64,000 bases of DNA from Leptolyngbya sp. (GCA_003249105.1 QBLT01000001.1:28648-92647); one strand, 5' to 3'. Counted from the first letter of the stretch, positions 1 to 64,000 are shown. Made by a program: numbers and translations. Notes: generated by a model from the sequence alone, not told the origin.

Positions 1-200
1 GGGGCAGGTTCCCTCAGCACCACTTCGGGGATAGATGTCGGCAGCAGCACCGGGATGCTCGATGCTGCCTCAACCTCTGCCGCCACCGTCTGAAAGACCG
101 GGGGCACTACCTCAGCCCCTAGGGTGCGATCGCTCTGTGCCCGCGCCGAACATCCCGCCAGCAGGGCGCACAGGAGCAAAATCAAAAGCTGTGTCTTCAT
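1..200 (-). CDS. Small lipoprotein, truncated by left window edge (MKTQLLILLLCALLAGCSARAQSDRTLGAEVV...)
   Basis: Minus-strand frame opens at ATG 200 with a signal peptide and lipobox LLAGC; its start overlaps the stop of the upstream gene (ATGA). Absent from the ORF track because it is open-ended. Confidence 0.65.
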   Translation of the reverse strand, partial: MKTQLLILLLCALLAGCSARAQSDRTLGAEVVPPVFQTVAAEVEAASSIPVLLPTSIPEVVLREPA

Positions 201-640
201 TGCCCACCCCCATCGGCAACGTACTGCTGCCAAAGCATTTGGGCATCGGCGATCGCCAGGCCGCAGAGGTCAACCAGGTCGTTGGCCCGGTAGGCACCAC
301 CCGTACCGCAAAAGGTTTCCCAGCCACCGGGGGCTCGGCGCAGCAGGGTCATGCCGCCGCCTTCGCCATACCAGTAGTCGGCAATGCCATAGTCGCCGGT
401 CTGGGAAAGGGTACCAATCTCGGCTTCCACCTCGGGGGGGCGCTGGTCGTCGAGCAGCGCCTGCACGGCGGCGCGGGGAGTGCGACCCGAGAAGGTGATC
501 TCACGGCTGTCTTGAGCCGTGACCGGCAGAACAAAAATGATGGTGTGCAGCACCAGGGCCAAACACAGGCCAAAGACCGCCCAAGCAGAGGGTTTGCTCT
601 CAAAGACGCTGAGCGCTTTTCGTAGAAATCGATCAAACAT
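197..640 (-). CDS. Conserved hypothetical membrane/exported protein of the conjugation cluster
   Basis: 147 aa ORF with N-terminal hydrophobic segment, co-directional and tightly packed with the T4SS genes. Confidence 0.6.
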   Translation of the reverse strand: MFDRFLRKALSVFESKPSAWAVFGLCLALVLHTIIFVLPVTAQDSREITFSGRTPRAAVQALLDDQRPPEVEAEIGTLSQTGDYGIADYWYGEGGGMTLLRRAPGGWETFCGTGGAYRANDLVDLCGLAIADAQMLWQQYVADGGGQ

Positions 641-653
641 ATTGCCGGCCTCA

Positions 654-3086
654 CTAATTGGTTACTCGATAGATCGCCCGTCGCCCACCTCCGTAGGAAG
701 GCGAGAAATAGCCATCGGACACCCAGGTAAACGAGGCTTCGCCCCTGGCAGCCTTGGATGAACTGTTGGACACCACCTGGGTACAGCCCGCATTCATACA
801 GACGCCGATGTGCTGTCGTCCGCCCCCCATATCAATCACATTCAGGTCGCCGGGCTGGGCTTCGTTGGCGTTGACGCTAATGCCGCGTCCGCCCTTGATG
901 GCACTTTCGACGCCGCGCACCGCCAGGTTGCCGTAGGGAGGGCCACCGCCCAGGGTCTGAATGCCTGCTTTGTGCAGTACGTAGTTGACCATGCCCGCGC
1001 AGCCCAATCGGCCCTGGTTGGTGCCCGGTATGCGAGAGGCGCTAAAGTTTTCAGCCTGAACGGCCCTGACCCCAGCCATGATCTTGGCGTTGAGGTCGCC
1101 GCCACCGCCTGCCTGGGTTTCAAGGGTCGAGCACGATTGCAGCGCCTCGTAGAAGCGCTGGGACTGCTGGGCGGTGTAGTCCATCTTGTCGGCATCGTTG
1201 ACGATGCGGCGGGCATTGCGGAAGTCGGCCTTGCCGTTGCCAATGTAGGTGCCGAGGCCCACCCCGGTGAACAGACCATCGCGCATGCCAATGACGGTAA
1301 TTTTGGCGGCAGTGTCGGGGTCGTTGGCCAGGTCAGGATTGTTGACCAAGTCGATGCCTAACACCTGGCCCATCTTGCGGTAGTTGGCCTCCCAGGTGAG
1401 CTGCACATAGCCCCTGCCGTAGTAGCAACCGCTGCCATAGGTGCCGCAGCCCACCCCCTGCTCACTGATCGGGCTCCAACGCCCCTCTAGCTCGGTGGAA
1501 ACGGTACCGAGGATGTAGGCCAGCTGAGCTTTATCGGTCACCCCAGCCTCGTTAGCGGCGGCGATGATGCGGGGGATGTGCTCTCTGGCCCCGGCGGCTT
1601 CGCTGGAATGGCGCAGGGCACCAATCAAGCTATCCAGGCAGGGCTCATCCATCTGCACGGGAGAGCCGCCGGAGCCATAGTAGGAACCACCCAGGTCTTG
1701 GCTGACGTAGCGCTGAAGCTCGGGCGGGACGTCTAGGCCACCCGAAGCGCCGCCGCTGCCGTCCAGGGGGCCGGTCAGAACAAAGCCCTTTTCCGTCGTG
1801 CTCCAGATGGGGATAGGCCCAATAAAGTAGGGGGTACAGCCCAGGGGCGCAAAGAATGAATTACTGCAAAAGCGGGTGTATAACGAAAATCGCCCCGTCC
1901 CCTCTGACTCGGTGGTGTCAGACAGTACGACTTTGAACACGGCCCCAAAGGGCACTCGCCCAGTGGGTTCCATACCGCCATTGACAGCGGCGAGAATGCC
2001 GCTGCCGCCGCGCACCATCTGCTGGCCCGGCCCAGTGCCCCCGGCGATCCATTGGGCACCGTGCATCTTACCTGGCCCCGCCAGCTCCAGGTGGGCGCAG
2101 CCCCGTGCTTGGGCACATTGCACTTCCCACCCTTCCACGTCGGAGCCGGTGATTGAGAATTGGGTGGGCGTTTGGGTGTGTTCTTGGTCGCCATAGGTGA
2201 CGTCGTGGGTGCCGCCAAACCCGTTGACTATCCCCGACAGCAGGCCGGGGAAGGCTCCCAAGGGGACTTGGTCAAGCCCTGGGATGTCGCTAATCGCCAG
2301 GTCTTGCCAGCCGTCGAGGTCTGCGATCTCAACTTGATCCAGCCCTGGGATGTCACCCACAGTAAATGTCTCTAGCTGGTCGAGGGCTGGCCCGGTAAAT
2401 TGAATCTCTCCCAGGTTGGCACCGCCTAGGAGGTGATCTGGGGAGGAAATCAAGTCGGTGATGGGGGTGACGCCGAACTGGTTGAGGGCCTGTTGGATAA
2501 ATTGCTCTGGGTTGATAGCCCCGGCAGGCAAGTCTCCGGTTTGCTCGGCTAGCGCCAGGAGCTCGGGGCGCACGGCGGCGTTGAAGGCGCTCTGCAGGGC
2601 GGGCACATCTTGCAGGGCCAGGTCTTGCACACCGGCCAGGTTGGCTAAGCTGCCGAGGGTCTGTCGCTGCAATAGGGTGTGAAACTGGGATAGGGAAATA
2701 GCGTTGGTGTCTACGCCAGAGGCTTGGGCAATCTCGGCCAGGGTGAGGGCCTGGGGCAGGAAGCTGCTGCCCAGGTCGCCGAGGCGAAAGATGTCGGTGA
2801 AGGCTGCGCCGGGCTGCCAGCTGCGGGCGGTATCGAACCCGGTTTGGCTCGATAGCTCGGGGGGGAGGCCAGCGATTTGCCCTGGGGTGGTGGCGAGGCC
2901 CAGGTCGCGAAAGGTGGTGGTGAGAAAGTTTTGGTAGGTGACAGGGGCGGCGGATTGGGCAATCGCGGGGTTGAGCTGAGCAATGGCTAGCAGGCCAACG
3001 AGGGCGAGGGCAGCCAGCAGAGCCAGCAGCAGCGATCTGAGGGTCGCTGCTTTTTGGGTAGCGGCCAGGCTGATTTTTGCAAGCAT
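654..3086 (-). CDS. Two-domain peptidoglycan hydrolase: exported N-terminal region, GH19 chitinase/lysozyme-like domain, C-terminal NlpC/P60-CHAP-like domain
   Basis: 810 aa. Central 'AQLAYILGTVSTELEGRWSPISE...GRGYVQLTWEANYRKMGQVLGIDLVNNPDLANDPDTAAKI' is GH19-like; C-terminal 'GCAGMVNYVLHKAG...PGDLNVIDMGGGRQHIGVCM' is NlpC/P60/CHAP-like; N-terminal signal/TM segment. Confidence 0.8.
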   Translation of the reverse strand: MLAKISLAATQKAATLRSLLLALLAALALVGLLAIAQLNPAIAQSAAPVTYQNFLTTTFRDLGLATTPGQIAGLPPELSSQTGFDTARSWQPGAAFTDIFRLGDLGSSFLPQALTLAEIAQASGVDTNAISLSQFHTLLQRQTLGSLANLAGVQDLALQDVPALQSAFNAAVRPELLALAEQTGDLPAGAINPEQFIQQALNQFGVTPITDLISSPDHLLGGANLGEIQFTGPALDQLETFTVGDIPGLDQVEIADLDGWQDLAISDIPGLDQVPLGAFPGLLSGIVNGFGGTHDVTYGDQEHTQTPTQFSITGSDVEGWEVQCAQARGCAHLELAGPGKMHGAQWIAGGTGPGQQMVRGGSGILAAVNGGMEPTGRVPFGAVFKVVLSDTTESEGTGRFSLYTRFCSNSFFAPLGCTPYFIGPIPIWSTTEKGFVLTGPLDGSGGASGGLDVPPELQRYVSQDLGGSYYGSGGSPVQMDEPCLDSLIGALRHSSEAAGAREHIPRIIAAANEAGVTDKAQLAYILGTVSTELEGRWSPISEQGVGCGTYGSGCYYGRGYVQLTWEANYRKMGQVLGIDLVNNPDLANDPDTAAKITVIGMRDGLFTGVGLGTYIGNGKADFRNARRIVNDADKMDYTAQQSQRFYEALQSCSTLETQAGGGGDLNAKIMAGVRAVQAENFSASRIPGTNQGRLGCAGMVNYVLHKAGIQTLGGGPPYGNLAVRGVESAIKGGRGISVNANEAQPGDLNVIDMGGGRQHIGVCMNAGCTQVVSNSSSKAARGEASFTWVSDGYFSPSYGGGRRAIYRVTN

Positions 3087-3414
3087 TCAGGTTACGCGGA
3101 GCGCTGATGCCTGAACGGTAGTGGAGCAATATGGCTGCTATATTGCGTGCGACATGCAGGGGATGAAGAACTGATAATTTTTAGCTAAAAATCACGAGAT
3201 GGTTTTCCCATACGCAGGCATGATGGCGAAGCAAGCATGGAGAACTCTTGCTCATCCCTCTCGAAGCTGCACTAACGTTGCACATTACCCGCTGCAGATA
3301 AACTCTGCATCATGCCCGATCGACTCTCGGCGGTCGGTGTGAATGGGCGTTATTATGTCGCTGTTAATAAGTATTGAAGCAGATTTTAATTGACCATAAT
3401 GGCTCTCGGAAAAC

Positions 3415-4149
3415 CTACTTATTTTTACTTAGTAGTTTTTTTAAGTTTGAAATTAGGGCAACATCCGTCTGGTCAGGCCTAATGTGCCATACTTCAGACA
3501 ACTGGAGCGTAGCTTTTTGAACATCCCAGGGCATTATACTTTTGCGATTTAACTTTGCGAACGGACCATCTGTTTCAGTAAGCACTCTATCTTTAGGCAT
3601 TTCCCTAATTAAGGACTTCCCTTTTTCTGTGGCAAGCATTGCTGGACCTACCGAAAACCAACATCCCATAGAAATAGCGCGCTTAAGTTGTGTTTTTGTT
3701 CCAGTAAACCAGTGCAAGATTGGAGTACCTGCATCTTCGTAATTAGCTAGGCAGTCAAGCACTGAATCAACAGCACCTCGACTGTGAATAGACATGATAC
3801 GACCACCAGATTTTTCTACCGTACTTAGAATATGATTAAAAACTTTAGTTTGAACCTCCTTGTATTTGGCGTATTTCTTACTACCATCTAATCCTATTTC
3901 TCCAACATATTTTGTTTGTGATATTAGTTCATCAAATAGCTCAACCTCATGATATCGTTCGTGAGCTAACTGAGGATGCAGCCCTAAAGATGTTTTGATA
4001 CGCTCACAGTCTTGTACTAATGTTTTAGTGCCATGCCATGCTTTTGGGGTAGTTGTCACCGAAAGAATATAAAAATTTTGCAATTTACACTGTAGAACAA
4101 CTTTTTGAGGATCTTTGTATAAGTCGAGATGGCAGTGCATGTCGATCAT
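3415..4149 (-). CDS. qatD: QatD-like TatD-family metal-dependent DNase
   Basis: 'MIDMHCHLDLYKDP...' (HxH), 'GEIGLDG', 'IHSRG', 'TETDGPF' are TatD signatures; overlaps the stop of the QueC-like gene as in Qat operons. Confidence 0.85.
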   Translation of the reverse strand: MIDMHCHLDLYKDPQKVVLQCKLQNFYILSVTTTPKAWHGTKTLVQDCERIKTSLGLHPQLAHERYHEVELFDELISQTKYVGEIGLDGSKKYAKYKEVQTKVFNHILSTVEKSGGRIMSIHSRGAVDSVLDCLANYEDAGTPILHWFTGTKTQLKRAISMGCWFSVGPAMLATEKGKSLIREMPKDRVLTETDGPFAKLNRKSIMPWDVQKATLQLSEVWHIRPDQTDVALISNLKKLLSKNK

Positions 4150-5474
4150 TAAATGATTCCCTTGCTGTACAAAAACTGTTCTACTTCTCTTATTCCACGC
4201 ACGAAAACTTCTTTGTATTTATCTCGTATTTCCGCATCATAAGAAAGCGAACCATTATCCGATATCCAATCAAAAATATTTGCGCTTGACAACTTTTGAA
4301 TTGCAATTATTAGAGCAAATAGGTCATCACGGCTTCCAGGATCTCGCATAGTTATAGCTAGATCCTGATGCTCATATGAGATTAACTCAGGAATGCCTGA
4401 AGTCATAAGTGCGGCCCGTCTAATAATACATGGAACACACTTACCGCATTGCTGGCGTTTACGTTTCCATTTACTGCAAGATACGGTGCTAGATACGATT
4501 CCCTTCAAGATATTTTGATTCTTACATTCTCTTAACATTTCACCTTTTGTTTTAAATTGATAAGGATTAAAAATAGTCACTTTAATTCCTACGGCGTCAA
4601 ATATTGACTGCATCAAATCAAAGAAATATGGATGCGTGGTTCGAGTACTCAAAGAACCTATGCGTCTTGCTGTCAAGGGTGGATTGAGCGAAATAAATCC
4701 ATTTTCTGGGATAAAAAAATTAACACTGTCCAAATCACTGGCTCGAGATAAAGCAGATGCTCCAACAACACCAAAAGCCAGAAAATTTAGGCTTCGTGTA
4801 CGCATAGTTATATCTGTTTTACCATTAATTGATAGTGGGTTAGCGTTCACCGAGAAACGAGAGAATCTTCCGATTAGTTTTCGAATAATCTTGTCTTGGT
4901 AAGATTTATCTCCTTTATAAGCATGGCTTACTAAAAGTGGAATATGACCATCTTCTATGAAGTTAATTACCCCAATTGCACTATCAAGACCACCAGAAAA
5001 TAAACTAATACAGTTTCTTTCACGCAGAGGAGTCAAGCGGTATCTTTGACGGCGAGTATATGGATTTGGCGGTGCATATCCGCCAGCTTTGATCTCAAGA
5101 TTCCATAAGTCACCACTTAGGAAGTGTAGCGCTTTTTCAAGTGTTTCCTTCTGACTTTGCCAAACCGTAGGTTGATGCAAAGAAACTTGCAGCTTGATAT
5201 CTCTTGTCCAACCATCAGCAGATGTCTTTCTTTGAACAAAGGTGTCTGCTGCAGTAACTGCTAATGCAATAGTCATAAAATCAAATTCAGCAGAGGAAAT
5301 ACGAATTCCTAGCCTTTTGACTGGATCAAGTAAAGAATTGCCAATAGCCGCCATATTTCCTTGCTGCCTTCCATCCAGTCCATAAATCTGTACTGGAATT
5401 ACATCGTCTGACCATTGTGGAAGAGCGCTCAGTTTATGATCTACAGCTACCGTTATCATAAGTATGACTCCCAT
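4149..5474 (-). CDS. qatC: QatC-like QueC-family PP-loop protein
   Basis: 'CISLFSGGLDSAIGVINFI' PP-loop SGGxDS motif; C-terminal Cys cluster 'CSKWKRKRQQCGKCVPCIIRRAAL'; adjacent to KAP NTPase and TatD genes. Confidence 0.85.
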   Translation of the reverse strand: MGVILMITVAVDHKLSALPQWSDDVIPVQIYGLDGRQQGNMAAIGNSLLDPVKRLGIRISSAEFDFMTIALAVTAADTFVQRKTSADGWTRDIKLQVSLHQPTVWQSQKETLEKALHFLSGDLWNLEIKAGGYAPPNPYTRRQRYRLTPLRERNCISLFSGGLDSAIGVINFIEDGHIPLLVSHAYKGDKSYQDKIIRKLIGRFSRFSVNANPLSINGKTDITMRTRSLNFLAFGVVGASALSRASDLDSVNFFIPENGFISLNPPLTARRIGSLSTRTTHPYFFDLMQSIFDAVGIKVTIFNPYQFKTKGEMLRECKNQNILKGIVSSTVSCSKWKRKRQQCGKCVPCIIRRAALMTSGIPELISYEHQDLAITMRDPGSRDDLFALIIAIQKLSSANIFDWISDNGSLSYDAEIRDKYKEVFVRGIREVEQFLYSKGII

Positions 5475-6211
5475 TCTGACCAGACAGCGCTTATAACTGA
5501 ACGTTGTAGGTTAATTATCTGACTGTTAGTAAGTGTTCTCATATTTTCCGAAAATAAGGGAGCCATATATAGGTCAACCTCTACTTTAATTAGCTCCATT
5601 AACGAGTTTTCTGCTGCAATAGACTGGCTTGGTGTTTCTGCCTTAATCCATGCTTTACCGGCATCTTGAACCACCTGAAGGAAGATACTTTCTGCCATAT
5701 AAGCAATCATCGTATTAACAATGATTTCATCAGTAATTGAAGTAGGATCAAAAATACTTACCCCATCTAGAGCCTCTACAAGAGCGTGTTTCAGTGCAAT
5801 TCTAATTTTGTCAGAATCACCGCCTATAGGAGTGAGGGATTGAGTAATGGTATCAATTGCCTGTTCGCATGGCATTCCTGTGAGAGAACCCACATCAAGT
5901 ACTAAGTCTCCTGCCCCAGTTCCTCTACCACTGGCCAGCGCGCTATATAGTGCAGCACCTGCTTTTGTTGTGTTGCCTAACCGTCTAGTTGCGGTATCAC
6001 TACCTCCAGTACCTTTCCTGGCGTAGTGTCCCAGGGCAGACTTTAGAGCAGACTGGTTGCTAGTCCTAACAAATTCACCAAATGATCGTCGGAAGGGTTG
6101 AAAGCGTGATGACGGTGAACTCGGTAAAGGGACTTGTGGCTGATCATCTGCCCAAGGCGGAACAAGAGGAGATCCACCTCCAGGTCCAGGACTTGACTGT
6201 GATGTCCCCAC
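5456..6211 (-). CDS. qatB: QatB-like protein
   Basis: 251 aa, Ser/Pro/Gly-rich N-terminus then helical 'FRRSFGEFVRTSNQSALKSALGHYARKGTGGSDTATRRLGNTTKAGAALYSAL'; located between KAP ATPase and QueC-like genes. Confidence 0.8.
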   Translation of the reverse strand: MGTSQSSPGPGGGSPLVPPWADDQPQVPLPSSPSSRFQPFRRSFGEFVRTSNQSALKSALGHYARKGTGGSDTATRRLGNTTKAGAALYSALASGRGTGAGDLVLDVGSLTGMPCEQAIDTITQSLTPIGGDSDKIRIALKHALVEALDGVSIFDPTSITDEIIVNTMIAYMAESIFLQVVQDAGKAWIKAETPSQSIAAENSLMELIKVEVDLYMAPLFSENMRTLTNSQIINLQRSVISAVWSEWESYL

Positions 6212-6213
6212 AA

Positions 6214-8016
6214 TTATGATTCCTTATACCACTCTTGACTTTTTAACAGAGCTTTCAGCCAGGGCTGTTGTTCACCGAGCCCCCGAATATATCGACGTAG
6301 TAAACTTGCCGCATCTGCGGAAGACTGGGCTAATAGACACCCTCCTTCAAAGCCTTCAGGCTTTTTATTCCAATCAGACACTTGTCTGAAATGATTGATA
6401 AGTTCCTCCATGACAGGAACTTGCTCTTCTACCAATAAAGAAGATAAAACTTTTTGCGCTCCAGGAGAAGATAAAGTTTTTGTCTGTGAAAGCACCTGTA
6501 AAGCTGTACGAGCGTTAGGAGATAATCCTACTATATAAATGCCCATGGGCAGAGTTTCCCTAGATAAGTAAACTGCCGCTCTCAAATCTATATCTTGTAA
6601 TTCAGGCTTCAGTTTACTCCACATCATGATAAAGTCGGAATTTTTCGTCCAACTCTCTGGACAGTTCGAAGGAAGCTGTTCTCCTTTCAAGTTTTCAAGA
6701 TCTCTAAGTATTTTTGGTTTTCCTAATTCACTGTCAATGAATCGGTAAAGCTCTGATGTTGCGTCTGCGCCAGCACAGCGCTCAAATATCACTAATTTAG
6801 TAATCAAGCTTTCATCCAAAGGAATTCCTCGCCGCTTTGCAACATTAGTTCGCATCTTAACTACGTTGAGCAAACGTTTAACAATACGAGGATTACCTTT
6901 AATACTTGGAGAAGTAGCTAAAATAGGAGCGATCCGATCAGTCAGGCTAAATGCTTCGATCAATCCCTCATTTTCCTTTGCATTAATTAGCTCTAATAGC
7001 TTGCTTGTCTCAATTAGATTTTCTCTCCAAGATTGCTGTAATGATCGCTCCAATTCAAGTCGAAGTTTTCCTAAATCAACTTCATTAATACCATTTTGAA
7101 GAGCGAGCAACATAAATAGATATGCTCTAATCTCACGGACTCCTGCTTTAGGAACCCGAATAGGGATCTGAATAAGCTTATCAATATAGTCAATCTGGTG
7201 GCGATCGCTTGTACCCTTGAAATAATCTGCGACTGCACCCCTGATCATGTCTTCATCAGCCGCTATGATAAATGCGGTATTTGGAAGAAACAGAAATAAA
7301 CGTATAGCCTCCAGTGTATGAATGGCGTTAGATGGCAAACACCTATCGAGGTTGTCAATAATAACAACTAGTGGACGCTTAAGCTCAGCCAACACCTCAC
7401 TATACTCTTTCCGAAAAGCAGCAATCTGTTGAGGTGGTGTAATCTTGGGAGTACCTTTTAAGAGTTCTGTTACAGCATCTTTTCCATCTTGGGCTTCTTT
7501 TGCTAAATCTTGGTAATCCTCCTGAGTAATTTGAGATTCTCCAGATGCTGCCTCAAGAAGCTTTTGACTTGAACTGATTCCTCTTGCAAGTAAACCTCCT
7601 GTGGGTACTCCATTTAGCAAAGCAAAGCCTTCGGCAGCCCAGCCTAAAGCACGAAATACATTAATGCGGCCTAGCAGTCCTTTCGTCTTCTTTAGTAAAT
7701 TTTCATTACCCTTAGCTGCTTCATTTAACTCTGTAGCAATAATCTCAAGAATTGATATACGTGCATCATCATAACCTTGATACAACCAGGCATCAAAATT
7801 TACAGTTATATATTTTTCGTCTTTTCCATCCGAGTCCTTTAATTCTTTTAGATCTTTCTCAACAAGCTTGAGGAGAGAAGACTTTCCCGCTCCCCAATTA
7901 CCAAAAATACCTATCGATATTGGGAGCATTCCTGGTGAAGTCAATATATCAACTGTCATCTTAGAAACTTCTCCAAAATTCAAATAATCAATTTCTGATT
8001 CTCTATCCGCCCACAT
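6214..8016 (-). CDS. qatA: QatA-like KAP-family P-loop NTPase (start set at ATG 8016, preceded by AGGAAGA)
   Basis: 'ISIGIFGNWGAGKSSLLKLVEKDLK' Walker A; 'PLVVIIDNLDRCLPSNAIHTLEAIRLFLFLPNTAFIIAADEDMI' KAP Walker B region; first gene of the qat operon. Confidence 0.88.
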   Translation of the reverse strand: MWADRESEIDYLNFGEVSKMTVDILTSPGMLPISIGIFGNWGAGKSSLLKLVEKDLKELKDSDGKDEKYITVNFDAWLYQGYDDARISILEIIATELNEAAKGNENLLKKTKGLLGRINVFRALGWAAEGFALLNGVPTGGLLARGISSSQKLLEAASGESQITQEDYQDLAKEAQDGKDAVTELLKGTPKITPPQQIAAFRKEYSEVLAELKRPLVVIIDNLDRCLPSNAIHTLEAIRLFLFLPNTAFIIAADEDMIRGAVADYFKGTSDRHQIDYIDKLIQIPIRVPKAGVREIRAYLFMLLALQNGINEVDLGKLRLELERSLQQSWRENLIETSKLLELINAKENEGLIEAFSLTDRIAPILATSPSIKGNPRIVKRLLNVVKMRTNVAKRRGIPLDESLITKLVIFERCAGADATSELYRFIDSELGKPKILRDLENLKGEQLPSNCPESWTKNSDFIMMWSKLKPELQDIDLRAAVYLSRETLPMGIYIVGLSPNARTALQVLSQTKTLSSPGAQKVLSSLLVEEQVPVMEELINHFRQVSDWNKKPEGFEGGCLLAQSSADAASLLRRYIRGLGEQQPWLKALLKSQEWYKES

Positions 8017-8042
8017 AAAATCTTCCTGAATTAATAAATTTA

Positions 8043-8082
8043 AAAGCAAGCTAAGTCATATAACTATGGCTTAGCTTGCTTT
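8043..8082. terminator. Strong bidirectional hairpin (17-bp arms, 6-nt loop) between qatA and the upstream operon
   Basis: aaagcaagctaagtcat-ataact-atggcttagcttgcttt; arms complementary except one G-T wobble; A-run on left, T-run on right. Confidence 0.65.
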
Positions 8083-8200
8083 CTCTCTGTACTCTGCATG
8101 ACATCCCGATCAAGGTGACTAGCCAGATCCTGAGTTGAATACCATCTCCTGAGAGGGAGTTATGATGAAAGCTGTAAGTATAACTTCTCGTTCTAGAGTG

Positions 8201-8345
8201 TTGTGCCGATCTTGATCAGGCTATCTCCCCAATATGGCGGATTATGCCGATTACCGTCTCGATAACTACCCCGTATCGGGGTGCTATACCGATCTTGCTA
8301 CGCACAAAAGACCTTTTGTGGGGTGTTATGCAGATGACTTCAGCA
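8201..8345. repeat. Degenerate ~42-bp direct repeat, four units (core T-T/C-A/G-T-G/A-C-C-G-A-T)
   Basis: Cores tgccgat 8204, tgccgat 8245, taccgat 8287, tgcagat 8329; spacing 41, 42, 42 bp; flanking g(t)g(t)tat and ccc(c)-gggg segments also recur. Confidence 0.55.
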
Positions 8346-8374
8346 ATTCTTTATCGTGGTACCACAATAGCTAG

Positions 8375-9370
8375 CTAATCCAGCTCAATCCCCCCCGTGG
8401 GCGGCGCAACCGCAGGCGAGATCGCACTCACTCCTTGCCGCACCGCAATCTGCTCAATCACCCGCAGCCGTTCATAATCTTGCCCCGTCAAATCATTCTG
8501 CGTCGTCACACCCGCTGCATCCGCCGCAAAGATCTGCCCCCGGCCATCCTTCGCCCGCAGCGAGGTTGAGCGATCTGCACCCCGCTCAACCTCATAGTCA
8601 GCCCCAATTAACTTAGCCGGGCCACCCCCTGGGTCAAAACAGGTATCCATCACCCGAGACAACAAACTCGCCACCCCAATCTGCTGCCCACCCACCGCAT
8701 CAGCAGGGCCGCCATCCGCCTCTCCTCCCGCCGAAGCCAAACCAGCTTTAGCTAAAGCTGGTTTAGACTCCACCACATCTGCATCCATCACCGAGGCATC
8801 GTGCTCCTGCCGAAAGGTGGCCGAAGCAAACATCTGATCACCATCTCGGTAAAACTCCAGCTTGCCGTCCTGAAATACCGAAACCGCTGGTGCATCGGCA
8901 GGCAGTTCGCGATCTTTCACCGCCATTTTCAGCCCGTCAATAAACCCAGGATTTGCCTGCTCGTGCTGCATCATGTCTACAACCATAGTGCCCTCGGTGG
9001 TCAACAGCACCGAGTCACCCACCTGAATCTGCACTACCCCTTGCACTCTGGGAGAGCGGCCAGGGGTAGTGACTAGATCGGTCGGGGGGTGTGGCCCCAG
9101 GCCATCAGGCACCTTTCCCGGCTCAGTATGAATCGGCCCTGCTGGTAGCCCCAGACGATCTGGGGTACCTTCTAGCGCGAGCCCAGGCACTAGCGGCGAT
9201 GGCTCAGCCCCCTTCTTCACTGGCGAGGATGGGGAATCATGAACCACCACCTGTCGCCCTTGAATCAAGGCAATAGCCGCCAAGATTCCACTCATCACGT
9301 CACGGATAGAGTGCTCGGCCTTATCGCCGTCGTGCCCACGCACCCCCGTCGTTTCTTCCAGTCCAGCCAT
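8375..9370 (-). CDS. Hypothetical protein of the conjugation cluster
   Basis: 331 aa ORF abutting the small ORF upstream of it in the T4CP operon; no recognisable domain. Confidence 0.55.
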   Translation of the reverse strand: MAGLEETTGVRGHDGDKAEHSIRDVMSGILAAIALIQGRQVVVHDSPSSPVKKGAEPSPLVPGLALEGTPDRLGLPAGPIHTEPGKVPDGLGPHPPTDLVTTPGRSPRVQGVVQIQVGDSVLLTTEGTMVVDMMQHEQANPGFIDGLKMAVKDRELPADAPAVSVFQDGKLEFYRDGDQMFASATFRQEHDASVMDADVVESKPALAKAGLASAGGEADGGPADAVGGQQIGVASLLSRVMDTCFDPGGGPAKLIGADYEVERGADRSTSLRAKDGRGQIFAADAAGVTTQNDLTGQDYERLRVIEQIAVRQGVSAISPAVAPPTGGIELD

Positions 9371-9371
9371 A

Positions 9372-9584
9372 TCAAACGTCCTCCCATGGGTCTGGGATAG
9401 TGGTCTCGGAGGCAGGCTCAGGCTCTTTGGCCTGTGGCACTGGGGTATCTGAGGAGGCCTGAGCAGCAGCTGTATCCGTCATCACGGGCATCGGGGCTCG
9501 GCCCGTGATGATGTCGGCAAGCCAGTTCACCGTCTTCACCATTTCGGGGTCAATGCCATTGGGGGGATAGCTGGGGTCTGCCAT
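9372..9584 (-). CDS. Hypothetical small protein downstream of the coupling protein
   Basis: 70 aa, overlaps the stop of the T4CP gene by one base. Confidence 0.5.
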   Translation of the reverse strand: MADPSYPPNGIDPEMVKTVNWLADIITGRAPMPVMTDTAAAQASSDTPVPQAKEPEPASETTIPDPWEDV

Positions 9585-11461
9585 TAGAATGCCTCCGTAA
9601 ATTCCATCAATGCCGCTGCGTTGATCACCCGTGCTCCAGCCTTCGGTGTCGGCAAAATGGAGGGCACCCCACCGTTAAACCGACCCCCTGACGCTTCAGC
9701 GCCCTCACCATCGACCGGCAGCGGCAACAGCTCCGCTGCGATCGCCATCCGAATCGCTATCTCCTGCCGGGCGCGATCGCTATCTCCCAGCGATTGCGGG
9801 GTACGGGCCTCCAGTTTTGCCTTCACCTTAGGCCAGGTCTTGACGCTCCAGTCGTCATCGAGCACGTCGGCCTTGGGCACCTTGATCGAAGAAATTAAGG
9901 GAATCGATGTCTCATCCTTGCGGCAGAAGCCGGGGCTAATCAGCACACACCGCCCCACCGGCAGCCGGTTAAACTGGGCAGGCTCAACAATGGGGCGTTT
10001 CTGCAAATGGTCGCTGGTCGAGTGTGAGGCTCCACCTTTGCCGCCGCTGCTGCGCGACTTTTGCTTGATCGTCACTTCCTCTTCGCCCAGATAATCCGAG
10101 AACATCCGGGCACTATCGGGATCTTGCGGATTAAACAATACCTTGGTGGCGCAACCGCCCAAAATCGCCCTGGCCTGCTCTCGCTTATAGGCATCCTCTA
10201 GCTGGGTAATGTTCTGAAAGCCAATTACCGTACACAGGCCGTCAGAACGGTTTTCGTTGAGCCACTGGGTCAAATAGGGCAGGTAAAGGGTCGGCAGCTC
10301 ATCAATGGCCAGCAGCAGCGGATCGCTCCGTTTCTTCGTGACATTCATCGTCACCATCATGTGCAGCACTGTGGCCACCAGGGGCGCAACGGCTTCACGC
10401 CTGCGCCGATCTAGACCCAGAATCACCAGTTGCTTACCGGATAGCTCAATTGGCAGCGTGGTCTGACCGCAAAAGGTTGAGATCAGCTCGGGGGCCATGA
10501 ACCGAGAAAACACCTTGCTGGCAGTACCGATCACCCCTGCCACCGTTTTTTCAGAATCCTTTAGCTGCAAGAGCTGAGAAAAGGCGTAATACACCCAGTG
10601 GGAAATGTGCCAGCCCTGGGGCAGATGACCCAGTTCTCCCAGACGCTTGCCTTCCATAATCCGGGCGGGCAGGGCATCGAGACCCAGCACGGCGCTGGCC
10701 GTCATCAAGTCAGGGTTGGGCATGCCCTTGGCCAGCATGAGAATGGCCTGGGTCAGCTGGTCTCCGGCGTCGGCAAAAAACTTATCCTCGGAGCTGTTGC
10801 TAGAGCGGGCAAAGTTGCGGTTCATCACCGACGCGATCTGCCGGGCCATCAGGGCATCGTCGGCATCGGCCATAAAGTCGAGGATGTTGCAGACCTCAGA
10901 CTCGGGGTAGCCCGGCGCAAAAATGCGCACGTCATAGCCTCGGCGGGCCGCATAGGCCACCAGACACTCGGCCTGCCCCGGATATTTGAAGTCGTAGACC
11001 AAGGCGGGCATACCCTCATCCAGCGCCGCGCGAATCAACGGGTTAATCGCCGAATAGGTTTTACCTGAACCGGGGCCACCCGCGATCGCTACCCCTCGCT
11101 GCACATCGGGCAGGTAGAGGGCCTTGGCATTGCGGGGCTTGCCCTGTTTGTTGCGCCGCAAGGAGCCAATGTAGAGGGCCACGGAGTTATGCTTCTTGGC
11201 CTTGAGCTGGGCGATCGCCCGTTTTCTCGCCCGTGCCTTTTCCGCGCCACCGCTGACGCTGCCCCTGGCAATCTTGCCGCTGGTTCCTCGGCCCTTCATG
11301 ATCTGCATGACCATGAACACCAGCGCGATCGCCCCCAGAATGATGCCGTTGCTGCCCATCAACGGTTTGAGCGCCGGGGCAATCGAATGCTCCACCGACT
11401 CTAGGGCCGTTGATCGGGCTGGGGGAGACTGTGCCAATAGAGCTTGTTCGGTGGCAAACAT
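9584..11461 (-). CDS. virD4: Type IV coupling protein (VirD4/TraG/TraD-like ATPase)
   Basis: 'GVAIAGGPGSGKTYSAINPLIRAALDEGMPALVYDFKYPGQ' Walker A; 'LLLAIDELPTLYLPYLTQWLNENRSDGLCTVIGFQNITQLEDAYK' Walker B and VirD4/TraG motif. Confidence 0.9.
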   Translation of the reverse strand: MFATEQALLAQSPPARSTALESVEHSIAPALKPLMGSNGIILGAIALVFMVMQIMKGRGTSGKIARGSVSGGAEKARARKRAIAQLKAKKHNSVALYIGSLRRNKQGKPRNAKALYLPDVQRGVAIAGGPGSGKTYSAINPLIRAALDEGMPALVYDFKYPGQAECLVAYAARRGYDVRIFAPGYPESEVCNILDFMADADDALMARQIASVMNRNFARSSNSSEDKFFADAGDQLTQAILMLAKGMPNPDLMTASAVLGLDALPARIMEGKRLGELGHLPQGWHISHWVYYAFSQLLQLKDSEKTVAGVIGTASKVFSRFMAPELISTFCGQTTLPIELSGKQLVILGLDRRRREAVAPLVATVLHMMVTMNVTKKRSDPLLLAIDELPTLYLPYLTQWLNENRSDGLCTVIGFQNITQLEDAYKREQARAILGGCATKVLFNPQDPDSARMFSDYLGEEEVTIKQKSRSSGGKGGASHSTSDHLQKRPIVEPAQFNRLPVGRCVLISPGFCRKDETSIPLISSIKVPKADVLDDDWSVKTWPKVKAKLEARTPQSLGDSDRARQEIAIRMAIAAELLPLPVDGEGAEASGGRFNGGVPSILPTPKAGARVINAAALMEFTEAF

Positions 11462-11471
11462 ACTGGGCTAC

Positions 11472-12971
11472 CTAGGCCTTCTTCCGGCTCTTGGGGTTAG
11501 GTCGAGATCGAGTCGATGAATGTTTCTGGGACTGGTTCTGAACGGGCGGCAGATCGCGGGTTACCTGAGCCAACAGAGTGAACAATTGGGCCGGGTTGCC
11601 CTTCCACAGCCACCAAACCAGCGCGAGGGCGAGGGTTGATGAAAACGCCACCAGCCCAACTGGCCCTGGATTGTCAGTCAGGGCTTCGATCGCTTGGCTC
11701 ACCCGGCTCGACTCATCTGGGGCTAGAGCTGGGGTCTCTGGGGTGGGGCTGTAGGGAATAGCGCCAAAAGCCTGCTGCCCCAAAAAGACGGCATCCCCCG
11801 GCTTGACCACCATGAAAGGAATCGGGCCAATGCCGTAGGGCGAACAGTCCGCCGCCGTGCCCTCCCCCGACTGCCGACAGGTTCTAAAGTAGGCCACCAG
11901 CTGGATCTCGTCGCGAGACACCCGGTGCGGCACCACCTTGAACGACGGGTTATAGATGGCGGCACCCAGGCGCTCTAACCCCTGATTGACGGTAGTGAGG
12001 TCGCCCGTTCCCATGCCGCCCACCTGGCGCTGCCCGACCCGCCAGTGCAGCGATCGCGCCTGCCCTGGGACTGACTCTGGGGCCGAAAAGACTACTTCGA
12101 GGGCACCCTTGTCGGCCTCCTGCACGGTGGCGATCGCAATCTCACCCTGCACGCCGATTTTGCCCGGCAGCGTCCACAGGCTAAGGTTTTCAAGCAGCGG
12201 TACCTCTGTGAGTTTGGCCGACTCCCATTGGCTAAAGTTCTGGATCGGAGCGATCTCAATCCCCGGCAGCTCACCAATGGTGTAGTTGGCCAGGTCAAGA
12301 TAGGACAAGCTAATTTCACCGTACTTGGGGTGCTGCTTGATCAACTCGCCCAGGGTGGTGCCACCGGTAGCGACAAACGTGGGGTCAACAATGGCAATCA
12401 GGTCTTTGACCAACCGAGAGTCGGCCACCTTGAGCGACAAGAGTGCCGGAGCAGCTCTAACCAAGGACGAAAGCGTTTGATAGTTCAGCAGCCCAAACTT
12501 GTCCAAGGGGATGGCTCTGATTCCTCCATCTCTGCCCTTGCTGGCATACACCCCCAGCTGATCGGCGATCGCAGCCATAGTCAGCAGGTGGACGTCAAAG
12601 CCACCCTGCAAATCGCCCACCGTCAGCACGTCAGCGATCGCATCGCCCCGCTGCCACGACACCGACCCCCAGGTTCCCGCCTCCGCCAGCACGGGCAGAT
12701 CAGAGAAGGTAATCAGCCGCCAGTCAGGTATAGCCGCCTGGCGATCGCCAATCCGCAGCACCCCCAACGGCAGACTAAAATTAGCGGTAGTCAAGCCCGA
12801 GTGGGAGGGTTGCTCTGTTGCAGTCCCAGGGTGAGCTTCGGGCTGGGCCAGCGTCTCCGCCTCCTGAGCAGAGGCTGGGTCGAGGGGGGATGCAATAGCA
12901 CCAGCACTAGACACTACCCCCAGCACCACCAGGAGAATCAACGCCGGGAGCGAGGCTACCCGCCCCATCAT
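11472..12971 (-). CDS. Exported hypothetical T4SS-associated protein, related to the N-terminal region of the 810-aa hydrolase
   Basis: 499 aa with signal peptide; shares 'GIGPIPFMVVKPG' and repeated LGEL/IGELPGIE-type elements with the 654-3086 product; C-terminal TM segment. Confidence 0.6.
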   Translation of the reverse strand: MMGRVASLPALILLVVLGVVSSAGAIASPLDPASAQEAETLAQPEAHPGTATEQPSHSGLTTANFSLPLGVLRIGDRQAAIPDWRLITFSDLPVLAEAGTWGSVSWQRGDAIADVLTVGDLQGGFDVHLLTMAAIADQLGVYASKGRDGGIRAIPLDKFGLLNYQTLSSLVRAAPALLSLKVADSRLVKDLIAIVDPTFVATGGTTLGELIKQHPKYGEISLSYLDLANYTIGELPGIEIAPIQNFSQWESAKLTEVPLLENLSLWTLPGKIGVQGEIAIATVQEADKGALEVVFSAPESVPGQARSLHWRVGQRQVGGMGTGDLTTVNQGLERLGAAIYNPSFKVVPHRVSRDEIQLVAYFRTCRQSGEGTAADCSPYGIGPIPFMVVKPGDAVFLGQQAFGAIPYSPTPETPALAPDESSRVSQAIEALTDNPGPVGLVAFSSTLALALVWWLWKGNPAQLFTLLAQVTRDLPPVQNQSQKHSSTRSRPNPKSRKKA

Positions 12972-13774
12972 TCGTCACCCCCAACCGCCTCAGCCGGGTC
13001 GAGCGGTGCTGCATCCGCATCCTCAGGGGCACCACCTGGCCTCGGGACAGTTTGGCGCTGCTGCTCCAGCCCCCGCCTCGCGACCGCCTGCACTACCTCC
13101 AGGCTTATACCAGTCTGAGCCGACGCCTCTGCCACCGGCACACCGTTAGCGATCAACGCCAAAAATGCCCTCAGACTTTGGTGCATGGGGCCATTGGTGG
13201 CGATCGTACCGGCTTCAATCAGGGCTGCAATCCCGTGGGAGAACGTTAGGGGAGTAGCACCCTGGCCAGGGCTGGCCGAAGCTTGAATCATGGCCCTGGG
13301 GCCAGATGGTGCCGGGGCAGAAACCACCGCGATCGTCGAGTAATCGGCTGGCCCAGACCCATAGGCGATCGGAAACTGGAAAAGGTGAGCTGTACCGGAG
13401 TCATCCCGCGCCACCACAGAGAGTAGAGTAGCCGGGGTAGAGGGCAATCCCTGGAACGAAACACCGCTGATACGCCGGAGGTGTACCACCTGAGCGCCAC
13501 CGGCATCAAGGGGCGAGTCAAAGTCGATGGTCAGCTTAGAGGGGTCATCTAACCAGGCTCGATAGATGCGCAGCCCGAGGCGAGAAAAGTCGAGGTTGGC
13601 CCCAGACCCCGGCCAGACCGTGATCGGTACCGTACCCGCCTGAGCCGCTTCTAACCGCACCTCCTGCCGCAGCGGGCGACCCTGGGCCAAGCCAGGTGCC
13701 CCCAGTACCGCCCACCAAAGGGGCACGGCGCACGCCGTCAGCGCTATACATAGCAGTCTGTTGCGGTCTTTCAT
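12968..13774 (-). CDS. TraK/VirB9-like T4SS outer-complex protein
   Basis: 268 aa with signal peptide and beta-rich sequence; lies directly after the TraB/VirB10-like gene in gene order. Confidence 0.55.
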   Translation of the reverse strand: MKDRNRLLCIALTACAVPLWWAVLGAPGLAQGRPLRQEVRLEAAQAGTVPITVWPGSGANLDFSRLGLRIYRAWLDDPSKLTIDFDSPLDAGGAQVVHLRRISGVSFQGLPSTPATLLSVVARDDSGTAHLFQFPIAYGSGPADYSTIAVVSAPAPSGPRAMIQASASPGQGATPLTFSHGIAALIEAGTIATNGPMHQSLRAFLALIANGVPVAEASAQTGISLEVVQAVARRGLEQQRQTVPRPGGAPEDADAAPLDPAEAVGGDE

Positions 13775-13783
13775 CGTGTAGTC

Positions 13784-15463
13784 CTACGGCTCAAAGACAA
13801 ATTCGTTCAGGGCAAAGACAGACACCTCCGCAGTGTCGTGAAACCAGATCCGGTTGCGGGAGTCGTAGTCGTCAATGCGCTGAGTCACCCGCTGCTGCTC
13901 GATCGGTAAAACGGCCTGAGCTGCGCCTGATAGAAGACCGGCAATGATGTTGACCGGGGCATATTCGGTAGCGACAGCGCTGGCTCCCTCACCGATAATC
14001 GTCTGCTGGCTAAGGGGGCGATTGAGCAGCTCGCCCACATGGCCGAGCGCCCCCAGGGCAGCTAGCTGCATCTGTGCCGCCCTGACCTCGCCACCGTTGC
14101 GCATCTCCTGGGCAACCAGAGGATTACCGTTGCCGCCCGTAATCAGCAGGTGATTCAGGGGCACTGGCGTTACCTTGCTCACCCCATCTTGGACCGTGAC
14201 CACATCGGTCACCGACAGCTCCACCATCCCCGAGCCTGCCAGCACAGACACCTCGGCTACTAGCACCGTGCCAGCGTCCAGAGCCACGGTACCGTTATCA
14301 GCTAGAAGTGGCTGACTGAGGGCGATCGCCGTTCGCTGACTCTGCTGTTCCCGGCTCAGATCTTCGGCCCAGTAAATTGGGGCGACCAGCGTGGCCGCCG
14401 CCGTTGTCCCTGGAGCCACTCGCTTCAGAGTCCGCCCCAGGATTGCAGCCTCCTCTATCTGCAACAACGCAGGGGTAGCATCGCTGACAAGCTGCGCGAT
14501 AGGCTCAGCCGCTGCGGGCTGCTGTGGCAAGGCAGAACTCGCCGGGGGTAACGACTCTATTGGCGTAGGTTGCTGTGGGCCTGGAGTAAAGGCGGGTTCC
14601 ATCCCCATGCCAGTGCCATAGCTGCCCATCGCCGCCAATGAGGCCCAAAGAACCTCCGGGGCAGGCGGAGGAGGCCTATTCACTACGTTTTGTCGCGGCG
14701 GCGATGCACTGGGTCTGGGCGCTGGCTCCACCTGACGTGGCGTTGCAGGGGCATAGGTCGGTGCAGTGCGAGTCACCGGCCCAGTCGGCTGCACGGCCTG
14801 GGGAGAGACAGCAACGGTAGGCTGAGCGCCTTCAGCCTGCACGGCCTGGGCGCGAGCCATCTGATTGCGCAACGCTAGCAACTCGGCGGCTGATGGATCA
14901 TTCCCTTCGCCATTGGTTCGAGCCTCGTGGAGCTGCAATGCCTGGGTTTGATTCCCCAGGGCATTGCGCGTCTTGAGTTGCCCAATCTCCTGCCGCTGCC
15001 GCTCTAGGGCCAACTGAGTCGGGTCTGCAGGCGGCTCTGGGGCTTGCTCTGGCCTCGCCGTGGGGGTTAAATCTCGCTTTCCGGCACTTTGAAAACCCGA
15101 TAAGACACCACCCACCACCACCATGCATAGCCCCCCAATCAGGGCAACAGAACCCGCCTTCACCAGAGGGTTAGCCCAGATCGGGGTACGGGTCTTTCCG
15201 TCTGCATGGACACGACCGGCCAGCACATCGCGGTCAACCAACTCCTCTTCATCATCCCCTTCCCCATCGGGGTCGGTCGCCACACCATCCAGCGACTCAT
15301 CACCCAATGCCCCAGAATTAGAAGGGGCGTTCTCTGGGTCAATGCCAACCAACAGAGATAGCTCATAGAGTTCATCGCGATCGAGATCGCCTTCATCGAG
15401 CAGCAAATCTACAGTGTTCGGAGCGATCGCCGCCCCATTTCCATTTTCAGTTCCAGTCGTCAT
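13784..15463 (-). CDS. VirB10/TrbI/TraB-like T4SS protein
   Basis: 559 aa: cytoplasmic N-terminus, single TM, Pro-rich stretch, C-terminal 'LVAPIYWAEDLSREQQSQRTAIALSQPLLADNGTVALDAGTVLVAEV...' VirB10-like barrel. Confidence 0.75.
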   Translation of the reverse strand: MTTGTENGNGAAIAPNTVDLLLDEGDLDRDELYELSLLVGIDPENAPSNSGALGDESLDGVATDPDGEGDDEEELVDRDVLAGRVHADGKTRTPIWANPLVKAGSVALIGGLCMVVVGGVLSGFQSAGKRDLTPTARPEQAPEPPADPTQLALERQRQEIGQLKTRNALGNQTQALQLHEARTNGEGNDPSAAELLALRNQMARAQAVQAEGAQPTVAVSPQAVQPTGPVTRTAPTYAPATPRQVEPAPRPSASPPRQNVVNRPPPPAPEVLWASLAAMGSYGTGMGMEPAFTPGPQQPTPIESLPPASSALPQQPAAAEPIAQLVSDATPALLQIEEAAILGRTLKRVAPGTTAAATLVAPIYWAEDLSREQQSQRTAIALSQPLLADNGTVALDAGTVLVAEVSVLAGSGMVELSVTDVVTVQDGVSKVTPVPLNHLLITGGNGNPLVAQEMRNGGEVRAAQMQLAALGALGHVGELLNRPLSQQTIIGEGASAVATEYAPVNIIAGLLSGAAQAVLPIEQQRVTQRIDDYDSRNRIWFHDTAEVSVFALNEFVFEP

Positions 15464-16203
15464 CTCGCCGCCTCCGTCATCTCAGTAATGTCAGTAATTT
15501 GCAGTCCTGCCGAACGCACTTGGTAGACGGCCCGCTGCACCGCCGTCGCTTCAGCCTCCATCGGGTCAGAAGGCGGCTCAACGGCCTGAATACGAATCAC
15601 CTTGTTGACCGGAATCGCAATCCCACCAGGATTTTTCACGTCGAAAATAATCAGATTCGCGACCATGGTTACATCCCAAAAACCAGGCGCAATTAGCAGA
15701 GGTTCAGACAGGGACTCAATATTGAAAACACTTTGCGCTTGCCCCTGAAACACCGATCTCGGGGTCAAGGCACCGACCTGCTCCAAAAATGAACCCCGAA
15801 AGTCTTCAGAAAGACTAAAACTCGCTTGCCACGCTTTTGTGGTGACGGTATTGCTTCCTGCCTTGACGCCTGAATCAGTCGTTGTTTGGATTGTTCCAGT
15901 CGCATCCTGAGCTTGACTGACTCCATTCCAGGTAAATACCATCGTCATTGCCTGCCTCGTGAACAGGCGAATCGACTCCGGTGTTCTATCTAGGTTGTCG
16001 ATCGGCTTCACCGTAAACGAGTTGCCGTCAATGGTTTGAACCAGTGTCGGGACAGGCTTTCTAGCGATTTGACTGGTCGCCATCCCCAGCACTGCCGTCA
16101 GCAACAGATTGAGGCCACCCAGCACTAGCGCTAGCAACACAAAGAGGGGGAGCAGGTTTTCAGTTGCGAGTAAACCTTGTCTTTTCGGGTTGATTAATGT
16201 CAT
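15460..16203 (-). CDS. TraE/VirB8-like T4SS protein
   Basis: 247 aa, N-terminal TM plus periplasmic NTF2-like region; upstream of the VirB10-like gene with overlapping junction. Confidence 0.6.
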   Translation of the reverse strand: MTLINPKRQGLLATENLLPLFVLLALVLGGLNLLLTAVLGMATSQIARKPVPTLVQTIDGNSFTVKPIDNLDRTPESIRLFTRQAMTMVFTWNGVSQAQDATGTIQTTTDSGVKAGSNTVTTKAWQASFSLSEDFRGSFLEQVGALTPRSVFQGQAQSVFNIESLSEPLLIAPGFWDVTMVANLIIFDVKNPGGIAIPVNKVIRIQAVEPPSDPMEAEATAVQRAVYQVRSAGLQITDITEMTEAAR

Positions 16204-16253
16204 CTCATTTACCTACAGGGTCTACGGCCAAATAAATTTCAACGAGGGAGAAA

Positions 16254-17414
16254 TCAGCGCCCCCTTTGCGGCAGTCTTGGATAGGCCAATTGAGAGGAAT
16301 GGTTCGTACTCACGTGGGTAGTCGATAGCGCCATCCGACTGAGCAGTATGGTTGCAGCGCCCGTTGACCCGGCCAGCATGATATTGAAAATTGCCAATCC
16401 GCCCCCACTGGCCAACCCCAGCGCCAGCGCCGGGGCCAGCAGGGCAATTAAGACCAGGAACCCATTGGTATCAAAGGTGTTGGCATTCATAATCACGACG
16501 GCACACATGCCGACAATGATGTTGTAGGCCATCTGAGCAAAACCCAGACTCAAGAATCCGGTTATCCAGGCAAAGATGGGTTTGCCGCCAAAGGGCAACA
16601 GACTGGCTGCCACAGCGAACGGCCCCATCAGCGCCGTGAGCAACAGCGAAATTTGAATCAAATTCACAAACGCCCACTGAAAGGCCATCAAAAAAGCATG
16701 GATAACTACACGAGACTGAGAGCCGATTAGGCCACCAAATGCACCCGGCAGAATATCGCCTACATTGCCGTCAGTGTTATAGGCGTCGATCGCCCCTCGC
16801 ACCATCTGCAAGGTCATGTCAATTTGAGGAAAAACGCTACCAGCAACGCCCGTAGCCGTTACTAGCCAATGCTGCTTAAAATCGCCCACCGTCGCCTCGA
16901 TCTGCGCATAGGCCATTTCCAGACACTGGATCTGGGCCTCCCCCAGTAGGGACTGACATTGCTGCACCTGGGCATCCACCTCGGCGACCACAACACCCTT
17001 GGCGATCGCCCCCCGGATCGCTTCTTCCAGGGTGACGTTCAACATCGAGACTTGCAGCACCTGCTCATTCGTTCTGTTGATGACATCTCGAACAGAGCGC
17101 GTAGAAATGCCCAAAAGGCTACCTTGATTACTCAGTAGAGCAACCACAATCAGCGGCCACACCAGCATTCTCAGCGGTTCCCGGTAATCATCCTCATGCA
17201 CGGCCATATAGGCAAATCGCATCATGAACAAGACCAACGCCCCAACGGCAAAGATCAGCGCCAGTCCGGTGATTTGGGTGTAGAGTTCCGAGGTAAACAG
17301 CTGCGTCCAATAAAGGCTATAGATATCGCCAATATCACGGCTCATCTCAAAGCCCTGGCGAAGCAGCTCGCCAGCACCTTGCACTCCTAAAATCTGCGTC
17401 GAATTTACGGTCAT
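16254..17414 (-). CDS. VirB6/TrbL-like polytopic membrane protein
   Basis: 386 aa with multiple hydrophobic helices ('LLTALMGPFAVAASLLPFGGKPIFAWITGFLSLGFAQMAYNIIVGMCAVVIM'). Confidence 0.65.
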   Translation of the reverse strand: MTVNSTQILGVQGAGELLRQGFEMSRDIGDIYSLYWTQLFTSELYTQITGLALIFAVGALVLFMMRFAYMAVHEDDYREPLRMLVWPLIVVALLSNQGSLLGISTRSVRDVINRTNEQVLQVSMLNVTLEEAIRGAIAKGVVVAEVDAQVQQCQSLLGEAQIQCLEMAYAQIEATVGDFKQHWLVTATGVAGSVFPQIDMTLQMVRGAIDAYNTDGNVGDILPGAFGGLIGSQSRVVIHAFLMAFQWAFVNLIQISLLLTALMGPFAVAASLLPFGGKPIFAWITGFLSLGFAQMAYNIIVGMCAVVIMNANTFDTNGFLVLIALLAPALALGLASGGGLAIFNIMLAGSTGAATILLSRMALSTTHVSTNHSSQLAYPRLPQRGR

Positions 17415-17472
17415 CTGCCGTCACCAAGAAGAACACTCAACCCAAATCGGTCACACCGTTTCCGCTTCGTTG

Positions 17473-18822
17473 TTACTGAAAGAGCACTAGGCCCGCCGAG
17501 CTGTTGATCACCTCAGCAGCCTGGGCCATACCCTGGCGAGATTGCGCCCGGTTGAGAGCAGATAGCTCTCGGGCAGCCTCAATTTGCACCAGGGAGTCAG
17601 CAGCCAGTTGCTGCCGCATCTGAATACTTTGACCGTACTGAGCCACGTCGATGGCCGACGATTGCGCCAGGGCCGCAATGTGGCTTTTCATAATGTCCTG
17701 CGTCACATCAAGCGCCTGAGCTTCTTCAGCGAGGACAACGATTTCCTGCAAGGTGTCGTCTGTGGCCTTGACCTCAGCCACAATCCCCGCCTGGCCCTCC
17801 TCACTGAGGAGGGAGTTAGCAAAACCTGCGGCAGCCGCACGGGAGACTTCTTTACTCGCCGTGTCAGCCAGCGCGATCGGGTTCATGTTGAACCGGTCTA
17901 CCCGCTGCGAGGCAGCACCAGGCGAGCCATTTTCTGCCCCAGAGACGATCGCAGTGGTGAGCGCGAGTTGTGAGGCCAGCACGTCGGGAATGCCCAAACT
18001 GCCGGTAATGAATTCAGGCGGTGTCCCAAAACCACCTCGAATATTGTCCAGAAAGCGCCCCGCCGCCGTAGCAACGGTTGGAGAACGAGCCGCAACCCCC
18101 TGGGCCAGGGTCTGCGTTCTGATGTTGACCTCAGCGCGATGCCCAGCGCCTGCGCCATCACCAAACAGACCGCCGGGACCAAGCACAGCCCCGCCGCCAA
18201 AGCCACCACCGCCATTGAGAATGTCTCCGAGGGGGTTGTTAGACCCACCACCACCCGTCAAGATGCCGCCCAGGCCACCGCCGTTGGGGGTGCCGCCCCA
18301 GCCGCCGTTGAGGATGCCACCCAGTCCACCGCCATTGAGAATGCCGCCTAGGCCGCCACTGTTGAGGATGCTACCCAGGTCACCATTGAGAATGCTGCCT
18401 AAACCCCCACCGTTGAGAATGCTGCCCAGGTCACCATTGAGAATGCTGCCTAAACCCCCACCGTTGAGAATGCTGCCCAGGTCACCATTGAGAATGCTGC
18501 TTAAACCACCACCGTTGAGAATGCTGCCCAGGTCACCATTGAGAATACTGCCTAGACCACCGCCGTTGAGGATGCTGTCCAGGTCGCCGTTGAGAATACT
18601 GCCCGTACCACTCCCCCAGCCCCCATTGGCAAGCGCCCCCACGTCAAGTCCAGGGATAGAGCCTGGAGTAGAGGTCGGGGCGAATGTCGCAGTCGGGTCA
18701 GCAGTAATGGAAGTCGGATTTATGGCCTGAGCCTGTACTGGCTCCCCATGGGCCATAGCCATAGCCAATGCGCCAACGAGCGTTAATGAGCGCAATCCAG
18801 TTTTTGATAGTCGTCGATTCAT
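17473..18822 (-). CDS. Exported VirB5/TrbJ-like protein with internal (LGSILNGDLGSILNGGG)n repeat
   Basis: 449 aa: signal peptide, long Gly/Leu/Asn repeat, helical C-terminus ('IVAEVKATDDTLQEIVVLAEEAQALDVTQDIMKSHIAALAQSSAIDVAQYGQSIQMRQQLAADSL'). Confidence 0.6.
   Translation of the reverse strand: MNRRLSKTGLRSLTLVGALAMAMAHGEPVQAQAINPTSITADPTATFAPTSTPGSIPGLDVGALANGGWGSGTGSILNGDLDSILNGGGLGSILNGDLGSILNGGGLSSILNGDLGSILNGGGLGSILNGDLGSILNGGGLGSILNGDLGSILNSGGLGGILNGGGLGGILNGGWGGTPNGGGLGGILTGGGGSNNPLGDILNGGGGFGGGAVLGPGGLFGDGAGAGHRAEVNIRTQTLAQGVAARSPTVATAAGRFLDNIRGGFGTPPEFITGSLGIPDVLASQLALTTAIVSGAENGSPGAASQRVDRFNMNPIALADTASKEVSRAAAAGFANSLLSEEGQAGIVAEVKATDDTLQEIVVLAEEAQALDVTQDIMKSHIAALAQSSAIDVAQYGQSIQMRQQLAADSLVQIEAARELSALNRAQSRQGMAQAAEVINSSAGLVLFQ
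18270..18610. repeat. In-frame tandem repeat, ~51-bp unit (17 aa LGSILNGDLGSILNGGG)
   Basis: Unit ctgcccaggtcaccattgagaatgctgcctaaacccccaccgttgagaatg recurs nearly identically; degenerate shorter units at edges. Confidence 0.85.
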
Positions 18823-18837
18823 AGATACGCCTCATGA

Positions 18838-21705
18838 CTAATTAACTGAACTTAAGGGTCGAGATGGAAGCTCCACTGATGGGTAAACATGGGTTAATTC
18901 GCGTTGCGCCAAAGCTTTTTCTTGCTCAACCAGATCGGCTATTCCGCCGCCATTACGAATGGCATTGACGTAACATTCAGCAAATCTGGCCATCGCCTTA
19001 AATTTGCCTTCATGTCGGAGACGACTGAGCATCAAATCCCTCAGTTCTTGTTCGTCCGGGTTGTTAGCAACTGCTGCAATTTGAACTGCGCCAGGGTAAA
19101 AACGACAGTAGAGATATTGCCCATCTATGTCGAGCAGCCAATTTGAATAAAGCTCCGTCCTTTTCGGGAAAAATGCCTCCGTCGCATTCCTTGAGATCAC
19201 CTCTCTGGGGTAGCCCAGCAATGTCTCAAAGGAGTCCACCGCCACGGCCTGGATACGGCCAATCATCTTGGTGCTCATGTTCTGCATGACCTTGGCCCCA
19301 GACACTGACTTCATGATGGTGTCTGGATCTTGGGCCGACAGCATGACGCGAATGCCAGCCTTGGCACCGTTCGCACATAACCGGCCAATCAGTTGAGAAA
19401 TCGTTTTGTATTCAAAGAGGATCGGTGACTCATCAATAAAGAAAATTGACTTTGGGCTGCCCAGGGCGCGGCGAAGGGCAGCAGAATAGGCAGATAGAGA
19501 AAGAATCGCGGCCTCATTTTCGTTGCTCAAGTTTCTCAGAGCAAAGACCAGTAGTTGTGCATCAGTCCGGAAGGAGCTAGCTCGACCGATCGCCTTGCCA
19601 ATCCGCGATTTAAGCCAATAATTCAGCTGAAGCTTGATATGGCTGGCAGCATTGGCAATTTCATCACTCCCGCTTTCCTCAAGCTCCAGCTTCTCGAAGG
19701 AGCAGAACTCGATAAAATCTTCAAGGGTGGGCATCCGTTTCCAGGCCTCACTGCCGAATCCATCCGATTCAGCCGCTCTGTATCGACTCAAGATTTCGGC
19801 ATCGACAAAGAATTTACTCAAGGCTCTGCCGATCAAGCTCCTCACCGTTTGCTCAAGCAGCTGTTGGTTCTCGGTGGAGGGCAACACCATCGTGACCAGG
19901 GCAGACTCCAGGAACGAAACATAGTCCTGCATTCGTTCATCGCGATCTTCGAGGCTCAGACCGGTGAGCGTTGGCAGCTCCAGCAGGTTGTTGGACTCTC
20001 GCCCAATATCGAAATAGGCGGCATGGTCGCCCAGGAATTTAGCGTAGTCAGTAAAGGTGGAGGTGCCATCCGGTTTGGGATAGTCCAGGCATACGATGGG
20101 GTAACCCTTCGCCAGAAACATGGACAGCATCCCTGACACACATACCGATTTACCTGATCGGGTGGTGCCAAAAACAGCAATGTTGCGATGCTCACCAATG
20201 AAATCGATCTTGACCGGGCTCCCACCCTCGTCTGCAATCAGTTCAAAGCCCTGCCTACTGACCTGGCGAGTCATGGTGAACGGAATCAGTCCGGGAGCCT
20301 CGCTGCTGAGGTAGGTCTGTGTCCGGTTGTACGGGGACATCAGCAGCTTCTCCCAGGCCAGCGTTGGATGACACTGTAGCCACTGCTGCCACGCCACCTC
20401 GGGTTCTCTGACCACCTTCGCAGGCAGTAGAAAGCACTCGGCCATGTGCCGACAGGCTTCCGTCAGCCTGGCCCGGCTGGAGCGATGAATCACCATCACC
20501 GTGGCAATTTTGACGGGGATCGCGCCTTCGATAATTTGTGCCGTCGCCTCCACTGACTTTTGCACCTTAAGGGCAGCCCCCACGTCAATGGAGTTGGAGC
20601 TTGCCGCCGCTGTGGCAGCATTGTTCGACTGTTTAATCAGCCGCTGCATTTGAGTTTTGACAATAGCCTGATTTGCAGGGGAAACCTGGCAGAAAATCTC
20701 GGTGTCCACCACCTGATGGCGGCACAGCACGTCCCAGAGATACCTCAACTGGGCGCGCATGTTGGAGAATCCCGCAGGCTTGGCCACAAAAGGCATGACG
20801 GCAACGTATTTGCCCCGCACCTTAACCCAGGCGCGATCCGCATCGGGGACGGTCATCTCACCGCCCTCACCCTGGATCAACAGCGATTTTGGATCGTATT
20901 CGTTGGTGACAGCTTCCGTGATCGTCTGCCCATCGAACGTAAGAGGGTTGGGGACCTCGGGGGGCTGATTCGTATTGAAAATATCCCAGGTCTTTCCCCA
21001 AAGATCGTCAGCAGACATGGGGGTAATTTCAAGCCCCATCTTGATGGCCAGCAGAGACTCCCAACGCATGTAGCCCTCTTCAAAGGCAGCGCTAAACATT
21101 TCCTCGAACCGCCTCAAGATGACGTTTTTACCCTTACCCTTAAACCCTTCCCAGAATGAAACCAGCGAGGCCAGAGCTCTCTCAATTGGGTCAGCCTCGG
21201 CCCCAGCGCGATCATCCCCCGCAATGGTATAGGTGCAGTAAATGGTCATGGTTTTGACCTTGCGCACCCCTTGACTGGCCAGGTCTTGGGCACGTTTCTT
21301 TTCGCTGAGCAAAATGAGCTTGATCTCAGCTGATGGGGCCGACGCAATGAGCTCATCGAGCTCAGTCTGGCGATCGCGATCGGTAGCAAAGCTGCTGAGC
21401 TGAACCGTCATCGTGCCATTGCGAGGCAGTTCCTTGAGTCCAGACTCTAGTCGTTCGACAGTAGGGAAAATTTGCTCAGACCGCAACGTGTCGTGAAGGC
21501 CGCGACAGGTAAATCCAAACACCAGGCGATAGCTATTTTTGTGAGATAAAAGAGCTGCTCCTACACTCCGGCCTTTCATCTTGAACTTGACAAAGGTTCT
21601 GAGGCTGCAAAAATCTTCAAATGCCTTGAGCGTCGTCTTTGTCGATCCACCCTTTGATGACTTAAGAGACTTTATATTGCGTTTTCCGAGCTTTCCACTT
21701 GCCAT
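18838..21705 (-). CDS. virB4: VirB4/TraC-like T4SS ATPase
   Basis: 955 aa: 'NIAVFGTTRSGKSVCVSGMLSMFLAKGYPIVCLDYPKPDG' Walker A and 'KSIFFIDESPILFEYKTISQLIGRLCANGAKAGIRVMLSAQDPDTI' Walker B. Confidence 0.85.
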   Translation of the reverse strand: MASGKLGKRNIKSLKSSKGGSTKTTLKAFEDFCSLRTFVKFKMKGRSVGAALLSHKNSYRLVFGFTCRGLHDTLRSEQIFPTVERLESGLKELPRNGTMTVQLSSFATDRDRQTELDELIASAPSAEIKLILLSEKKRAQDLASQGVRKVKTMTIYCTYTIAGDDRAGAEADPIERALASLVSFWEGFKGKGKNVILRRFEEMFSAAFEEGYMRWESLLAIKMGLEITPMSADDLWGKTWDIFNTNQPPEVPNPLTFDGQTITEAVTNEYDPKSLLIQGEGGEMTVPDADRAWVKVRGKYVAVMPFVAKPAGFSNMRAQLRYLWDVLCRHQVVDTEIFCQVSPANQAIVKTQMQRLIKQSNNAATAAASSNSIDVGAALKVQKSVEATAQIIEGAIPVKIATVMVIHRSSRARLTEACRHMAECFLLPAKVVREPEVAWQQWLQCHPTLAWEKLLMSPYNRTQTYLSSEAPGLIPFTMTRQVSRQGFELIADEGGSPVKIDFIGEHRNIAVFGTTRSGKSVCVSGMLSMFLAKGYPIVCLDYPKPDGTSTFTDYAKFLGDHAAYFDIGRESNNLLELPTLTGLSLEDRDERMQDYVSFLESALVTMVLPSTENQQLLEQTVRSLIGRALSKFFVDAEILSRYRAAESDGFGSEAWKRMPTLEDFIEFCSFEKLELEESGSDEIANAASHIKLQLNYWLKSRIGKAIGRASSFRTDAQLLVFALRNLSNENEAAILSLSAYSAALRRALGSPKSIFFIDESPILFEYKTISQLIGRLCANGAKAGIRVMLSAQDPDTIMKSVSGAKVMQNMSTKMIGRIQAVAVDSFETLLGYPREVISRNATEAFFPKRTELYSNWLLDIDGQYLYCRFYPGAVQIAAVANNPDEQELRDLMLSRLRHEGKFKAMARFAECYVNAIRNGGGIADLVEQEKALAQRELTHVYPSVELPSRPLSSVN

Positions 21706-21738
21706 GCGCTTGACTCTCTGATTGTGCCAAAACGTTTC

Positions 21739-22134
21739 TCAGAAATAATTTACCCTTGGCCGATTTCTGGAATTTTTGGGTGTTTTTCTTCGCTTTGCTC
21801 GTTTTTGAATCTTCTTGCGCGGATTGAGGTCAGGGTACGGCGCGAGTGGCGTGAAATAAGCAAGATGGCCGTAGCACCAGCTAGGAGGTGAATGAAACTT
21901 GGAGAGGAAACGGGATGCATCAGACCCCGTCAGCACCCACCAGGTCGCCACCCCCCAGCCGATGCACAAAATAGTCGGTATCCATCCAGCCCCAAAAATT
22001 CGATTGACAATAACGATGTTGAACAGGGCAATCACACACCAGGGAATCAACTGGTCTGCCGGAATCGGCCCAAACCCTGGCTTCATATTGATCGCCCCGT
22101 TTACCGGGACAAAATCGTCGGGGTGTCCCAACAT
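21739..22134 (-). CDS. VirB3/TraL-like small membrane protein
   Basis: 131 aa with two hydrophobic helices, immediately upstream of the virB4-like gene. Confidence 0.5.
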   Translation of the reverse strand: MLGHPDDFVPVNGAINMKPGFGPIPADQLIPWCVIALFNIVIVNRIFGAGWIPTILCIGWGVATWWVLTGSDASRFLSKFHSPPSWCYGHLAYFTPLAPYPDLNPRKKIQKRAKRRKTPKNSRNRPRVNYF

Positions 22135-22273
22135 GGAGGATTAGTCTCTGCTGAAGAATAGAGTTGTATAACCGTTTGCCCTTACATCCCAATGACCATC
22201 GCTCTAGCCACAGCCATTGGGATGGGAGTCGCGTCATACCAGGCATCGCTTGTATCGAGCTAACCACCACGGG

Positions 22274-22939
22274 CTAGGCTCCACCAATTACCAGGGTCGC
22301 CAGCACATCCCCAATGACCACCGCCATAACGATAATCATGGGAGCGCGGGCCAGCTGCTGCCAATCGTCATCATTTCTGGCCGATTGAATAACGCGCACC
22401 AGAGAAACCGCGATATAGAGCAAAAACAGCGCTCGAATTACCCCAAACACCAGGGGAACAACATCCCCAGCATCAGGGAAAGTGGTATTAAAGAAATCTT
22501 CAGCTACCTGGAAGAACTGCGCAAACAACGGGTTCGTTTGGCTCATCCAGAGGCTGGAACCAAAGAGGAGGCCCAGCACCAGCCGAAAGACACGGGGGGA
22601 GCCAATCTTCTTCAAGATGCGACTAGCGATAACATCCTTTTTCGCGGCCCGACGCAGAATCATCGCCACAGCCATGCACAGGCCAGAGCCGATCGCCATA
22701 GTGGGGGATAACTGGAGCAGTCGGAGTCCGGCAAAACCGCCAACCGCAAGCCAGGGCAGCACCTTAAAAACGGTACAGAGGAATCGATTTTCGGATAGAG
22801 CCTTAAACAAATTGCCTTGGCTAACCGATAGCGCACGGGCAATGCCTCGATCTCTCATGCCTTTGACAACCTTGGCTGAGAAGCGAGAAACCGCTGTCCG
22901 TTCTTCAATACTCAAAGGTTTGAGCGTAGTTGTGTTCAT
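22274..22939 (-). CDS. VirB2/TrbC pilin-like membrane protein with N-terminal extension
   Basis: C-terminal 'NPLFAQFFQVAEDFFNTTFPDAGDVVPLVFGVIRALFLLYIAVSLVRVIQSARNDDDWQQLARAPMIIVMAVVIGDVLATLVIGG' is a pilin-like two-helix segment; start at MNTTTLKP. Confidence 0.5.
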   Translation of the reverse strand: MNTTTLKPLSIEERTAVSRFSAKVVKGMRDRGIARALSVSQGNLFKALSENRFLCTVFKVLPWLAVGGFAGLRLLQLSPTMAIGSGLCMAVAMILRRAAKKDVIASRILKKIGSPRVFRLVLGLLFGSSLWMSQTNPLFAQFFQVAEDFFNTTFPDAGDVVPLVFGVIRALFLLYIAVSLVRVIQSARNDDDWQQLARAPMIIVMAVVIGDVLATLVIGGA

Positions 22940-23216
22940 AGCGGAACCACAGGGAAAAGGGATAGGTGGATCAAACTGGAGGTTCAACCCTGGAGCAACC
23001 CTATCAACCGAATTTCGCCCCCATGTCGCAAGCGCCCTTTTTCTGACTAAGTTTGTCTGCGAGTCATCTGACCACACACGCGAGATGAAGAAATGTTAAA
23101 AAATATTTCGAAATACTCCTATTAGCGGCGACTCCCAAAGAAACCTAAAGGCTTCGGGCTATACCCAATAAAGCTTGGAAAGATTACCGAAAGTAGTAAC
23201 TTAGAGGCTTGATGTC

Positions 23217-24128
23217 GTGAGAGCACTTATGGTCTGCAACGAGCCTGAACATCTAGCCACCTTGGCGAAATGCCTGGATGAAGCAGGTCACGAGGTCAAC
23301 ATCTGTAGCTGCGAGGCGTCGCTAACTGTCATCGGCCAGGACAAGCCAGACCTGATCTTTGTCGCCATTTGGAATATCCTGTCGCTGCCCAGCTTTTTCC
23401 TGCAATTTCAACGGTTGTATGCACCGCTGAATAATGGCTACAGCCCGGTTATCATCGCCATCACTAATCACGAGTCGCTAGATGTTGGGCACCTCTACAA
23501 CATGGGGTTTGACCTTGTTGCCGAGATGCCCGTCAGAGAGCCGGTGCTGATGGCCCAAGTGGCCGCCATCGATCGCAGAATGGGCTTATCTCGCAGGACA
23601 GTGACCTCAGATCACCTGCTTGTCAACCTGCACACCCACGATGTCTTTGTTAAAACCCAGCAGGGAAGACTGCTGGCCCACCTGAGCATCGGGCAAGTCC
23701 AGTTCATCTTGCTCAAGTATTTTATGCAGTACCCAAAACGAATCTGGACGCGACCAGAGCTGCTAGAGCGCTTGGGCGAAGAAGTGGAATCCACCAGGAT
23801 CATGGACACCTTTGACCTTCGCTTGATTGATGGCAACGTTTACCGCCTACGAAGAGCCATAAAAACTGCGCTTGACGGCCTTGTCGAGCCCTGGCAAGTA
23901 GGTCAGGGGTTTCGAGAAGCCTTTTTGCACACCGAGAGGTCGGGAGGCTATTTCTTTTGTGATGCGATCGTGCTGCACCAAGACATAACCCCAGTCATCA
24001 AGAGCACGGCCCCAATGCAATATTTGCCCTGTGCCACCTGTGGCCGCACCACCCCGGAAGGCTGCACCCAGTGCCTGGCGGGACAAATCCTCACCAGGCC
24101 AGCGCTTCTCCCTAAAGGCCAAGGCTAA
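23217..24128 (+). CDS. OmpR/PhoB-type response regulator-like transcription factor with atypical receiver and C-terminal zinc-ribbon-like tail
   Basis: N-terminal receiver-like fold ('KPDLIFVAIWN'), winged helix ('LSIGQVQFILLKYFMQYPKRIWTRPELLERL...VYRLRRAIK'), C-terminal CATCGRTTPEGCTQC. Confidence 0.7.
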   Translation: MRALMVCNEPEHLATLAKCLDEAGHEVNICSCEASLTVIGQDKPDLIFVAIWNILSLPSFFLQFQRLYAPLNNGYSPVIIAITNHESLDVGHLYNMGFDLVAEMPVREPVLMAQVAAIDRRMGLSRRTVTSDHLLVNLHTHDVFVKTQQGRLLAHLSIGQVQFILLKYFMQYPKRIWTRPELLERLGEEVESTRIMDTFDLRLIDGNVYRLRRAIKTALDGLVEPWQVGQGFREAFLHTERSGGYFFCDAIVLHQDITPVIKSTAPMQYLPCATCGRTTPEGCTQCLAGQILTRPALLPKGQG

Positions 24129-24663
24129 AGGCCGATGGCCGAGCTATGAAGGCAACTTTGCCCTGAATGCGCTCCGCAGGTACCGGGCCAAGATGGCGAG
24201 AGTCATAGGAATGCTCCCGGTTATCGCCCATCAAAAAATAGTGCCCAAAAGGAACTTTAACTAAAGCTAGATTATCGTCATGCCTAACGGTATAGGGTTC
24301 TGAGAGTACCTGACCGTTGACATAGACATCACCATTGAGGATTTGTACCTCATCTCCCGGCAGCCCCACAACTCGTTTGACGAAGCGAACTTTTTCTTTA
24401 TTGAAGAGACCACCTCTAAAGCCAGAGTCAAAGGCTACGATATCGCCCCGCTCTGGATCTTTGGTGAAATACTGCATGTTGTTCACCAGGACGCGATCGC
24501 CCTCCCGCAAGGCAGGCTCCATCGACCCGCTAGGAATGTGGCTAATAGGGGCAAGTAACCGGAGGGCCAACAGCAGCGGAACACCAATGCTGCCGATCAC
24601 GGCCACATCCGCTAGTGACGCTCGAATTATTTTCGCCTCACCAGGGCTAATCAATTGCACCAT
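24112..24663 (-). CDS. lepB: Signal peptidase I
   Basis: 'SGSMEPALREGDRVLVNNMQYF', 'KRVVGLPGDEVQILNGDVYVNGQ', 'GHYFLMGDNREHSYDSRHLGPV': canonical SPase I boxes. Confidence 0.92.
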   Translation of the reverse strand: MVQLISPGEAKIIRASLADVAVIGSIGVPLLLALRLLAPISHIPSGSMEPALREGDRVLVNNMQYFTKDPERGDIVAFDSGFRGGLFNKEKVRFVKRVVGLPGDEVQILNGDVYVNGQVLSEPYTVRHDDNLALVKVPFGHYFLMGDNREHSYDSRHLGPVPAERIQGKVAFIARPSAFSLGL

Positions 24664-24672
24664 TGTTTACTC

Positions 24673-24996
24673 CTAAAATAGCGCTATGAAGTCAGCAACT
24701 TTCGCAGAGAGCGACCCTGAAAGCAGCTCAATGTTGGCCAGTAATTTCATCTGAGACACATTCAATGGGCGACCAGAAAACCGGTCGCAAATGTCTTCTA
24801 AATCTCGCGTCACCTCAACCAAATCAGTCAGCAGATTTGGCTTTCGGCAAGGCGACCAGGAGTCATCGGCATCGTCTAGCAGTTCACTAAGCAAAGGGCC
24901 AAACAAGTCGATGGCGGCAGCATCCCGCCCTAGCGGCCCATTCTGCATCGAACCGTCATCCCCTGTTCCAATCTCCATACCTGCCTTCCATTGCAC
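24673..24996 (-). CDS. Hypothetical protein upstream of lepB
   Basis: 107 aa ORF, co-directional with lepB with a 9-bp gap. Confidence 0.4.
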   Translation of the reverse strand: MQWKAGMEIGTGDDGSMQNGPLGRDAAAIDLFGPLLSELLDDADDSWSPCRKPNLLTDLVEVTRDLEDICDRFSGRPLNVSQMKLLANIELLSGSLSAKVADFIALF

Positions 24997-25374
24997 TAAG
25001 TCGGACTATAAATTCCGAATATCGCCGACATGTCGTGACCATATTGCCGCAGGCATCAAGATACGATTCTTAAGATAGTTCAGTAAGTTGCCAAGTTTAG
25101 TATTGGGGATAGTGTCAGCAGATCGAAAATGTACAGTGCATGAGCCAACCTACATCAACACTCCGGAAAGTTTTTCAGGGTGGGGTTGGAGAAAAGCTAT
25201 CCACCGCCAAGAGTGCAAGTGTATGAAACAACAGTCCAGACAGTTTTAGCAACGAAGCTACAAGGCTTACAGGGCGGTCACCCCAGTAATCGCCCATTTG
25301 CATCAAGGTTAGCTTGCAGGATGACGTTGATTTAAATACCTTGGGCAACGTAGGCTCTGGCTTACAGGCAATAT

Positions 25375-25785
25375 TCAGGGCGATTTTCTGTCCGGAATGT
25401 TGTTCAAAATAACCTCATACTCAAACTGAGCAAAAAAATCTTTCAACGAAAGGCTATTCCCTGCGGCCAATTTCTTTATTCCGGCCCACCCGTCATCAGT
25501 GACCCATGCCGCATGGCGAATCAGATCGTGACTGGAAGGTGACGCAGCACGGGTTACAGGCAATGTGAGAATGAAGTGGGCGCGACCGAGCAACTCAACC
25601 AACTCGGAGCGACTCACTGAAAACTGAATAGCTAGGGCATCAATCCGAGCGATCGCCTCTGAGGTTGCCAGAATGTGCCTCAACTTCTTTTTCGCCCCGT
25701 AGCGGGGTGATGGAGAAGTCAAATTCAGCAGGCTTCTATCGCTCACAAGTAAACCATTCGCCCCCGCCAGATCACTATACAGCAC
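25375..25785 (-). CDS. Hypothetical protein
   Basis: 136 aa ORF; no recognised domain. Confidence 0.4.
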   Translation of the reverse strand: MLYSDLAGANGLLVSDRSLLNLTSPSPRYGAKKKLRHILATSEAIARIDALAIQFSVSRSELVELLGRAHFILTLPVTRAASPSSHDLIRHAAWVTDDGWAGIKKLAAGNSLSLKDFFAQFEYEVILNNIPDRKSP

Positions 25786-25894
25786 AACACCAATACCAAG
25801 GCAGAGAAGACTGATATATTCATTATTACATTGGTATTGACTATTCTATAGCAATGTAATATATTCGGATGGTAGACCTAAGTAGGTGGCATGG

Positions 25895-26062
25895 ATGGAT
25901 GCAAAGATCAGGCGCGTCAAGCGGTCGGCTAAGTGCATCCAGCGCCTCGTCGGGGACATCTCGGAATCGCCAGCGGTGATTGAGAATCCTGACCTCAACG
26001 TTGTACTGGAAAGGATTTCGCGCCACATTGAGGAAATTCAATCTTCAATTGAGGCTGGATAG
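25895..26062 (+). CDS. Small ORF (MDAKIRRVKRSAKCIQRLVGDISESPAVIENPDLNVVLERISRHIEEIQSSIEAG)
   Basis: 55 codons plus stop, preceded by a sigma70-like promoter (TTGACT-17 bp-TATATT) around 25836-25865; below the ORF-track length cutoff. Confidence 0.4.
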   Translation: MDAKIRRVKRSAKCIQRLVGDISESPAVIENPDLNVVLERISRHIEEIQSSIEAG

Positions 26063-26720
26063 AGGAACACGTGAAGCCTTCAGTACAGGAACACGGCTAT
26101 GGACGCCTACGAAGATACCCAATGGGATAAAGATTACCGTCGCGCCTATACGTATGCCCTGGCCCAGATCGGACTAGCTATGCACGCCGACGCAGCAGGA
26201 CGCCTCTACGCCGACGCCGTGGCTTGCCTTAGGGGCCAGAGGCAGTTGAAGGAGGTCGATGGTTGCTGGGAATGGGTGGCAGGGCCATTTTGCTCAGCTG
26301 ATAGCTTCACGACCCAGGCCGATACGATTGCAGGTTTTGAGGAAGCTATTTTCGAACTAGTGGAATGGTAGGCATAGCAAGGATGACGACAAAGCGTGAT
26401 CGCATTGACACCCTCATGAAAAATCACCTCTGGCTAGAGGTGCGTTACTACCCTAAGGGCACCTACGGGGCTATAAATCAGCGGCGAGGGAATTCAGAAG
26501 CCTCACCAAGCCCTACCGCACCCGCGCCAGTTTCACCAGCCCAGACCGTGCTCTGGCCCACGCCAAGCAGCTTATGGTCGCACTGCCCCAGGAGAATGAC
26601 GGAGTGCCGTTTTGAGTCAGCACCGCAGCCATGAGATCGCCCCGAGTCAGCAAGGGTAACGCCGCCGCTTAAAAAACCGGATTTTTAGATGTATTCTTGC
26701 ACTTACACTGAGGTCTTGAG

Positions 26721-27554
26721 ATGACACAAGTACGATTAGCTATCATGTCCTGCGCCGGAGGGACAGGTAAATCGACAGTGGCCACTAACCTGGCGTATTC
26801 GCTTGCCTGTCTGGGGCAGAGCGTCTGCCTCATTGACTGCGACAGCAACGGCACAGCCGCGCTTTTTACCGGCCTGGAGAACCCCAGTGCTATTGGGGAA
26901 ACTCTAGTTGCAGCACTTCAGTCAGGGTTTAAGGGGCCATGGCCCCTTAAACCTGTATGGAGGGACTACGGAATTGAAAAAGTTGATGCTGTTCTGGGTG
27001 GCCACTTTCTCAACGAGGGTGCCAGGCAGATTCTGAAGGAGCCCCGCGCCGCATACCTCTTGGCCGATGCGATCGAAGACGCGCCACTCCCCCATGATGT
27101 GGTTATTTTTGATTGCCCAGGAACCATAGAGCAGTTTCACCAAATGGTTCTCCCAGCCTGCAACCAAATCTTGATCGTGCTCAAGCCGGACACAAAGGAC
27201 ATAAACGCTGGGTTTGGCTTAATCCAGTGGATTGCGGAATTTAGCAGGGATTTGCGCCTGAAGCCTAAGCCCAAGATACTTGGAGTCCAACCAAACGCTT
27301 TTGATAAAGATGCAGCTATGCATCGTGAATGCTTGGCTGATGGGCCAGGCATTGAGGATTCCTTGCCGGTGGTGCTGCGATCACTGCCAGAGCCCATCCA
27401 TGTCTTCCCCGCGATCCAGCAAACTAGGTACTTAACCAACGCCGGAGCGGTAGGATTACCCCTGCGCCTGTATCGCAGCGATCGCACCACTTGGAAGATC
27501 GCGGGGCTTTTTGAGGCTTTGGCTAAAGCTGTAATGGAGGCTGATCATGGCTAA
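26721..27554 (+). CDS. parA: ParA-family partition ATPase
   Basis: 'AIMSCAGGTGKSTVATNLAYSLACLGQSVCLIDCDSNG' deviant Walker A; 'DVVIFDCPG'; followed by overlapping parB-like gene. Confidence 0.9.
   Translation: MTQVRLAIMSCAGGTGKSTVATNLAYSLACLGQSVCLIDCDSNGTAALFTGLENPSAIGETLVAALQSGFKGPWPLKPVWRDYGIEKVDAVLGGHFLNEGARQILKEPRAAYLLADAIEDAPLPHDVVIFDCPGTIEQFHQMVLPACNQILIVLKPDTKDINAGFGLIQWIAEFSRDLRLKPKPKILGVQPNAFDKDAAMHRECLADGPGIEDSLPVVLRSLPEPIHVFPAIQQTRYLTNAGAVGLPLRLYRSDRTTWKIAGLFEALAKAVMEADHG
26926..26953. repeat. Perfect 28-bp palindrome inside parA (GGTTTAAGGGGCCATGGCCCCTTAAACC)
   Basis: 14-bp arms complementary base for base; in frame, encodes FKGPWPLK. Confidence 0.9.
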
Positions 27555-28785
27555 GGGTGTCAAGCGCTCCTTCACGAATTTAGCTCAAGGGGCTAATACA
27601 GCCCAGGCTGTATCGCTTCTAGGGGAGAAGGATGAGGAAATTGAAGCTCTCAAAGAAAGGATTAAAGAGCTTGAGGTAGGGGTTGCTGGAGGGACAACCG
27701 ATTGGGTTTGGATTGATGTAAACCTAATTGAGCCAATGGCGATTTCGATCACTGATAATTCAGGCAAGGTGGTCGAAGTTTTTGGGCAGCCTCGAAAATT
27801 TTTCGACCTAGAGGGCATGGCTCAAAGCCTCAGAATAGAGGGGCAGCAAGACCCTGTAGTACTACGCACAGTGGGAGAAGGTCGCTACCAGTTGCTGGAT
27901 GGCGAAACGCGGTGGAGATCCATCAAGGATGTGCTAGGCCAGGCGAAGATCAAGGCCAGGTTTCATGAGTGTAGCGACGAGGAAGCCCTAGCGTACACGC
28001 TAGTGGGCGATGCACTGAAGAATCGTTTCAATGCCCTGGAGCAAGGGGAATCGATCGTCAACTTGCTCAGGTCAAAACTAAAAAAAACTGAGCAGGAAGT
28101 TGTCTCGATCCTTTACAGGATTCAGAATCAGCTGGTTTCAAAGGGAAACGACAAAGAATCGATCGAGTGGATCTATGAAAACGTAGATGGTTCTGAGGTT
28201 GTTCTGCGATTACTATCCTCGCTAAATATCACGATAGCAACGATGGTAAATGCTAGGTTACCCTTGATGTTACTCCCGGAAAAACTCAAAGATTCAATCA
28301 ATAATCGAACGCTAACACCAAGCAACGCACTGACACTTAGAAATGCCCCCGAATCGATCTGGTCTAAAGCGATTGAGGGTCAAAATGGCACAATGCCAAA
28401 GCGCAAGATGAAAGCGCTTATCAACAAACTGGCGCTGGAGATGGCCGATTCATCGCCGACCTTGGCGGTGAATAGCAGTGCAGAAATTGACGCTGACAAT
28501 ACTGAAATTGATTCAAGTTCAGGCTCTGGGGAGATTACAAGTGAAGCGAACTTACAAAAATCGGTCAAAGTAGCTGCTGCTGAATCACTTGAAAAAAATG
28601 CAAATGCAACGACTGTTCTAAAAACGCTTCTGAAACAGCTCAGGACTCTTCGTATCGACGATAGTATTGAAAATGACGACAAAGGATTGGAACTTTTGGA
28701 AAGAGTTTCAGCCTCGATTCAGGCGCTTTCGGAATACTACCAAGATAAGGGAAAAGAAGGGAAGGGTAAGCAACAAAAGCAATAA
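27547..28785 (+). CDS. parB: ParB/Spo0J-like partition protein
   Basis: 'FFDLEGMAQSLRIEGQQDPVVLRTVGEGRYQLLDGETRWRSIKDVLGQAKIKARFHECSDEEALAYTLVGDALKNRFNALEQGESIVNLL' ParB core. Confidence 0.85.
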   Translation: MAKGVKRSFTNLAQGANTAQAVSLLGEKDEEIEALKERIKELEVGVAGGTTDWVWIDVNLIEPMAISITDNSGKVVEVFGQPRKFFDLEGMAQSLRIEGQQDPVVLRTVGEGRYQLLDGETRWRSIKDVLGQAKIKARFHECSDEEALAYTLVGDALKNRFNALEQGESIVNLLRSKLKKTEQEVVSILYRIQNQLVSKGNDKESIEWIYENVDGSEVVLRLLSSLNITIATMVNARLPLMLLPEKLKDSINNRTLTPSNALTLRNAPESIWSKAIEGQNGTMPKRKMKALINKLALEMADSSPTLAVNSSAEIDADNTEIDSSSGSGEITSEANLQKSVKVAAAESLEKNANATTVLKTLLKQLRTLRIDDSIENDDKGLELLERVSASIQALSEYYQDKGKEGKGKQQKQ

Positions 28786-28948
28786 AAATATAGCGCTATA
28801 TGAAGCCACAAGCCTGGGCCGGTCGTTTCTGTGGGCGATAGCGACACGATAAGGATTAACTACCAGGCGATCAAGGTGCTGGTGTTGACGTGCGATCGCA
28901 ATCCTGCCCCATAATCAGGCAACCTAACCCCAGGCATAGATGCACCCT

Positions 28949-29195
28949 AAAAGCTCCCTACCGTGGCTACCAGGCTCGGTGAGGGTCTTTTTTTGCGGCA
29001 ATAAAAAGCCCGCTGGTTTCCCAGCGGGGGTGTGGGTGTACTTTGCTTTGAGCAAAGACCTGGGCTGACCGGCTGGGCGATCGTCAGTGAAAAATGAGAG
29101 CATCCCTCCCTATCTAACAGATTAACCCACTGCTAATGGGGGGGTTGCTCTTTTGCGTGGGGGGCTGTCTGGAACTCACACAGCCCCCACCCCGC
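28949..29195. other. Hairpin-dense non-coding region downstream of parAB
   Basis: At least four stem-loops in ~250 bp, e.g. agcccgctggtttcccagcggg, ctttgctttgagcaaag, gggggctgt...acagccccc, and GAGCA...TGCTCTTTT. Confidence 0.55.
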
Positions 29196-29330
29196 CAAAC
29201 TAGCACAGCTACCGAGGGGTGGGCTAGGGTGCGATCGCAGCTCGCCCAGGCCAGAGATTTACGGATGAGGTCAAAGGAGGCTCTGTAGGCTCAGCAGCAG
29301 ACTTGGGTGCTTTTTTAGCCTTCTCGCCTT

Positions 29331-30416
29331 TCAAAGCTTCCCTAACCACTTCTGTAGAGCTATGGATACCAAAGTCTCCAGGTACTCAGAACAGCCTTCA
29401 ATCCCGAGTGATAAACGAGCATAACCCTCTACCGAAACTGGGATATGGGAGCGGTGACTGAGATTATTCAACAGCGCCTGCCTTGGCCATCTGCTTTTCG
29501 GAATAGCGTCCCATTCTTCTTTCAGGCGCATTTTGCCGAGCCCTTGAGATACGTGCCCAACGTGAGTCAGGTTACCGTCGTTCAACCACAGTCTTAGCCG
29601 ACCGACCATCTCTGTCCTGCGGGACCCGACCCAGTAAGTAGGAAGGGTTAACCAGAGAAAGAGTACAGGCCGCTGCTGGCTCTGGTTAAAGCAGATCTCC
29701 GCACACAGCTTAGTCTTGCCGGTGCCGTACTGAATGCTTTTGGCCTCGGCAACCTCCTGAATCCTCGAGTCAAAGTTCAAAATCTGCTGTCTAGTTCTTA
29801 GGAAAGCCTGCTGCTCCATTGCTGAGCAGGCCCCCAGCCACTTAATCAAAAGCTCTGGTACATTGGCCAAATCCTCAGACTGACGGCTCAAATGGCTCTC
29901 CTGATACGGCAGAACAGCTCGAACCGGTGGGCAACCATCATTTTCAAATTTCAGTTCGAGGTAAAACTGATCGTCTTGAACTACCCCCACCTGAATGAAC
30001 TCGAAGGATAACCGGCTGTGTTGCCGATCGATGTGGTTGTGGCGGTGAAAGGAGGGTGCGATCGCAATTAGGCGAACTGGCTTCTCGTAGTCAATGACAT
30101 CCGAGAAAGGGCGTTCCTCCAGCAGGTTGGCATAGTAGCGGGTAAGTTGCTGAACGACATAGCGATCTTCTATGTTCTTCAGCTCCAGAATCACAAGGCG
30201 GCGATCTGCCGTCAAAGCCAAAATGTCGCAAACCTCACCCATGACGGCATACTGCCGCTGGAACGGGCGCAGGTGCAGGAGATCTTGCAAGGCGCTCCAT
30301 ACAAAGTCTTCGAGCGATTTCTCACTGGCAAACTCCCATCCTTGAGCTACTTTCCTAAGCGACACGCTGCCTAACGGGCTAACCACAGATTGTTCTTCCA
30401 TACTCAGAACGTCCAA
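29331..30416 (-). CDS. DUF91/NucS-like PD-(D/E)XK nuclease-domain protein
   Basis: 'RPFQRQYAVMGEVCDILALTADRRLVILELKNIEDRYVVQQLTRYY' matches the D-(x)n-ExK core of NucS/DUF91-type nucleases. Confidence 0.65.
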   Translation of the reverse strand: MDVLSMEEQSVVSPLGSVSLRKVAQGWEFASEKSLEDFVWSALQDLLHLRPFQRQYAVMGEVCDILALTADRRLVILELKNIEDRYVVQQLTRYYANLLEERPFSDVIDYEKPVRLIAIAPSFHRHNHIDRQHSRLSFEFIQVGVVQDDQFYLELKFENDGCPPVRAVLPYQESHLSRQSEDLANVPELLIKWLGACSAMEQQAFLRTRQQILNFDSRIQEVAEAKSIQYGTGKTKLCAEICFNQSQQRPVLFLWLTLPTYWVGSRRTEMVGRLRLWLNDGNLTHVGHVSQGLGKMRLKEEWDAIPKSRWPRQALLNNLSHRSHIPVSVEGYARLSLGIEGCSEYLETLVSIALQKWLGKL

Positions 30417-30439
30417 TCTAGCAATGAGTTACAGCCTTA

Positions 30440-32803
30440 TTGGGCACAATGGGGAAACTCAAAACCCTTGGCACAATGGCCACTCTCATCCCCTCCTACA
30501 GCAGCTGCACCTCTCGCATGACCGGGGGAGAGCGCCGCCTGGCCCAGCGGCTCGAAGCCAAGCTCGATGATGACTACCTGCTCTGGTATGACGTACCCGT
30601 AGGCCCTAAAGCCCTGCATCCTGATTTCATCCTCCTGCACCCCGCGCGCGGCCTCTTCGTGCTGGAGGTCAAAGACTGGAAGCTAGACACCATCAAATCT
30701 GTGAACCCTGATGAGTTTGCGATCGCAACCCCACCCCAGGGCTTGATCAAACAGGTCAAAAATCCCCTCCACCAGGCGCGAGATTACGTCCTAGCCATGT
30801 GCTCACTACTGGAGCAAGACCCAGAGCTAGTGCAGACCGCAGGCCGCTACCAGGGCAAGCTGCGCTGCCCCTACGCCTATGGTGTGGTGATGCCCAACAT
30901 CACCCGCCGCATGTTCGACGCTGAGCCGGTGCTGGGCCAGGTGATTCATGCCAACCTGGTCATCTGCAAAGACGAAATGACCGAGGCCGTAGACCCAGGG
31001 GTCTTTCAAGAGCGGCTATGGGCCATGAGCCACTACAACTTTGGCACCACGCTAACCAACGAGCAGATCGATCGCGTTCGCTGGCACCTATACCCAGAGA
31101 TGCGCATCTCCGCCAAACAACTCTCTTTCTTCGATGATGAGCCCGCCGACACCCTACAGACCGCTATCCCGCAGGTGCTCAAGGTCATGGACCTACAGCA
31201 GGAGCAGCTGGCCCGCAGCCTGGGCGAGGGCCACCGGGTTATTCACGGGGTGGCTGGCTCTGGCAAAACCTTGATTTTGGCCTACCGCTGTCAGCATCTA
31301 GCAGAGGCCATGCAGACCGTTTTGGTGCTGTGCTTTAACGTAGCGCTGGCTTCAAGACTGCGATCGCTCATGAGAGAGAAGGGTCTAGAGCATCTGGTCA
31401 CCGTCCGCCATTTCCATGGCTGGTGTACCGATGTGCTGAAGCAGCACCAGCTACCGCGCCCCGATTATCGGCAATACAAAGGCGCTGAGTACATCCAACG
31501 GCTAGAGGCTGCGGTGGTGGCCGCCGTCGAGGCTGGGAAGATTCCCACCGGCTATTACGGGGCGGTGATGGTCGATGAGGGCCACGACTTTGCCCCTGAG
31601 TGGCTAAAGCTAGTCGCCCAGATGGTGAACCCCTCCACCGATTCCCTGCTGGTGCTCTACGACGATGCTCAAAATCTCTACGGCAAACGGGCTAAGCAGG
31701 AATTTAGTTTTAAAAGCATTGGCATTAAGGCCCAGGGCAGAACTACAATCCTCAAGCTCAACTACCGCAACACCGCCCAAGTGCTGATGCTGGCCTACGA
31801 GTTCGCTAAAGAGGTCATGCTACCCACCAGCCCTGATGAGGACATGCCGCCCCTGGTGCAGCCTAACAGCGCCGGGCGCGAGGGGCCGGTACCGGAGCTG
31901 GTCAAGTGCCGGAGCTATAAGGCCGAGATAGATCACATCATCCAGAGAGCCCAGCAGCTGCAAGAGCGGGGGATTCCTTGGAATGAGATGGCGATTATCT
32001 ACCGCGAGAAATGGATGGGAGAGAAAGCATTCCAACAACTCCAGCAGGCCGGGTTGCCCGTGGACTGGCTCAACCGGAGCAGCAGCAGCCGTAGCTTTGA
32101 CCCATCGACCCAAAGCATCAAGCTGATGACCATGCACGCGAGCAAGGGGCTAGAGTTCCCGGTGGTGTTCATTCCTGGGGTGGGCTATCTGCCGAACCGC
32201 TATAACGATGTGGCTGATGAGGCCCGGTTGCTCTATGTGGCCATGACCAGGGCGATCGAGGTGCTGGTGTTGACGGGTGACAAGCGATCGGTGTTTGTAG
32301 ATCGCTTAGAAATGGCAGGCGCAGCAACAATTAACTTCAAAACCTCTAATCCGCAAGATACTTCCTTTGTACCTCTAGGCAACCATAAGGAGCCATCGGT
32401 GAACAAAACACAAAAAATGCTTGATGAAGCAAATAATCGTAATACTAAAGGACAGGAAAACCTAGAAAAGCACCTTAAAAATTTAACTCTTCAGGAAAAA
32501 GAACATTACGAAAAGATCATCGCTTACATCAACCGGTATAGGCGTGTTTCTCTGGCACTGAATAATTTATCAATAGAAGAACTACAGTTCTTGCTTAACG
32601 AATGTAACCTTCGCCGATGGGGAAGTGCGGTTAAATGGTTTGAGGACTATTACAAGCTCTTGCTAGAAACTAAGTATTATGTCAATGAAGGGGGCTTTTG
32701 TGACAACCCCAAATATCATTGCCAGGGACTCGACAAAATCAAAAAGCTACCACCAGGAAGCGCTAGGAAAAATCAACGAGAATGGGAAGAACCGTTCTTA
32801 TGA
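30440..32803 (+). CDS. NERD-domain / UvrD-like SF1 helicase fusion
   Basis: N-terminal NERD-like nuclease ('ALHPDFILLHPARGLFVLEVKDWK'), helicase 'RVIHGVAGSGKTLILAYRCQHLAE', 'VMVDEGHDFAPEWLKLVAQMV', 'MTMHASKGLEFPVVFIPGVGYLP', 'LLYVAMTRA'. Confidence 0.88.
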   Translation: MGTMGKLKTLGTMATLIPSYSSCTSRMTGGERRLAQRLEAKLDDDYLLWYDVPVGPKALHPDFILLHPARGLFVLEVKDWKLDTIKSVNPDEFAIATPPQGLIKQVKNPLHQARDYVLAMCSLLEQDPELVQTAGRYQGKLRCPYAYGVVMPNITRRMFDAEPVLGQVIHANLVICKDEMTEAVDPGVFQERLWAMSHYNFGTTLTNEQIDRVRWHLYPEMRISAKQLSFFDDEPADTLQTAIPQVLKVMDLQQEQLARSLGEGHRVIHGVAGSGKTLILAYRCQHLAEAMQTVLVLCFNVALASRLRSLMREKGLEHLVTVRHFHGWCTDVLKQHQLPRPDYRQYKGAEYIQRLEAAVVAAVEAGKIPTGYYGAVMVDEGHDFAPEWLKLVAQMVNPSTDSLLVLYDDAQNLYGKRAKQEFSFKSIGIKAQGRTTILKLNYRNTAQVLMLAYEFAKEVMLPTSPDEDMPPLVQPNSAGREGPVPELVKCRSYKAEIDHIIQRAQQLQERGIPWNEMAIIYREKWMGEKAFQQLQQAGLPVDWLNRSSSSRSFDPSTQSIKLMTMHASKGLEFPVVFIPGVGYLPNRYNDVADEARLLYVAMTRAIEVLVLTGDKRSVFVDRLEMAGAATINFKTSNPQDTSFVPLGNHKEPSVNKTQKMLDEANNRNTKGQENLEKHLKNLTLQEKEHYEKIIAYINRYRRVSLALNNLSIEELQFLLNECNLRRWGSAVKWFEDYYKLLLETKYYVNEGGFCDNPKYHCQGLDKIKKLPPGSARKNQREWEEPFL

Positions 32804-32850
32804 TCGCTCCAATTCTCCACCGCAGTCGGTGAGTGGGTTCGCTGGGACCT

Positions 32851-33145
32851 CCAGTAGGCCGGGTTGCCCGTGGACTCACTCAACCAGAGCAGCAGCAGCC
32901 GTAACTTTGACCCCTCGACCCAAAGCATCAAGCTGATGACCATACACGCGAGCAGGGGTCTAGAGTTTCCCGGTGGTGTTTATCCTTGGGGTGGGCTACC
33001 TGCCGAACCGCTGCAACGATGTGGCTGATGAGGCCCGCTTGCTCTATGTGGCGATGACCAGGGCGATCGAGGTGCTGGTGTTGAGCTGCGCTCTGCGATC
33101 ATGGTTTGTAGAGCGCTTAGAGAGAGCACTGAGGAATGAGGATTG
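32851..33145 (+). pseudogene. Decayed duplicate of the helicase 3' region
   Basis: Near-identical to 32041-32315 (e.g. 'ggccgggttgcccgtggact', 'acccaaagcatcaagctgatgacca', 'gaggcccgcttgctctatgtggcgatgaccagggcgatcgaggtgctggtgttga') with frameshifts. Confidence 0.85.
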
Positions 33146-33208
33146 ATGTTCTGGGGGAGATGTCATCAGCGCCATAGACTGGGGTAATCGCAAATCAGCA
33201 CACACTAA

Positions 33209-33673
33209 ATGAGCCATATCGACCTCTCAAAGCTGAAATGGGTCAAAGTCATCCATGACCCTAGCGGTTGGGCCTATACCCGCGATCGCATCAAGGAAAT
33301 GCCCAATGCCATTGATTTCAACTATGTGACAGTCTTTCCCCTAGGCTTTCGCACGGATAAAGCTAACCAGATTGAAGCCGCCGTCCAGATTGCCCTGATC
33401 CAAAATGGCAAGCTCACGCACATCGTCGAGTTACTAGACTGTGAGGCTTACGAAGAATGCGGCTGGTATCACCGAATATGTCGAGTCCTGTGGTGGCAAC
33501 CTGACTTAGAGGACTGGGGCAACCTGCATCCCCAGAGCCAGCGACTGGGCTTTGACCCAATGCTTATGGACGGAGAGCCCCATCTAATTGAGAACCTTAA
33601 GCGCTTTAGTGAGCGCTGGAACGACAACGGCAAGATGGCTGGGTTCAGGGCATATTTGGCGGAGCGGCTGTAG
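33209..33673 (+). CDS. Hypothetical protein lodged between two helicase remnants
   Basis: 154 aa ORF with intact start and stop; no recognised domain. Confidence 0.5.
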   Translation: MSHIDLSKLKWVKVIHDPSGWAYTRDRIKEMPNAIDFNYVTVFPLGFRTDKANQIEAAVQIALIQNGKLTHIVELLDCEAYEECGWYHRICRVLWWQPDLEDWGNLHPQSQRLGFDPMLMDGEPHLIENLKRFSERWNDNGKMAGFRAYLAERL

Positions 33674-33780
33674 GTGGCTGATGAGGCCATGACCAGGGCG
33701 ATTCGAGGTGCTGGTGTTGAGCTGCGATCGCAGGTCGGTGTTTGCTGAGCGCTTGGAGGGAGCGTTGGGGAAGGTGAATT
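33673..33780 (+). pseudogene. Second decayed helicase 3'-end remnant
   Basis: 'gtggctgatgaggcc-atgaccagggcgattcgaggtgctggtgttgagctgcgatcgcaggtcggtgtttgctgagcgcttggag' matches the helicase 3' region with an internal deletion. Confidence 0.8.
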
Positions 33781-33938
33781 AATCCATAATTACCTTTTGA
33801 GAGAAACTCAATGAGCCCATATTCTTTATACAAATGGGTTCTACCAACACGGGACTTACAAAAAACGGTACACTTCGAGATTAGCGAGGCTAAACTTATG
33901 GGAACTGAACAACACTTGGTTAAAATCATCTGGAAAGT

Positions 33939-34853
33939 ATGAGCACTTCACGTCTGCGTATGTGGGAAGGCAAAGAGTGGGAAAAATATATTCAACGACT
34001 GCTTCAAATGCATTACGGGATTGGGAATTATCAAGAAATCCCAGATAAACATGGTGGAGATTTTGGCATAGAGGGCTACTCAACGGATGGGTGCGCATAC
34101 CAGTGTTATGCTGCACAGGAACCTCTCTCAACCAAGCAAAGATATGAACATCAGAGGAATAAGATAACTACTGATATTGGGAAGTTTATCAATAATAAGA
34201 CTGAGCTAGTTAAAACCTTTGGCCACACAGTCATTAACAGATGGGTGTTAGTAGTTCCGCTATCTGAAAGTGCCTCGCTGGTACAGCATGCCTCCACAAA
34301 GGCCAAGGAGGTTTTAGATGCCAAACTCTCTTATGTATCGGATGACTTTAAGATAATCATTATTACCGACGATAGCTTCAAAAAAGAGATCCAAGAACTA
34401 GCATATATTGGAGCTATTGATATTGTTTTACCAGAAATAGAAGTCACACCAGAAGACTGCAACAATTGGATATCTGAAAATGACGGATTAGTTGGCAGAT
34501 TAAATGAAAAAGCACTCAAGATTCCCAAGCTAAAGCCAGAAGAAAAAAGGCAAGACTTCATCAGCTCAATAGTTTCTCACTATCTAAGAGGTCAAAATTC
34601 ATTAGACAAGTTTAACAAAGACTATCCTGATATATATGCACGACTGAATAACTGCAAACGCACATATGAGAAGCAACTAGAAACTTTAAGCCTGATCAGC
34701 AACAATCCAGCGCCACAGCACCTCACTGAAGCATTAGAAAAATACAGAATAGAGCTAGAAAATACTATCAATAACCTACCAAATACAACCATTCAAAATC
34801 TAGCTTGGGAAGGCATTTCAGATTGGCTAATACGATGCCCACTTGATTTTTAA
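33939..34853 (+). CDS. Mrr-like PD-(D/E)XK nuclease-domain protein; candidate ABC-3C effector component
   Basis: 'WEKYIQRLLQMHYGIGNYQEIPDKHGGDFGIEGYSTDGCAYQCYAAQEP' resembles the D-G-EGxxxxxxxYQCY REase core; first gene of a three-gene operon. Confidence 0.6.
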   Translation: MSTSRLRMWEGKEWEKYIQRLLQMHYGIGNYQEIPDKHGGDFGIEGYSTDGCAYQCYAAQEPLSTKQRYEHQRNKITTDIGKFINNKTELVKTFGHTVINRWVLVVPLSESASLVQHASTKAKEVLDAKLSYVSDDFKIIIITDDSFKKEIQELAYIGAIDIVLPEIEVTPEDCNNWISENDGLVGRLNEKALKIPKLKPEEKRQDFISSIVSHYLRGQNSLDKFNKDYPDIYARLNNCKRTYEKQLETLSLISNNPAPQHLTEALEKYRIELENTINNLPNTTIQNLAWEGISDWLIRCPLDF

Positions 34854-34864
34854 GGAGAGCAGAA

Positions 34865-35350
34865 ATGCAAACAGATGAATTGATTGACTTATTTGACATA
34901 CCGTTCGCTTTCAGGGGTCAGCCTACACCTCTGCAGCCTCAGTTAAGAATCATCTGGGGACTCAGCATTCTAGTTCTAATATTAAGCATTTGTTCTCGCA
35001 GCAATCGTAGTTCTATTCCTAGACTACATGTTCTTAATTGGGCACTTCGAAGTAGTCAAAATAGAGAAAGACTCATAAGCTTATTAGAAGATAACTCATC
35101 ACCTTTAGGAATTTTAGTAAGATATGAGCCAGGTTTTAATAGAGCAATCGAGTATGCAATTGCAGAATCTATAGTAGAGCCGATGGGAAGTAGCCAAAAC
35201 CTACGTATTCAACTCTTAGAAAAAGGCAAACAATTTGCACAAGAGATATCAGATCTCTCTGATTGCTTAGAAGAAGAGAAAATATTTTTAAGGGAAAGGG
35301 GTGCTGCTGTAAATGAGACATTTGTAAAAAATCTGCTAAGGCATCGCTGA
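34865..35350 (+). CDS. Small protein, candidate ABC-3C middle component
   Basis: 161 aa: 'ILSICSRSNRSSIPRLHVLNWALRSSQNRERLISLLED'; size and position match ABC-3C middle components. Confidence 0.6.
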   Translation: MQTDELIDLFDIPFAFRGQPTPLQPQLRIIWGLSILVLILSICSRSNRSSIPRLHVLNWALRSSQNRERLISLLEDNSSPLGILVRYEPGFNRAIEYAIAESIVEPMGSSQNLRIQLLEKGKQFAQEISDLSDCLEEEKIFLRERGAAVNETFVKNLLRHR

Positions 35351-35351
35351 A

Positions 35352-37373
35352 ATGAGTTTACAGATAAAGCACTTAAAGTTAAAAATCACGACACCTGACG
35401 GTTTGTTTGGAGTTGATATACCATTTTCAAATGGACTATTTGTTTTGCATGCAGATAATACATCTGGAAAATCAACATGTCTTCAGTCAATTCTTTACGC
35501 ACTCGGATTAGAAGGCATGATGGGATCAAGCCATGACATACCCCTGCCTCAAGTTGCTACCGATGTGTTAACTTACGGAGATAAAGATTATTCAGTTCTT
35601 GAATCTGAAGTATTACTAGAGATATCAAACGGCTCGGAATATCTTACAACACGCCGACAGATTAAAGGCGAACAAAGCAATCAAATAATAACTGCTTGGA
35701 ACGGCCCTGTGTTATCTCAGTCGGCAACTCCCTATGCCTCTAATAACTACTTTGTTCGAATACCCGGAGGTGCATCCAGAGAAGCTGGATTTCATCGGCT
35801 TCTTGCAAATTTTGTTGGTTGGAATCTTCCAACAGTCCCTAATTACAACGAGGGAGAAACGCTACTCTACATGGAGACGCTATTCCCCTACATGTTCGTG
35901 GAGCAAAAGCGTGGATGGTCAAGCCTGAGAAATCGAACTCCAACCCATTTCAGAATTAAGGAAGTAAGCAGGCGAGCGTTCGAATTTTTATTCGATTTAG
36001 ATGCCCAAGAAATTGCCACTCAAAGGACTATTCTGAACCAACAGAAAGAAGTTATTAAAAGTAAATGGTCATCTAAGATTTCAGAATGTTCTCATATAGT
36101 TCAATCTATTAATGGAATTGTTGACAATATTCCACTACAACCAGAAGCCAACTGGCCACCAAGTATTCAACCAAGAATTCTAGTTTCAAGAGAAGGCAAT
36201 TGGATAAGCATTTCCCAATTTACATCCGATCTAGAAGAACATCTTCGTTCGCTTGAAGCTCAGGATATTCCAACTGTTGAGGATATCAGCGAAGACGCTC
36301 AAAATGAGCTACAAGTAAAACAAGATCAGTTAGTAATAATTGATACAAACGTCAAACTTAAATTTGAGGAAATAGAAAATCAGACATCTCAAATTACGGA
36401 GATTCGCTCTAGGATTTCATCTCTGGAAGAGGAGGTGCTTAAAAATAGAGACTTAAGGAAGCTATCTGACCTTAACGCAGCCCAAGACCTCCAAACTAGT
36501 ACTGGCGTGTGTCCAACATGTCAACAAAGCATCACTGATTCGCTAATTGCTCCACAAGAGATGAATCCTCCAATGACGATCGATCAAAATGTTGAATTCA
36601 TTCGAGAGCAGTTAAGAATTTTTCAGGCGATGCTTCAGAGTGAGGAACGAAACTTTGAAATCAAAAATCGAGAACTGAATAGTATTAAAAGCCGTGCGAT
36701 AGAAGTAAGAGAGGATATTAGAGCTCTCAAAACAACATTAACATCACAGTCGAACGCTCCTTCCTACTCGGCAATAGAGGAGCGGGTGAGATTAACCGAG
36801 AAGGTCAGGCATGTCAGATTAATTCGTGATCAAGTTGATGTTCTGCTAGGTAGTTTTTCAGAATTATCGGACCAATGGCGTGAAGTTCAAACGGGTCTTT
36901 CAGCCTTGCCTGATGGAGCGCTTTCTCGTGAAGATCGCTCTAAGCTTAATGACTTAGAGAATTCTTTTCGTCAACAACTTCAAGAGTATGGTTTTAGTAG
37001 CATCAATCCTTCTGAAATAGAAATATCTCCTGACACTTATTTCCCTGAGTACGAAGGATATGATTTACAATTCGATTTATCTGCAAGCGATTATATAAGA
37101 GTCTTTTGGGCTTACTTACTTGGTCTACTTGAAGTCTCTAGAAATCATCAAACTAATCATCTAGGTGTTCTTATATTGGATGAACCTCGTCAACAAAGTG
37201 CTCGTGAGACAAGTATTGAAGCTTTTCTACGAAGGGCAAGTTTGTCACGAGAATTTAATCAACAAGTCATTGTTGCTACTAGTGAAAGTGTTTCAGTTCT
37301 TGAACAATATATAGGCGATATTCCTCATACATATAGAAGATTTGATGGTGTGATTATATCTCCCATGAGCTAA
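35352..37373 (+). CDS. Rad50/SMC-like ABC ATPase with zinc-hook-like CPTC; candidate ABC-3C ATPase
   Basis: 'GLFVLHADNTSGKSTCLQSILYALGLEGMMG' Walker A; coiled coil with 'GVCPTCQQSI'; 'HLGVLILDEPRQQSARETSIEAFLRRA' signature/Walker B region. Confidence 0.8.
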   Translation: MSLQIKHLKLKITTPDGLFGVDIPFSNGLFVLHADNTSGKSTCLQSILYALGLEGMMGSSHDIPLPQVATDVLTYGDKDYSVLESEVLLEISNGSEYLTTRRQIKGEQSNQIITAWNGPVLSQSATPYASNNYFVRIPGGASREAGFHRLLANFVGWNLPTVPNYNEGETLLYMETLFPYMFVEQKRGWSSLRNRTPTHFRIKEVSRRAFEFLFDLDAQEIATQRTILNQQKEVIKSKWSSKISECSHIVQSINGIVDNIPLQPEANWPPSIQPRILVSREGNWISISQFTSDLEEHLRSLEAQDIPTVEDISEDAQNELQVKQDQLVIIDTNVKLKFEEIENQTSQITEIRSRISSLEEEVLKNRDLRKLSDLNAAQDLQTSTGVCPTCQQSITDSLIAPQEMNPPMTIDQNVEFIREQLRIFQAMLQSEERNFEIKNRELNSIKSRAIEVREDIRALKTTLTSQSNAPSYSAIEERVRLTEKVRHVRLIRDQVDVLLGSFSELSDQWREVQTGLSALPDGALSREDRSKLNDLENSFRQQLQEYGFSSINPSEIEISPDTYFPEYEGYDLQFDLSASDYIRVFWAYLLGLLEVSRNHQTNHLGVLILDEPRQQSARETSIEAFLRRASLSREFNQQVIVATSESVSVLEQYIGDIPHTYRRFDGVIISPMS

Positions 37374-37494
37374 TCAGAAAAATCATTGGTTCGAAGTTCC
37401 AATTTTTTCAAGAATATTTCTCTGTAGCGAAAAGTAAATTTCAGAGTTTATCAAAGACCTGAATGACTGAAGGTTTTAGTTAAAGCTGGCATAT

Positions 37495-37860
37495 TTACTC
37501 CGCAAAGAACCCCAACAACGCATCCCCCGCCGCCCGCTGCTCCAGGTTCAGGTAGCTGGTCAGCGAGGCTAAACTAGCGTGTCCCGTAATCGCCATGATC
37601 TGACGCAGGGGCACCCCCGCATCATAGAGATGGGTGGCCAGAGATCGCCTAAAGGTATGGGTACTCACCCCCTCAAGCCCCAGCAGGTCACAGGCCCGAC
37701 GCAACGCCTTATCCACCGCTCGGGTGCTGATGTGCTGCCGGGGGGGCCGCTCTCCAACCTTCTCAAAGTAATAGTCGCCATTGGCCTGGCGCTGAATGCA
37801 GTACTGCTTCACTGTCGCTCGGGTCCATGGGGCAGCAGGGAACAGATACTCTGAGCTGGC
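37495..37860 (-). pseudogene. Tyrosine recombinase C-terminal remnant
   Basis: 'VSTHTFRRSLATHLYDAGVPLRQIMAITGHASLASLTSYLNLE' catalytic R/HxxR/H/Y region; open frame extends upstream only to an in-frame TGA near 37869 (SLASSEYLFPAAPWTRATVKQY), so the N-terminal half is missing. Confidence 0.75.
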
Positions 37861-37895
37861 CAGCGATCAAGCATCACTAAAGCCCTGTTATAGTC

Positions 37896-38972
37896 TTGCT
37901 CATGCCGAAACAGTCCTCCCTCTTCTCTGACGACAACTACGCCGATTTCCTCAATGGGCTCAAGTCACGCATCCGCACGGCCCAGGTCAAGGCAGCCCTC
38001 GCCGTCAATCAGGAGCTGATTCTTCTCTATTGGCAGATTGGGCGCGACATCCTTGCCAGGCAAGAAGGCGAAAAGTGGGGTTCTGGTGTCGTTGAGCGCC
38101 TTGCTCAGGATCTAAAGCGGGAGTTCCCCGATATCAAGGGGTTTTCTCGGACAAATCTCCTCTATATGCGAGCTTTTGCCAAGGCTTACCCCACTGAGCA
38201 GTTTGTCCACCAGCTTGGTGGACAAATTCCCTGGAAGCACAACTGCATTCTCATAGACAAGGTGAAAGATCCCGAACAACGGGTTTGGTACATTCAAAAA
38301 ACTATTGAGAACGGCTGGAGTCGCGACATCCTGGCGATGCAGATCGAAAGCGATCTATTCGCCCGCTTAGGTGGCGCTGTCACTAACTTCGAGCGAGTCC
38401 TCCCTGCGCCTCAGTCTGACCTTGCCCAGCAGCTCGTCAAAGACCCTTACCACTTCGACTTCCTCACCCTGGCAGAAGAGGCTCAAGAGCGAGATCTGGA
38501 GCGGGGCCTCGTAGACCATATCCGCGACTTTCTCCTCGAACTCGGTATGGGCTTCTCATTTCTGGGCAGTCAGTATCCCCTCGTTGTTAGTGGTAAAGAG
38601 TTTCGCCTCGATCTCCTCTTCTACCACGTCAAGCTCCACTGCTATGTGGTTGTGGATCTCAAAATGCACGAGTTTGAACCGCAGCACTCAGGCCAAATGA
38701 GCTTCTACGTTGCTGCCGTCGATAACCTTATGCGCAACGAACTCGATGCCCCTACTATCGGCATCATTCTCTGCCGAAGCAAAGATAAAACCATAGTGGA
38801 GTATGCGCTCCAAGGAACCCAGCAGCCAATTGGCGTTTCAACCTTTCAAACCCAGGGGGAACTTCCCCCAGATATTCAGAGCAGCCTGCCTACGGTAGAA
38901 CAGTTTGAGCTGGAACTGAATACTGCTATTGAAGAGATAGAAGACGAGGAAAAGCAGTCTCCCGACGATTAG
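37896..38972 (+). CDS. DUF1016 / YhcG-family PDDEXK nuclease-domain protein
   Basis: 'AALAVNQELILLYWQIGRDILARQ...KWGSGVVERLAQDLKREFPDIKGFSRTNLLYMRAF' and 'FRLDLLFYHVKLHCYVVVDLKMHEFEPQHSGQMSFYVAAVD'. Confidence 0.9.
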   Translation: MLMPKQSSLFSDDNYADFLNGLKSRIRTAQVKAALAVNQELILLYWQIGRDILARQEGEKWGSGVVERLAQDLKREFPDIKGFSRTNLLYMRAFAKAYPTEQFVHQLGGQIPWKHNCILIDKVKDPEQRVWYIQKTIENGWSRDILAMQIESDLFARLGGAVTNFERVLPAPQSDLAQQLVKDPYHFDFLTLAEEAQERDLERGLVDHIRDFLLELGMGFSFLGSQYPLVVSGKEFRLDLLFYHVKLHCYVVVDLKMHEFEPQHSGQMSFYVAAVDNLMRNELDAPTIGIILCRSKDKTIVEYALQGTQQPIGVSTFQTQGELPPDIQSSLPTVEQFELELNTAIEEIEDEEKQSPDD

Positions 38973-39019
38973 CTCTTTTTTCTAATTGACCAACAGGCTG
39001 TTGGCCAAATTGCTCTTCA

Positions 39020-39165
39020 TCAAAATTGAGCACGGCTGGAGCCTCACTGTACTTGTCTCCAGATCCAAAGCGGTCTCTACGCCTGGCAGGGAGAGGCCGT
39101 TACCAAGTTTGATCGCACCCTGCCCAAGCCTCAATCTGACCTGGCCCTACAGCCACGATCGCAAT
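39020..39165 (+). pseudogene. Frameshifted remnant of a second DUF1016/YhcG-like gene
   Basis: One frame reads LQIQSGLYAWQGEAVTKFDRTLPKPQSDLALQ, aligning with MQIESDLFARLGGAVTNFERVLPAPQSDLAQQ of the adjacent intact gene. Confidence 0.75.
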
Positions 39166-39330
39166 CTACAGTAGACGCAACTTGATGAGAAACCCTCACT
39201 AGCTGCGTTGGTGGGGGGGTTTGTTTGGGGTGTGACGCCATTCTCAAATCGGCAACGTGTTACCGATCTCAGGCAGAAGCCGGAAGGAACGTTTTGCCGA
39301 CCAGGTGCTCAATTTCTGTGATTGACCAGG

Positions 39331-39714
39331 CTACTGCATCTTCAATCCAGCGATCGCCCCTAGGGACTGCAAATTCTCCAGGCGCTTCCCGCAGGCCATT
39401 GGATGTTCTAAGCCCAGCAACTGGGCCAACTTGCCGATGGTTGTGACGGCGTAGATGGATGCCTCCTGCAAGGCAAGCAGAACTTCGTAGAGCCGCTGCT
39501 GCCCTGGGGAGAGCTGGCCCAGGTATTGAGTGTCAACCAAAATGTAAGAGCAATCCTCCAGAACCCCAGTCTTGGTATCACCACCGGAGAGGATTAGCTT
39601 CGTTCTGGCGATGTCGTCGAGCACCGCCTGGTCAATCTCAAGGTCAGCGTAGGCAGCATCGTGCTCATATTCGATGGCCAAGTTTTCGAGATGGTTGGAA
39701 CGTGAATAGGTCAT
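39331..39714 (-). CDS. Hypothetical protein
   Basis: ORF from MTYSRSNHLENL; compact helical protein, co-directional with the next gene. Confidence 0.5.
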   Translation of the reverse strand: MTYSRSNHLENLAIEYEHDAAYADLEIDQAVLDDIARTKLILSGGDTKTGVLEDCSYILVDTQYLGQLSPGQQRLYEVLLALQEASIYAVTTIGKLAQLLGLEHPMACGKRLENLQSLGAIAGLKMQ

Positions 39715-39770
39715 ACCGACCTCCAAAAATGGGGGAGCCAAGATTTTTTCCCATTTTAGTATGGCGTTCA

Positions 39771-40145
39771 TTACCTCGACGAGGCGGGTTGTTCTGACTC
39801 CTCAAAGTCGCCGTTGTGCTCCCAATCGCTACGATCCTCTTCCCAATCGCTACGATCATTCTCCTGATCATGAGAATCCTCGAAGTCTTCTGCTTCATTC
39901 ACAACCCGCTCAGAGCGGAAGCGATGTTGCCTAGAGTCGCGGCTGTTCACAATGCGTTGGGGTTGGTAGGTATTGAGGAACTGCTCATCATTGTCCCTTT
40001 GCACCCCAGCACTCCGCAGCGCTTTCTCGGCCTCCCTAACCCCTTCGGTGGGGATGTCAATCACCCAGTGGTGGCCGCCGTCGTTGCTGATCTCAATGAG
40101 GCTACGGTCGTCTTTGCTTTTACTCTTGCGTCGGCCTAAAACCAT
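39771..40145 (-). CDS. Hypothetical acidic protein with short DRSDWE repeat
   Basis: Start MVLGRRKSKSK at 40145; tail 'ENDRSDWEEDRSDWEHNGDFEESE'; the shared ATCCGATGTATTATTA motif lies upstream (40208-40223, minus). Confidence 0.5.
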   Translation of the reverse strand: MVLGRRKSKSKDDRSLIEISNDGGHHWVIDIPTEGVREAEKALRSAGVQRDNDEQFLNTYQPQRIVNSRDSRQHRFRSERVVNEAEDFEDSHDQENDRSDWEEDRSDWEHNGDFEESEQPASSR

Positions 40146-40370
40146 GGCTAGTACCTCTAATTTCAAGAAATACCCTGAACGCCATCTATCCGCACTGCGT
40201 TCTGATTTAATAATACATCGGATTAGTGTTTTAATCAACCTTGCTGAACGCATCGTCCCTCTTACGGTGGTTAGCCGGACGCTACCCCAGCCGCCATTGA
40301 ACCTCTGATTCGGAGGATGGAGGGAAACATAGTAGTGATGGGACGGGCGATGATGGCAGCTCCAGCCCCC

Positions 40371-40398
40371 TCGGCTCAAGGCTTTTGCCTTGGGCTTT
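40371..40398 (+). terminator. Intrinsic terminator-like hairpin with T-run
   Basis: ggctcaaggcttttgccttgggctttttaatg. Confidence 0.45.
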
Positions 40399-40412
40399 TT
40401 AATGCAATCTGC

Positions 40413-40679
40413 CTAGAATCGCCTCAGTTCCGATTCAATCCGCTTCAAGGCCAGGCCAAAGGAAACGAGCAATGGACGGCGGGCAGCATTCAATGCGATC
40501 GCCAAAAAATCAACTCCTTTTGCCTGTGCGCCTGGGCTGGCTTCGATCAGCAAGTCACGGGTCAGTGCGTGATTCCAGTGCTGGTGCCAGTCAGTAAGCT
40601 GCTGCGAGCAGTCGGACGATGCGCGATCGCCCAACTGCTTGCGTATACGGGATAAAGGCTCTCGATATGCGTTGACCAA
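40413..40679 (-). CDS. Hypothetical protein
   Basis: 88 aa ORF; no recognised domain. Confidence 0.35.
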   Translation of the reverse strand: MVNAYREPLSRIRKQLGDRASSDCSQQLTDWHQHWNHALTRDLLIEASPGAQAKGVDFLAIALNAARRPLLVSFGLALKRIESELRRF

Positions 40680-40793
40680 TGGCCTCTCTCATGCGCCGGT
40701 TGGTGTCGACAGCCATGGAGCTGCTAAACTCTTCGGCTTCAGCAATGCTGCCCTCAATGCGAGACGACTATGCCTCGATGTCACCGGTAGTGC

Positions 40794-40997
40794 TCACTTG
40801 TCGCCATCTACTGTTGCTGGGGGAATCTTGCCCTGTCCATCGGCTTCCCTGACGGCAGCCTCCACCAAGAACGCAGCCAACGTACTGGGCTTATTACGTT
40901 CCGATTCTGCCCATCGATCAAGGGCGTCGGCTATGCCATCGGGCAGCGTGATGAAGTAGCGCTTAGACACAGAAGCGACCATAAATTTCGCCTTCAT
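40794..40997 (-). CDS. Ribbon-helix-helix (CopG-like) protein
   Basis: 'KRYFITLPDGIADALDRWAESERNKPSTLAAFLVEAAVREA' matches RHH spacing. Confidence 0.65.
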   Translation of the reverse strand: MKAKFMVASVSKRYFITLPDGIADALDRWAESERNKPSTLAAFLVEAAVREADGQGKIPPATVDGDK

Positions 40998-41039
40998 CCT
41001 ACTACTGGCTAGCTATTCCGTAACTTATTCCCAACAAAG

Positions 41040-41078
41040 ATAGCTTATTTATAGCTGATTAGATAGCTTTATGCTATC
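41040..41078. promoter_or_regulatory. Candidate operator: repeated ATAGCT boxes upstream of the RHH gene
   Basis: ATAGCT at 41040, 41051, 41063 (11 and 12 bp apart) plus AGCTAT 41011 and GCTAT 41073. Confidence 0.45.
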
Positions 41079-41182
41079 ACTGTAACCATTGGTGGAACGC
41101 AACTGGAACAACCGGGTTCCACCGAACCGCCGAAAGCATTGATTTACCGAAGTTTCGAACTGTAACCAAGAGGTGTAACGAC

Positions 41183-41701
41183 GTGGAACGTCAACCACTA
41201 TCGATTCGTAAGTTTGCTGAGGTCTGTGGGGTATCCCACACCGAAATAGGTCGCAAGATGACGGCCCTGGGTATCTCGGGAACTCCCCAGGGCAAAGGAT
41301 TGCCCACGCTGCTGAGTCCGGCTGAACAAGACAGAATCGCTCAAACCCTGTTTATTCCTGCGGAACCGCCCGCCCCTCCTGCGCAGCACGTTGAGGTGTT
41401 GGGCAATGGTTTATCGGTTTACACGCCCCCGCCGCTGGCAACTCGGGGCGTCAACAGCGAGCTTAGCCGCCATCTGCAACAGCAGCAGCTCACCCAGGCG
41501 CTAGGAGCCTTTAAGGGCAACCAGGCCAGCTTTAGAAACGCCCTGCTGGGTATGGCGGCTGAGTCGGGTCGCCAGCTGGGCCATGAGATGGCCGTTACCG
41601 AGATAAACACCGCCCTAGCCACCCACGCGCAACTGCAACAAACCGTGGGAAAGGAGTTGGGCGTCGTTGCAGACACGCCCGATACCGCCGCTACTGGTTA
41701 G
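41183..41701 (+). CDS. Helix-turn-helix-like N-terminal domain protein heading a conjugation-associated operon
   Basis: 'PLSIRKFAEVCGVSHTEIGRKMTALGI' HTH-like; followed by membrane/ATPase genes on the same strand. Confidence 0.45.
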   Translation: MERQPLSIRKFAEVCGVSHTEIGRKMTALGISGTPQGKGLPTLLSPAEQDRIAQTLFIPAEPPAPPAQHVEVLGNGLSVYTPPPLATRGVNSELSRHLQQQQLTQALGAFKGNQASFRNALLGMAAESGRQLGHEMAVTEINTALATHAQLQQTVGKELGVVADTPDTAATG

Positions 41702-41765
41702 GGGGTTTAGCCCTGATAACCGCCGTTTTCATCCTGTTAACGCCCTAACTTCGCTCATAACCATC

Positions 41766-42428
41766 ATGGAAGCCAAATTCACTCCCCCTGCCGTCCCCCT
41801 CCAATACCGCCGCGAGGCAGTTGGCGGTGCATCGCCTATCCAAAACATCTACCTGGCCCCCTTGCCCTGGTGGCAGAACCGCCGTTACTGGGCTGCCGGT
41901 GGCATTGCAGTTGCCGCCCTTTCAGGCATTGCCTTCGCGTTTGCTCAGTCAGGCCGAACAGGCGACGAGGGCACCTACCAGAGCGAACAACCCGCCCCTA
42001 ACTACGAGAACGTTTTGGCTGCCGCCCAAGACCGACTCTCGGGCAACTACGAAGACAGCCGCATGGTGCTGGCCGATGTGAACCGTGCGGTTTTGAATAA
42101 CGAGGCCTATCGCTACCGCCAGCAGGCGGAACAGGACGTCCTGAAGCCCACCGACCCGTGTTACCAGCAGCAGATCATCTGTCCCCTCAACCGCTATCAG
42201 CGCGACGCCCAGGTGATGTTGGATGCCGCTAAGGGCGATCGCGATTGGCGACAGGCCCAGGCGGCGCTCTTTCGGGTCGAGGCCGTGGAGGTGGCCCGCT
42301 CGCTGGCGGCGCTGCCCCAAGACCCACCAACCAATCTGGCCGTGGTGGCGATCGAGAATCTGGTGCAGTACCACGACCGGCAACACTCCCTCAGTGAAGA
42401 GGTGCAGGCCCATGAAGTACGCGATTAA
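41766..42428 (+). CDS. Single-pass membrane protein
   Basis: 'RRYWAAGGIAVAALSGIAFAFAQ' TM segment; start at MEAKFTPP. Confidence 0.55.
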   Translation: MEAKFTPPAVPLQYRREAVGGASPIQNIYLAPLPWWQNRRYWAAGGIAVAALSGIAFAFAQSGRTGDEGTYQSEQPAPNYENVLAAAQDRLSGNYEDSRMVLADVNRAVLNNEAYRYRQQAEQDVLKPTDPCYQQQIICPLNRYQRDAQVMLDAAKGDRDWRQAQAALFRVEAVEVARSLAALPQDPPTNLAVVAIENLVQYHDRQHSLSEEVQAHEVRD

Positions 42429-42645
42429 CTACGCCCGTTTTGTCTGGTTCCTGCTGTGGCGCTCAACACCTGGGCATCTCCTTCAAACCGCCGTGGTCGC
42501 TCCCTTAACCGGCATCGTCCTGATTGTGGTCTTGACGCAGCTGGCGGATTTTCTGGTCGCGCTGCTGCTGGGCTGGGGGTTGTTTCTGCTGGGGCTATCA
42601 GCCGTTCGAGCCGTAGCGTTGCGATTCGGGAGGGGCGTTCGATGA
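42412..42645 (+). CDS. Small membrane protein
   Basis: 78 codons, two TM helices; overlaps both neighbouring genes. Confidence 0.5.
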   Translation: MKYAINYARFVWFLLWRSTPGHLLQTAVVAPLTGIVLIVVLTQLADFLVALLLGWGLFLLGLSAVRAVALRFGRGVR

Positions 42646-43904
42646 ATCAGCATTACTTGCTCTATGGCTCCATTGGGGCAGCTGCCCTGGGGCTGTTCTG
42701 TGGGCTGCAACGGCCTGCCAGCAACCTCACCCCCGCTGACCTAGAGGCCTTCGCCAATGGGGCTCAGATTCGCTACGAGAAAACCTATCCCTATCTGCCT
42801 GCTGCTCTCGTGTTTGGGCTGGTGTCAGTGGGCTGCGGGGTGGCCTGGGCTGTGGGGGGAGAGCAGCCTAAGGTGGCCATTGCAGGCCCCCAGATTCCAC
42901 TCCAGCCACAGGGCTGGAATGGGCAGGTGCCCTTTGCCGGGGCCACTGAGTCCTTCCGGGTGGGTAACCCCGCCGCTATCCTTGCTGCCCGCATGCGCCC
43001 CACGCTCATTTCGGCCAACCCCAGAATCGGCAAAGGGCTAACGGTTGCCCATGCCTACCGCCAGGCCCAGGTGAAACACGGCGCGGTGGTGTGGGTGATT
43101 CAGCCCAAATACCACCCCAAGGAGCACGGCTATTGGGAGCAGGCCGATAATGTGCTCGGCTTCATGGCTGATTCTCTGGAGTCCAAGGAGGACATCGACG
43201 ACATCTGCGAACAGATGCAGAAGTTTATCTTCGCCTGGCGGCAGTTGCCTCAGCGGCCCAAGGTGCTGATTATCGACGAGCTGGCGATGATGAAGACCGC
43301 CTTTAAGGCCTGGTACGAGGGGTTCCTCAAGTCACAGCTCACCATGGAGCTGTCATCAGGGGAGACAGATGATCGCGCACTATGGGCCATTACTCAGTCG
43401 TCGCTGGTAGGCGATATCGGGGTCAGTGGTGGCATGAGAGCCACGTTTGACCTGCTCACCATTCAGACCCCCAGCAGCCAGAGCCATCTGGAGAGCCTGA
43501 GGAAGTCTGACACCAGCATTCCACCGATTGAGGATGAAGTGATTTTTGAGCGATCGTTCTCGCCCAAGCAGGCGGTCTTTTACCACTCAGAAATCAAAGA
43601 ATGGCTGCCGATGGTGGCCTATGAAGTGCCCGAACTAAGTTCGGCCTCGATAACCGGCGGCATAACTCGCGGTAACCACGGCACAGCAACCGATACAGCC
43701 GAATCAGTTACAAACCGAACCGAGTTTCAAAAGGCCTCCCAGGGGCCAGATCTGGCCCTGATCATCGCGGTAACCAACGCCCTGGCCCAGGGGATGTCGC
43801 GGTCCAAGGTGATCAAGGAGGTGCTGGGGTACCAGGGGCACAAGTACCAGGAAGGCTGTGACTTATTTGACCGCATCAAATCCATCATTGAGGAAAATTC
43901 CTAA
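42642..43904 (+). CDS. Membrane-anchored P-loop ATPase with divergent Walker A, conjugation-associated
   Basis: Two N-terminal TMs, 'RPTLISANPRIGKGLTVAHAYRQAQ' (divergent P-loop), 'KVLIIDELAMMKTAF' Walker B. Confidence 0.55.
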   Translation: MNQHYLLYGSIGAAALGLFCGLQRPASNLTPADLEAFANGAQIRYEKTYPYLPAALVFGLVSVGCGVAWAVGGEQPKVAIAGPQIPLQPQGWNGQVPFAGATESFRVGNPAAILAARMRPTLISANPRIGKGLTVAHAYRQAQVKHGAVVWVIQPKYHPKEHGYWEQADNVLGFMADSLESKEDIDDICEQMQKFIFAWRQLPQRPKVLIIDELAMMKTAFKAWYEGFLKSQLTMELSSGETDDRALWAITQSSLVGDIGVSGGMRATFDLLTIQTPSSQSHLESLRKSDTSIPPIEDEVIFERSFSPKQAVFYHSEIKEWLPMVAYEVPELSSASITGGITRGNHGTATDTAESVTNRTEFQKASQGPDLALIIAVTNALAQGMSRSKVIKEVLGYQGHKYQEGCDLFDRIKSIIEENS

Positions 43905-44452
43905 TGGCTAGCTCTAAGAACAATCAACTCGCCAATAGCAACAATGGCCCCGAGATCATCGACGGGCAAATCATCGACATCACGCCCCAGCTCAGCTCGC
44001 CAGGTCGGGGCAGCGGGGTCCAGCTCGCGCCACGCAATGCCATGCGATCTAACGTGCAGGATGGCGGCTGGTTTGATGCCACCAGCGGCAAGCGCAAGCC
44101 CATTTTTGTCATCACTCCCAGCACCGATCCCTGGAGCGTATTTCCGGTGATTCGCGCTGCTCTGAGCTGTTTGAAGAACCATCCCTTGCAGACGATGGGT
44201 GGAGCTTTTATCTCGGTGTGGGGCGGGCTGTTTGTGCTCTCGGCGGGGCTGAATGTGCTGCAAGGTTCGGCGGTCAAAGCCGGAGGTGATATTTGGAATC
44301 CGGTGGTGGCGGGAACCAACTTTGGGGCCATGTTGGTGGTACCGACGCAGAGCATCGCGGGCAGCGCTCACAAAGTGTTGACCGGGGAGGAACGGGTCGG
44401 TCAACCCATTGAAACGCGTCCTTACACTCGCGCTGTGAAGGTCGGGGAGTAG
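43904..44452 (+). CDS. Hypothetical membrane protein
   Basis: 182 aa with hydrophobic segment 'TMGGAFISVWGGLFVLSAGLNVL'; ATGA-type junction. Confidence 0.5.
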   Translation: MASSKNNQLANSNNGPEIIDGQIIDITPQLSSPGRGSGVQLAPRNAMRSNVQDGGWFDATSGKRKPIFVITPSTDPWSVFPVIRAALSCLKNHPLQTMGGAFISVWGGLFVLSAGLNVLQGSAVKAGGDIWNPVVAGTNFGAMLVVPTQSIAGSAHKVLTGEERVGQPIETRPYTRAVKVGE

Positions 44453-44454
44453 CG

Positions 44455-44877
44455 ATGCTGTTCTGGCGAATCAGAACCCGGTACCTGCTGGCCCTGGCGG
44501 CGTTGTTCGTCGGGATCGCGTTTTTAGACCTGAAGCAGCCGGGCCGGGGGCAGTTCTACAACCCGGTCTATGGGGTGAGGTCTTGGTTCAACACCCACCA
44601 GCCTGCGGCGTGGCAGCTGGTGACCAGGGTGCAGGGCAACGATGCTCGTCTGCATGCCTGTGTGGCGGTGGCTCCTGATCCGGTTGCCCTCGATGCCACC
44701 AAGGCGGAGCTGCGCAGGGCGCTGGTGGGGGAGTCAGAATCTGTGGCGCTGGAGTGGTTGGGGCAGCCTGCCTGCACCTTGGGTAACGGGATCTATCGCT
44801 GGGCCTTGGACAACGGCTTGGCCCTCGATGTGACGGTGACGGAGGGGGAGGTGACCCACAGTGAACTCAACCGTTAA
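44455..44877 (+). CDS. Hypothetical exported/membrane protein
   Basis: 140 aa with N-terminal TM; overlaps the next gene. Confidence 0.5.
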   Translation: MLFWRIRTRYLLALAALFVGIAFLDLKQPGRGQFYNPVYGVRSWFNTHQPAAWQLVTRVQGNDARLHACVAVAPDPVALDATKAELRRALVGESESVALEWLGQPACTLGNGIYRWALDNGLALDVTVTEGEVTHSELNR

Positions 44878-45988
44878 ACACTACAAACCCCACTGGTCGG
44901 AGCTGCCGCCGACCTGGCGCTACGTCATCGGGACGGCGATGCAGGCGGGCGAGCTGGTGCTCAAGCTGGGCTGCGTGGGGGCGATCGCCACCTCAGTGTG
45001 GGTGATGGTCGATCAGGAGACGAATGAAACCTGGGGGGCACGGTTCAGGAAAGTCAGCGCGGTCGCGGAGGCGGTGACTGGGTTCTATGACGATGACTTT
45101 AAGGCCCTGATCAGCAAGGGCGATGTGATTGCGGGCTACACCGTCAACTCGGGCTTTGGCCTGCGGATGCATCCCATCCACAATGAGATGCGGATACATT
45201 CGGGCATTGACCTGCCGACGCCGGAGGGGGTGGCAATTCATGCGATCGGCTATGCGGGGGATCGGGTGTCGGTGCGCTGCTGGAGCGACCCGAAGGGCTA
45301 TGGCACGGTGGCGGATATGACCAGCAGTGCCTTTCCTGAGATCACCTTTAGGGCGGCTCACTTGTCCCACTGCAAGGGGGGTGAGCACCGAGCCGGGGCG
45401 GTGGTAGCGAAGACGGGTAACACCGGCGGCAGCACGGGCGCTCACCTGCATTGGGAGCAGCTACAAGGCGGTGTAGCCCAGGCTCCGCAGAAGGGCTATC
45501 TGGTCTGGGCGCTGAATGGTCGCAAACCCAATGAGCGGCTGGGGGATACGATTGCGCTCTACCGGGCGATTGTTGCCAAGGAGTCGGGCGGTGACCACAC
45601 CGCCGTCAACCCTGACACGGGGGCATTGGGCCTGGGGCAGGTGATGCCGCAGAATCTCAACTGTTCCTGGGACGGCAAACCTAAGAGCAACTGCGGCTGG
45701 GATTACGATGTGCTGGGTCGCGATGTGTCGCCCCAAGAGTTTTTGCAGAATCCCGATATTCAGCAGCAGATCGTGGGGGCCAAACTGGAAAGTGCCCTAC
45801 AGCGCCAAATTCAAGCGGGCCACGATATGAATACTGCTGTTAAGCGGGTGGCGGCGGAGTGGTATTCGGGCAATCCTGAGCTGGCCCACGATACGCGCCC
45901 CCAGGCGGGCTATGAGTCCATCAAGAGCTATGCCGACAGTGCGGCGGAGAAGGTCCACCGGCTCCGGCAGGAGAACCTGGAGAAGTAG
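44861..45988 (+). CDS. Bifunctional peptidoglycan hydrolase: M23 endopeptidase plus SLT lytic transglycosylase
   Basis: 'GFGLRMHPIHNEMRIHSGIDLPTPEG...TGNTGGSTGAHLHWEQ' M23; 'IVAKESGGDHTAVNPDTGALGLGQVMPQN' SLT. Confidence 0.9.
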   Translation: MNSTVKHYKPHWSELPPTWRYVIGTAMQAGELVLKLGCVGAIATSVWVMVDQETNETWGARFRKVSAVAEAVTGFYDDDFKALISKGDVIAGYTVNSGFGLRMHPIHNEMRIHSGIDLPTPEGVAIHAIGYAGDRVSVRCWSDPKGYGTVADMTSSAFPEITFRAAHLSHCKGGEHRAGAVVAKTGNTGGSTGAHLHWEQLQGGVAQAPQKGYLVWALNGRKPNERLGDTIALYRAIVAKESGGDHTAVNPDTGALGLGQVMPQNLNCSWDGKPKSNCGWDYDVLGRDVSPQEFLQNPDIQQQIVGAKLESALQRQIQAGHDMNTAVKRVAAEWYSGNPELAHDTRPQAGYESIKSYADSAAEKVHRLRQENLEK

Positions 45989-46261
45989 GCCCTCGCCCAG
46001 GATGGTGCCCTTGTCAGTGATTTCGCAACCTGAATCAGGCGCAAAAGCCAAGCGGGATACTCTTAATTATTTTCAATACGATATATTAGCTTTGAATAAT
46101 GTGGAGAGTCCAACGAATCCAGTTCTTGACCGGGTTACAGCCCAGGCTCAGCAAAAACAGAGGGGCTACGGGTGCGAGAGTTTCCGATCGCATTTTCCGA
46201 GTCCTTCCGTGGGAATGGATGATTACACACTGCAGGAGATCGCATGGGGGAAGTAGGAACG

Positions 46262-46531
46262 ATGTGCAATCTGGTGTACTGGAAGGACGAAGTGTCGGGC
46301 GCTCTGGCTCCCGTCGTTGAAAAATTCTTGCTCACTGAAGAGCACTTGGACGGTACCGAACGGGCAACGCTAGCGGAATACCTTCGCAGCTGGGCCTATG
46401 GGCCTTTCGCCGGGGGGAGCAAACTAGAGCTTCTCCAATCCACGTTTACCGAGCTGGTGGCCCAGGGCGATCGGAACAGCATCGAACAATGGTACCGCCA
46501 GGCGCTTGACCTAGGAATCGAACCGTTTTAG
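46262..46531 (+). CDS. Hypothetical small protein
   Basis: ORF from MCNLVYWKDEV; followed by terminator hairpin. Confidence 0.45.
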   Translation: MCNLVYWKDEVSGALAPVVEKFLLTEEHLDGTERATLAEYLRSWAYGPFAGGSKLELLQSTFTELVAQGDRNSIEQWYRQALDLGIEPF

Positions 46532-46641
46532 GCCAACCCAAAAGCCCGCCTGAATCCAACCAGGGCAGGCTTTTGGGCGAAAATGAATTCCCAAAAAATA
46601 CTTCATTTTTATATTAATCCGATGTATTATTAATTATTGGC
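46530..46641 (+). promoter_or_regulatory. Terminator+promoter module, copy A
   Basis: aaaagcccgcc...ggcaggctttt hairpin, cttcatttt, then ATCCGATGTATTATTAATTATTGGC at 46617-46641. Confidence 0.7.
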
Positions 46642-46664
46642 GAGGCACACCACGGTCACTCCAA

Positions 46665-46877
46665 ATGAACGTGAAGATCCTAACCATGCAAACCGAACGC
46701 ACGGGCTGGCATCCCGAGTACAGAAGTCGCCGGGTCTTTGAAATCAAGGGAAGCCCAAAAGAAAAATGGGTGTGTGGTGAGTGTGAGTGTGATCGCTTTG
46801 TCTTCGGGGCGAGCCTATTCCAGGCTTACTGCCACCAATGCACCGCCCTAGTCCAATCACCAGAGTTGAAATCATGA
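46665..46877 (+). CDS. Small putative zinc-ribbon protein
   Basis: CGECECDRFVFGASLFQAYCHQC: two CxxC-like pairs. Confidence 0.5.
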   Translation: MNVKILTMQTERTGWHPEYRSRRVFEIKGSPKEKWVCGECECDRFVFGASLFQAYCHQCTALVQSPELKS

Positions 46878-47128
46878 CCGCGATATATCAAGACAAACTC
46901 AACCCCGCGTTCTCCAGGCGCTGGGAAGGCTTACCAAACATCTGTTCAGAAGCGGGCATCAGCGTTCGGCAGTTCTTGAGTGAGGGCATTAGCGAGGTCT
47001 ACAACAACCAGACCAATCAGGTGATAGACCAGTTCAACTCTCAAAACGACGCGATCGCAGCAGCGTTCCTGATCGCCTGCGAGATGAAAAACCTTAACCC
47101 TGCTGACTACGGCTTCACATTCGCCTAG
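46874..47128 (+). CDS. Hypothetical protein
   Basis: ORF from MTAIYQDKLNPAF; overlaps previous stop (ATGA). Confidence 0.45.
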   Translation: MTAIYQDKLNPAFSRRWEGLPNICSEAGISVRQFLSEGISEVYNNQTNQVIDQFNSQNDAIAAAFLIACEMKNLNPADYGFTFA

Positions 47129-47139
47129 GAGCAAAAACC

Positions 47140-47625
47140 ATGACACATCATCCCATTTACCAGGTCGGCCCCACCGAGCGGGAGCACCGCGATCGCTACG
47201 AGCTAGAGCTACGCATTGAAAACCTTGGCACGTTCCCCAGAGGGGATGACTCCCGGTATCAGTGGCGGGCCAATGCAGAGTGCTGGGACTGGTGCGCACC
47301 GCTCAGCCTCGAAGAGCTATGGCCTGAGATCGAGGCTAGCATTTTGAAAGACTCTGGCACCTGGGGCCAGGTCGCTCGGGTTGTCATCCATACCTGCAAT
47401 TGGAGTGGCACCTATGCCCTACTGAGCAGCCTGGAGCTCGCAGCTGGTGTGCCCACCATGATGGCGGCCAGTCGAGCGATCAAGACTCCACACATTCTCG
47501 AAACCGTTAAAGATGCCACGGACGGCCAGAGCTGCGGGTATGTCTGCCGATGGTTTCCGACCGACTGGAGTCCCAACCGGGAAGAGCGAATCATCGAAAC
47601 TGTCGTTGACTTTAAGCGAGGCTAA
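47140..47625 (+). CDS. Hypothetical protein
   Basis: 161 aa ORF with RBS-like context, co-directional. Confidence 0.45.
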   Translation: MTHHPIYQVGPTEREHRDRYELELRIENLGTFPRGDDSRYQWRANAECWDWCAPLSLEELWPEIEASILKDSGTWGQVARVVIHTCNWSGTYALLSSLELAAGVPTMMAASRAIKTPHILETVKDATDGQSCGYVCRWFPTDWSPNREERIIETVVDFKRG

Positions 47626-47735
47626 CCATGGGCTGCATTTATGACTCATTCAATGGGGGCTGAAGAACCTGCCGACCGAAAACGGACAGCCCACAGGTGA
47701 GGCCGGGAGCCTGCCACATCAATCACCTAGACCCA

Positions 47736-47874
47736 CCGCAAATCGGTAACACATTTTCGTTTTAGCCTCTGACCCGCCCGGCCTGAAATCCAATCAGGGC
47801 GGGCTTTTTTGTGGAGATAAATATCCCAAAACACTTTACTTTTACTGTTATCCGATGTATTATTAGTTATCGGC
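47736..47874 (+). promoter_or_regulatory. Terminator+promoter module, copy B
   Basis: ccgcaaatcggtaacacattttcgtttt, hairpin ending gggcgggcttttttg, ctttacttttactgtt, ATCCGATGTATTATTAGTTATCGGC at 47850-47874. Confidence 0.75.
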
Positions 47875-47901
47875 AAGGCAAGTTGTTCTGAGGCCGCAAG
47901 C

Positions 47902-48264
47902 ATGACCGATTCCTTTGAACGCATCACCAACCACAAAGTGGTTTATGTGGTGGCTGAACCGGAAACCAACGCACTCGAAGCGACTGCCGCCCTCACCGCA
48001 TTGGAAGTGGCGGCAGTGGCCCCCACGTATGAGCAGCAAGGGCTAGTCGTCACCCCCTGGGTTGCTCAGCAAGGCGATCTAGTTGAGTTCTGTGAGGACG
48101 GCGGCGGCTGGGGGGAAGTGGTGGAGGTGCTCAGAGATGGTAAGGCCATCAAGGTTCAATTTGACGGGCAGACCAGAAAGCAGGCCGAAACCTGGGACAG
48201 CTTCATGTTTGACCCGATCAAGCTTGCTGAAGCAGGCAACACTCAACCACACCTAGAGGATTGA
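47902..48264 (+). CDS. Hypothetical protein
   Basis: 120 aa ORF directly downstream of module B. Confidence 0.45.
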   Translation: MTDSFERITNHKVVYVVAEPETNALEATAALTALEVAAVAPTYEQQGLVVTPWVAQQGDLVEFCEDGGGWGEVVEVLRDGKAIKVQFDGQTRKQAETWDSFMFDPIKLAEAGNTQPHLED

Positions 48265-48267
48265 CCG

Positions 48268-48600
48268 ATGAGCGAAAACACCACCATCCAGCCAGAGCTA
48301 ATTCATTCCCTGCTCGCAGCCGTTCGACTCTGGCAGGGAGCTGGTGGGCCGGAAGGCGCGATCGCAGACCTACACGATATCGCTACCAATGGCGGTACCT
48401 GCTGGCCGGTCAGCAGCGACGAGCTAGACGAGTTTTGCGAGGGGCTGTGTACTGGCGAGATTGTGCTAGTTCCTGCGGCCCAATTGCAGGGCCTGGCGGC
48501 AACCTTTCAAGCCATCGTCAACATTGAAGACCCAGAAACCATCGCCATGGTCTGCGACAACGCGATCACAAAAGCTCTTGAGCCCAACCGTCCTCAGTAG
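48268..48600 (+). CDS. Hypothetical protein
   Basis: 110 aa ORF 3 nt after previous stop. Confidence 0.45.
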   Translation: MSENTTIQPELIHSLLAAVRLWQGAGGPEGAIADLHDIATNGGTCWPVSSDELDEFCEGLCTGEIVLVPAAQLQGLAATFQAIVNIEDPETIAMVCDNAITKALEPNRPQ

Positions 48601-48672
48601 TCGCCGGTAGGAGTAGGCGGGGTTCGACTCCCCACCCCGGCCTGGTCAGAGTAATTTGTTCAGAGGTCTGCT

Positions 48673-49836
48673 ATGGAAAGCAGAAAAACTTGGCTGCTTA
48701 ATTATGGAATGGGCGTAGACTCTACAGCCATTCTGGTGCGCTGGATTCTAGAGCCAGAGTCGCGGCCCTTTGATTCGCTGGATGATCTGGTCGTCCTCAC
48801 CGCCCAAACCGGAGACGAATTCTGGAGCACCAAGATGATGGTGGAGCAGTTCGTCCTCCCCTTGCTCAGGGAGCACGAGATCCGCTTTGTTCAGGTCGCC
48901 AAGGCAGGCCCATCTAAGTGCGACGGCTACACCGTATTATCTGACACCCGCGAACCCTGGACATGCCACACAGAGGGGGATTACAGGCTATCGCAAAACC
49001 TGATTGCCGCAGGCACTGTTCCCCGACTTGGCCGTCCCCACATATGCGCGATTCGCTGGAAGGGAGATGTACTCGACCCGTGGATCGGGGATCACATCTC
49101 TGGAGCTATCGGCCCCGCCATTGGCTACAACGCCGACGAACCGAAAAGGGTAGCCAAGTCTAACGAGTATGGCTGTCGGAGCGCCGACTACTTCTATCCC
49201 TTGGTTGAATGGGGCTGGGGCCGCGATCGCTGCATAGACTACCTCCGCGAGACGTTTGGTGTCATTTGGCCTAAGAGCTGCTGTTACTTCTGCCCCTTTC
49301 AAAAGGATTTTGACGCTAGCGATCGCTGGAAGAAAGAACCCATCTATGGGGCCGAGGCTCTATGGGTAGCCGGTTTTGGACTGGCCTTTAATCCCAGGAT
49401 GCACCTGATGAGCAAAGGATCTGCAATGGAGATCGCCCAGGCCCATGGGTGCTTTGAAGCGATCGCCCTGTACGAGGAATGGCTAGAGGCCCACGATTGG
49501 TCGGTCTACCAGGTCAGGCGTATTTATACCAACACCGGCACCTCAGCCAAAACCAGGATCAACGCCCGCCGCGACGTGAAGACGCTCGACACAGGCGATC
49601 GCACAGAGATGACCCACAAGTTGCATAGCTTGGCTTTTAGGGTGGGTGCAGAGGTGGAGCTGTGCGGGGAATGGTATCGGGCCTACACGGAGTGCCGTGG
49701 TGATGGATACCCCGCGATCGAAGAGTTTTTAGTCGCTTGCCCAGCAGCTCCATCCGACAAGTGCCAGCACTTGCGCAACTTCAACAACACCTGGGCAAAA
49801 CTGACAGCCACCGTCCAGATGTCGCTAGCGCTCTAG
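48673..49836 (+). CDS. PP-loop / PAPS-reductase-like protein
   Basis: 'NYGMGVDSTAILVRWI' PP-loop-like; Cys cluster 'KSCCYFCPFQKD'. Confidence 0.65.
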   Translation: MESRKTWLLNYGMGVDSTAILVRWILEPESRPFDSLDDLVVLTAQTGDEFWSTKMMVEQFVLPLLREHEIRFVQVAKAGPSKCDGYTVLSDTREPWTCHTEGDYRLSQNLIAAGTVPRLGRPHICAIRWKGDVLDPWIGDHISGAIGPAIGYNADEPKRVAKSNEYGCRSADYFYPLVEWGWGRDRCIDYLRETFGVIWPKSCCYFCPFQKDFDASDRWKKEPIYGAEALWVAGFGLAFNPRMHLMSKGSAMEIAQAHGCFEAIALYEEWLEAHDWSVYQVRRIYTNTGTSAKTRINARRDVKTLDTGDRTEMTHKLHSLAFRVGAEVELCGEWYRAYTECRGDGYPAIEEFLVACPAAPSDKCQHLRNFNNTWAKLTATVQMSLAL

Positions 49837-49847
49837 CCAAGCTAAAC

Positions 49848-49952
49848 CCTGCCGCCCACCCTGAAACTCAACTAGGGCAGGCTTTTTGGCGAAAATGAAT
49901 TCCCTGAAACGCTTTACTTCTTTAGTCATCCGATGTATTATTAGTTATCGAC
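49848..49952 (+). promoter_or_regulatory. Terminator+promoter module, copy C
   Basis: aaaccctgcc...agggcaggcttttt hairpin, ctttacttctttagtc, ATCCGATGTATTATTAGTTATCGAC at 49928-49952. Confidence 0.75.
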
Positions 49953-49987
49953 AAAAAGCTTCTGGTCAGAGTAATTAAGAGGTCACC

Positions 49988-50722
49988 ATGGTCATTTCTA
50001 CAGCGCACAACAGGGGTCTGTGGATGGCGGCTGATAGCTCCCCCAAGCTATCCCAGGAGCGTTGTTACGGCGATAGCAGGTCGGCGACGGTGGCCGACCT
50101 GCTCGTTACCCTTCTGGGTATCGGGCACGGAAAAGCTCAGCAGGTTATTGACAAAATCACCTGCCAATCTGTTTTGCTCGACAAAGCGACTGCCTGGCAA
50201 AGGCTCCGCGAGGCTACAGCTCTTGAGTTACGAGCCGCTGGGCTGACCAAAATCCAGGTCGGCAAAGTTCAAGCGGGTGTTGAGCTGGGTCGCCGGGTCT
50301 ATCTGGAGAAACCTAAGGACAGTCAGTACATGATTGACGATCCTCAGGTCGCTGCCGAATTGCTGGGGGGCGACCTGATGTGGCAACGGGTGGAACGGTT
50401 CGCAGCCATTGCACTCGACATAAGAAATAGGGTGATCGGCTACGAGATCTTGTCTCAGGGGACGCAGACCGAGTGCCTAGCCGACCCCAAAGAAATCTTT
50501 GGCTGGCTACTCCGAGTGGGGGCCGTGCGCGGCATTGTCGCCCACAATCATCCTTCAGGGTCTCTTCTTCCTAGCCCTGATGACATCCAGTTAACCAGGC
50601 AGCTTCTGCAAGGTGCAAAGACCCTAAACCTGAGCATCCTCGATCACCTCATCCTCGGGAATGGCGACTACGTGAGCCTGCGGCAGACCACCAACCTCTG
50701 GCAGGAATGCCCTCAGAACTAA
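49988..50722 (+). CDS. radC: RadC/JAB-domain protein
   Basis: 'VGAVRGIVAHNHPSGSLLPSPDDIQLTRQLLQGAKTLNLSILDHLILGNGDYVSL' is the RadC JAB/MPN core. Confidence 0.9.
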   Translation: MVISTAHNRGLWMAADSSPKLSQERCYGDSRSATVADLLVTLLGIGHGKAQQVIDKITCQSVLLDKATAWQRLREATALELRAAGLTKIQVGKVQAGVELGRRVYLEKPKDSQYMIDDPQVAAELLGGDLMWQRVERFAAIALDIRNRVIGYEILSQGTQTECLADPKEIFGWLLRVGAVRGIVAHNHPSGSLLPSPDDIQLTRQLLQGAKTLNLSILDHLILGNGDYVSLRQTTNLWQECPQN

Positions 50723-50728
50723 TGCACA

Positions 50729-50762
50729 CCGCCCTAGACCACGCCTATGGTCTAGGGCTTTA
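50729..50762 (+). terminator. Hairpin terminator after radC
   Basis: ccctagacca-cgccta-tggtctagggctttatt. Confidence 0.6.
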
Positions 50763-50793
50763 TTCGCAAATCGCAAACTCAAGGGGTAAACCC

Positions 50794-51189
50794 ATGAAAT
50801 ACTGTCCAAGCCAAGGTGTAGACCGTTACTTTGCAGACCCGAGCGATTACCCCCGATGGCATCAGTTCACCAAGCAGATTCTGTCTGGTGAGTTAAGAAA
50901 GGAATTCGCTTTCGGAACCCTGTTCAACGCTGTCGAGATTCAATTGGCCTGGGCATCGCGATCGCAGCTATTGGGGATAACCTACTTTCCCGATCGCAAT
51001 GCCGATGAAGAGTACGCGACGGTAGGTTTCGCCCTATCGATCCGCCAGTCTCGAACCATCACAGGCTGGATGCAAGTTTTTAAGGTGGTAGCGCGGCCAG
51101 CTCCAAACGAAGATCGGGGCTGGTTCATTGACAGCGATGGCTATCCGCAGCAGCACCTGAACACGTTCAAGCGTGAGTGGAGGTGGTAG
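50794..51189 (+). CDS. Hypothetical protein
   Basis: ORF from MKYCPSQGVDRYF. Confidence 0.45.
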   Translation: MKYCPSQGVDRYFADPSDYPRWHQFTKQILSGELRKEFAFGTLFNAVEIQLAWASRSQLLGITYFPDRNADEEYATVGFALSIRQSRTITGWMQVFKVVARPAPNEDRGWFIDSDGYPQQHLNTFKREWRW

Positions 51190-51194
51190 TAGCC

Positions 51195-51401
51195 ATGGGT
51201 ATCAAATTGGGCGATCGCGTGAGGTTTACGAAGGGCATAGGGGAAGGCGTAGTAACCGGGAGCTGCCGCCCCAACTACGAATTTCTGATGAACCATACTG
51301 GCTGCGCCGTCTGGTTGGTGCAGTTCTCAATCTCGGCTCAATGGATGCCAGCGGACGACCTAGCCGTGATCAGACCAACTGAGCAACTGGCCCTATTCTG
51401 A
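51195..51401 (+). CDS. Hypothetical small protein
   Basis: ORF from MGIKLGDRVRFTKGIGEGVV (KOW/SH3-like start). Confidence 0.4.
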   Translation: MGIKLGDRVRFTKGIGEGVVTGSCRPNYEFLMNHTGCAVWLVQFSISAQWMPADDLAVIRPTEQLALF

Positions 51402-51412
51402 GGCAAGGATCT

Positions 51413-51886
51413 ATGGCGACCTTAGACGACATCTCATTGAGTAGTTGCGCCCGAGACATCGGCCCAGGAGCTGTAGACCAACTGGCTGGCAGGGGAGGCC
51501 AGGCCGATGTTTGGCACATGCTCGAACGGTTCCCTTTAATCAAGGCCAATAGCGAGAGTATTTGGTTCGCTCGCCGGGATGGCAGGGTGCGGCAGGCGGT
51601 GGAGCGCGATCGGCCTGACCTGGCAACTGCATTCGGCCCAGAGACGCGGGAAGACTGGATCGCCCTGGCCCAGCTCTGCATCTGGGCAGCCGTGGGCCTA
51701 CGGGTGGCACCTGAGACACTGCTGGAAGGGGAAACCTTCACCTACTACCAGGGTGGCAACGGGGCGCGCCGATTCAAATACGGTCACCCCGACACCCTGC
51801 GCATAGAGAGCCGTCGCCTGGGTGGCCTAGAACCGCACTGGGTTCCAGACAAGGGATTAGATTGGCAACCCTCCGCAAATCGGTAA
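51413..51886 (+). CDS. Hypothetical protein
   Basis: 157 aa ORF; its 3' end overlaps the ccgcaaatcggtaacacattt repeat of module D. Confidence 0.4.
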   Translation: MATLDDISLSSCARDIGPGAVDQLAGRGGQADVWHMLERFPLIKANSESIWFARRDGRVRQAVERDRPDLATAFGPETREDWIALAQLCIWAAVGLRVAPETLLEGETFTYYQGGNGARRFKYGHPDTLRIESRRLGGLEPHWVPDKGLDWQPSANR

Positions 51887-51970
51887 CACATTTCCGTTTT
51901 GCCCTCTGAGAAAGAGCATACCCGCAACACTTTATTCATTTCATTATCCGATGTATTATTAATTGTTGGC
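51873..51970 (+). promoter_or_regulatory. Promoter module, copy D (no clear terminator)
   Basis: ccgcaaatcggtaacacatttccgttttgccctctgag, ctttattcatttcatt, ATCCGATGTATTATTAATTGTTGGC at 51946-51970. Confidence 0.7.
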
Positions 51971-52006
51971 GCGACAAGGCACGTCCATATTCATTAGAGG
52001 TCACCC

Positions 52007-54121
52007 ATGGCAACATCAGAGGTCGCCCAACGGGCAAAAAAGGTCAGAGGCCAGCTGAAGGCTGAGTTCCCTGGTATTAAGTTCTCGGTCAGGGTACACA
52101 ACTACAGTGGCGGCGATAGCATCCGGATCGAGTGGACAGACGGCCCTAAGAGCGCTGACGTTAAGGCGATCGCCCAGGAGTTTGGGAGCGTAAGGCGATG
52201 TGAGGCTAGCGGCGAAATCCTGGGTGGCGGCAACAGCTATGTTTTCGTGGAACGCAGATACAGCTCCGAAGCGTACCAGGCGGCGCTGGAGGTGGTCTGC
52301 CAGGATTGGGGCCTAGACGTCCCCGAGTTCTCGGTTAGTTGTGGCAGTCCATACCTCAGCCATGAGCAGGATGTTCAGAGCGTTGGGGGCGGCAACTCTA
52401 GCCTGGGTGAGCTGATCTGGCAGCACCTGGCCGATCTTGACCTACGCGCTACCGAAGGCCCTGCACCAGCCGCTGCCGACCCGATCGCGCCAAGCAGCCA
52501 GTTATTGGCAGGAACCATGAACAGCTACAACGAGTTTATGGTGGGCACCACACAACCCAAAAGCCGCCAGGCCGAAGATCGCAACGGCAAGCTAATCGGT
52601 GGACAGTTTGAATACGGCGGCTGGGAGTTTCGGATCGAGCCCGTCAATAGTGCAACCAAAGGCTACAAAACTATCGGCTATCAACTTATTGTGGGCGGTG
52701 AATACCAACGAGTGCTGGGCTACACCAGCCACCGCCCAAACCACTACTTCAGAAGCCTCGCAGAAGCTCGACGGGCAGCATTCTGGTATCTGTCTGGGGA
52801 AAAGGCCACCAGCCTAGAGCTGAGCGTGCTCTGTCAAATCTTCAGAAAGACCGACCAGATCGCCTGGTTGCTCGAAACAGTTGGCGGCACCCTATTTCGC
52901 AACCAGCTAGTGGATCGTGACCTACAAGAGTGGGGCCACCAAGAAATCGCAGCTGAGGCCCTGGCGATGTTGCACGACCTAGAGGCAGGCCAAGGACCAT
53001 CCTCTGGGGGCGATCGCAGTCCTATGCCAATCCCGCCACCACCTCCGGCAGATGAGGCTCTGGCCTCTTCCGCCCCAGACCCCCGGCTAACCCAACGGGC
53101 CGCGAGGTTCCGAGACATGGCCGACCGCCTACAGGAAACCATCGACCAAAAGCTAGCGCCCCGGCTGGAGAACACCCCTAAGCGGGCCAGGGAAGCAGAG
53201 GCCCAGCGACACGACGGCTATAAGATCCAGGGTGTGCAAGCCATCCTACGAGCGATCGCCGACCAGACCGACGACGGCACCCTCTCTCATCCCCTCTCTG
53301 CAATTACCAACAAGGCCCAGATTGAAACCCTGATGGGATTTACCGAAGAGAATATCCTTTCGGGGAAAGGTGGGGTTGACGGCATCATGGCCAAACTCAA
53401 ACTCAGCCCCGAGCAAATGGTAGAGCTGCTGCGCCAGCTCAAGGGCATTGTCAGAGGCAATGTTGTCATCGACCACGATGCCGAAGAGCTAAAACGCCTG
53501 ATGGCCGAGTTAAGGTACTGCGGCATTCCTGGGTACGTGACCACACCCAGGGTGATGGCCGAAGAGGCGATCGCCTTTCTCGAAATCACCAATGATGACT
53601 TCGTGCTAGACCCCCAGGGCGGCAGCGGTGCTCTGTTAAACGTCATCCGCGATCGCCACCCCGGTGCCCGGCTAGCCACCCTGGAGATCAACGACAGGCT
53701 GCGCAAAATTCTTCAGCTCCAGGGTTTTAATGTGCTGGGCGATGATTCTATGGAGTATCACCCCGGCCCCAGTGAGCGGCCTACCAAGATTGCGATGAAT
53801 CCACCCTTCGCGGCCCTGGCCGACATCGGCCATGTTCGTCATGCCTACGACATTTTGGCCCCCAGTGGGCGCATGGTAGCCATTATGTCGGCTTCTCCGT
53901 TCAATCTGGCTCGCAGGGCCGCAACCGCATTCCGCAGCTGGCTCGACGAGGTGCCGATCGTCCTTCACTGCGAGAAAAACGCCCCAGACACTTTTCGATC
54001 ATCGGGTGCCACCGTCCAGACCTACCTAGTCGTCCTGGAGAAACCAGCGGCTTTGGGGGCTCTACCTCAAACCCTGCCTGCTGTAGCGATGTTGCGGCAA
54101 CTCAGCCTGTCCCTCTTTTAG
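52007..54121 (+). CDS. LPD29-type N-terminal domain fused to class I N6-adenine methyltransferase-like domain
   Basis: N-terminal 'FPGIKFSVRVHNYSGGDSIRIEWTDGPKSADVKAIAQEF'; C-terminal 'DFVLDPQGGSGALLNVI' (motif I) and 'KIAMNPPFAALADIGHV' (motif IV). Confidence 0.75.
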   Translation: MATSEVAQRAKKVRGQLKAEFPGIKFSVRVHNYSGGDSIRIEWTDGPKSADVKAIAQEFGSVRRCEASGEILGGGNSYVFVERRYSSEAYQAALEVVCQDWGLDVPEFSVSCGSPYLSHEQDVQSVGGGNSSLGELIWQHLADLDLRATEGPAPAAADPIAPSSQLLAGTMNSYNEFMVGTTQPKSRQAEDRNGKLIGGQFEYGGWEFRIEPVNSATKGYKTIGYQLIVGGEYQRVLGYTSHRPNHYFRSLAEARRAAFWYLSGEKATSLELSVLCQIFRKTDQIAWLLETVGGTLFRNQLVDRDLQEWGHQEIAAEALAMLHDLEAGQGPSSGGDRSPMPIPPPPPADEALASSAPDPRLTQRAARFRDMADRLQETIDQKLAPRLENTPKRAREAEAQRHDGYKIQGVQAILRAIADQTDDGTLSHPLSAITNKAQIETLMGFTEENILSGKGGVDGIMAKLKLSPEQMVELLRQLKGIVRGNVVIDHDAEELKRLMAELRYCGIPGYVTTPRVMAEEAIAFLEITNDDFVLDPQGGSGALLNVIRDRHPGARLATLEINDRLRKILQLQGFNVLGDDSMEYHPGPSERPTKIAMNPPFAALADIGHVRHAYDILAPSGRMVAIMSASPFNLARRAATAFRSWLDEVPIVLHCEKNAPDTFRSSGATVQTYLVVLEKPAALGALPQTLPAVAMLRQLSLSLF

Positions 54122-54231
54122 GAATGAAAAAGCCGACTAAGCGCCCAGAGGTCACACAGAGCGGTTGGTCGGCTTGGCCAGAGTGGGCTCATGCTACCAT
54201 AATTCATCCGATGCATTATCCTGTTACGGTT

Positions 54232-54630
54232 ATGGCCGAGGAGCAACCCAAATCTAAAGCCAAACCCGGCCCCAAAAAGGGAGCACGGCAAAGGTTTTGC
54301 ACGGTGGAGGGATGTGATCGGTCTCACTATGCCAAGGGCATGTGCTTCAAGCACTGGCGGGCCAGCAAAGGTTATGGAGCTGGTGGCGATCGCGTTGCCG
54401 CAAACGTTAGCTACGACAGCAGCGAACAGGGAAAGGAGCGACACAAACGCTCGTACCTAAAACGGCAGATCATTAAAAAGCTGACCGGCAAAACGTCTAT
54501 AACTGCGGCTTTCGCCGATCCGGCTGCTGTGGCCAAGCTGCGGTCTAGCGAAGCAGCCCTAGATGCGGTGTGGGAGTTCTTCACCGAAGAACAAAAGGCT
54601 GTCCTCCGGCAACGAGAGGGAGAGAGCTAG
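54232..54630 (+). CDS. Small zinc-finger-like protein (paralog 1)
   Basis: 'FCTVEGCDRSHYAKGMCFKHWRASKGYG...FADPAAVAKLRSSEAALDAVWEFFTEEQKAVL'; start at MAEEQPKSK. Confidence 0.55.
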   Translation: MAEEQPKSKAKPGPKKGARQRFCTVEGCDRSHYAKGMCFKHWRASKGYGAGGDRVAANVSYDSSEQGKERHKRSYLKRQIIKKLTGKTSITAAFADPAAVAKLRSSEAALDAVWEFFTEEQKAVLRQREGES

Positions 54631-54634
54631 AACT

Positions 54635-55021
54635 ATGTCAATAACTGAACGGAGGATGGCTGATTGTCACCCAAACCGTAAGCACTACGCCAAAGGGTTA
54701 TGCCAACAGTGCTACCGAAAGGAAAGATTTTCGACCGATTACGCAGTCAAAAAATTTGGCGATCGCCTGCCTGGCTATCGCCGTAAATACGAGGAAAGCC
54801 CAAAAAGTAGAGCGCGCGCCGGTCGGTACTATCAGGTTCGCACTGCGATCGCCAAAATTCTCGACAGTCCAGCGCCCAAAATGCGCGAGGTGTTCAGCGA
54901 TCCGGTTGCGATCGCGACCCTAAGGGCAGCGCTAGACAGAGGCGACCCCATCTTGATGAAGGTATGGGGCGATCTAACCCAAAAGCAACAGAAGGCTATA
55001 TATAGTGAGCTTGGCGAGTAA
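54635..55021 (+). CDS. Small zinc-finger-like protein (paralog 2)
   Basis: 'DCHPNRKHYAKGLCQQCYRKERFSTDY...FSDPVAIATLRAALDRGDPILMKVWGDLTQKQQKAI'. Confidence 0.55.
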   Translation: MSITERRMADCHPNRKHYAKGLCQQCYRKERFSTDYAVKKFGDRLPGYRRKYEESPKSRARAGRYYQVRTAIAKILDSPAPKMREVFSDPVAIATLRAALDRGDPILMKVWGDLTQKQQKAIYSELGE

Positions 55022-55768
55022 TCAAGTTGGCTTTAGCGCAGGGCAAGCGCCCCAGCCGACGATAGTGGTCACCTCAAGGTTTGTCAGAGCCGCCACCTTA
55101 TAGCAATCTTCGGCAGTCAGGGGATAACCTTCGAGAATGCGCTCAGCCTGAGGGACGCTGACATTCAGCGCAGCGGCCAAATCATTGATGCTCTTGTCTC
55201 CTTTGGATAGCCAGCCGCGAAGCACATAAGTTAAAGGTGTCTCAATTGGCTTTTCTTGATCTTCAGGTTTTTCCTGGGAAAGTGCCGCAGTAGCTTGCCT
55301 AGCTAGTGCTTCCGCTGCGGCAGTAATCACTGCGACCAAATCCTCAGCTGGCAAACCTTTCTCTAGCTGAGCAATTATTCGTTTAGCATCAGGGGTGGCA
55401 TCGGTCTTGGCGGCGGGGGCAGCATCAGCCTTGGCCTCGACCCGATCTACCTGATCAGCAGATTTAGGTTTATCCAAACCCGATAACCACAGGTACGCGA
55501 GTGTTTCGGCCTCGGCAGGATCGGTGCTAAACCCCTTCAGCAGTCCGATTCGCTGTAAATTTTTCGATTTTAGTCCCTGCGATATCTGTCGGTTGATCCA
55601 ACGAGAAACCACCGTAGTGCTGAAGCCACCTAGTTCAGGGTAGGCGGCCAGCCGTACGGCAGAGTTAGCGCTAAAGGCATTAACTCCTTTAGCACCACCC
55701 CCAAGCTTCGCCGCCTCCGAAGTCACCCAACCGACTAGCCTATCAACGTAATGCTGATCTACAGCCAT
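55022..55768 (-). CDS. HTH-containing putative regulator
   Basis: 'GFSTTVVSRWINRQISQGLKSKN' and 'KSINDLAAALNVSVPQAERILEGYPLTAEDCYKVAALTNL' HTH-like segments. Confidence 0.5.
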   Translation of the reverse strand: MAVDQHYVDRLVGWVTSEAAKLGGGAKGVNAFSANSAVRLAAYPELGGFSTTVVSRWINRQISQGLKSKNLQRIGLLKGFSTDPAEAETLAYLWLSGLDKPKSADQVDRVEAKADAAPAAKTDATPDAKRIIAQLEKGLPAEDLVAVITAAAEALARQATAALSQEKPEDQEKPIETPLTYVLRGWLSKGDKSINDLAAALNVSVPQAERILEGYPLTAEDCYKVAALTNLEVTTIVGWGACPALKPT

Positions 55769-56121
55769 ACAGCCAAGTAGAAACTCCGATTAAACGTAGC
55801 ACTTTAGTGGTAATCCCTGAAAGTTTACGAATGCATTCCGTTAACGGGATTAGGCTTTCACAGGCTTATTCAATGACTTCTGACTCAATCTGCCTCAAAT
55901 CGACTCAATAACGATAGTGATTGACGAAAAGCGAATAGGAGACACACGAAAAGCGCCAGGAGGGTGGCCCCGGAGTCACCCCCGGCCTGGGCCATGACCA
56001 GCAGAACCTGGGCGACCACCGAGTAGCTCTCACAGAAAGGAATCGCCCTGGCTACGCCTCAGCCTGTTGCCAGAGTGAGGAGTCTTGGCCCCACCCGCTC
56101 TGGTAAGGAGGGATGAACCAA

Positions 56122-56159
56122 AGAAAAGAGCCAGACGCTTCGGCGTCTGACTCTTTTCT
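56122..56159. terminator. Strong bidirectional terminator with TTCG tetraloop
   Basis: agaaaagagccagacgc-ttcg-gcgtctgactcttttct; 17-bp arms with one mismatch. Confidence 0.85.
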
Positions 56160-56222
56160 GACCTAATAACTGCTAGGGATTGATATCCAATTGCAGAATA
56201 GAGTCTCTAAAGGTATACCCGC

Positions 56223-56531
56223 CTATTCCTCTCCACGATTGAGCCGGCGCTCGATCGCCTCGATACGCCCCAGTAGGTCTAAAACCAACGCCACCACGCG
56301 ATCGGCTAACTCCCCCATAACCTCCCTGACGTTGTCCTGGTGAGCAGCGAGCGATCGCGCTGTGCTTATGTTGCGCAGCCCTGCCAGATCGATACTGCTC
56401 TCGTTAGAGCTGACGCGGGCCTCTAGCTCAGTAAAACGCTGGGTCATATCCGATCGCAGGTTGGTCAGCTCCACCTCATTGGCGGTTATGCGGGCCTCAA
56501 GTTGTGCCCATTCATCAGTGGATTGGGTCAT
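56223..56531 (-). CDS. Coiled-coil hypothetical protein
   Basis: ORF from MTQSTDEWAQLEARITANEVELTNLRSDMTQRFTELEARV. Confidence 0.5.
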   Translation of the reverse strand: MTQSTDEWAQLEARITANEVELTNLRSDMTQRFTELEARVSSNESSIDLAGLRNISTARSLAAHQDNVREVMGELADRVVALVLDLLGRIEAIERRLNRGEE

Positions 56532-56704
56532 TTGTCTTACCCTCCTTCGCTGGGGTTGGTAGCCAGCCCTTCCTTTTCGGCTGTGTCCAAGTTTGGCATG
56601 AAAATCGCTAGAGGGTATTCGCCCTCCAGCGCCAATCTGATTTGGAAGAAGAACCGAAGTACGATTCAACTCATAAGCCTATTTTAGGCCAGGAGGACTC
56701 ATGG

Positions 56705-57124
56705 TCAGTGAAGTTGACCTTGCTCACGTCGCAAGTGAAGTTGACCACGTCGTATCAGTCCCTGTAGTCGAACGATTAACAGATTGGGGGCAAAGGGCTT
56801 AGTCATGTACATGTCAGCCCCAGCATTCAAAGCTCCAGCCTCGTAGTCCTCCCCCCACTGCGCCGACAGTACCAAGATGTAGGGGTATCGTCTCAGTTCC
56901 ATCTGCCGGACATGGGTACACACCTCAATGCCATCCATACCGGGCAAATTCCAATCTAAAACGATGATATCGGGCTCCAACTGCTGACATAGCTCCAGCC
57001 CCTGCTCGCCCGTCTGAGCCCAATAGCTGGTACAGCCCGCTGCATGAACGCATGCCTGAAGGGTATCGGCTAAATCCGCATTAACTTCAACAATCAGTAC
57101 AGCCGCCATAGCACTTTTTAGCAA
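56705..57124 (-). CDS. Single-domain response regulator (CheY-like)
   Basis: 'VLIVEVNADLADTLQ...PDIIVLDWNLPGMDGIEVCTHVR...LVLSAQ...GADMYMTKPF'. Confidence 0.85.
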   Translation of the reverse strand: MLKSAMAAVLIVEVNADLADTLQACVHAAGCTSYWAQTGEQGLELCQQLEPDIIVLDWNLPGMDGIEVCTHVRQMELRRYPYILVLSAQWGEDYEAGALNAGADMYMTKPFAPNLLIVRLQGLIRRGQLHLRREQGQLH

Positions 57125-57279
57125 TGGATGGTCAACAACGCTCTCGACATCATAAACGGTTCAGATTCAGCCTGCCCAGTGACTCTAATCCAAATATCCC
57201 GCTTTTTTGACAATCCGCAATAAACAAACGGGATTAATGCGGGAATCAATACGATATACTATAAATAATCTGATTTGGT

Positions 57280-59571
57280 TTGACTATGGCCACAACCACA
57301 CTGGTGAAGGTGAAAGGCGCGGGTACGGAAGTCATCCAGGCGTCGAAAGATGAGGCGGCTTCCATCTTGAATATCCACAGAGAAATTCAGGATGGAAGTC
57401 TGACACTGCTACATCGTGCAAAAGAGTTGGGCGATCGCCTGGCTGCGAAGAAAGCGGAACTAGGGCATGGGAATTGGGGGCCGTGGCTAGCCCAGTACCT
57501 ACCGGAGATAAGTGATCGCCACGTCCGGAATTACCTCAGCATTTCAGAGCGCTGGGAGCAGTTGGAGGAATGGATACAAGCTCAGCAAAAGTCGGGGGAA
57601 ATGAGTCTTCGAGGTGCGCTGAACTATCTCACCGAGGCCAGCAAAGCTGATTCAGGGATACCCAAGAATGATGAGATTGTCTCCATTTGGGGACAAGTGG
57701 GGCGGGTGAGCAAAAGAGGCAGGGTAGGCTTCGCTATAGAGCTGACTCACGATCACGTTTCAAACCAATTTAACTACCCGAAAAGCGTTCGCACCTACGA
57801 GACTCTTTGGAAGCTCTGGGAGGCAGAGGGTACCGACGTGCTGGCGTTGCACAAAATTGTTGAGGCATCCGAGCGCTTCGAGATTGGTGACTATGTGAGG
57901 GGTTTAGACCCAACGGGCGATACTCGTCAGGGCTTCGTTGAAAAGAAGGGCTTCAAGTACCTTACCCTCGACATTGGCGTTGTGCTAAGCGAAAGCGCTA
58001 CCAAAATCGACCCCCCGGCGATTGTCAACGTCCCTGAAAAACCAGATTTGTGCTTATTGGATGATGCTGAGCCCGGCAGCGAACCCAAGCCATTAGGGGA
58101 CAATAGTGACCCCGACAAGACTATCGAGTTTCGCTATCAGGATGTCTACGGGGTGGTGACCCGAAAGCAGATAGAGGCATTCGGCAAGACTTACTCAGGC
58201 GACATCCTGACGAATGACAAGATTCGCGGCATGTTCGAGTTTGAGGGCAAGCATTGGGTCTGCACCTCGGGAATGGCTACGGTCAGTAACCCCAGCCTCT
58301 GCGCCATTGGTGTTGTTCCTACCGACCAATGGGAAGGCCCGGTTTATGACTACAACACTCAGCCCCCAGGCATCCGATTCACCTATGCCGGAAACTTGAT
58401 CAAATATCGCGGTAGGGAGTACGTCCTGACCGACGAAGAACTGCACCTTACCATTCGACCCGAGGATGCCATTTTTATAGACGTTGACGACAACGCCCTA
58501 GCCGTCGGCGATCGCGTCATTTGGCCAGACGATGACTCAATTCAGGGCACCATCGTCAAGCTTGACCCCAGTGCCATTTGGCTAAAGCAGGTTGTCGTAC
58601 AGTGGGACGTTGACCCAGAGGGCCACACTACGCCATGCCAGGGCCAGAGCATTCGCTCTCTGGCCCATAATCCCCTGCCAAAGCCGGACGACGCCCCGGT
58701 AGACACTGTCCCCACCCATGTCTACGACGGGTCTAAACATGAATTGATGGTTGGCGATCACATCGTCGTTATCGACTTTTGGGAAGACGGCGGCGAGGTA
58801 GTGGCCCTCGAACCAGAGTTGAAGATGGTTGAGGTTGCCTGGGATGACCAAGACAGCGATCGCGAACCCTGGATCAAGTCCATCGACATCTATAAGCCTC
58901 AGACTGAGGTCAAAAACGGCAACGGCGTTTCCGAAATGCCCCCCCAGCTCCGGCAGATAAACCATAAGTTGGACAGTCACCCTGCTGCCGCCCACGACAA
59001 AGATGAAAATTGCACCCCTAGATGGATCTGGGAGCCAATCCTGGCTCGCTGGGGCCGCAACAAGTTCGACATCGACGTAGCGGCGAGCGCCGCCGCCAGT
59101 GTGCCCGCGATCGCATGTTTCACGAAGGAAAAAAGTGGCCTCGACGATGATGTGGTGTGGCAGGTAGAGACGACCGACGAAGAGGCCGAAACCTTGGGAT
59201 GGGAACATGCCCCCCTCAGCCTAAACGGCCCCTTCAGCCGGAAATTTGCAGCCCAGTATGATGCTGGGCTGCTGCCGAGCCACTTCTTCGTCTTAACTAA
59301 GTCCGATAGTCGAACAGCTTGGCACCAGCGGTACCTGAACCGGTGCCAGGCTGTGTGCCGGGTTGCTCAATACATCACATTCGACCAAACTGGCGACGAT
59401 TGCCAAGACGCTACATACTCAGTAGACGTACTCTACTTTGGCCCTGACAAAGAAAGGTTTGCTGAAGCAACGGCGCACTATGGGAGAGTGTTTTTCCCTA
59501 CCAATATCAAGGCCGCTTACGATCTGCCGCCCGGTACGCAAGTGGTCGAAGTTGAAGCATGCGAAGCCTAA
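57280..59571 (+). CDS. DUF3102-like N-terminus fused to phage-type Dam-like N6-adenine methyltransferase domain
   Basis: N-terminal 'LLHRAKELGDRLAAKKAELGHGNWGPWLAQYLPEISDRHVRNYLSISERW'; C-terminal 'CTPRWIWEPILARWGRNKFDIDVAASAAASVPAIACFTKEKSGL...LSLNGPFSRKF'. Confidence 0.75.
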   Translation: MTMATTTLVKVKGAGTEVIQASKDEAASILNIHREIQDGSLTLLHRAKELGDRLAAKKAELGHGNWGPWLAQYLPEISDRHVRNYLSISERWEQLEEWIQAQQKSGEMSLRGALNYLTEASKADSGIPKNDEIVSIWGQVGRVSKRGRVGFAIELTHDHVSNQFNYPKSVRTYETLWKLWEAEGTDVLALHKIVEASERFEIGDYVRGLDPTGDTRQGFVEKKGFKYLTLDIGVVLSESATKIDPPAIVNVPEKPDLCLLDDAEPGSEPKPLGDNSDPDKTIEFRYQDVYGVVTRKQIEAFGKTYSGDILTNDKIRGMFEFEGKHWVCTSGMATVSNPSLCAIGVVPTDQWEGPVYDYNTQPPGIRFTYAGNLIKYRGREYVLTDEELHLTIRPEDAIFIDVDDNALAVGDRVIWPDDDSIQGTIVKLDPSAIWLKQVVVQWDVDPEGHTTPCQGQSIRSLAHNPLPKPDDAPVDTVPTHVYDGSKHELMVGDHIVVIDFWEDGGEVVALEPELKMVEVAWDDQDSDREPWIKSIDIYKPQTEVKNGNGVSEMPPQLRQINHKLDSHPAAAHDKDENCTPRWIWEPILARWGRNKFDIDVAASAAASVPAIACFTKEKSGLDDDVVWQVETTDEEAETLGWEHAPLSLNGPFSRKFAAQYDAGLLPSHFFVLTKSDSRTAWHQRYLNRCQAVCRVAQYITFDQTGDDCQDATYSVDVLYFGPDKERFAEATAHYGRVFFPTNIKAAYDLPPGTQVVEVEACEA

Positions 59572-59642
59572 CGCTTCCCATCCAACATCGGCCCTGGGCA
59601 TCTCCATGGCCACCTTGCCCATATCTGATTTGGAGTTTTACA

Positions 59643-59861
59643 ATGTCAAGCCCTACAGCCCAACCAACCAGAATCGATCTACAGGTCGAGATTCCTGAAG
59701 ACCTCCACAACGCGTTGCAGGCCTACCTAGACAGCAACCCTAGCTGGAGCCAGGCACGAGTGTTCTCAGCCGCTACCGCCCTATTCCTAATGCAAAACGG
59801 AGCCAGTGATCGCAGCATAAACCGAACCTATCTCGACGCCCTATTTGACCACCAGGTTTAG
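59643..59861 (+). CDS. DUF2811-like protein
   Basis: 'IDLQVEIPEDLHNALQAYLDSNPSWSQARVFSAATALFLMQNG' matches the cyanobacterial DUF2811 pattern. Confidence 0.7.
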   Translation: MSSPTAQPTRIDLQVEIPEDLHNALQAYLDSNPSWSQARVFSAATALFLMQNGASDRSINRTYLDALFDHQV

Positions 59862-60052
59862 TTGTGTAAGTTGTAGTGTAAGTTCTTGAGTAAATGGTGA
59901 GGTTCTGTGCGATGGTCAAAGACCGGCCCTTGGCCATCGCACCCTATGCCATGGAAAGTATTGGCGAATTTAGCCTGTGTGGCCTGGATGGCTTCGTCGT
60001 GGGCCTGCTCGATGTCGTTGAGGTCAAGCACCATTTTCTCGCCGTAGGCGAT

Positions 60053-60112
60053 CGCCTCTCGATTCAAGAACGGTTACAGCCTATAAATCCGGATTTATTG
60101 CCTGTGGGTTGC
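60053..60112. repeat. Direct repeat copy 1 (cgcctctcgatTcaagaacggttacaGcctataaatccggatttattgcctRtggRttgcc)
   Basis: Near-identical to 60712-60771; contains palindrome ataaatccggatttat. Confidence 0.9.
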
Positions 60113-60140
60113 CATCACATGACGGCGCAAAATTCAGACG

Positions 60141-60644
60141 CTAATCTAGTTCAAAGATTTGGATCGTGCTGCCTTCGGCTAGCGATAGGGATTCGGCAGT
60201 CCCAGCAGCCAACTCAATCACACTGTCGACAATGCCCCCTGAGTCATATATCGGGCAATCACTGGGAGAGGTGGTGCAAGGAGGCACGTCACTAACTACA
60301 GCGGATACTTTCTCGTTATGTAAAAAAACCATATCCAGCGGAAACCGAACGCCAGCCATCCACAGTTGAACTTCTTGCTCAGGGCTGACCGTAAACAGCA
60401 TGCCACGGTTCACGGGGAGGCTATTGCGCCCCTTCAGCCCCTGATTCTTCTCCTGGTCAGTCACAGCAGTTTCTAGCAGGATCTGCTTCCCATTTATCTC
60501 GAAGTAATGAGTCGGAGAGGGATCTCGCGTGTCACTCCATTGGCCCAATGGCATCAATATGAGCCATCCGATACCCAGGGCCAGGATAGAGCAAGCGATG
60601 AGTAGTTTTTTATCAATCCTTGGTGGTGAATTCTGTCGGGCCAT
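60141..60644 (-). CDS. DUF192-family exported protein
   Basis: 'EINGKQILLETAVTDQEKNQGLKGRNSLPVNRGMLFTVSPEQEVQLWMAGVRFPLDMVFL' matches DUF192; start at MARQNSPP. Confidence 0.85.
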   Translation of the reverse strand: MARQNSPPRIDKKLLIACSILALGIGWLILMPLGQWSDTRDPSPTHYFEINGKQILLETAVTDQEKNQGLKGRNSLPVNRGMLFTVSPEQEVQLWMAGVRFPLDMVFLHNEKVSAVVSDVPPCTTSPSDCPIYDSGGIVDSVIELAAGTAESLSLAEGSTIQIFELD

Positions 60645-60711
60645 TTTCGTAAGAAAACCTGCAATTGAAAGTATGCTATCTGCTTTCACGCCGATGGCTA
60701 AATGCTGAGAG

Positions 60712-60771
60712 CGCCTCTCGATCCAAGAACGGTTACACCCTATAAATCCGGATTTATTGCCTATGGATTGC
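60712..60771. repeat. Direct repeat copy 2
   Basis: cgcctctcgatccaagaacggttacaccctataaatccggatttattgcctatggattgcc. Confidence 0.9.
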
Positions 60772-60842
60772 CATGACAAGTGCTCATGGATATATTGTTG
60801 ATATGATTGAAGTCTGTAGTGGATTAGCACACGAGGCTGAGT

Positions 60843-61223
60843 ATGGCGACATCTACAGATGTACGAGTAATCCCTCTGCGGGACGTACTCAGGGCAGTAA
60901 TGGAAGAGTATGCGATTCGGGCGTCTGAACTGTCGGCCAAGTCTGGAGTTCCCGAAAGCAGTATTTCAAAGTTCCTCAGTGGTTCTTCAGATTTACGAAC
61001 CACGGATGTTGATGCTATAAGGACAGCACTCCCTGATGAAGCAAGGACGCATCTGCTGCAATTGTTAGGGCACTGCGGGAGTGTACCGGTAGATGAAAAT
61101 GCACGTCTCTTGTTAGTGCTATCGGGAATCAGGGAGTATGCACAGATGTGCAGCACGGCTCAATTCCAAGAAGTTTTAGGCGCGATCGTAGAAGGTAGAG
61201 CCAAGGCACTAGAGCACGCTTAG
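60843..61223 (+). CDS. HTH (XRE-like) protein
   Basis: 'LRAVMEEYAIRASELSAKSGVPESSISKFLSGSSDLRTTDVDAIRTAL'. Confidence 0.7.
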   Translation: MATSTDVRVIPLRDVLRAVMEEYAIRASELSAKSGVPESSISKFLSGSSDLRTTDVDAIRTALPDEARTHLLQLLGHCGSVPVDENARLLLVLSGIREYAQMCSTAQFQEVLGAIVEGRAKALEHA

Positions 61224-61465
61224 CGCCTTGGCTCTCCGTCTGAGTAGCATCTGCATGAATCATTGATGTCCCCTACTGCAAGCGACAATACAGAGGTAGC
61301 ATCTAAGCTATTCACTACTCTCAAAGGGGCATCGCCCCTTTGCTCTGGACTAACGACAATGGATAGATTGCATTGACGGACTAGCTCAACTACGAGGCGC
61401 TGTCGATCGGCTACAGGCAGTTGGGATATTTCGTGTAGCAGGCCTGCTAGAGTAGGTTTCCGCAT
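61220..61465 (-). CDS. Hypothetical small protein, convergent with XRE gene
   Basis: 81 aa ORF; in-frame hairpin caaaggggc-atc-gcccctttg. Confidence 0.4.
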   Translation of the reverse strand: MRKPTLAGLLHEISQLPVADRQRLVVELVRQCNLSIVVSPEQRGDAPLRVVNSLDATSVLSLAVGDINDSCRCYSDGEPRR

Positions 61466-61823
61466 TTCCTGGCAAATATTGATAGGTAGAATATAAATGC
61501 TTTGACCTTTGTTCTGCCATTAAGCATTCACTATGCTGTCCATAATCTTATTGGGTGTCTGGTAGGCAAACCTCAGATACTGTACCTGCTGACGGCTTTC
61601 TTGCATGAATAGTTTCTGGCCACAGTCTCCCTGAAGGAGAGTCATGTCTAGGCGTTGAAGAATTAACTGTCCGGCATCCCTAAATGCGTCATACGTACGC
61701 CTACGGCAGAGCGAAGCTATATGAGGGCCGCACAGGCCCACAATAAGTCAGTGGATTGGTTGTCGAAGGTGTGCCAAGAACCGGTGTTGCCCAAGATCGC
61801 TTTGACCCGAAACATCAACGCCC

Positions 61824-62237
61824 CTACAAAGCTTCGTCTAATTTAAGGTTGGGGTTTGCATCACAGGCCAAATAAATGACCCGGAGCAGAGCAAGCTGCT
61901 CATCGGTAGTGCACCTCCTAGCATAAGTGTCTACTAAAGCGAGAAGAGCATCTGTATGGAGGTCATCATGGGATGGATCCGATTTAGCCGTGCGGATCAT
62001 AGCCTCAGACTCGCGCAGTACATCTAGCAAATAGACAAAAGCCTCTGGTTCCAATTCATTCAGGATGCGTTGCAAGGATGAGGTGTTTACCTCCCTGCGA
62101 CCGTTACGAAACTCTGACAAAGTGGCTGGCGATACGCGTGCCCGTACCGATAGATCATTCGCATTGATCTCGAATTTTTCGAGCGTCATGCGTAGAGCCT
62201 CTCGAATCCCAACTCGATGGCCGTGCCTGAGGTTCAT
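61824..62237 (-). CDS. HTH (XRE-like) protein
   Basis: 'REALRMTLEKFEINANDLSVRARVSPATLSEFRNGRREVNTSSLQRILNEL'; similar layout to the 60843-61223 product. Confidence 0.7.
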   Translation of the reverse strand: MNLRHGHRVGIREALRMTLEKFEINANDLSVRARVSPATLSEFRNGRREVNTSSLQRILNELEPEAFVYLLDVLRESEAMIRTAKSDPSHDDLHTDALLALVDTYARRCTTDEQLALLRVIYLACDANPNLKLDEAL

Positions 62238-62684
62238 CAGTAGAATGCAGCAGAAATGGAATATTCCGAAAATACACGGAAATTCAGCTATTCTGTTAAA
62301 AATTACCGAAAGTGCAAATGTTGCTGGTGGCGTAGAGGGTCAAGGGCTTGAGCTAGGCCCAACCATCCTCTACTGATATGCGTTCAAATAAAGGATCAAA
62401 TCAGGGTTTTTCATGTAAGATCTCAGTAGTCTTCACACTTTCGATAAAATTTCTTGAGGTTAGAAACGTAGAACCCATTTAAAAGAATTAAGACCCCCGA
62501 CCGCAAATCAGGAGTCTTAACAAGTATCCTCGCCCCAGACACGCAAATGGAAGGGGAAGCGAAGAAATCTAAACTAATGCCATGATAGCAGCTACCTTGG
62601 ATTTGTAGCAATGCTTTCTGGATTTTTAGTTGAGCTTTCCTTCGCCGCACAGGAAAACAACTCATCTAAAAACCCCAGAATCTT

Positions 62685-64000
62685 ATGGCGGCCTCAGTCC
62701 TCCTGCCTCACTCCGAGGTGGGTCAGCATCTTATCAATTTATTTGGCGACTATCTTTGGGAATCTCTAGAGAGTCCTAACGTTGCCCCAGCCCGGTGGCG
62801 CACCCTAAAGCATGAGCTGCGCCCCCGAGTGCTCTGGGAGCAATGGAACAATCCCACAGTATTGGTGGGAGTTCGCTTTGGTCACACCACCCGCTACGGG
62901 ATGCTCGATCTGGACGCAGGCGGACGCTATTGCACACCAGCTGAGATCGCAGAGATCCGAGGTGCCCTAGAAACCGTTGGCCTGAATCGAACGGTCTTGG
63001 TGCGCTCCAGCCACAGTGGTGGGCTGCATCTCTACATCCCTCTACCCGAGACCGTCAAAACCTTTGATCTGGCCTGCATTCTTACCCAATGCCTGAAAGC
63101 TCAGGGATTCATTGTCGAGAAGGGACATCTAGAGGTGTTCCCTAACCCCAAAACCTTCGGGGTCAATCAATTTGTGGAGTACAACGGCCACAGGCTCCCA
63201 CTTCAACCCCAGTCGGGCAGCTGGCTACTGACCGACGACCTCGAACCCCAAGGGGATTCGCTCTCGACCTTCTTTGAGCAATGGGAATGGGCAGCCCAGG
63301 GGCAAGACCTGGAGATGCTGTTACTCTCAGCCCCTCATGCCAGAGAGTCGCGCAAACAGGAATTCAATCGGCGATCGCTCTCTCCCCAGGCCCAAGAGTG
63401 GAAAGACGACCTCGACATCGAAATCCGGGAGGGTTGGACAGGCTCCGGGCAGACGAATCGGTTACTGAAGTCGATCGCGACCCGGAGCCATGTGTTTGAA
63501 GGGCTCTCCGGCACAGCATTAGTCGATCGCATTGTGGAACTGGCGATCGCATCGCCAGGATTTCAAGAGCATTGCCACCATCAAAACGAGATTCGCTCAA
63601 AGGCGAAGCACTGGGCCAAGTCGGTCGAGGGCTACTACTGGCCTATCGGTACCCGTCGTGGCCAGCGGCTACCTGGGGGCGAGAACACCGTGCGCCAGCT
63701 CGACGCCCGCGATCGCATCGCCCAAGCCGTGGCCGCCCTGAAAGATATCGAATTTCCAAGCATCAGAAGCCTTGCTGCTGCGATCGCCAATGCCGCTCGC
63801 AGCAGCTTACAAACCCTCTATCGGAATGCCGATCTATGGCATCCCGAAAAAACACCTGTAACGGTTGCAGGCCAAGGCATAGAGTCAGTAGACGTTGCTC
63901 TAGAGAGCATGGGTAACGCGATCGCAGGAGCTGAAAACCCTTGTAATCAGGGAGTGTTACACACCACAGGGGGGGGTATGAAGTGTGGTGGCCCTGAGGC
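62685..64000 (+). CDS. Primase-like (AEP/PrimPol-type) plasmid replication protein, truncated by right window edge
   Basis: Hand translation MAASVLLPHSEVGQHLINLFGDYLWESLESPNVAPARWRTLKHELRPRVLWEQWNNPTVLVGVRFGHTTRYGMLDLDAGGRYC...VRSSHSGGLHLYIPLPE; open to position 64000. Missing from the ORF track because it has no stop in the window. 'LDLDAG' and 'SSHSGGLHLY' resemble AEP primase motifs. Confidence 0.65.
   Translation, partial: MAASVLLPHSEVGQHLINLFGDYLWESLESPNVAPARWRTLKHELRPRVLWEQWNNPTVLVGVRFGHTTRYGMLDLDAGGRYCTPAEIAEIRGALETVGLNRTVLVRSSHSGGLHLYIPLPETVKTFDLACILTQCLKAQGFIVEKGHLEVFPNPKTFGVNQFVEYNGHRLPLQPQSGSWLLTDDLEPQGDSLSTFFEQWEWAAQGQDLEMLLLSAPHARESRKQEFNRRSLSPQAQEWKDDLDIEIREGWTGSGQTNRLLKSIATRSHVFEGLSGTALVDRIVELAIASPGFQEHCHHQNEIRSKAKHWAKSVEGYYWPIGTRRGQRLPGGENTVRQLDARDRIAQAVAALKDIEFPSIRSLAAAIANAARSSLQTLYRNADLWHPEKTPVTVAGQGIESVDVALESMGNAIAGAENPCNQGVLHTTGGGMKCGGPE

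Follow-up and report, generated by a model that had tools for sequence, protein, structure and literature searches.

Repeated-control establishment regulons have been found described for a few Bacillus plasmids (PMC8708921). Plasmids of the pLS20 family carry establishment regulons (EGeRS1/EGeRS2), and in p576 the Reg repressor is present in the settled host and absent from the new recipient, which results in a burst of expression after transfer (PMC8708921). The p576 operator is TTATCCCnnTTATCCC and flanks the promoter; through these operators, an RHH protein also mediates autoregulation of reg (PMC8708921). Leading regions controlled by Frpo are described mainly for enterobacterial plasmids; in Frpo, the folded single strand pairs the -35 and -10 boxes with their complements (PMC11541004). 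No paper on the leading regions of cyanobacterial plasmids was found in the open-access literature. Short repeats that bound exchangeable gene units are also a property of pdif modules and integron cassettes.

This work describes a repeated, promoter-like module in Leptolyngbya sp. The window, i.e. the whole stretch of DNA analysed, comprises 64,000 nucleotides of contig C111 (C111:28648-92647) of a host genome labelled G000. It contains five exact copies of the 16-mer core ATCCGATGTATTATTA. Four of them (46617, 47850, 49928 and 51946; modules A to D) are located exactly where the earlier note had reported them. A fifth on the minus strand (40208-40223; module E), which that note had overlooked, heads a divergent two-gene unit. 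The features are listed below, with positions counted from the first letter of the window.

39331-40145, minus strand: operon E, two proteins (124 aa and 146 aa) without assigned function.
40208-40238, minus strand: module E, predicted promoter with TTGATT (40238-40233), 17 bp and TATTAT (40215-40210); core 40223-40208.
46540-46576, plus strand: hairpin terminator (AAAAGCCCGCCTG..CAGGGCAGGCTTTT) before module A (folding z -3.2).
46602-46632, plus strand: module A, predicted promoter with TTCATT (46602-46607), 17 bp and TATTAT (46625-46630); core 46617-46632 (motif scan, offset scoring).
46665-47625, plus strand: operon A, three small proteins (70, 84 and 161 aa) without a match in the family and PHROGs searches.
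47733-47811, plus strand: block CGCAAATCGGTAACACATTTTCGTTTT followed by a hairpin terminator, before module B.
47835-47865, plus strand: module B, predicted promoter with TTTACT (47835-47840), 17 bp and TATTAT (47858-47863); core 47850-47865.
47902-49836, plus strand: operon B, proteins of 120 aa and 110 aa, a hairpin linker and a PAPS-reductase-like protein of 387 aa (48673-49836; phrog_424, E 8.9e-9).
48603-48672, plus strand: intercistronic linker GCCGGTAGGAGTAGGCGGGG-TTCGACT-CCCC with leader GGTCAGAGTAATT..AGAGGTC (sequence comparison).
49851-49888, plus strand: hairpin terminator before module C.
49913-49943, plus strand: module C, predicted promoter with TTTACT (49913-49918), 17 bp and TATTAT (49936-49941); core 49928-49943.
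49988-51886, plus strand: operon C, RadC/JAB (49988-50722; PF04002, E 8e-33), then proteins of 131, 68 and 157 aa.
51873-51900, plus strand: block CGCAAATCGGTAACACATTTCCGTTTT, located where gene 51413-51886 ends; it forms the left border of the LPD29 cassette that is absent from genome G036.
51931-51961, plus strand: module D, predicted promoter with TTTATT (51931-51936), 17 bp and TATTAT (51954-51959); core 51946-51961.
52007-54121, plus strand: protein of 704 aa with LPD29 and a C-terminal DNA-methyltransferase-like part (PF18847, E 2.6e-16; phrog_15406).
54206-54221, plus strand: degenerate motif ATCCGATGCATTATCC where the following gene begins (motif scan, comparison with C48 and G036).
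55022-55768, minus strand: 248-aa protein with a C-terminal HTH (weak HTH_3; C-terminal helices with pLDDT ~80-90), candidate regulator.

The closest known kind would, by analogy, be the establishment regulons of the pLS20 family. As in that family, the transfer operon is conserved and a conserved control sequence occurs in multiple copies, each located before a small, variable, mosaic operon; the two systems are unrelated in sequence, phylum and gene set. In contrast to p576, the element overlaps the spacer and the -10 box, the candidate regulator is an XRE-like HTH protein rather than an RHH protein, and no autoregulated regulator gene with the motif was found here. Comparable dispersed promoter modules were not found in the stretches from pCC7120beta, pLBX, G004:C377, G003:C2 and G049:C3. 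A three-copy repeat in G049 was set aside, as it surrounds formylglycine-type and reverse-transcriptase genes and not promoters.

Across the whole 5.08-Mb assembly, ATCCGATGTATTATTA has eight exact copies (five on C111, two on C37 and one on C392), each followed by a purine, and no copy with one or two mismatches. When up to three mismatches were allowed, eight sites were seen in the window versus 0.18 expected by chance, and no shuffle reached eight. Within the genome, the core is confined to mobile-element contigs: the three copies outside C111 are spread over contigs of a second, related plasmid and one mixed contig. When the core pattern was relaxed, there were eight matches in G000, two in G036 and none in the other 64 of the 66 genomes of the order. 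Three matches to a 19-mer in genome_contigs (GTDB representatives) were rejected, as they belong to unrelated organisms and lie at chance level. These distributions bear on the explanation that the plasmids exploit a regulator or an alternative sigma factor encoded by the host. The identical core on three separate contigs of one host would agree with such a factor, as would the candidate status of any plasmid regulator. However, the 5-Mb genome contains no other copy and the 64 other genomes of the order contain none, hence there is no chromosomal regulon, and the sole other carrier (G036) has a sister plasmid. We consider a host factor very unlikely.

A -35-like box (TTnAnT-like), 17 bp and TATTAT are found in 8/8 G000 copies, and this offset is the best of all: scoring against TTGACA at every offset gives a peak of 27/48 at 17 bp, with distant offsets reaching 11.8 on average and 21 at most. 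The promoter-like character that the earlier note had attributed to the modules is thereby retained, with a spacer one bp shorter (TTTACT-17-TATTAT) than the 18 bp it had given. The -35-like hexamers read TTTACT, TGTACT, TTTATT, TTCATT or TTGATT, the latter in the divergent copy E, and T1, A4 (or an A shifted to position 5) and T6 are retained in nearly all copies. The ATG follows ~32-65 bases downstream of the core, mostly with a Shine-Dalgarno-like leader, AGAGGTCAC, before it. The hexamer spacing of sigma-70-type promoters (16-18 bp) is present in the G000 copies and not in the two G036 copies. From this geometry, each module is well supported as a predicted sigma-70-type promoter. Reading the core as Met-Tyr-Tyr-stop (ATG-TAT-TAT-TAR, 8/8) was rejected, given that no Shine-Dalgarno sequence lies upstream and the -10 box would fall within it.

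The modules could also be single-stranded-DNA promoters (Frpo/ssi type) that are active on the incoming strand while its complement has yet to be made. Several copies occur in a leading-region-like gene set, which recalls the repeated promoters before early-entry genes (SSB, ParB-like and methyltransferase genes in theirs) of F-like plasmids (PMC11541004). Yet, for both strands, the folding of B, C and D does not surpass that of shuffles (z -1.3 to +0.2); the one conspicuous structure is the terminator stem of A, in which the -35 box is not paired with the -10 box. Unlike Frpo, the modules have no fold in which the -35 and -10 boxes are paired, and a promoter of this type is extremely improbable here.

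An inverted repeat across the -10 box, CCGAT-N12-ATCGG, had been put forward, as had co-regulation by one plasmid repressor. N12 is the best-scoring spacer for this dyad (26/40 against a background near 10), but the repeat is perfect in copy B only (1/8) and imperfect in the other seven. Across the eight copies, the right arm is ATTGG, ATCGG, ATCGA, GTTGG, CAGAA, ATGGA, ATAGG or ATAGA. The right half (ATnGR) may be a degenerate half-site at most, and the operator palindrome as originally formulated was rejected because of this variation. What remains of the earlier interpretation are modules that are promoter-like, start operons and border cassettes; the dyad is not conserved, and binding of the modules by one plasmid repressor stays hypothetical.

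Hairpin-plus-T terminators are present upstream of A, B and C, where three similar ones had been noticed, and of the C392 copy. A simple terminator scan (loop limit 8) misses these hairpins, probably owing to their longer loops. The block ccgcaaatcggtaac...ttycgtttt, previously recognized in B and D, is indeed present in both, and a third relative lies upstream of the C392 core copy. The shared leader ggtcagagtaatt..agaggtc was likewise recovered, with further occurrences on C392 and the second plasmid. Intercistronic linkers related to 48603-48672 are found ahead of RadC and LPD29 on C37; no tRNA or Rfam element was detected in the linker.

Contigs C37 and C48 are part of the second plasmid, which is homologous to C111; C48 begins with the C-terminus missing from the C37 LPD29 protein and then follows the same gene order. 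On both plasmids (C111 and C37), the core heads the RadC operon and the LPD29 operon, with RadC of C37 likewise sitting behind a module. The RadC proteins are 76% identical with 45% identity at fourfold silent sites, and the LPD29 proteins are 67% identical with 57% identity at these sites. The core is identical at 16/16 positions between the two plasmids while its flanks differ. Because the core is invariant while the linked RadC and LPD29 silent sites are nearly saturated, it is, on this comparison, conserved by selection and not by recent copying. An explanation without a dedicated regulator would be that a strong constitutive promoter block was spread by recombination, its extra bases tuning promoter strength. 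This explanation draws on the clear promoter geometry, on the module copies serving as recombination borders and on the fact that no autoregulated repressor was found. Sigma-70, however, does not normally read the TCCGATG spacer block, yet this block is unchanged in 8/8 copies and persists in G036 despite a damaged -10 box. It is also implausible that homogenisation would be confined to 16 bp and leave the flanks diverged. We therefore judge a constitutive block to be unlikely.

The sister plasmid, contig C14 of G036 (a different species of the same genus), is collinear with the transfer operon of the window (41068-46088, 89% DNA identity). It is devoid of operons A and B, the LPD29 cassette and the E genes; motif-headed operons thus vary between G036 and C111 while transfer genes are conserved. 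The G036 RadC module is a hybrid, of which the left part matches module A of C111 and the right part matches module C. The point from which the LPD29 cassette is missing, window position 51870, coincides with the start of the shared CGCAAATCGGTAAC block, and the second G036 core copy runs straight into a truncated gene. Based on this A/C hybrid, the cassette border and the junction in the truncated gene, turnover of genes at the modules between related plasmids is supported by the comparison. The cassette-like layout proposed earlier, with room for gene exchange, agrees with these gains and losses of gene groups. Both G036 copies read AGTCCGATGTATTA(G/C)TTAAT, in which the 12-mer is retained with one extra base that changes TATTAT into TATTAG or TATTAC, and no good -35 box is present there. 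As read from these two copies, the damaged -10 box poses the greatest problem for interpreting the module as a promoter alone; since the 12-mer is kept despite this damage, the element would seem to exceed a -10 box. The degenerate motif ATCCGATGCATTATCC is also kept in C48 and G036.

These junctions could also be expected if the core were a site-specific recombination site (pdif- or integron-like) that moves cassettes, its promoter likeness being secondary. One G036 junction lies directly after the core, inside the truncated gene, and another within the hybrid A/C module; tyrosine-recombinase-like genes seem present, judged by eye from translations (window 37495-37812 and C48 101-853). Ordinary recombination between repeats explains the junctions too, however, and no conserved inverted arms surround a central region. 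Conservation moreover reaches the -35 box at 17 bp and the Shine-Dalgarno-like leader, and every G000 copy faces a gene start. In contrast to pdif modules and integron cassettes, there is no two-arm recombinase site, and the repeat is a predicted promoter at a near-fixed position before a gene. A recombination site is highly improbable as the primary function of the core.

C111 encodes a T4SS coupling protein (TrwB/TraG), a TraC/VirB4-like ATPase and ParA/ParB. On this T4SS-bearing contig, the five motif copies head separate operons, consistent with the view of the earlier note that each module starts a small operon. On C392, the core precedes a ParB gene. A relaxase was not found on C111 (PF03432 matches contig C357 only), nor was an oriT. 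Homologues of the methyltransferase part of LPD29 are abundant on conjugative enterobacterial plasmids, and in an IncF leading-region example a homologue of the LPD29 C-terminus lies beside antirestriction, SSB, ParB, PsiB and PsiA genes. RadC, the LPD29-methyltransferase and the ParB-like protein fit establishment roles; most other motif-headed genes have no assigned function, and none matched a known anti-defence family in PHROGs. Because of the IncF neighbourhood, an establishment or leading-region role of the motif-headed genes is likely, the basis on C111 being gene content. The motif-headed gene groups are probably arrival-time genes of a conjugative plasmid.

The modules presumably respond to a common regulator. 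Among the HTH proteins named previously, the best candidate would be the one encoded at 55022-55768, because it is conserved, next to the motif-bearing regions, in each of the three plasmids. Its orthologues, syntenic with the motif region, share 64% (second plasmid) and 87% (sister plasmid) identity. A single-sequence AlphaFold model has a mean pLDDT of 49 and is reliable for the C-terminal HTH only. Close homologues of this protein and the motif co-occur in the same two of the 66 genomes of the order, which is weak evidence for a functional link, since both are located on one plasmid. The promoter of the candidate does not contain the core but another conserved box, ATCCCGTnnnCGGAAT, and none of the HTH genes in the window has the motif (≤ 3 mismatches) upstream. 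Of the three proteins named (the third at 61824-62237), the comparison covered this one and the HTH protein at 60843-61223; the latter was rejected as regulator, its closest relative in the genome being only 28% identical.

Taken as a whole, we consider it somewhat more probable than its negation that the module is a plasmid-specific operator-promoter common to a set of establishment-type operons. The supported side of this reading consists of cis elements only: the repeat, its selection, its geometry, its restriction to mobile contigs, its link with RadC and LPD29, and turnover. A sigma-70-type promoter would have its spacer and -10 region overlaid by the invariant plasmid-specific element TCCGATGTATTA, which a plasmid-encoded regulator most likely binds to switch the small operons together. 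These operons would form the variable accessory or establishment set of a conjugative cyanobacterial plasmid family, including RadC, the LPD29-methyltransferase, PAPS-reductase-like and ParB-like proteins and small proteins without assigned function. We infer that the operons are transcribed from the modules, repressed and transiently expressed, and which protein is the regulator. By analogy with p576, this regulator would keep the operons silent where the plasmid has settled, and the promoters would become active upon entry into a new cell, with a burst after transfer. Because a shared terminator-promoter-leader block separates the operons, recombination between copies of this block may add or remove gene groups, each still joined to a promoter.

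The operator-promoter may in addition be a preferred joining point for cassettes, so that arrivals gain entry-time control, which we put forward tentatively as a rather doubtful extension. If true, this would to our knowledge be the first such establishment regulon in cyanobacteria. If the reading as a shared operator-promoter is correct, the 12-16 bp core would be a search tag for candidate counter-defence or settlement genes, and the A/C hybrid of the sister plasmid would be direct comparative evidence for reshuffling without loss of control. As far as sequence comparison can tell, the module is a real, selected and repeated predicted promoter with cassette-like turnover, and it tags uncharacterised plasmid genes.

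Every copy of the 16-bp core, in the window (46617, 47850, 49928, 51946 and 40208), on the second-plasmid contig C37 and on the further contig C392, can be read as ATG-TAT-TAT-TAR (Met-Tyr-Tyr-stop), and position 17 is always a purine. A second short element, a hairpin linker of the form GCCGGTnGGAGTAnnCGGGG-loop-CCCC, lies between cistrons, 3' of stop codons, in three copies:

window 48603-48640, linker copy
C37 stretch L018 2432-2462, minus strand, linker copy
L018 about 4634-4672, minus strand, linker copy

The loop is TTCGACT in two of the three; the third carries the reverse complement, AGTCGAA, a loop inversion.

The same contigs, the window and its contig C111 carry further features:

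window 3415-8049, minus strand, complete QatABCD anti-phage system (PADLOC, E down to 3e-266), adjoining T4SS genes
window 30440-32803, NERD-UvrD helicase accompanying the Lamassu-type genes and matching a PADLOC candidate
window 33939-37373, plus strand, Lamassu-type LmuA, LmuC and LmuB genes (PADLOC)
C111 19052-27916 (L069 2055-10916), minus strand, polyvalent protein of 2954 aa with helicase, N6-methylase (weak) and DUF6908 domains
L018 10620-13013, three 87-nt direct repeats, positioned between toxin-like genes
C392 stretch L019 5033-8179, terminase-like large subunit gene into which an intein-like element (LAGLIDADG) is inserted; on this contig a ParB gene is headed by the core

A long hairpin-like stretch 3' of LPD29, before the next gene, is kept in both plasmids (window 54125-54190; right end of the second-plasmid stretch L077). 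Its loop contains AGAGGTCACA, the same string that serves elsewhere as a Shine-Dalgarno-like leader.

Two adjacent genes encode small paralogous proteins:

window 54124-54630, first paralogue, with an HNH-endonuclease-type zinc motif (phrog_5351)
window 54563-55021, second paralogue

The pair is conserved next to the HTH gene in all three plasmids; its products are possibly DNA-binding partners.
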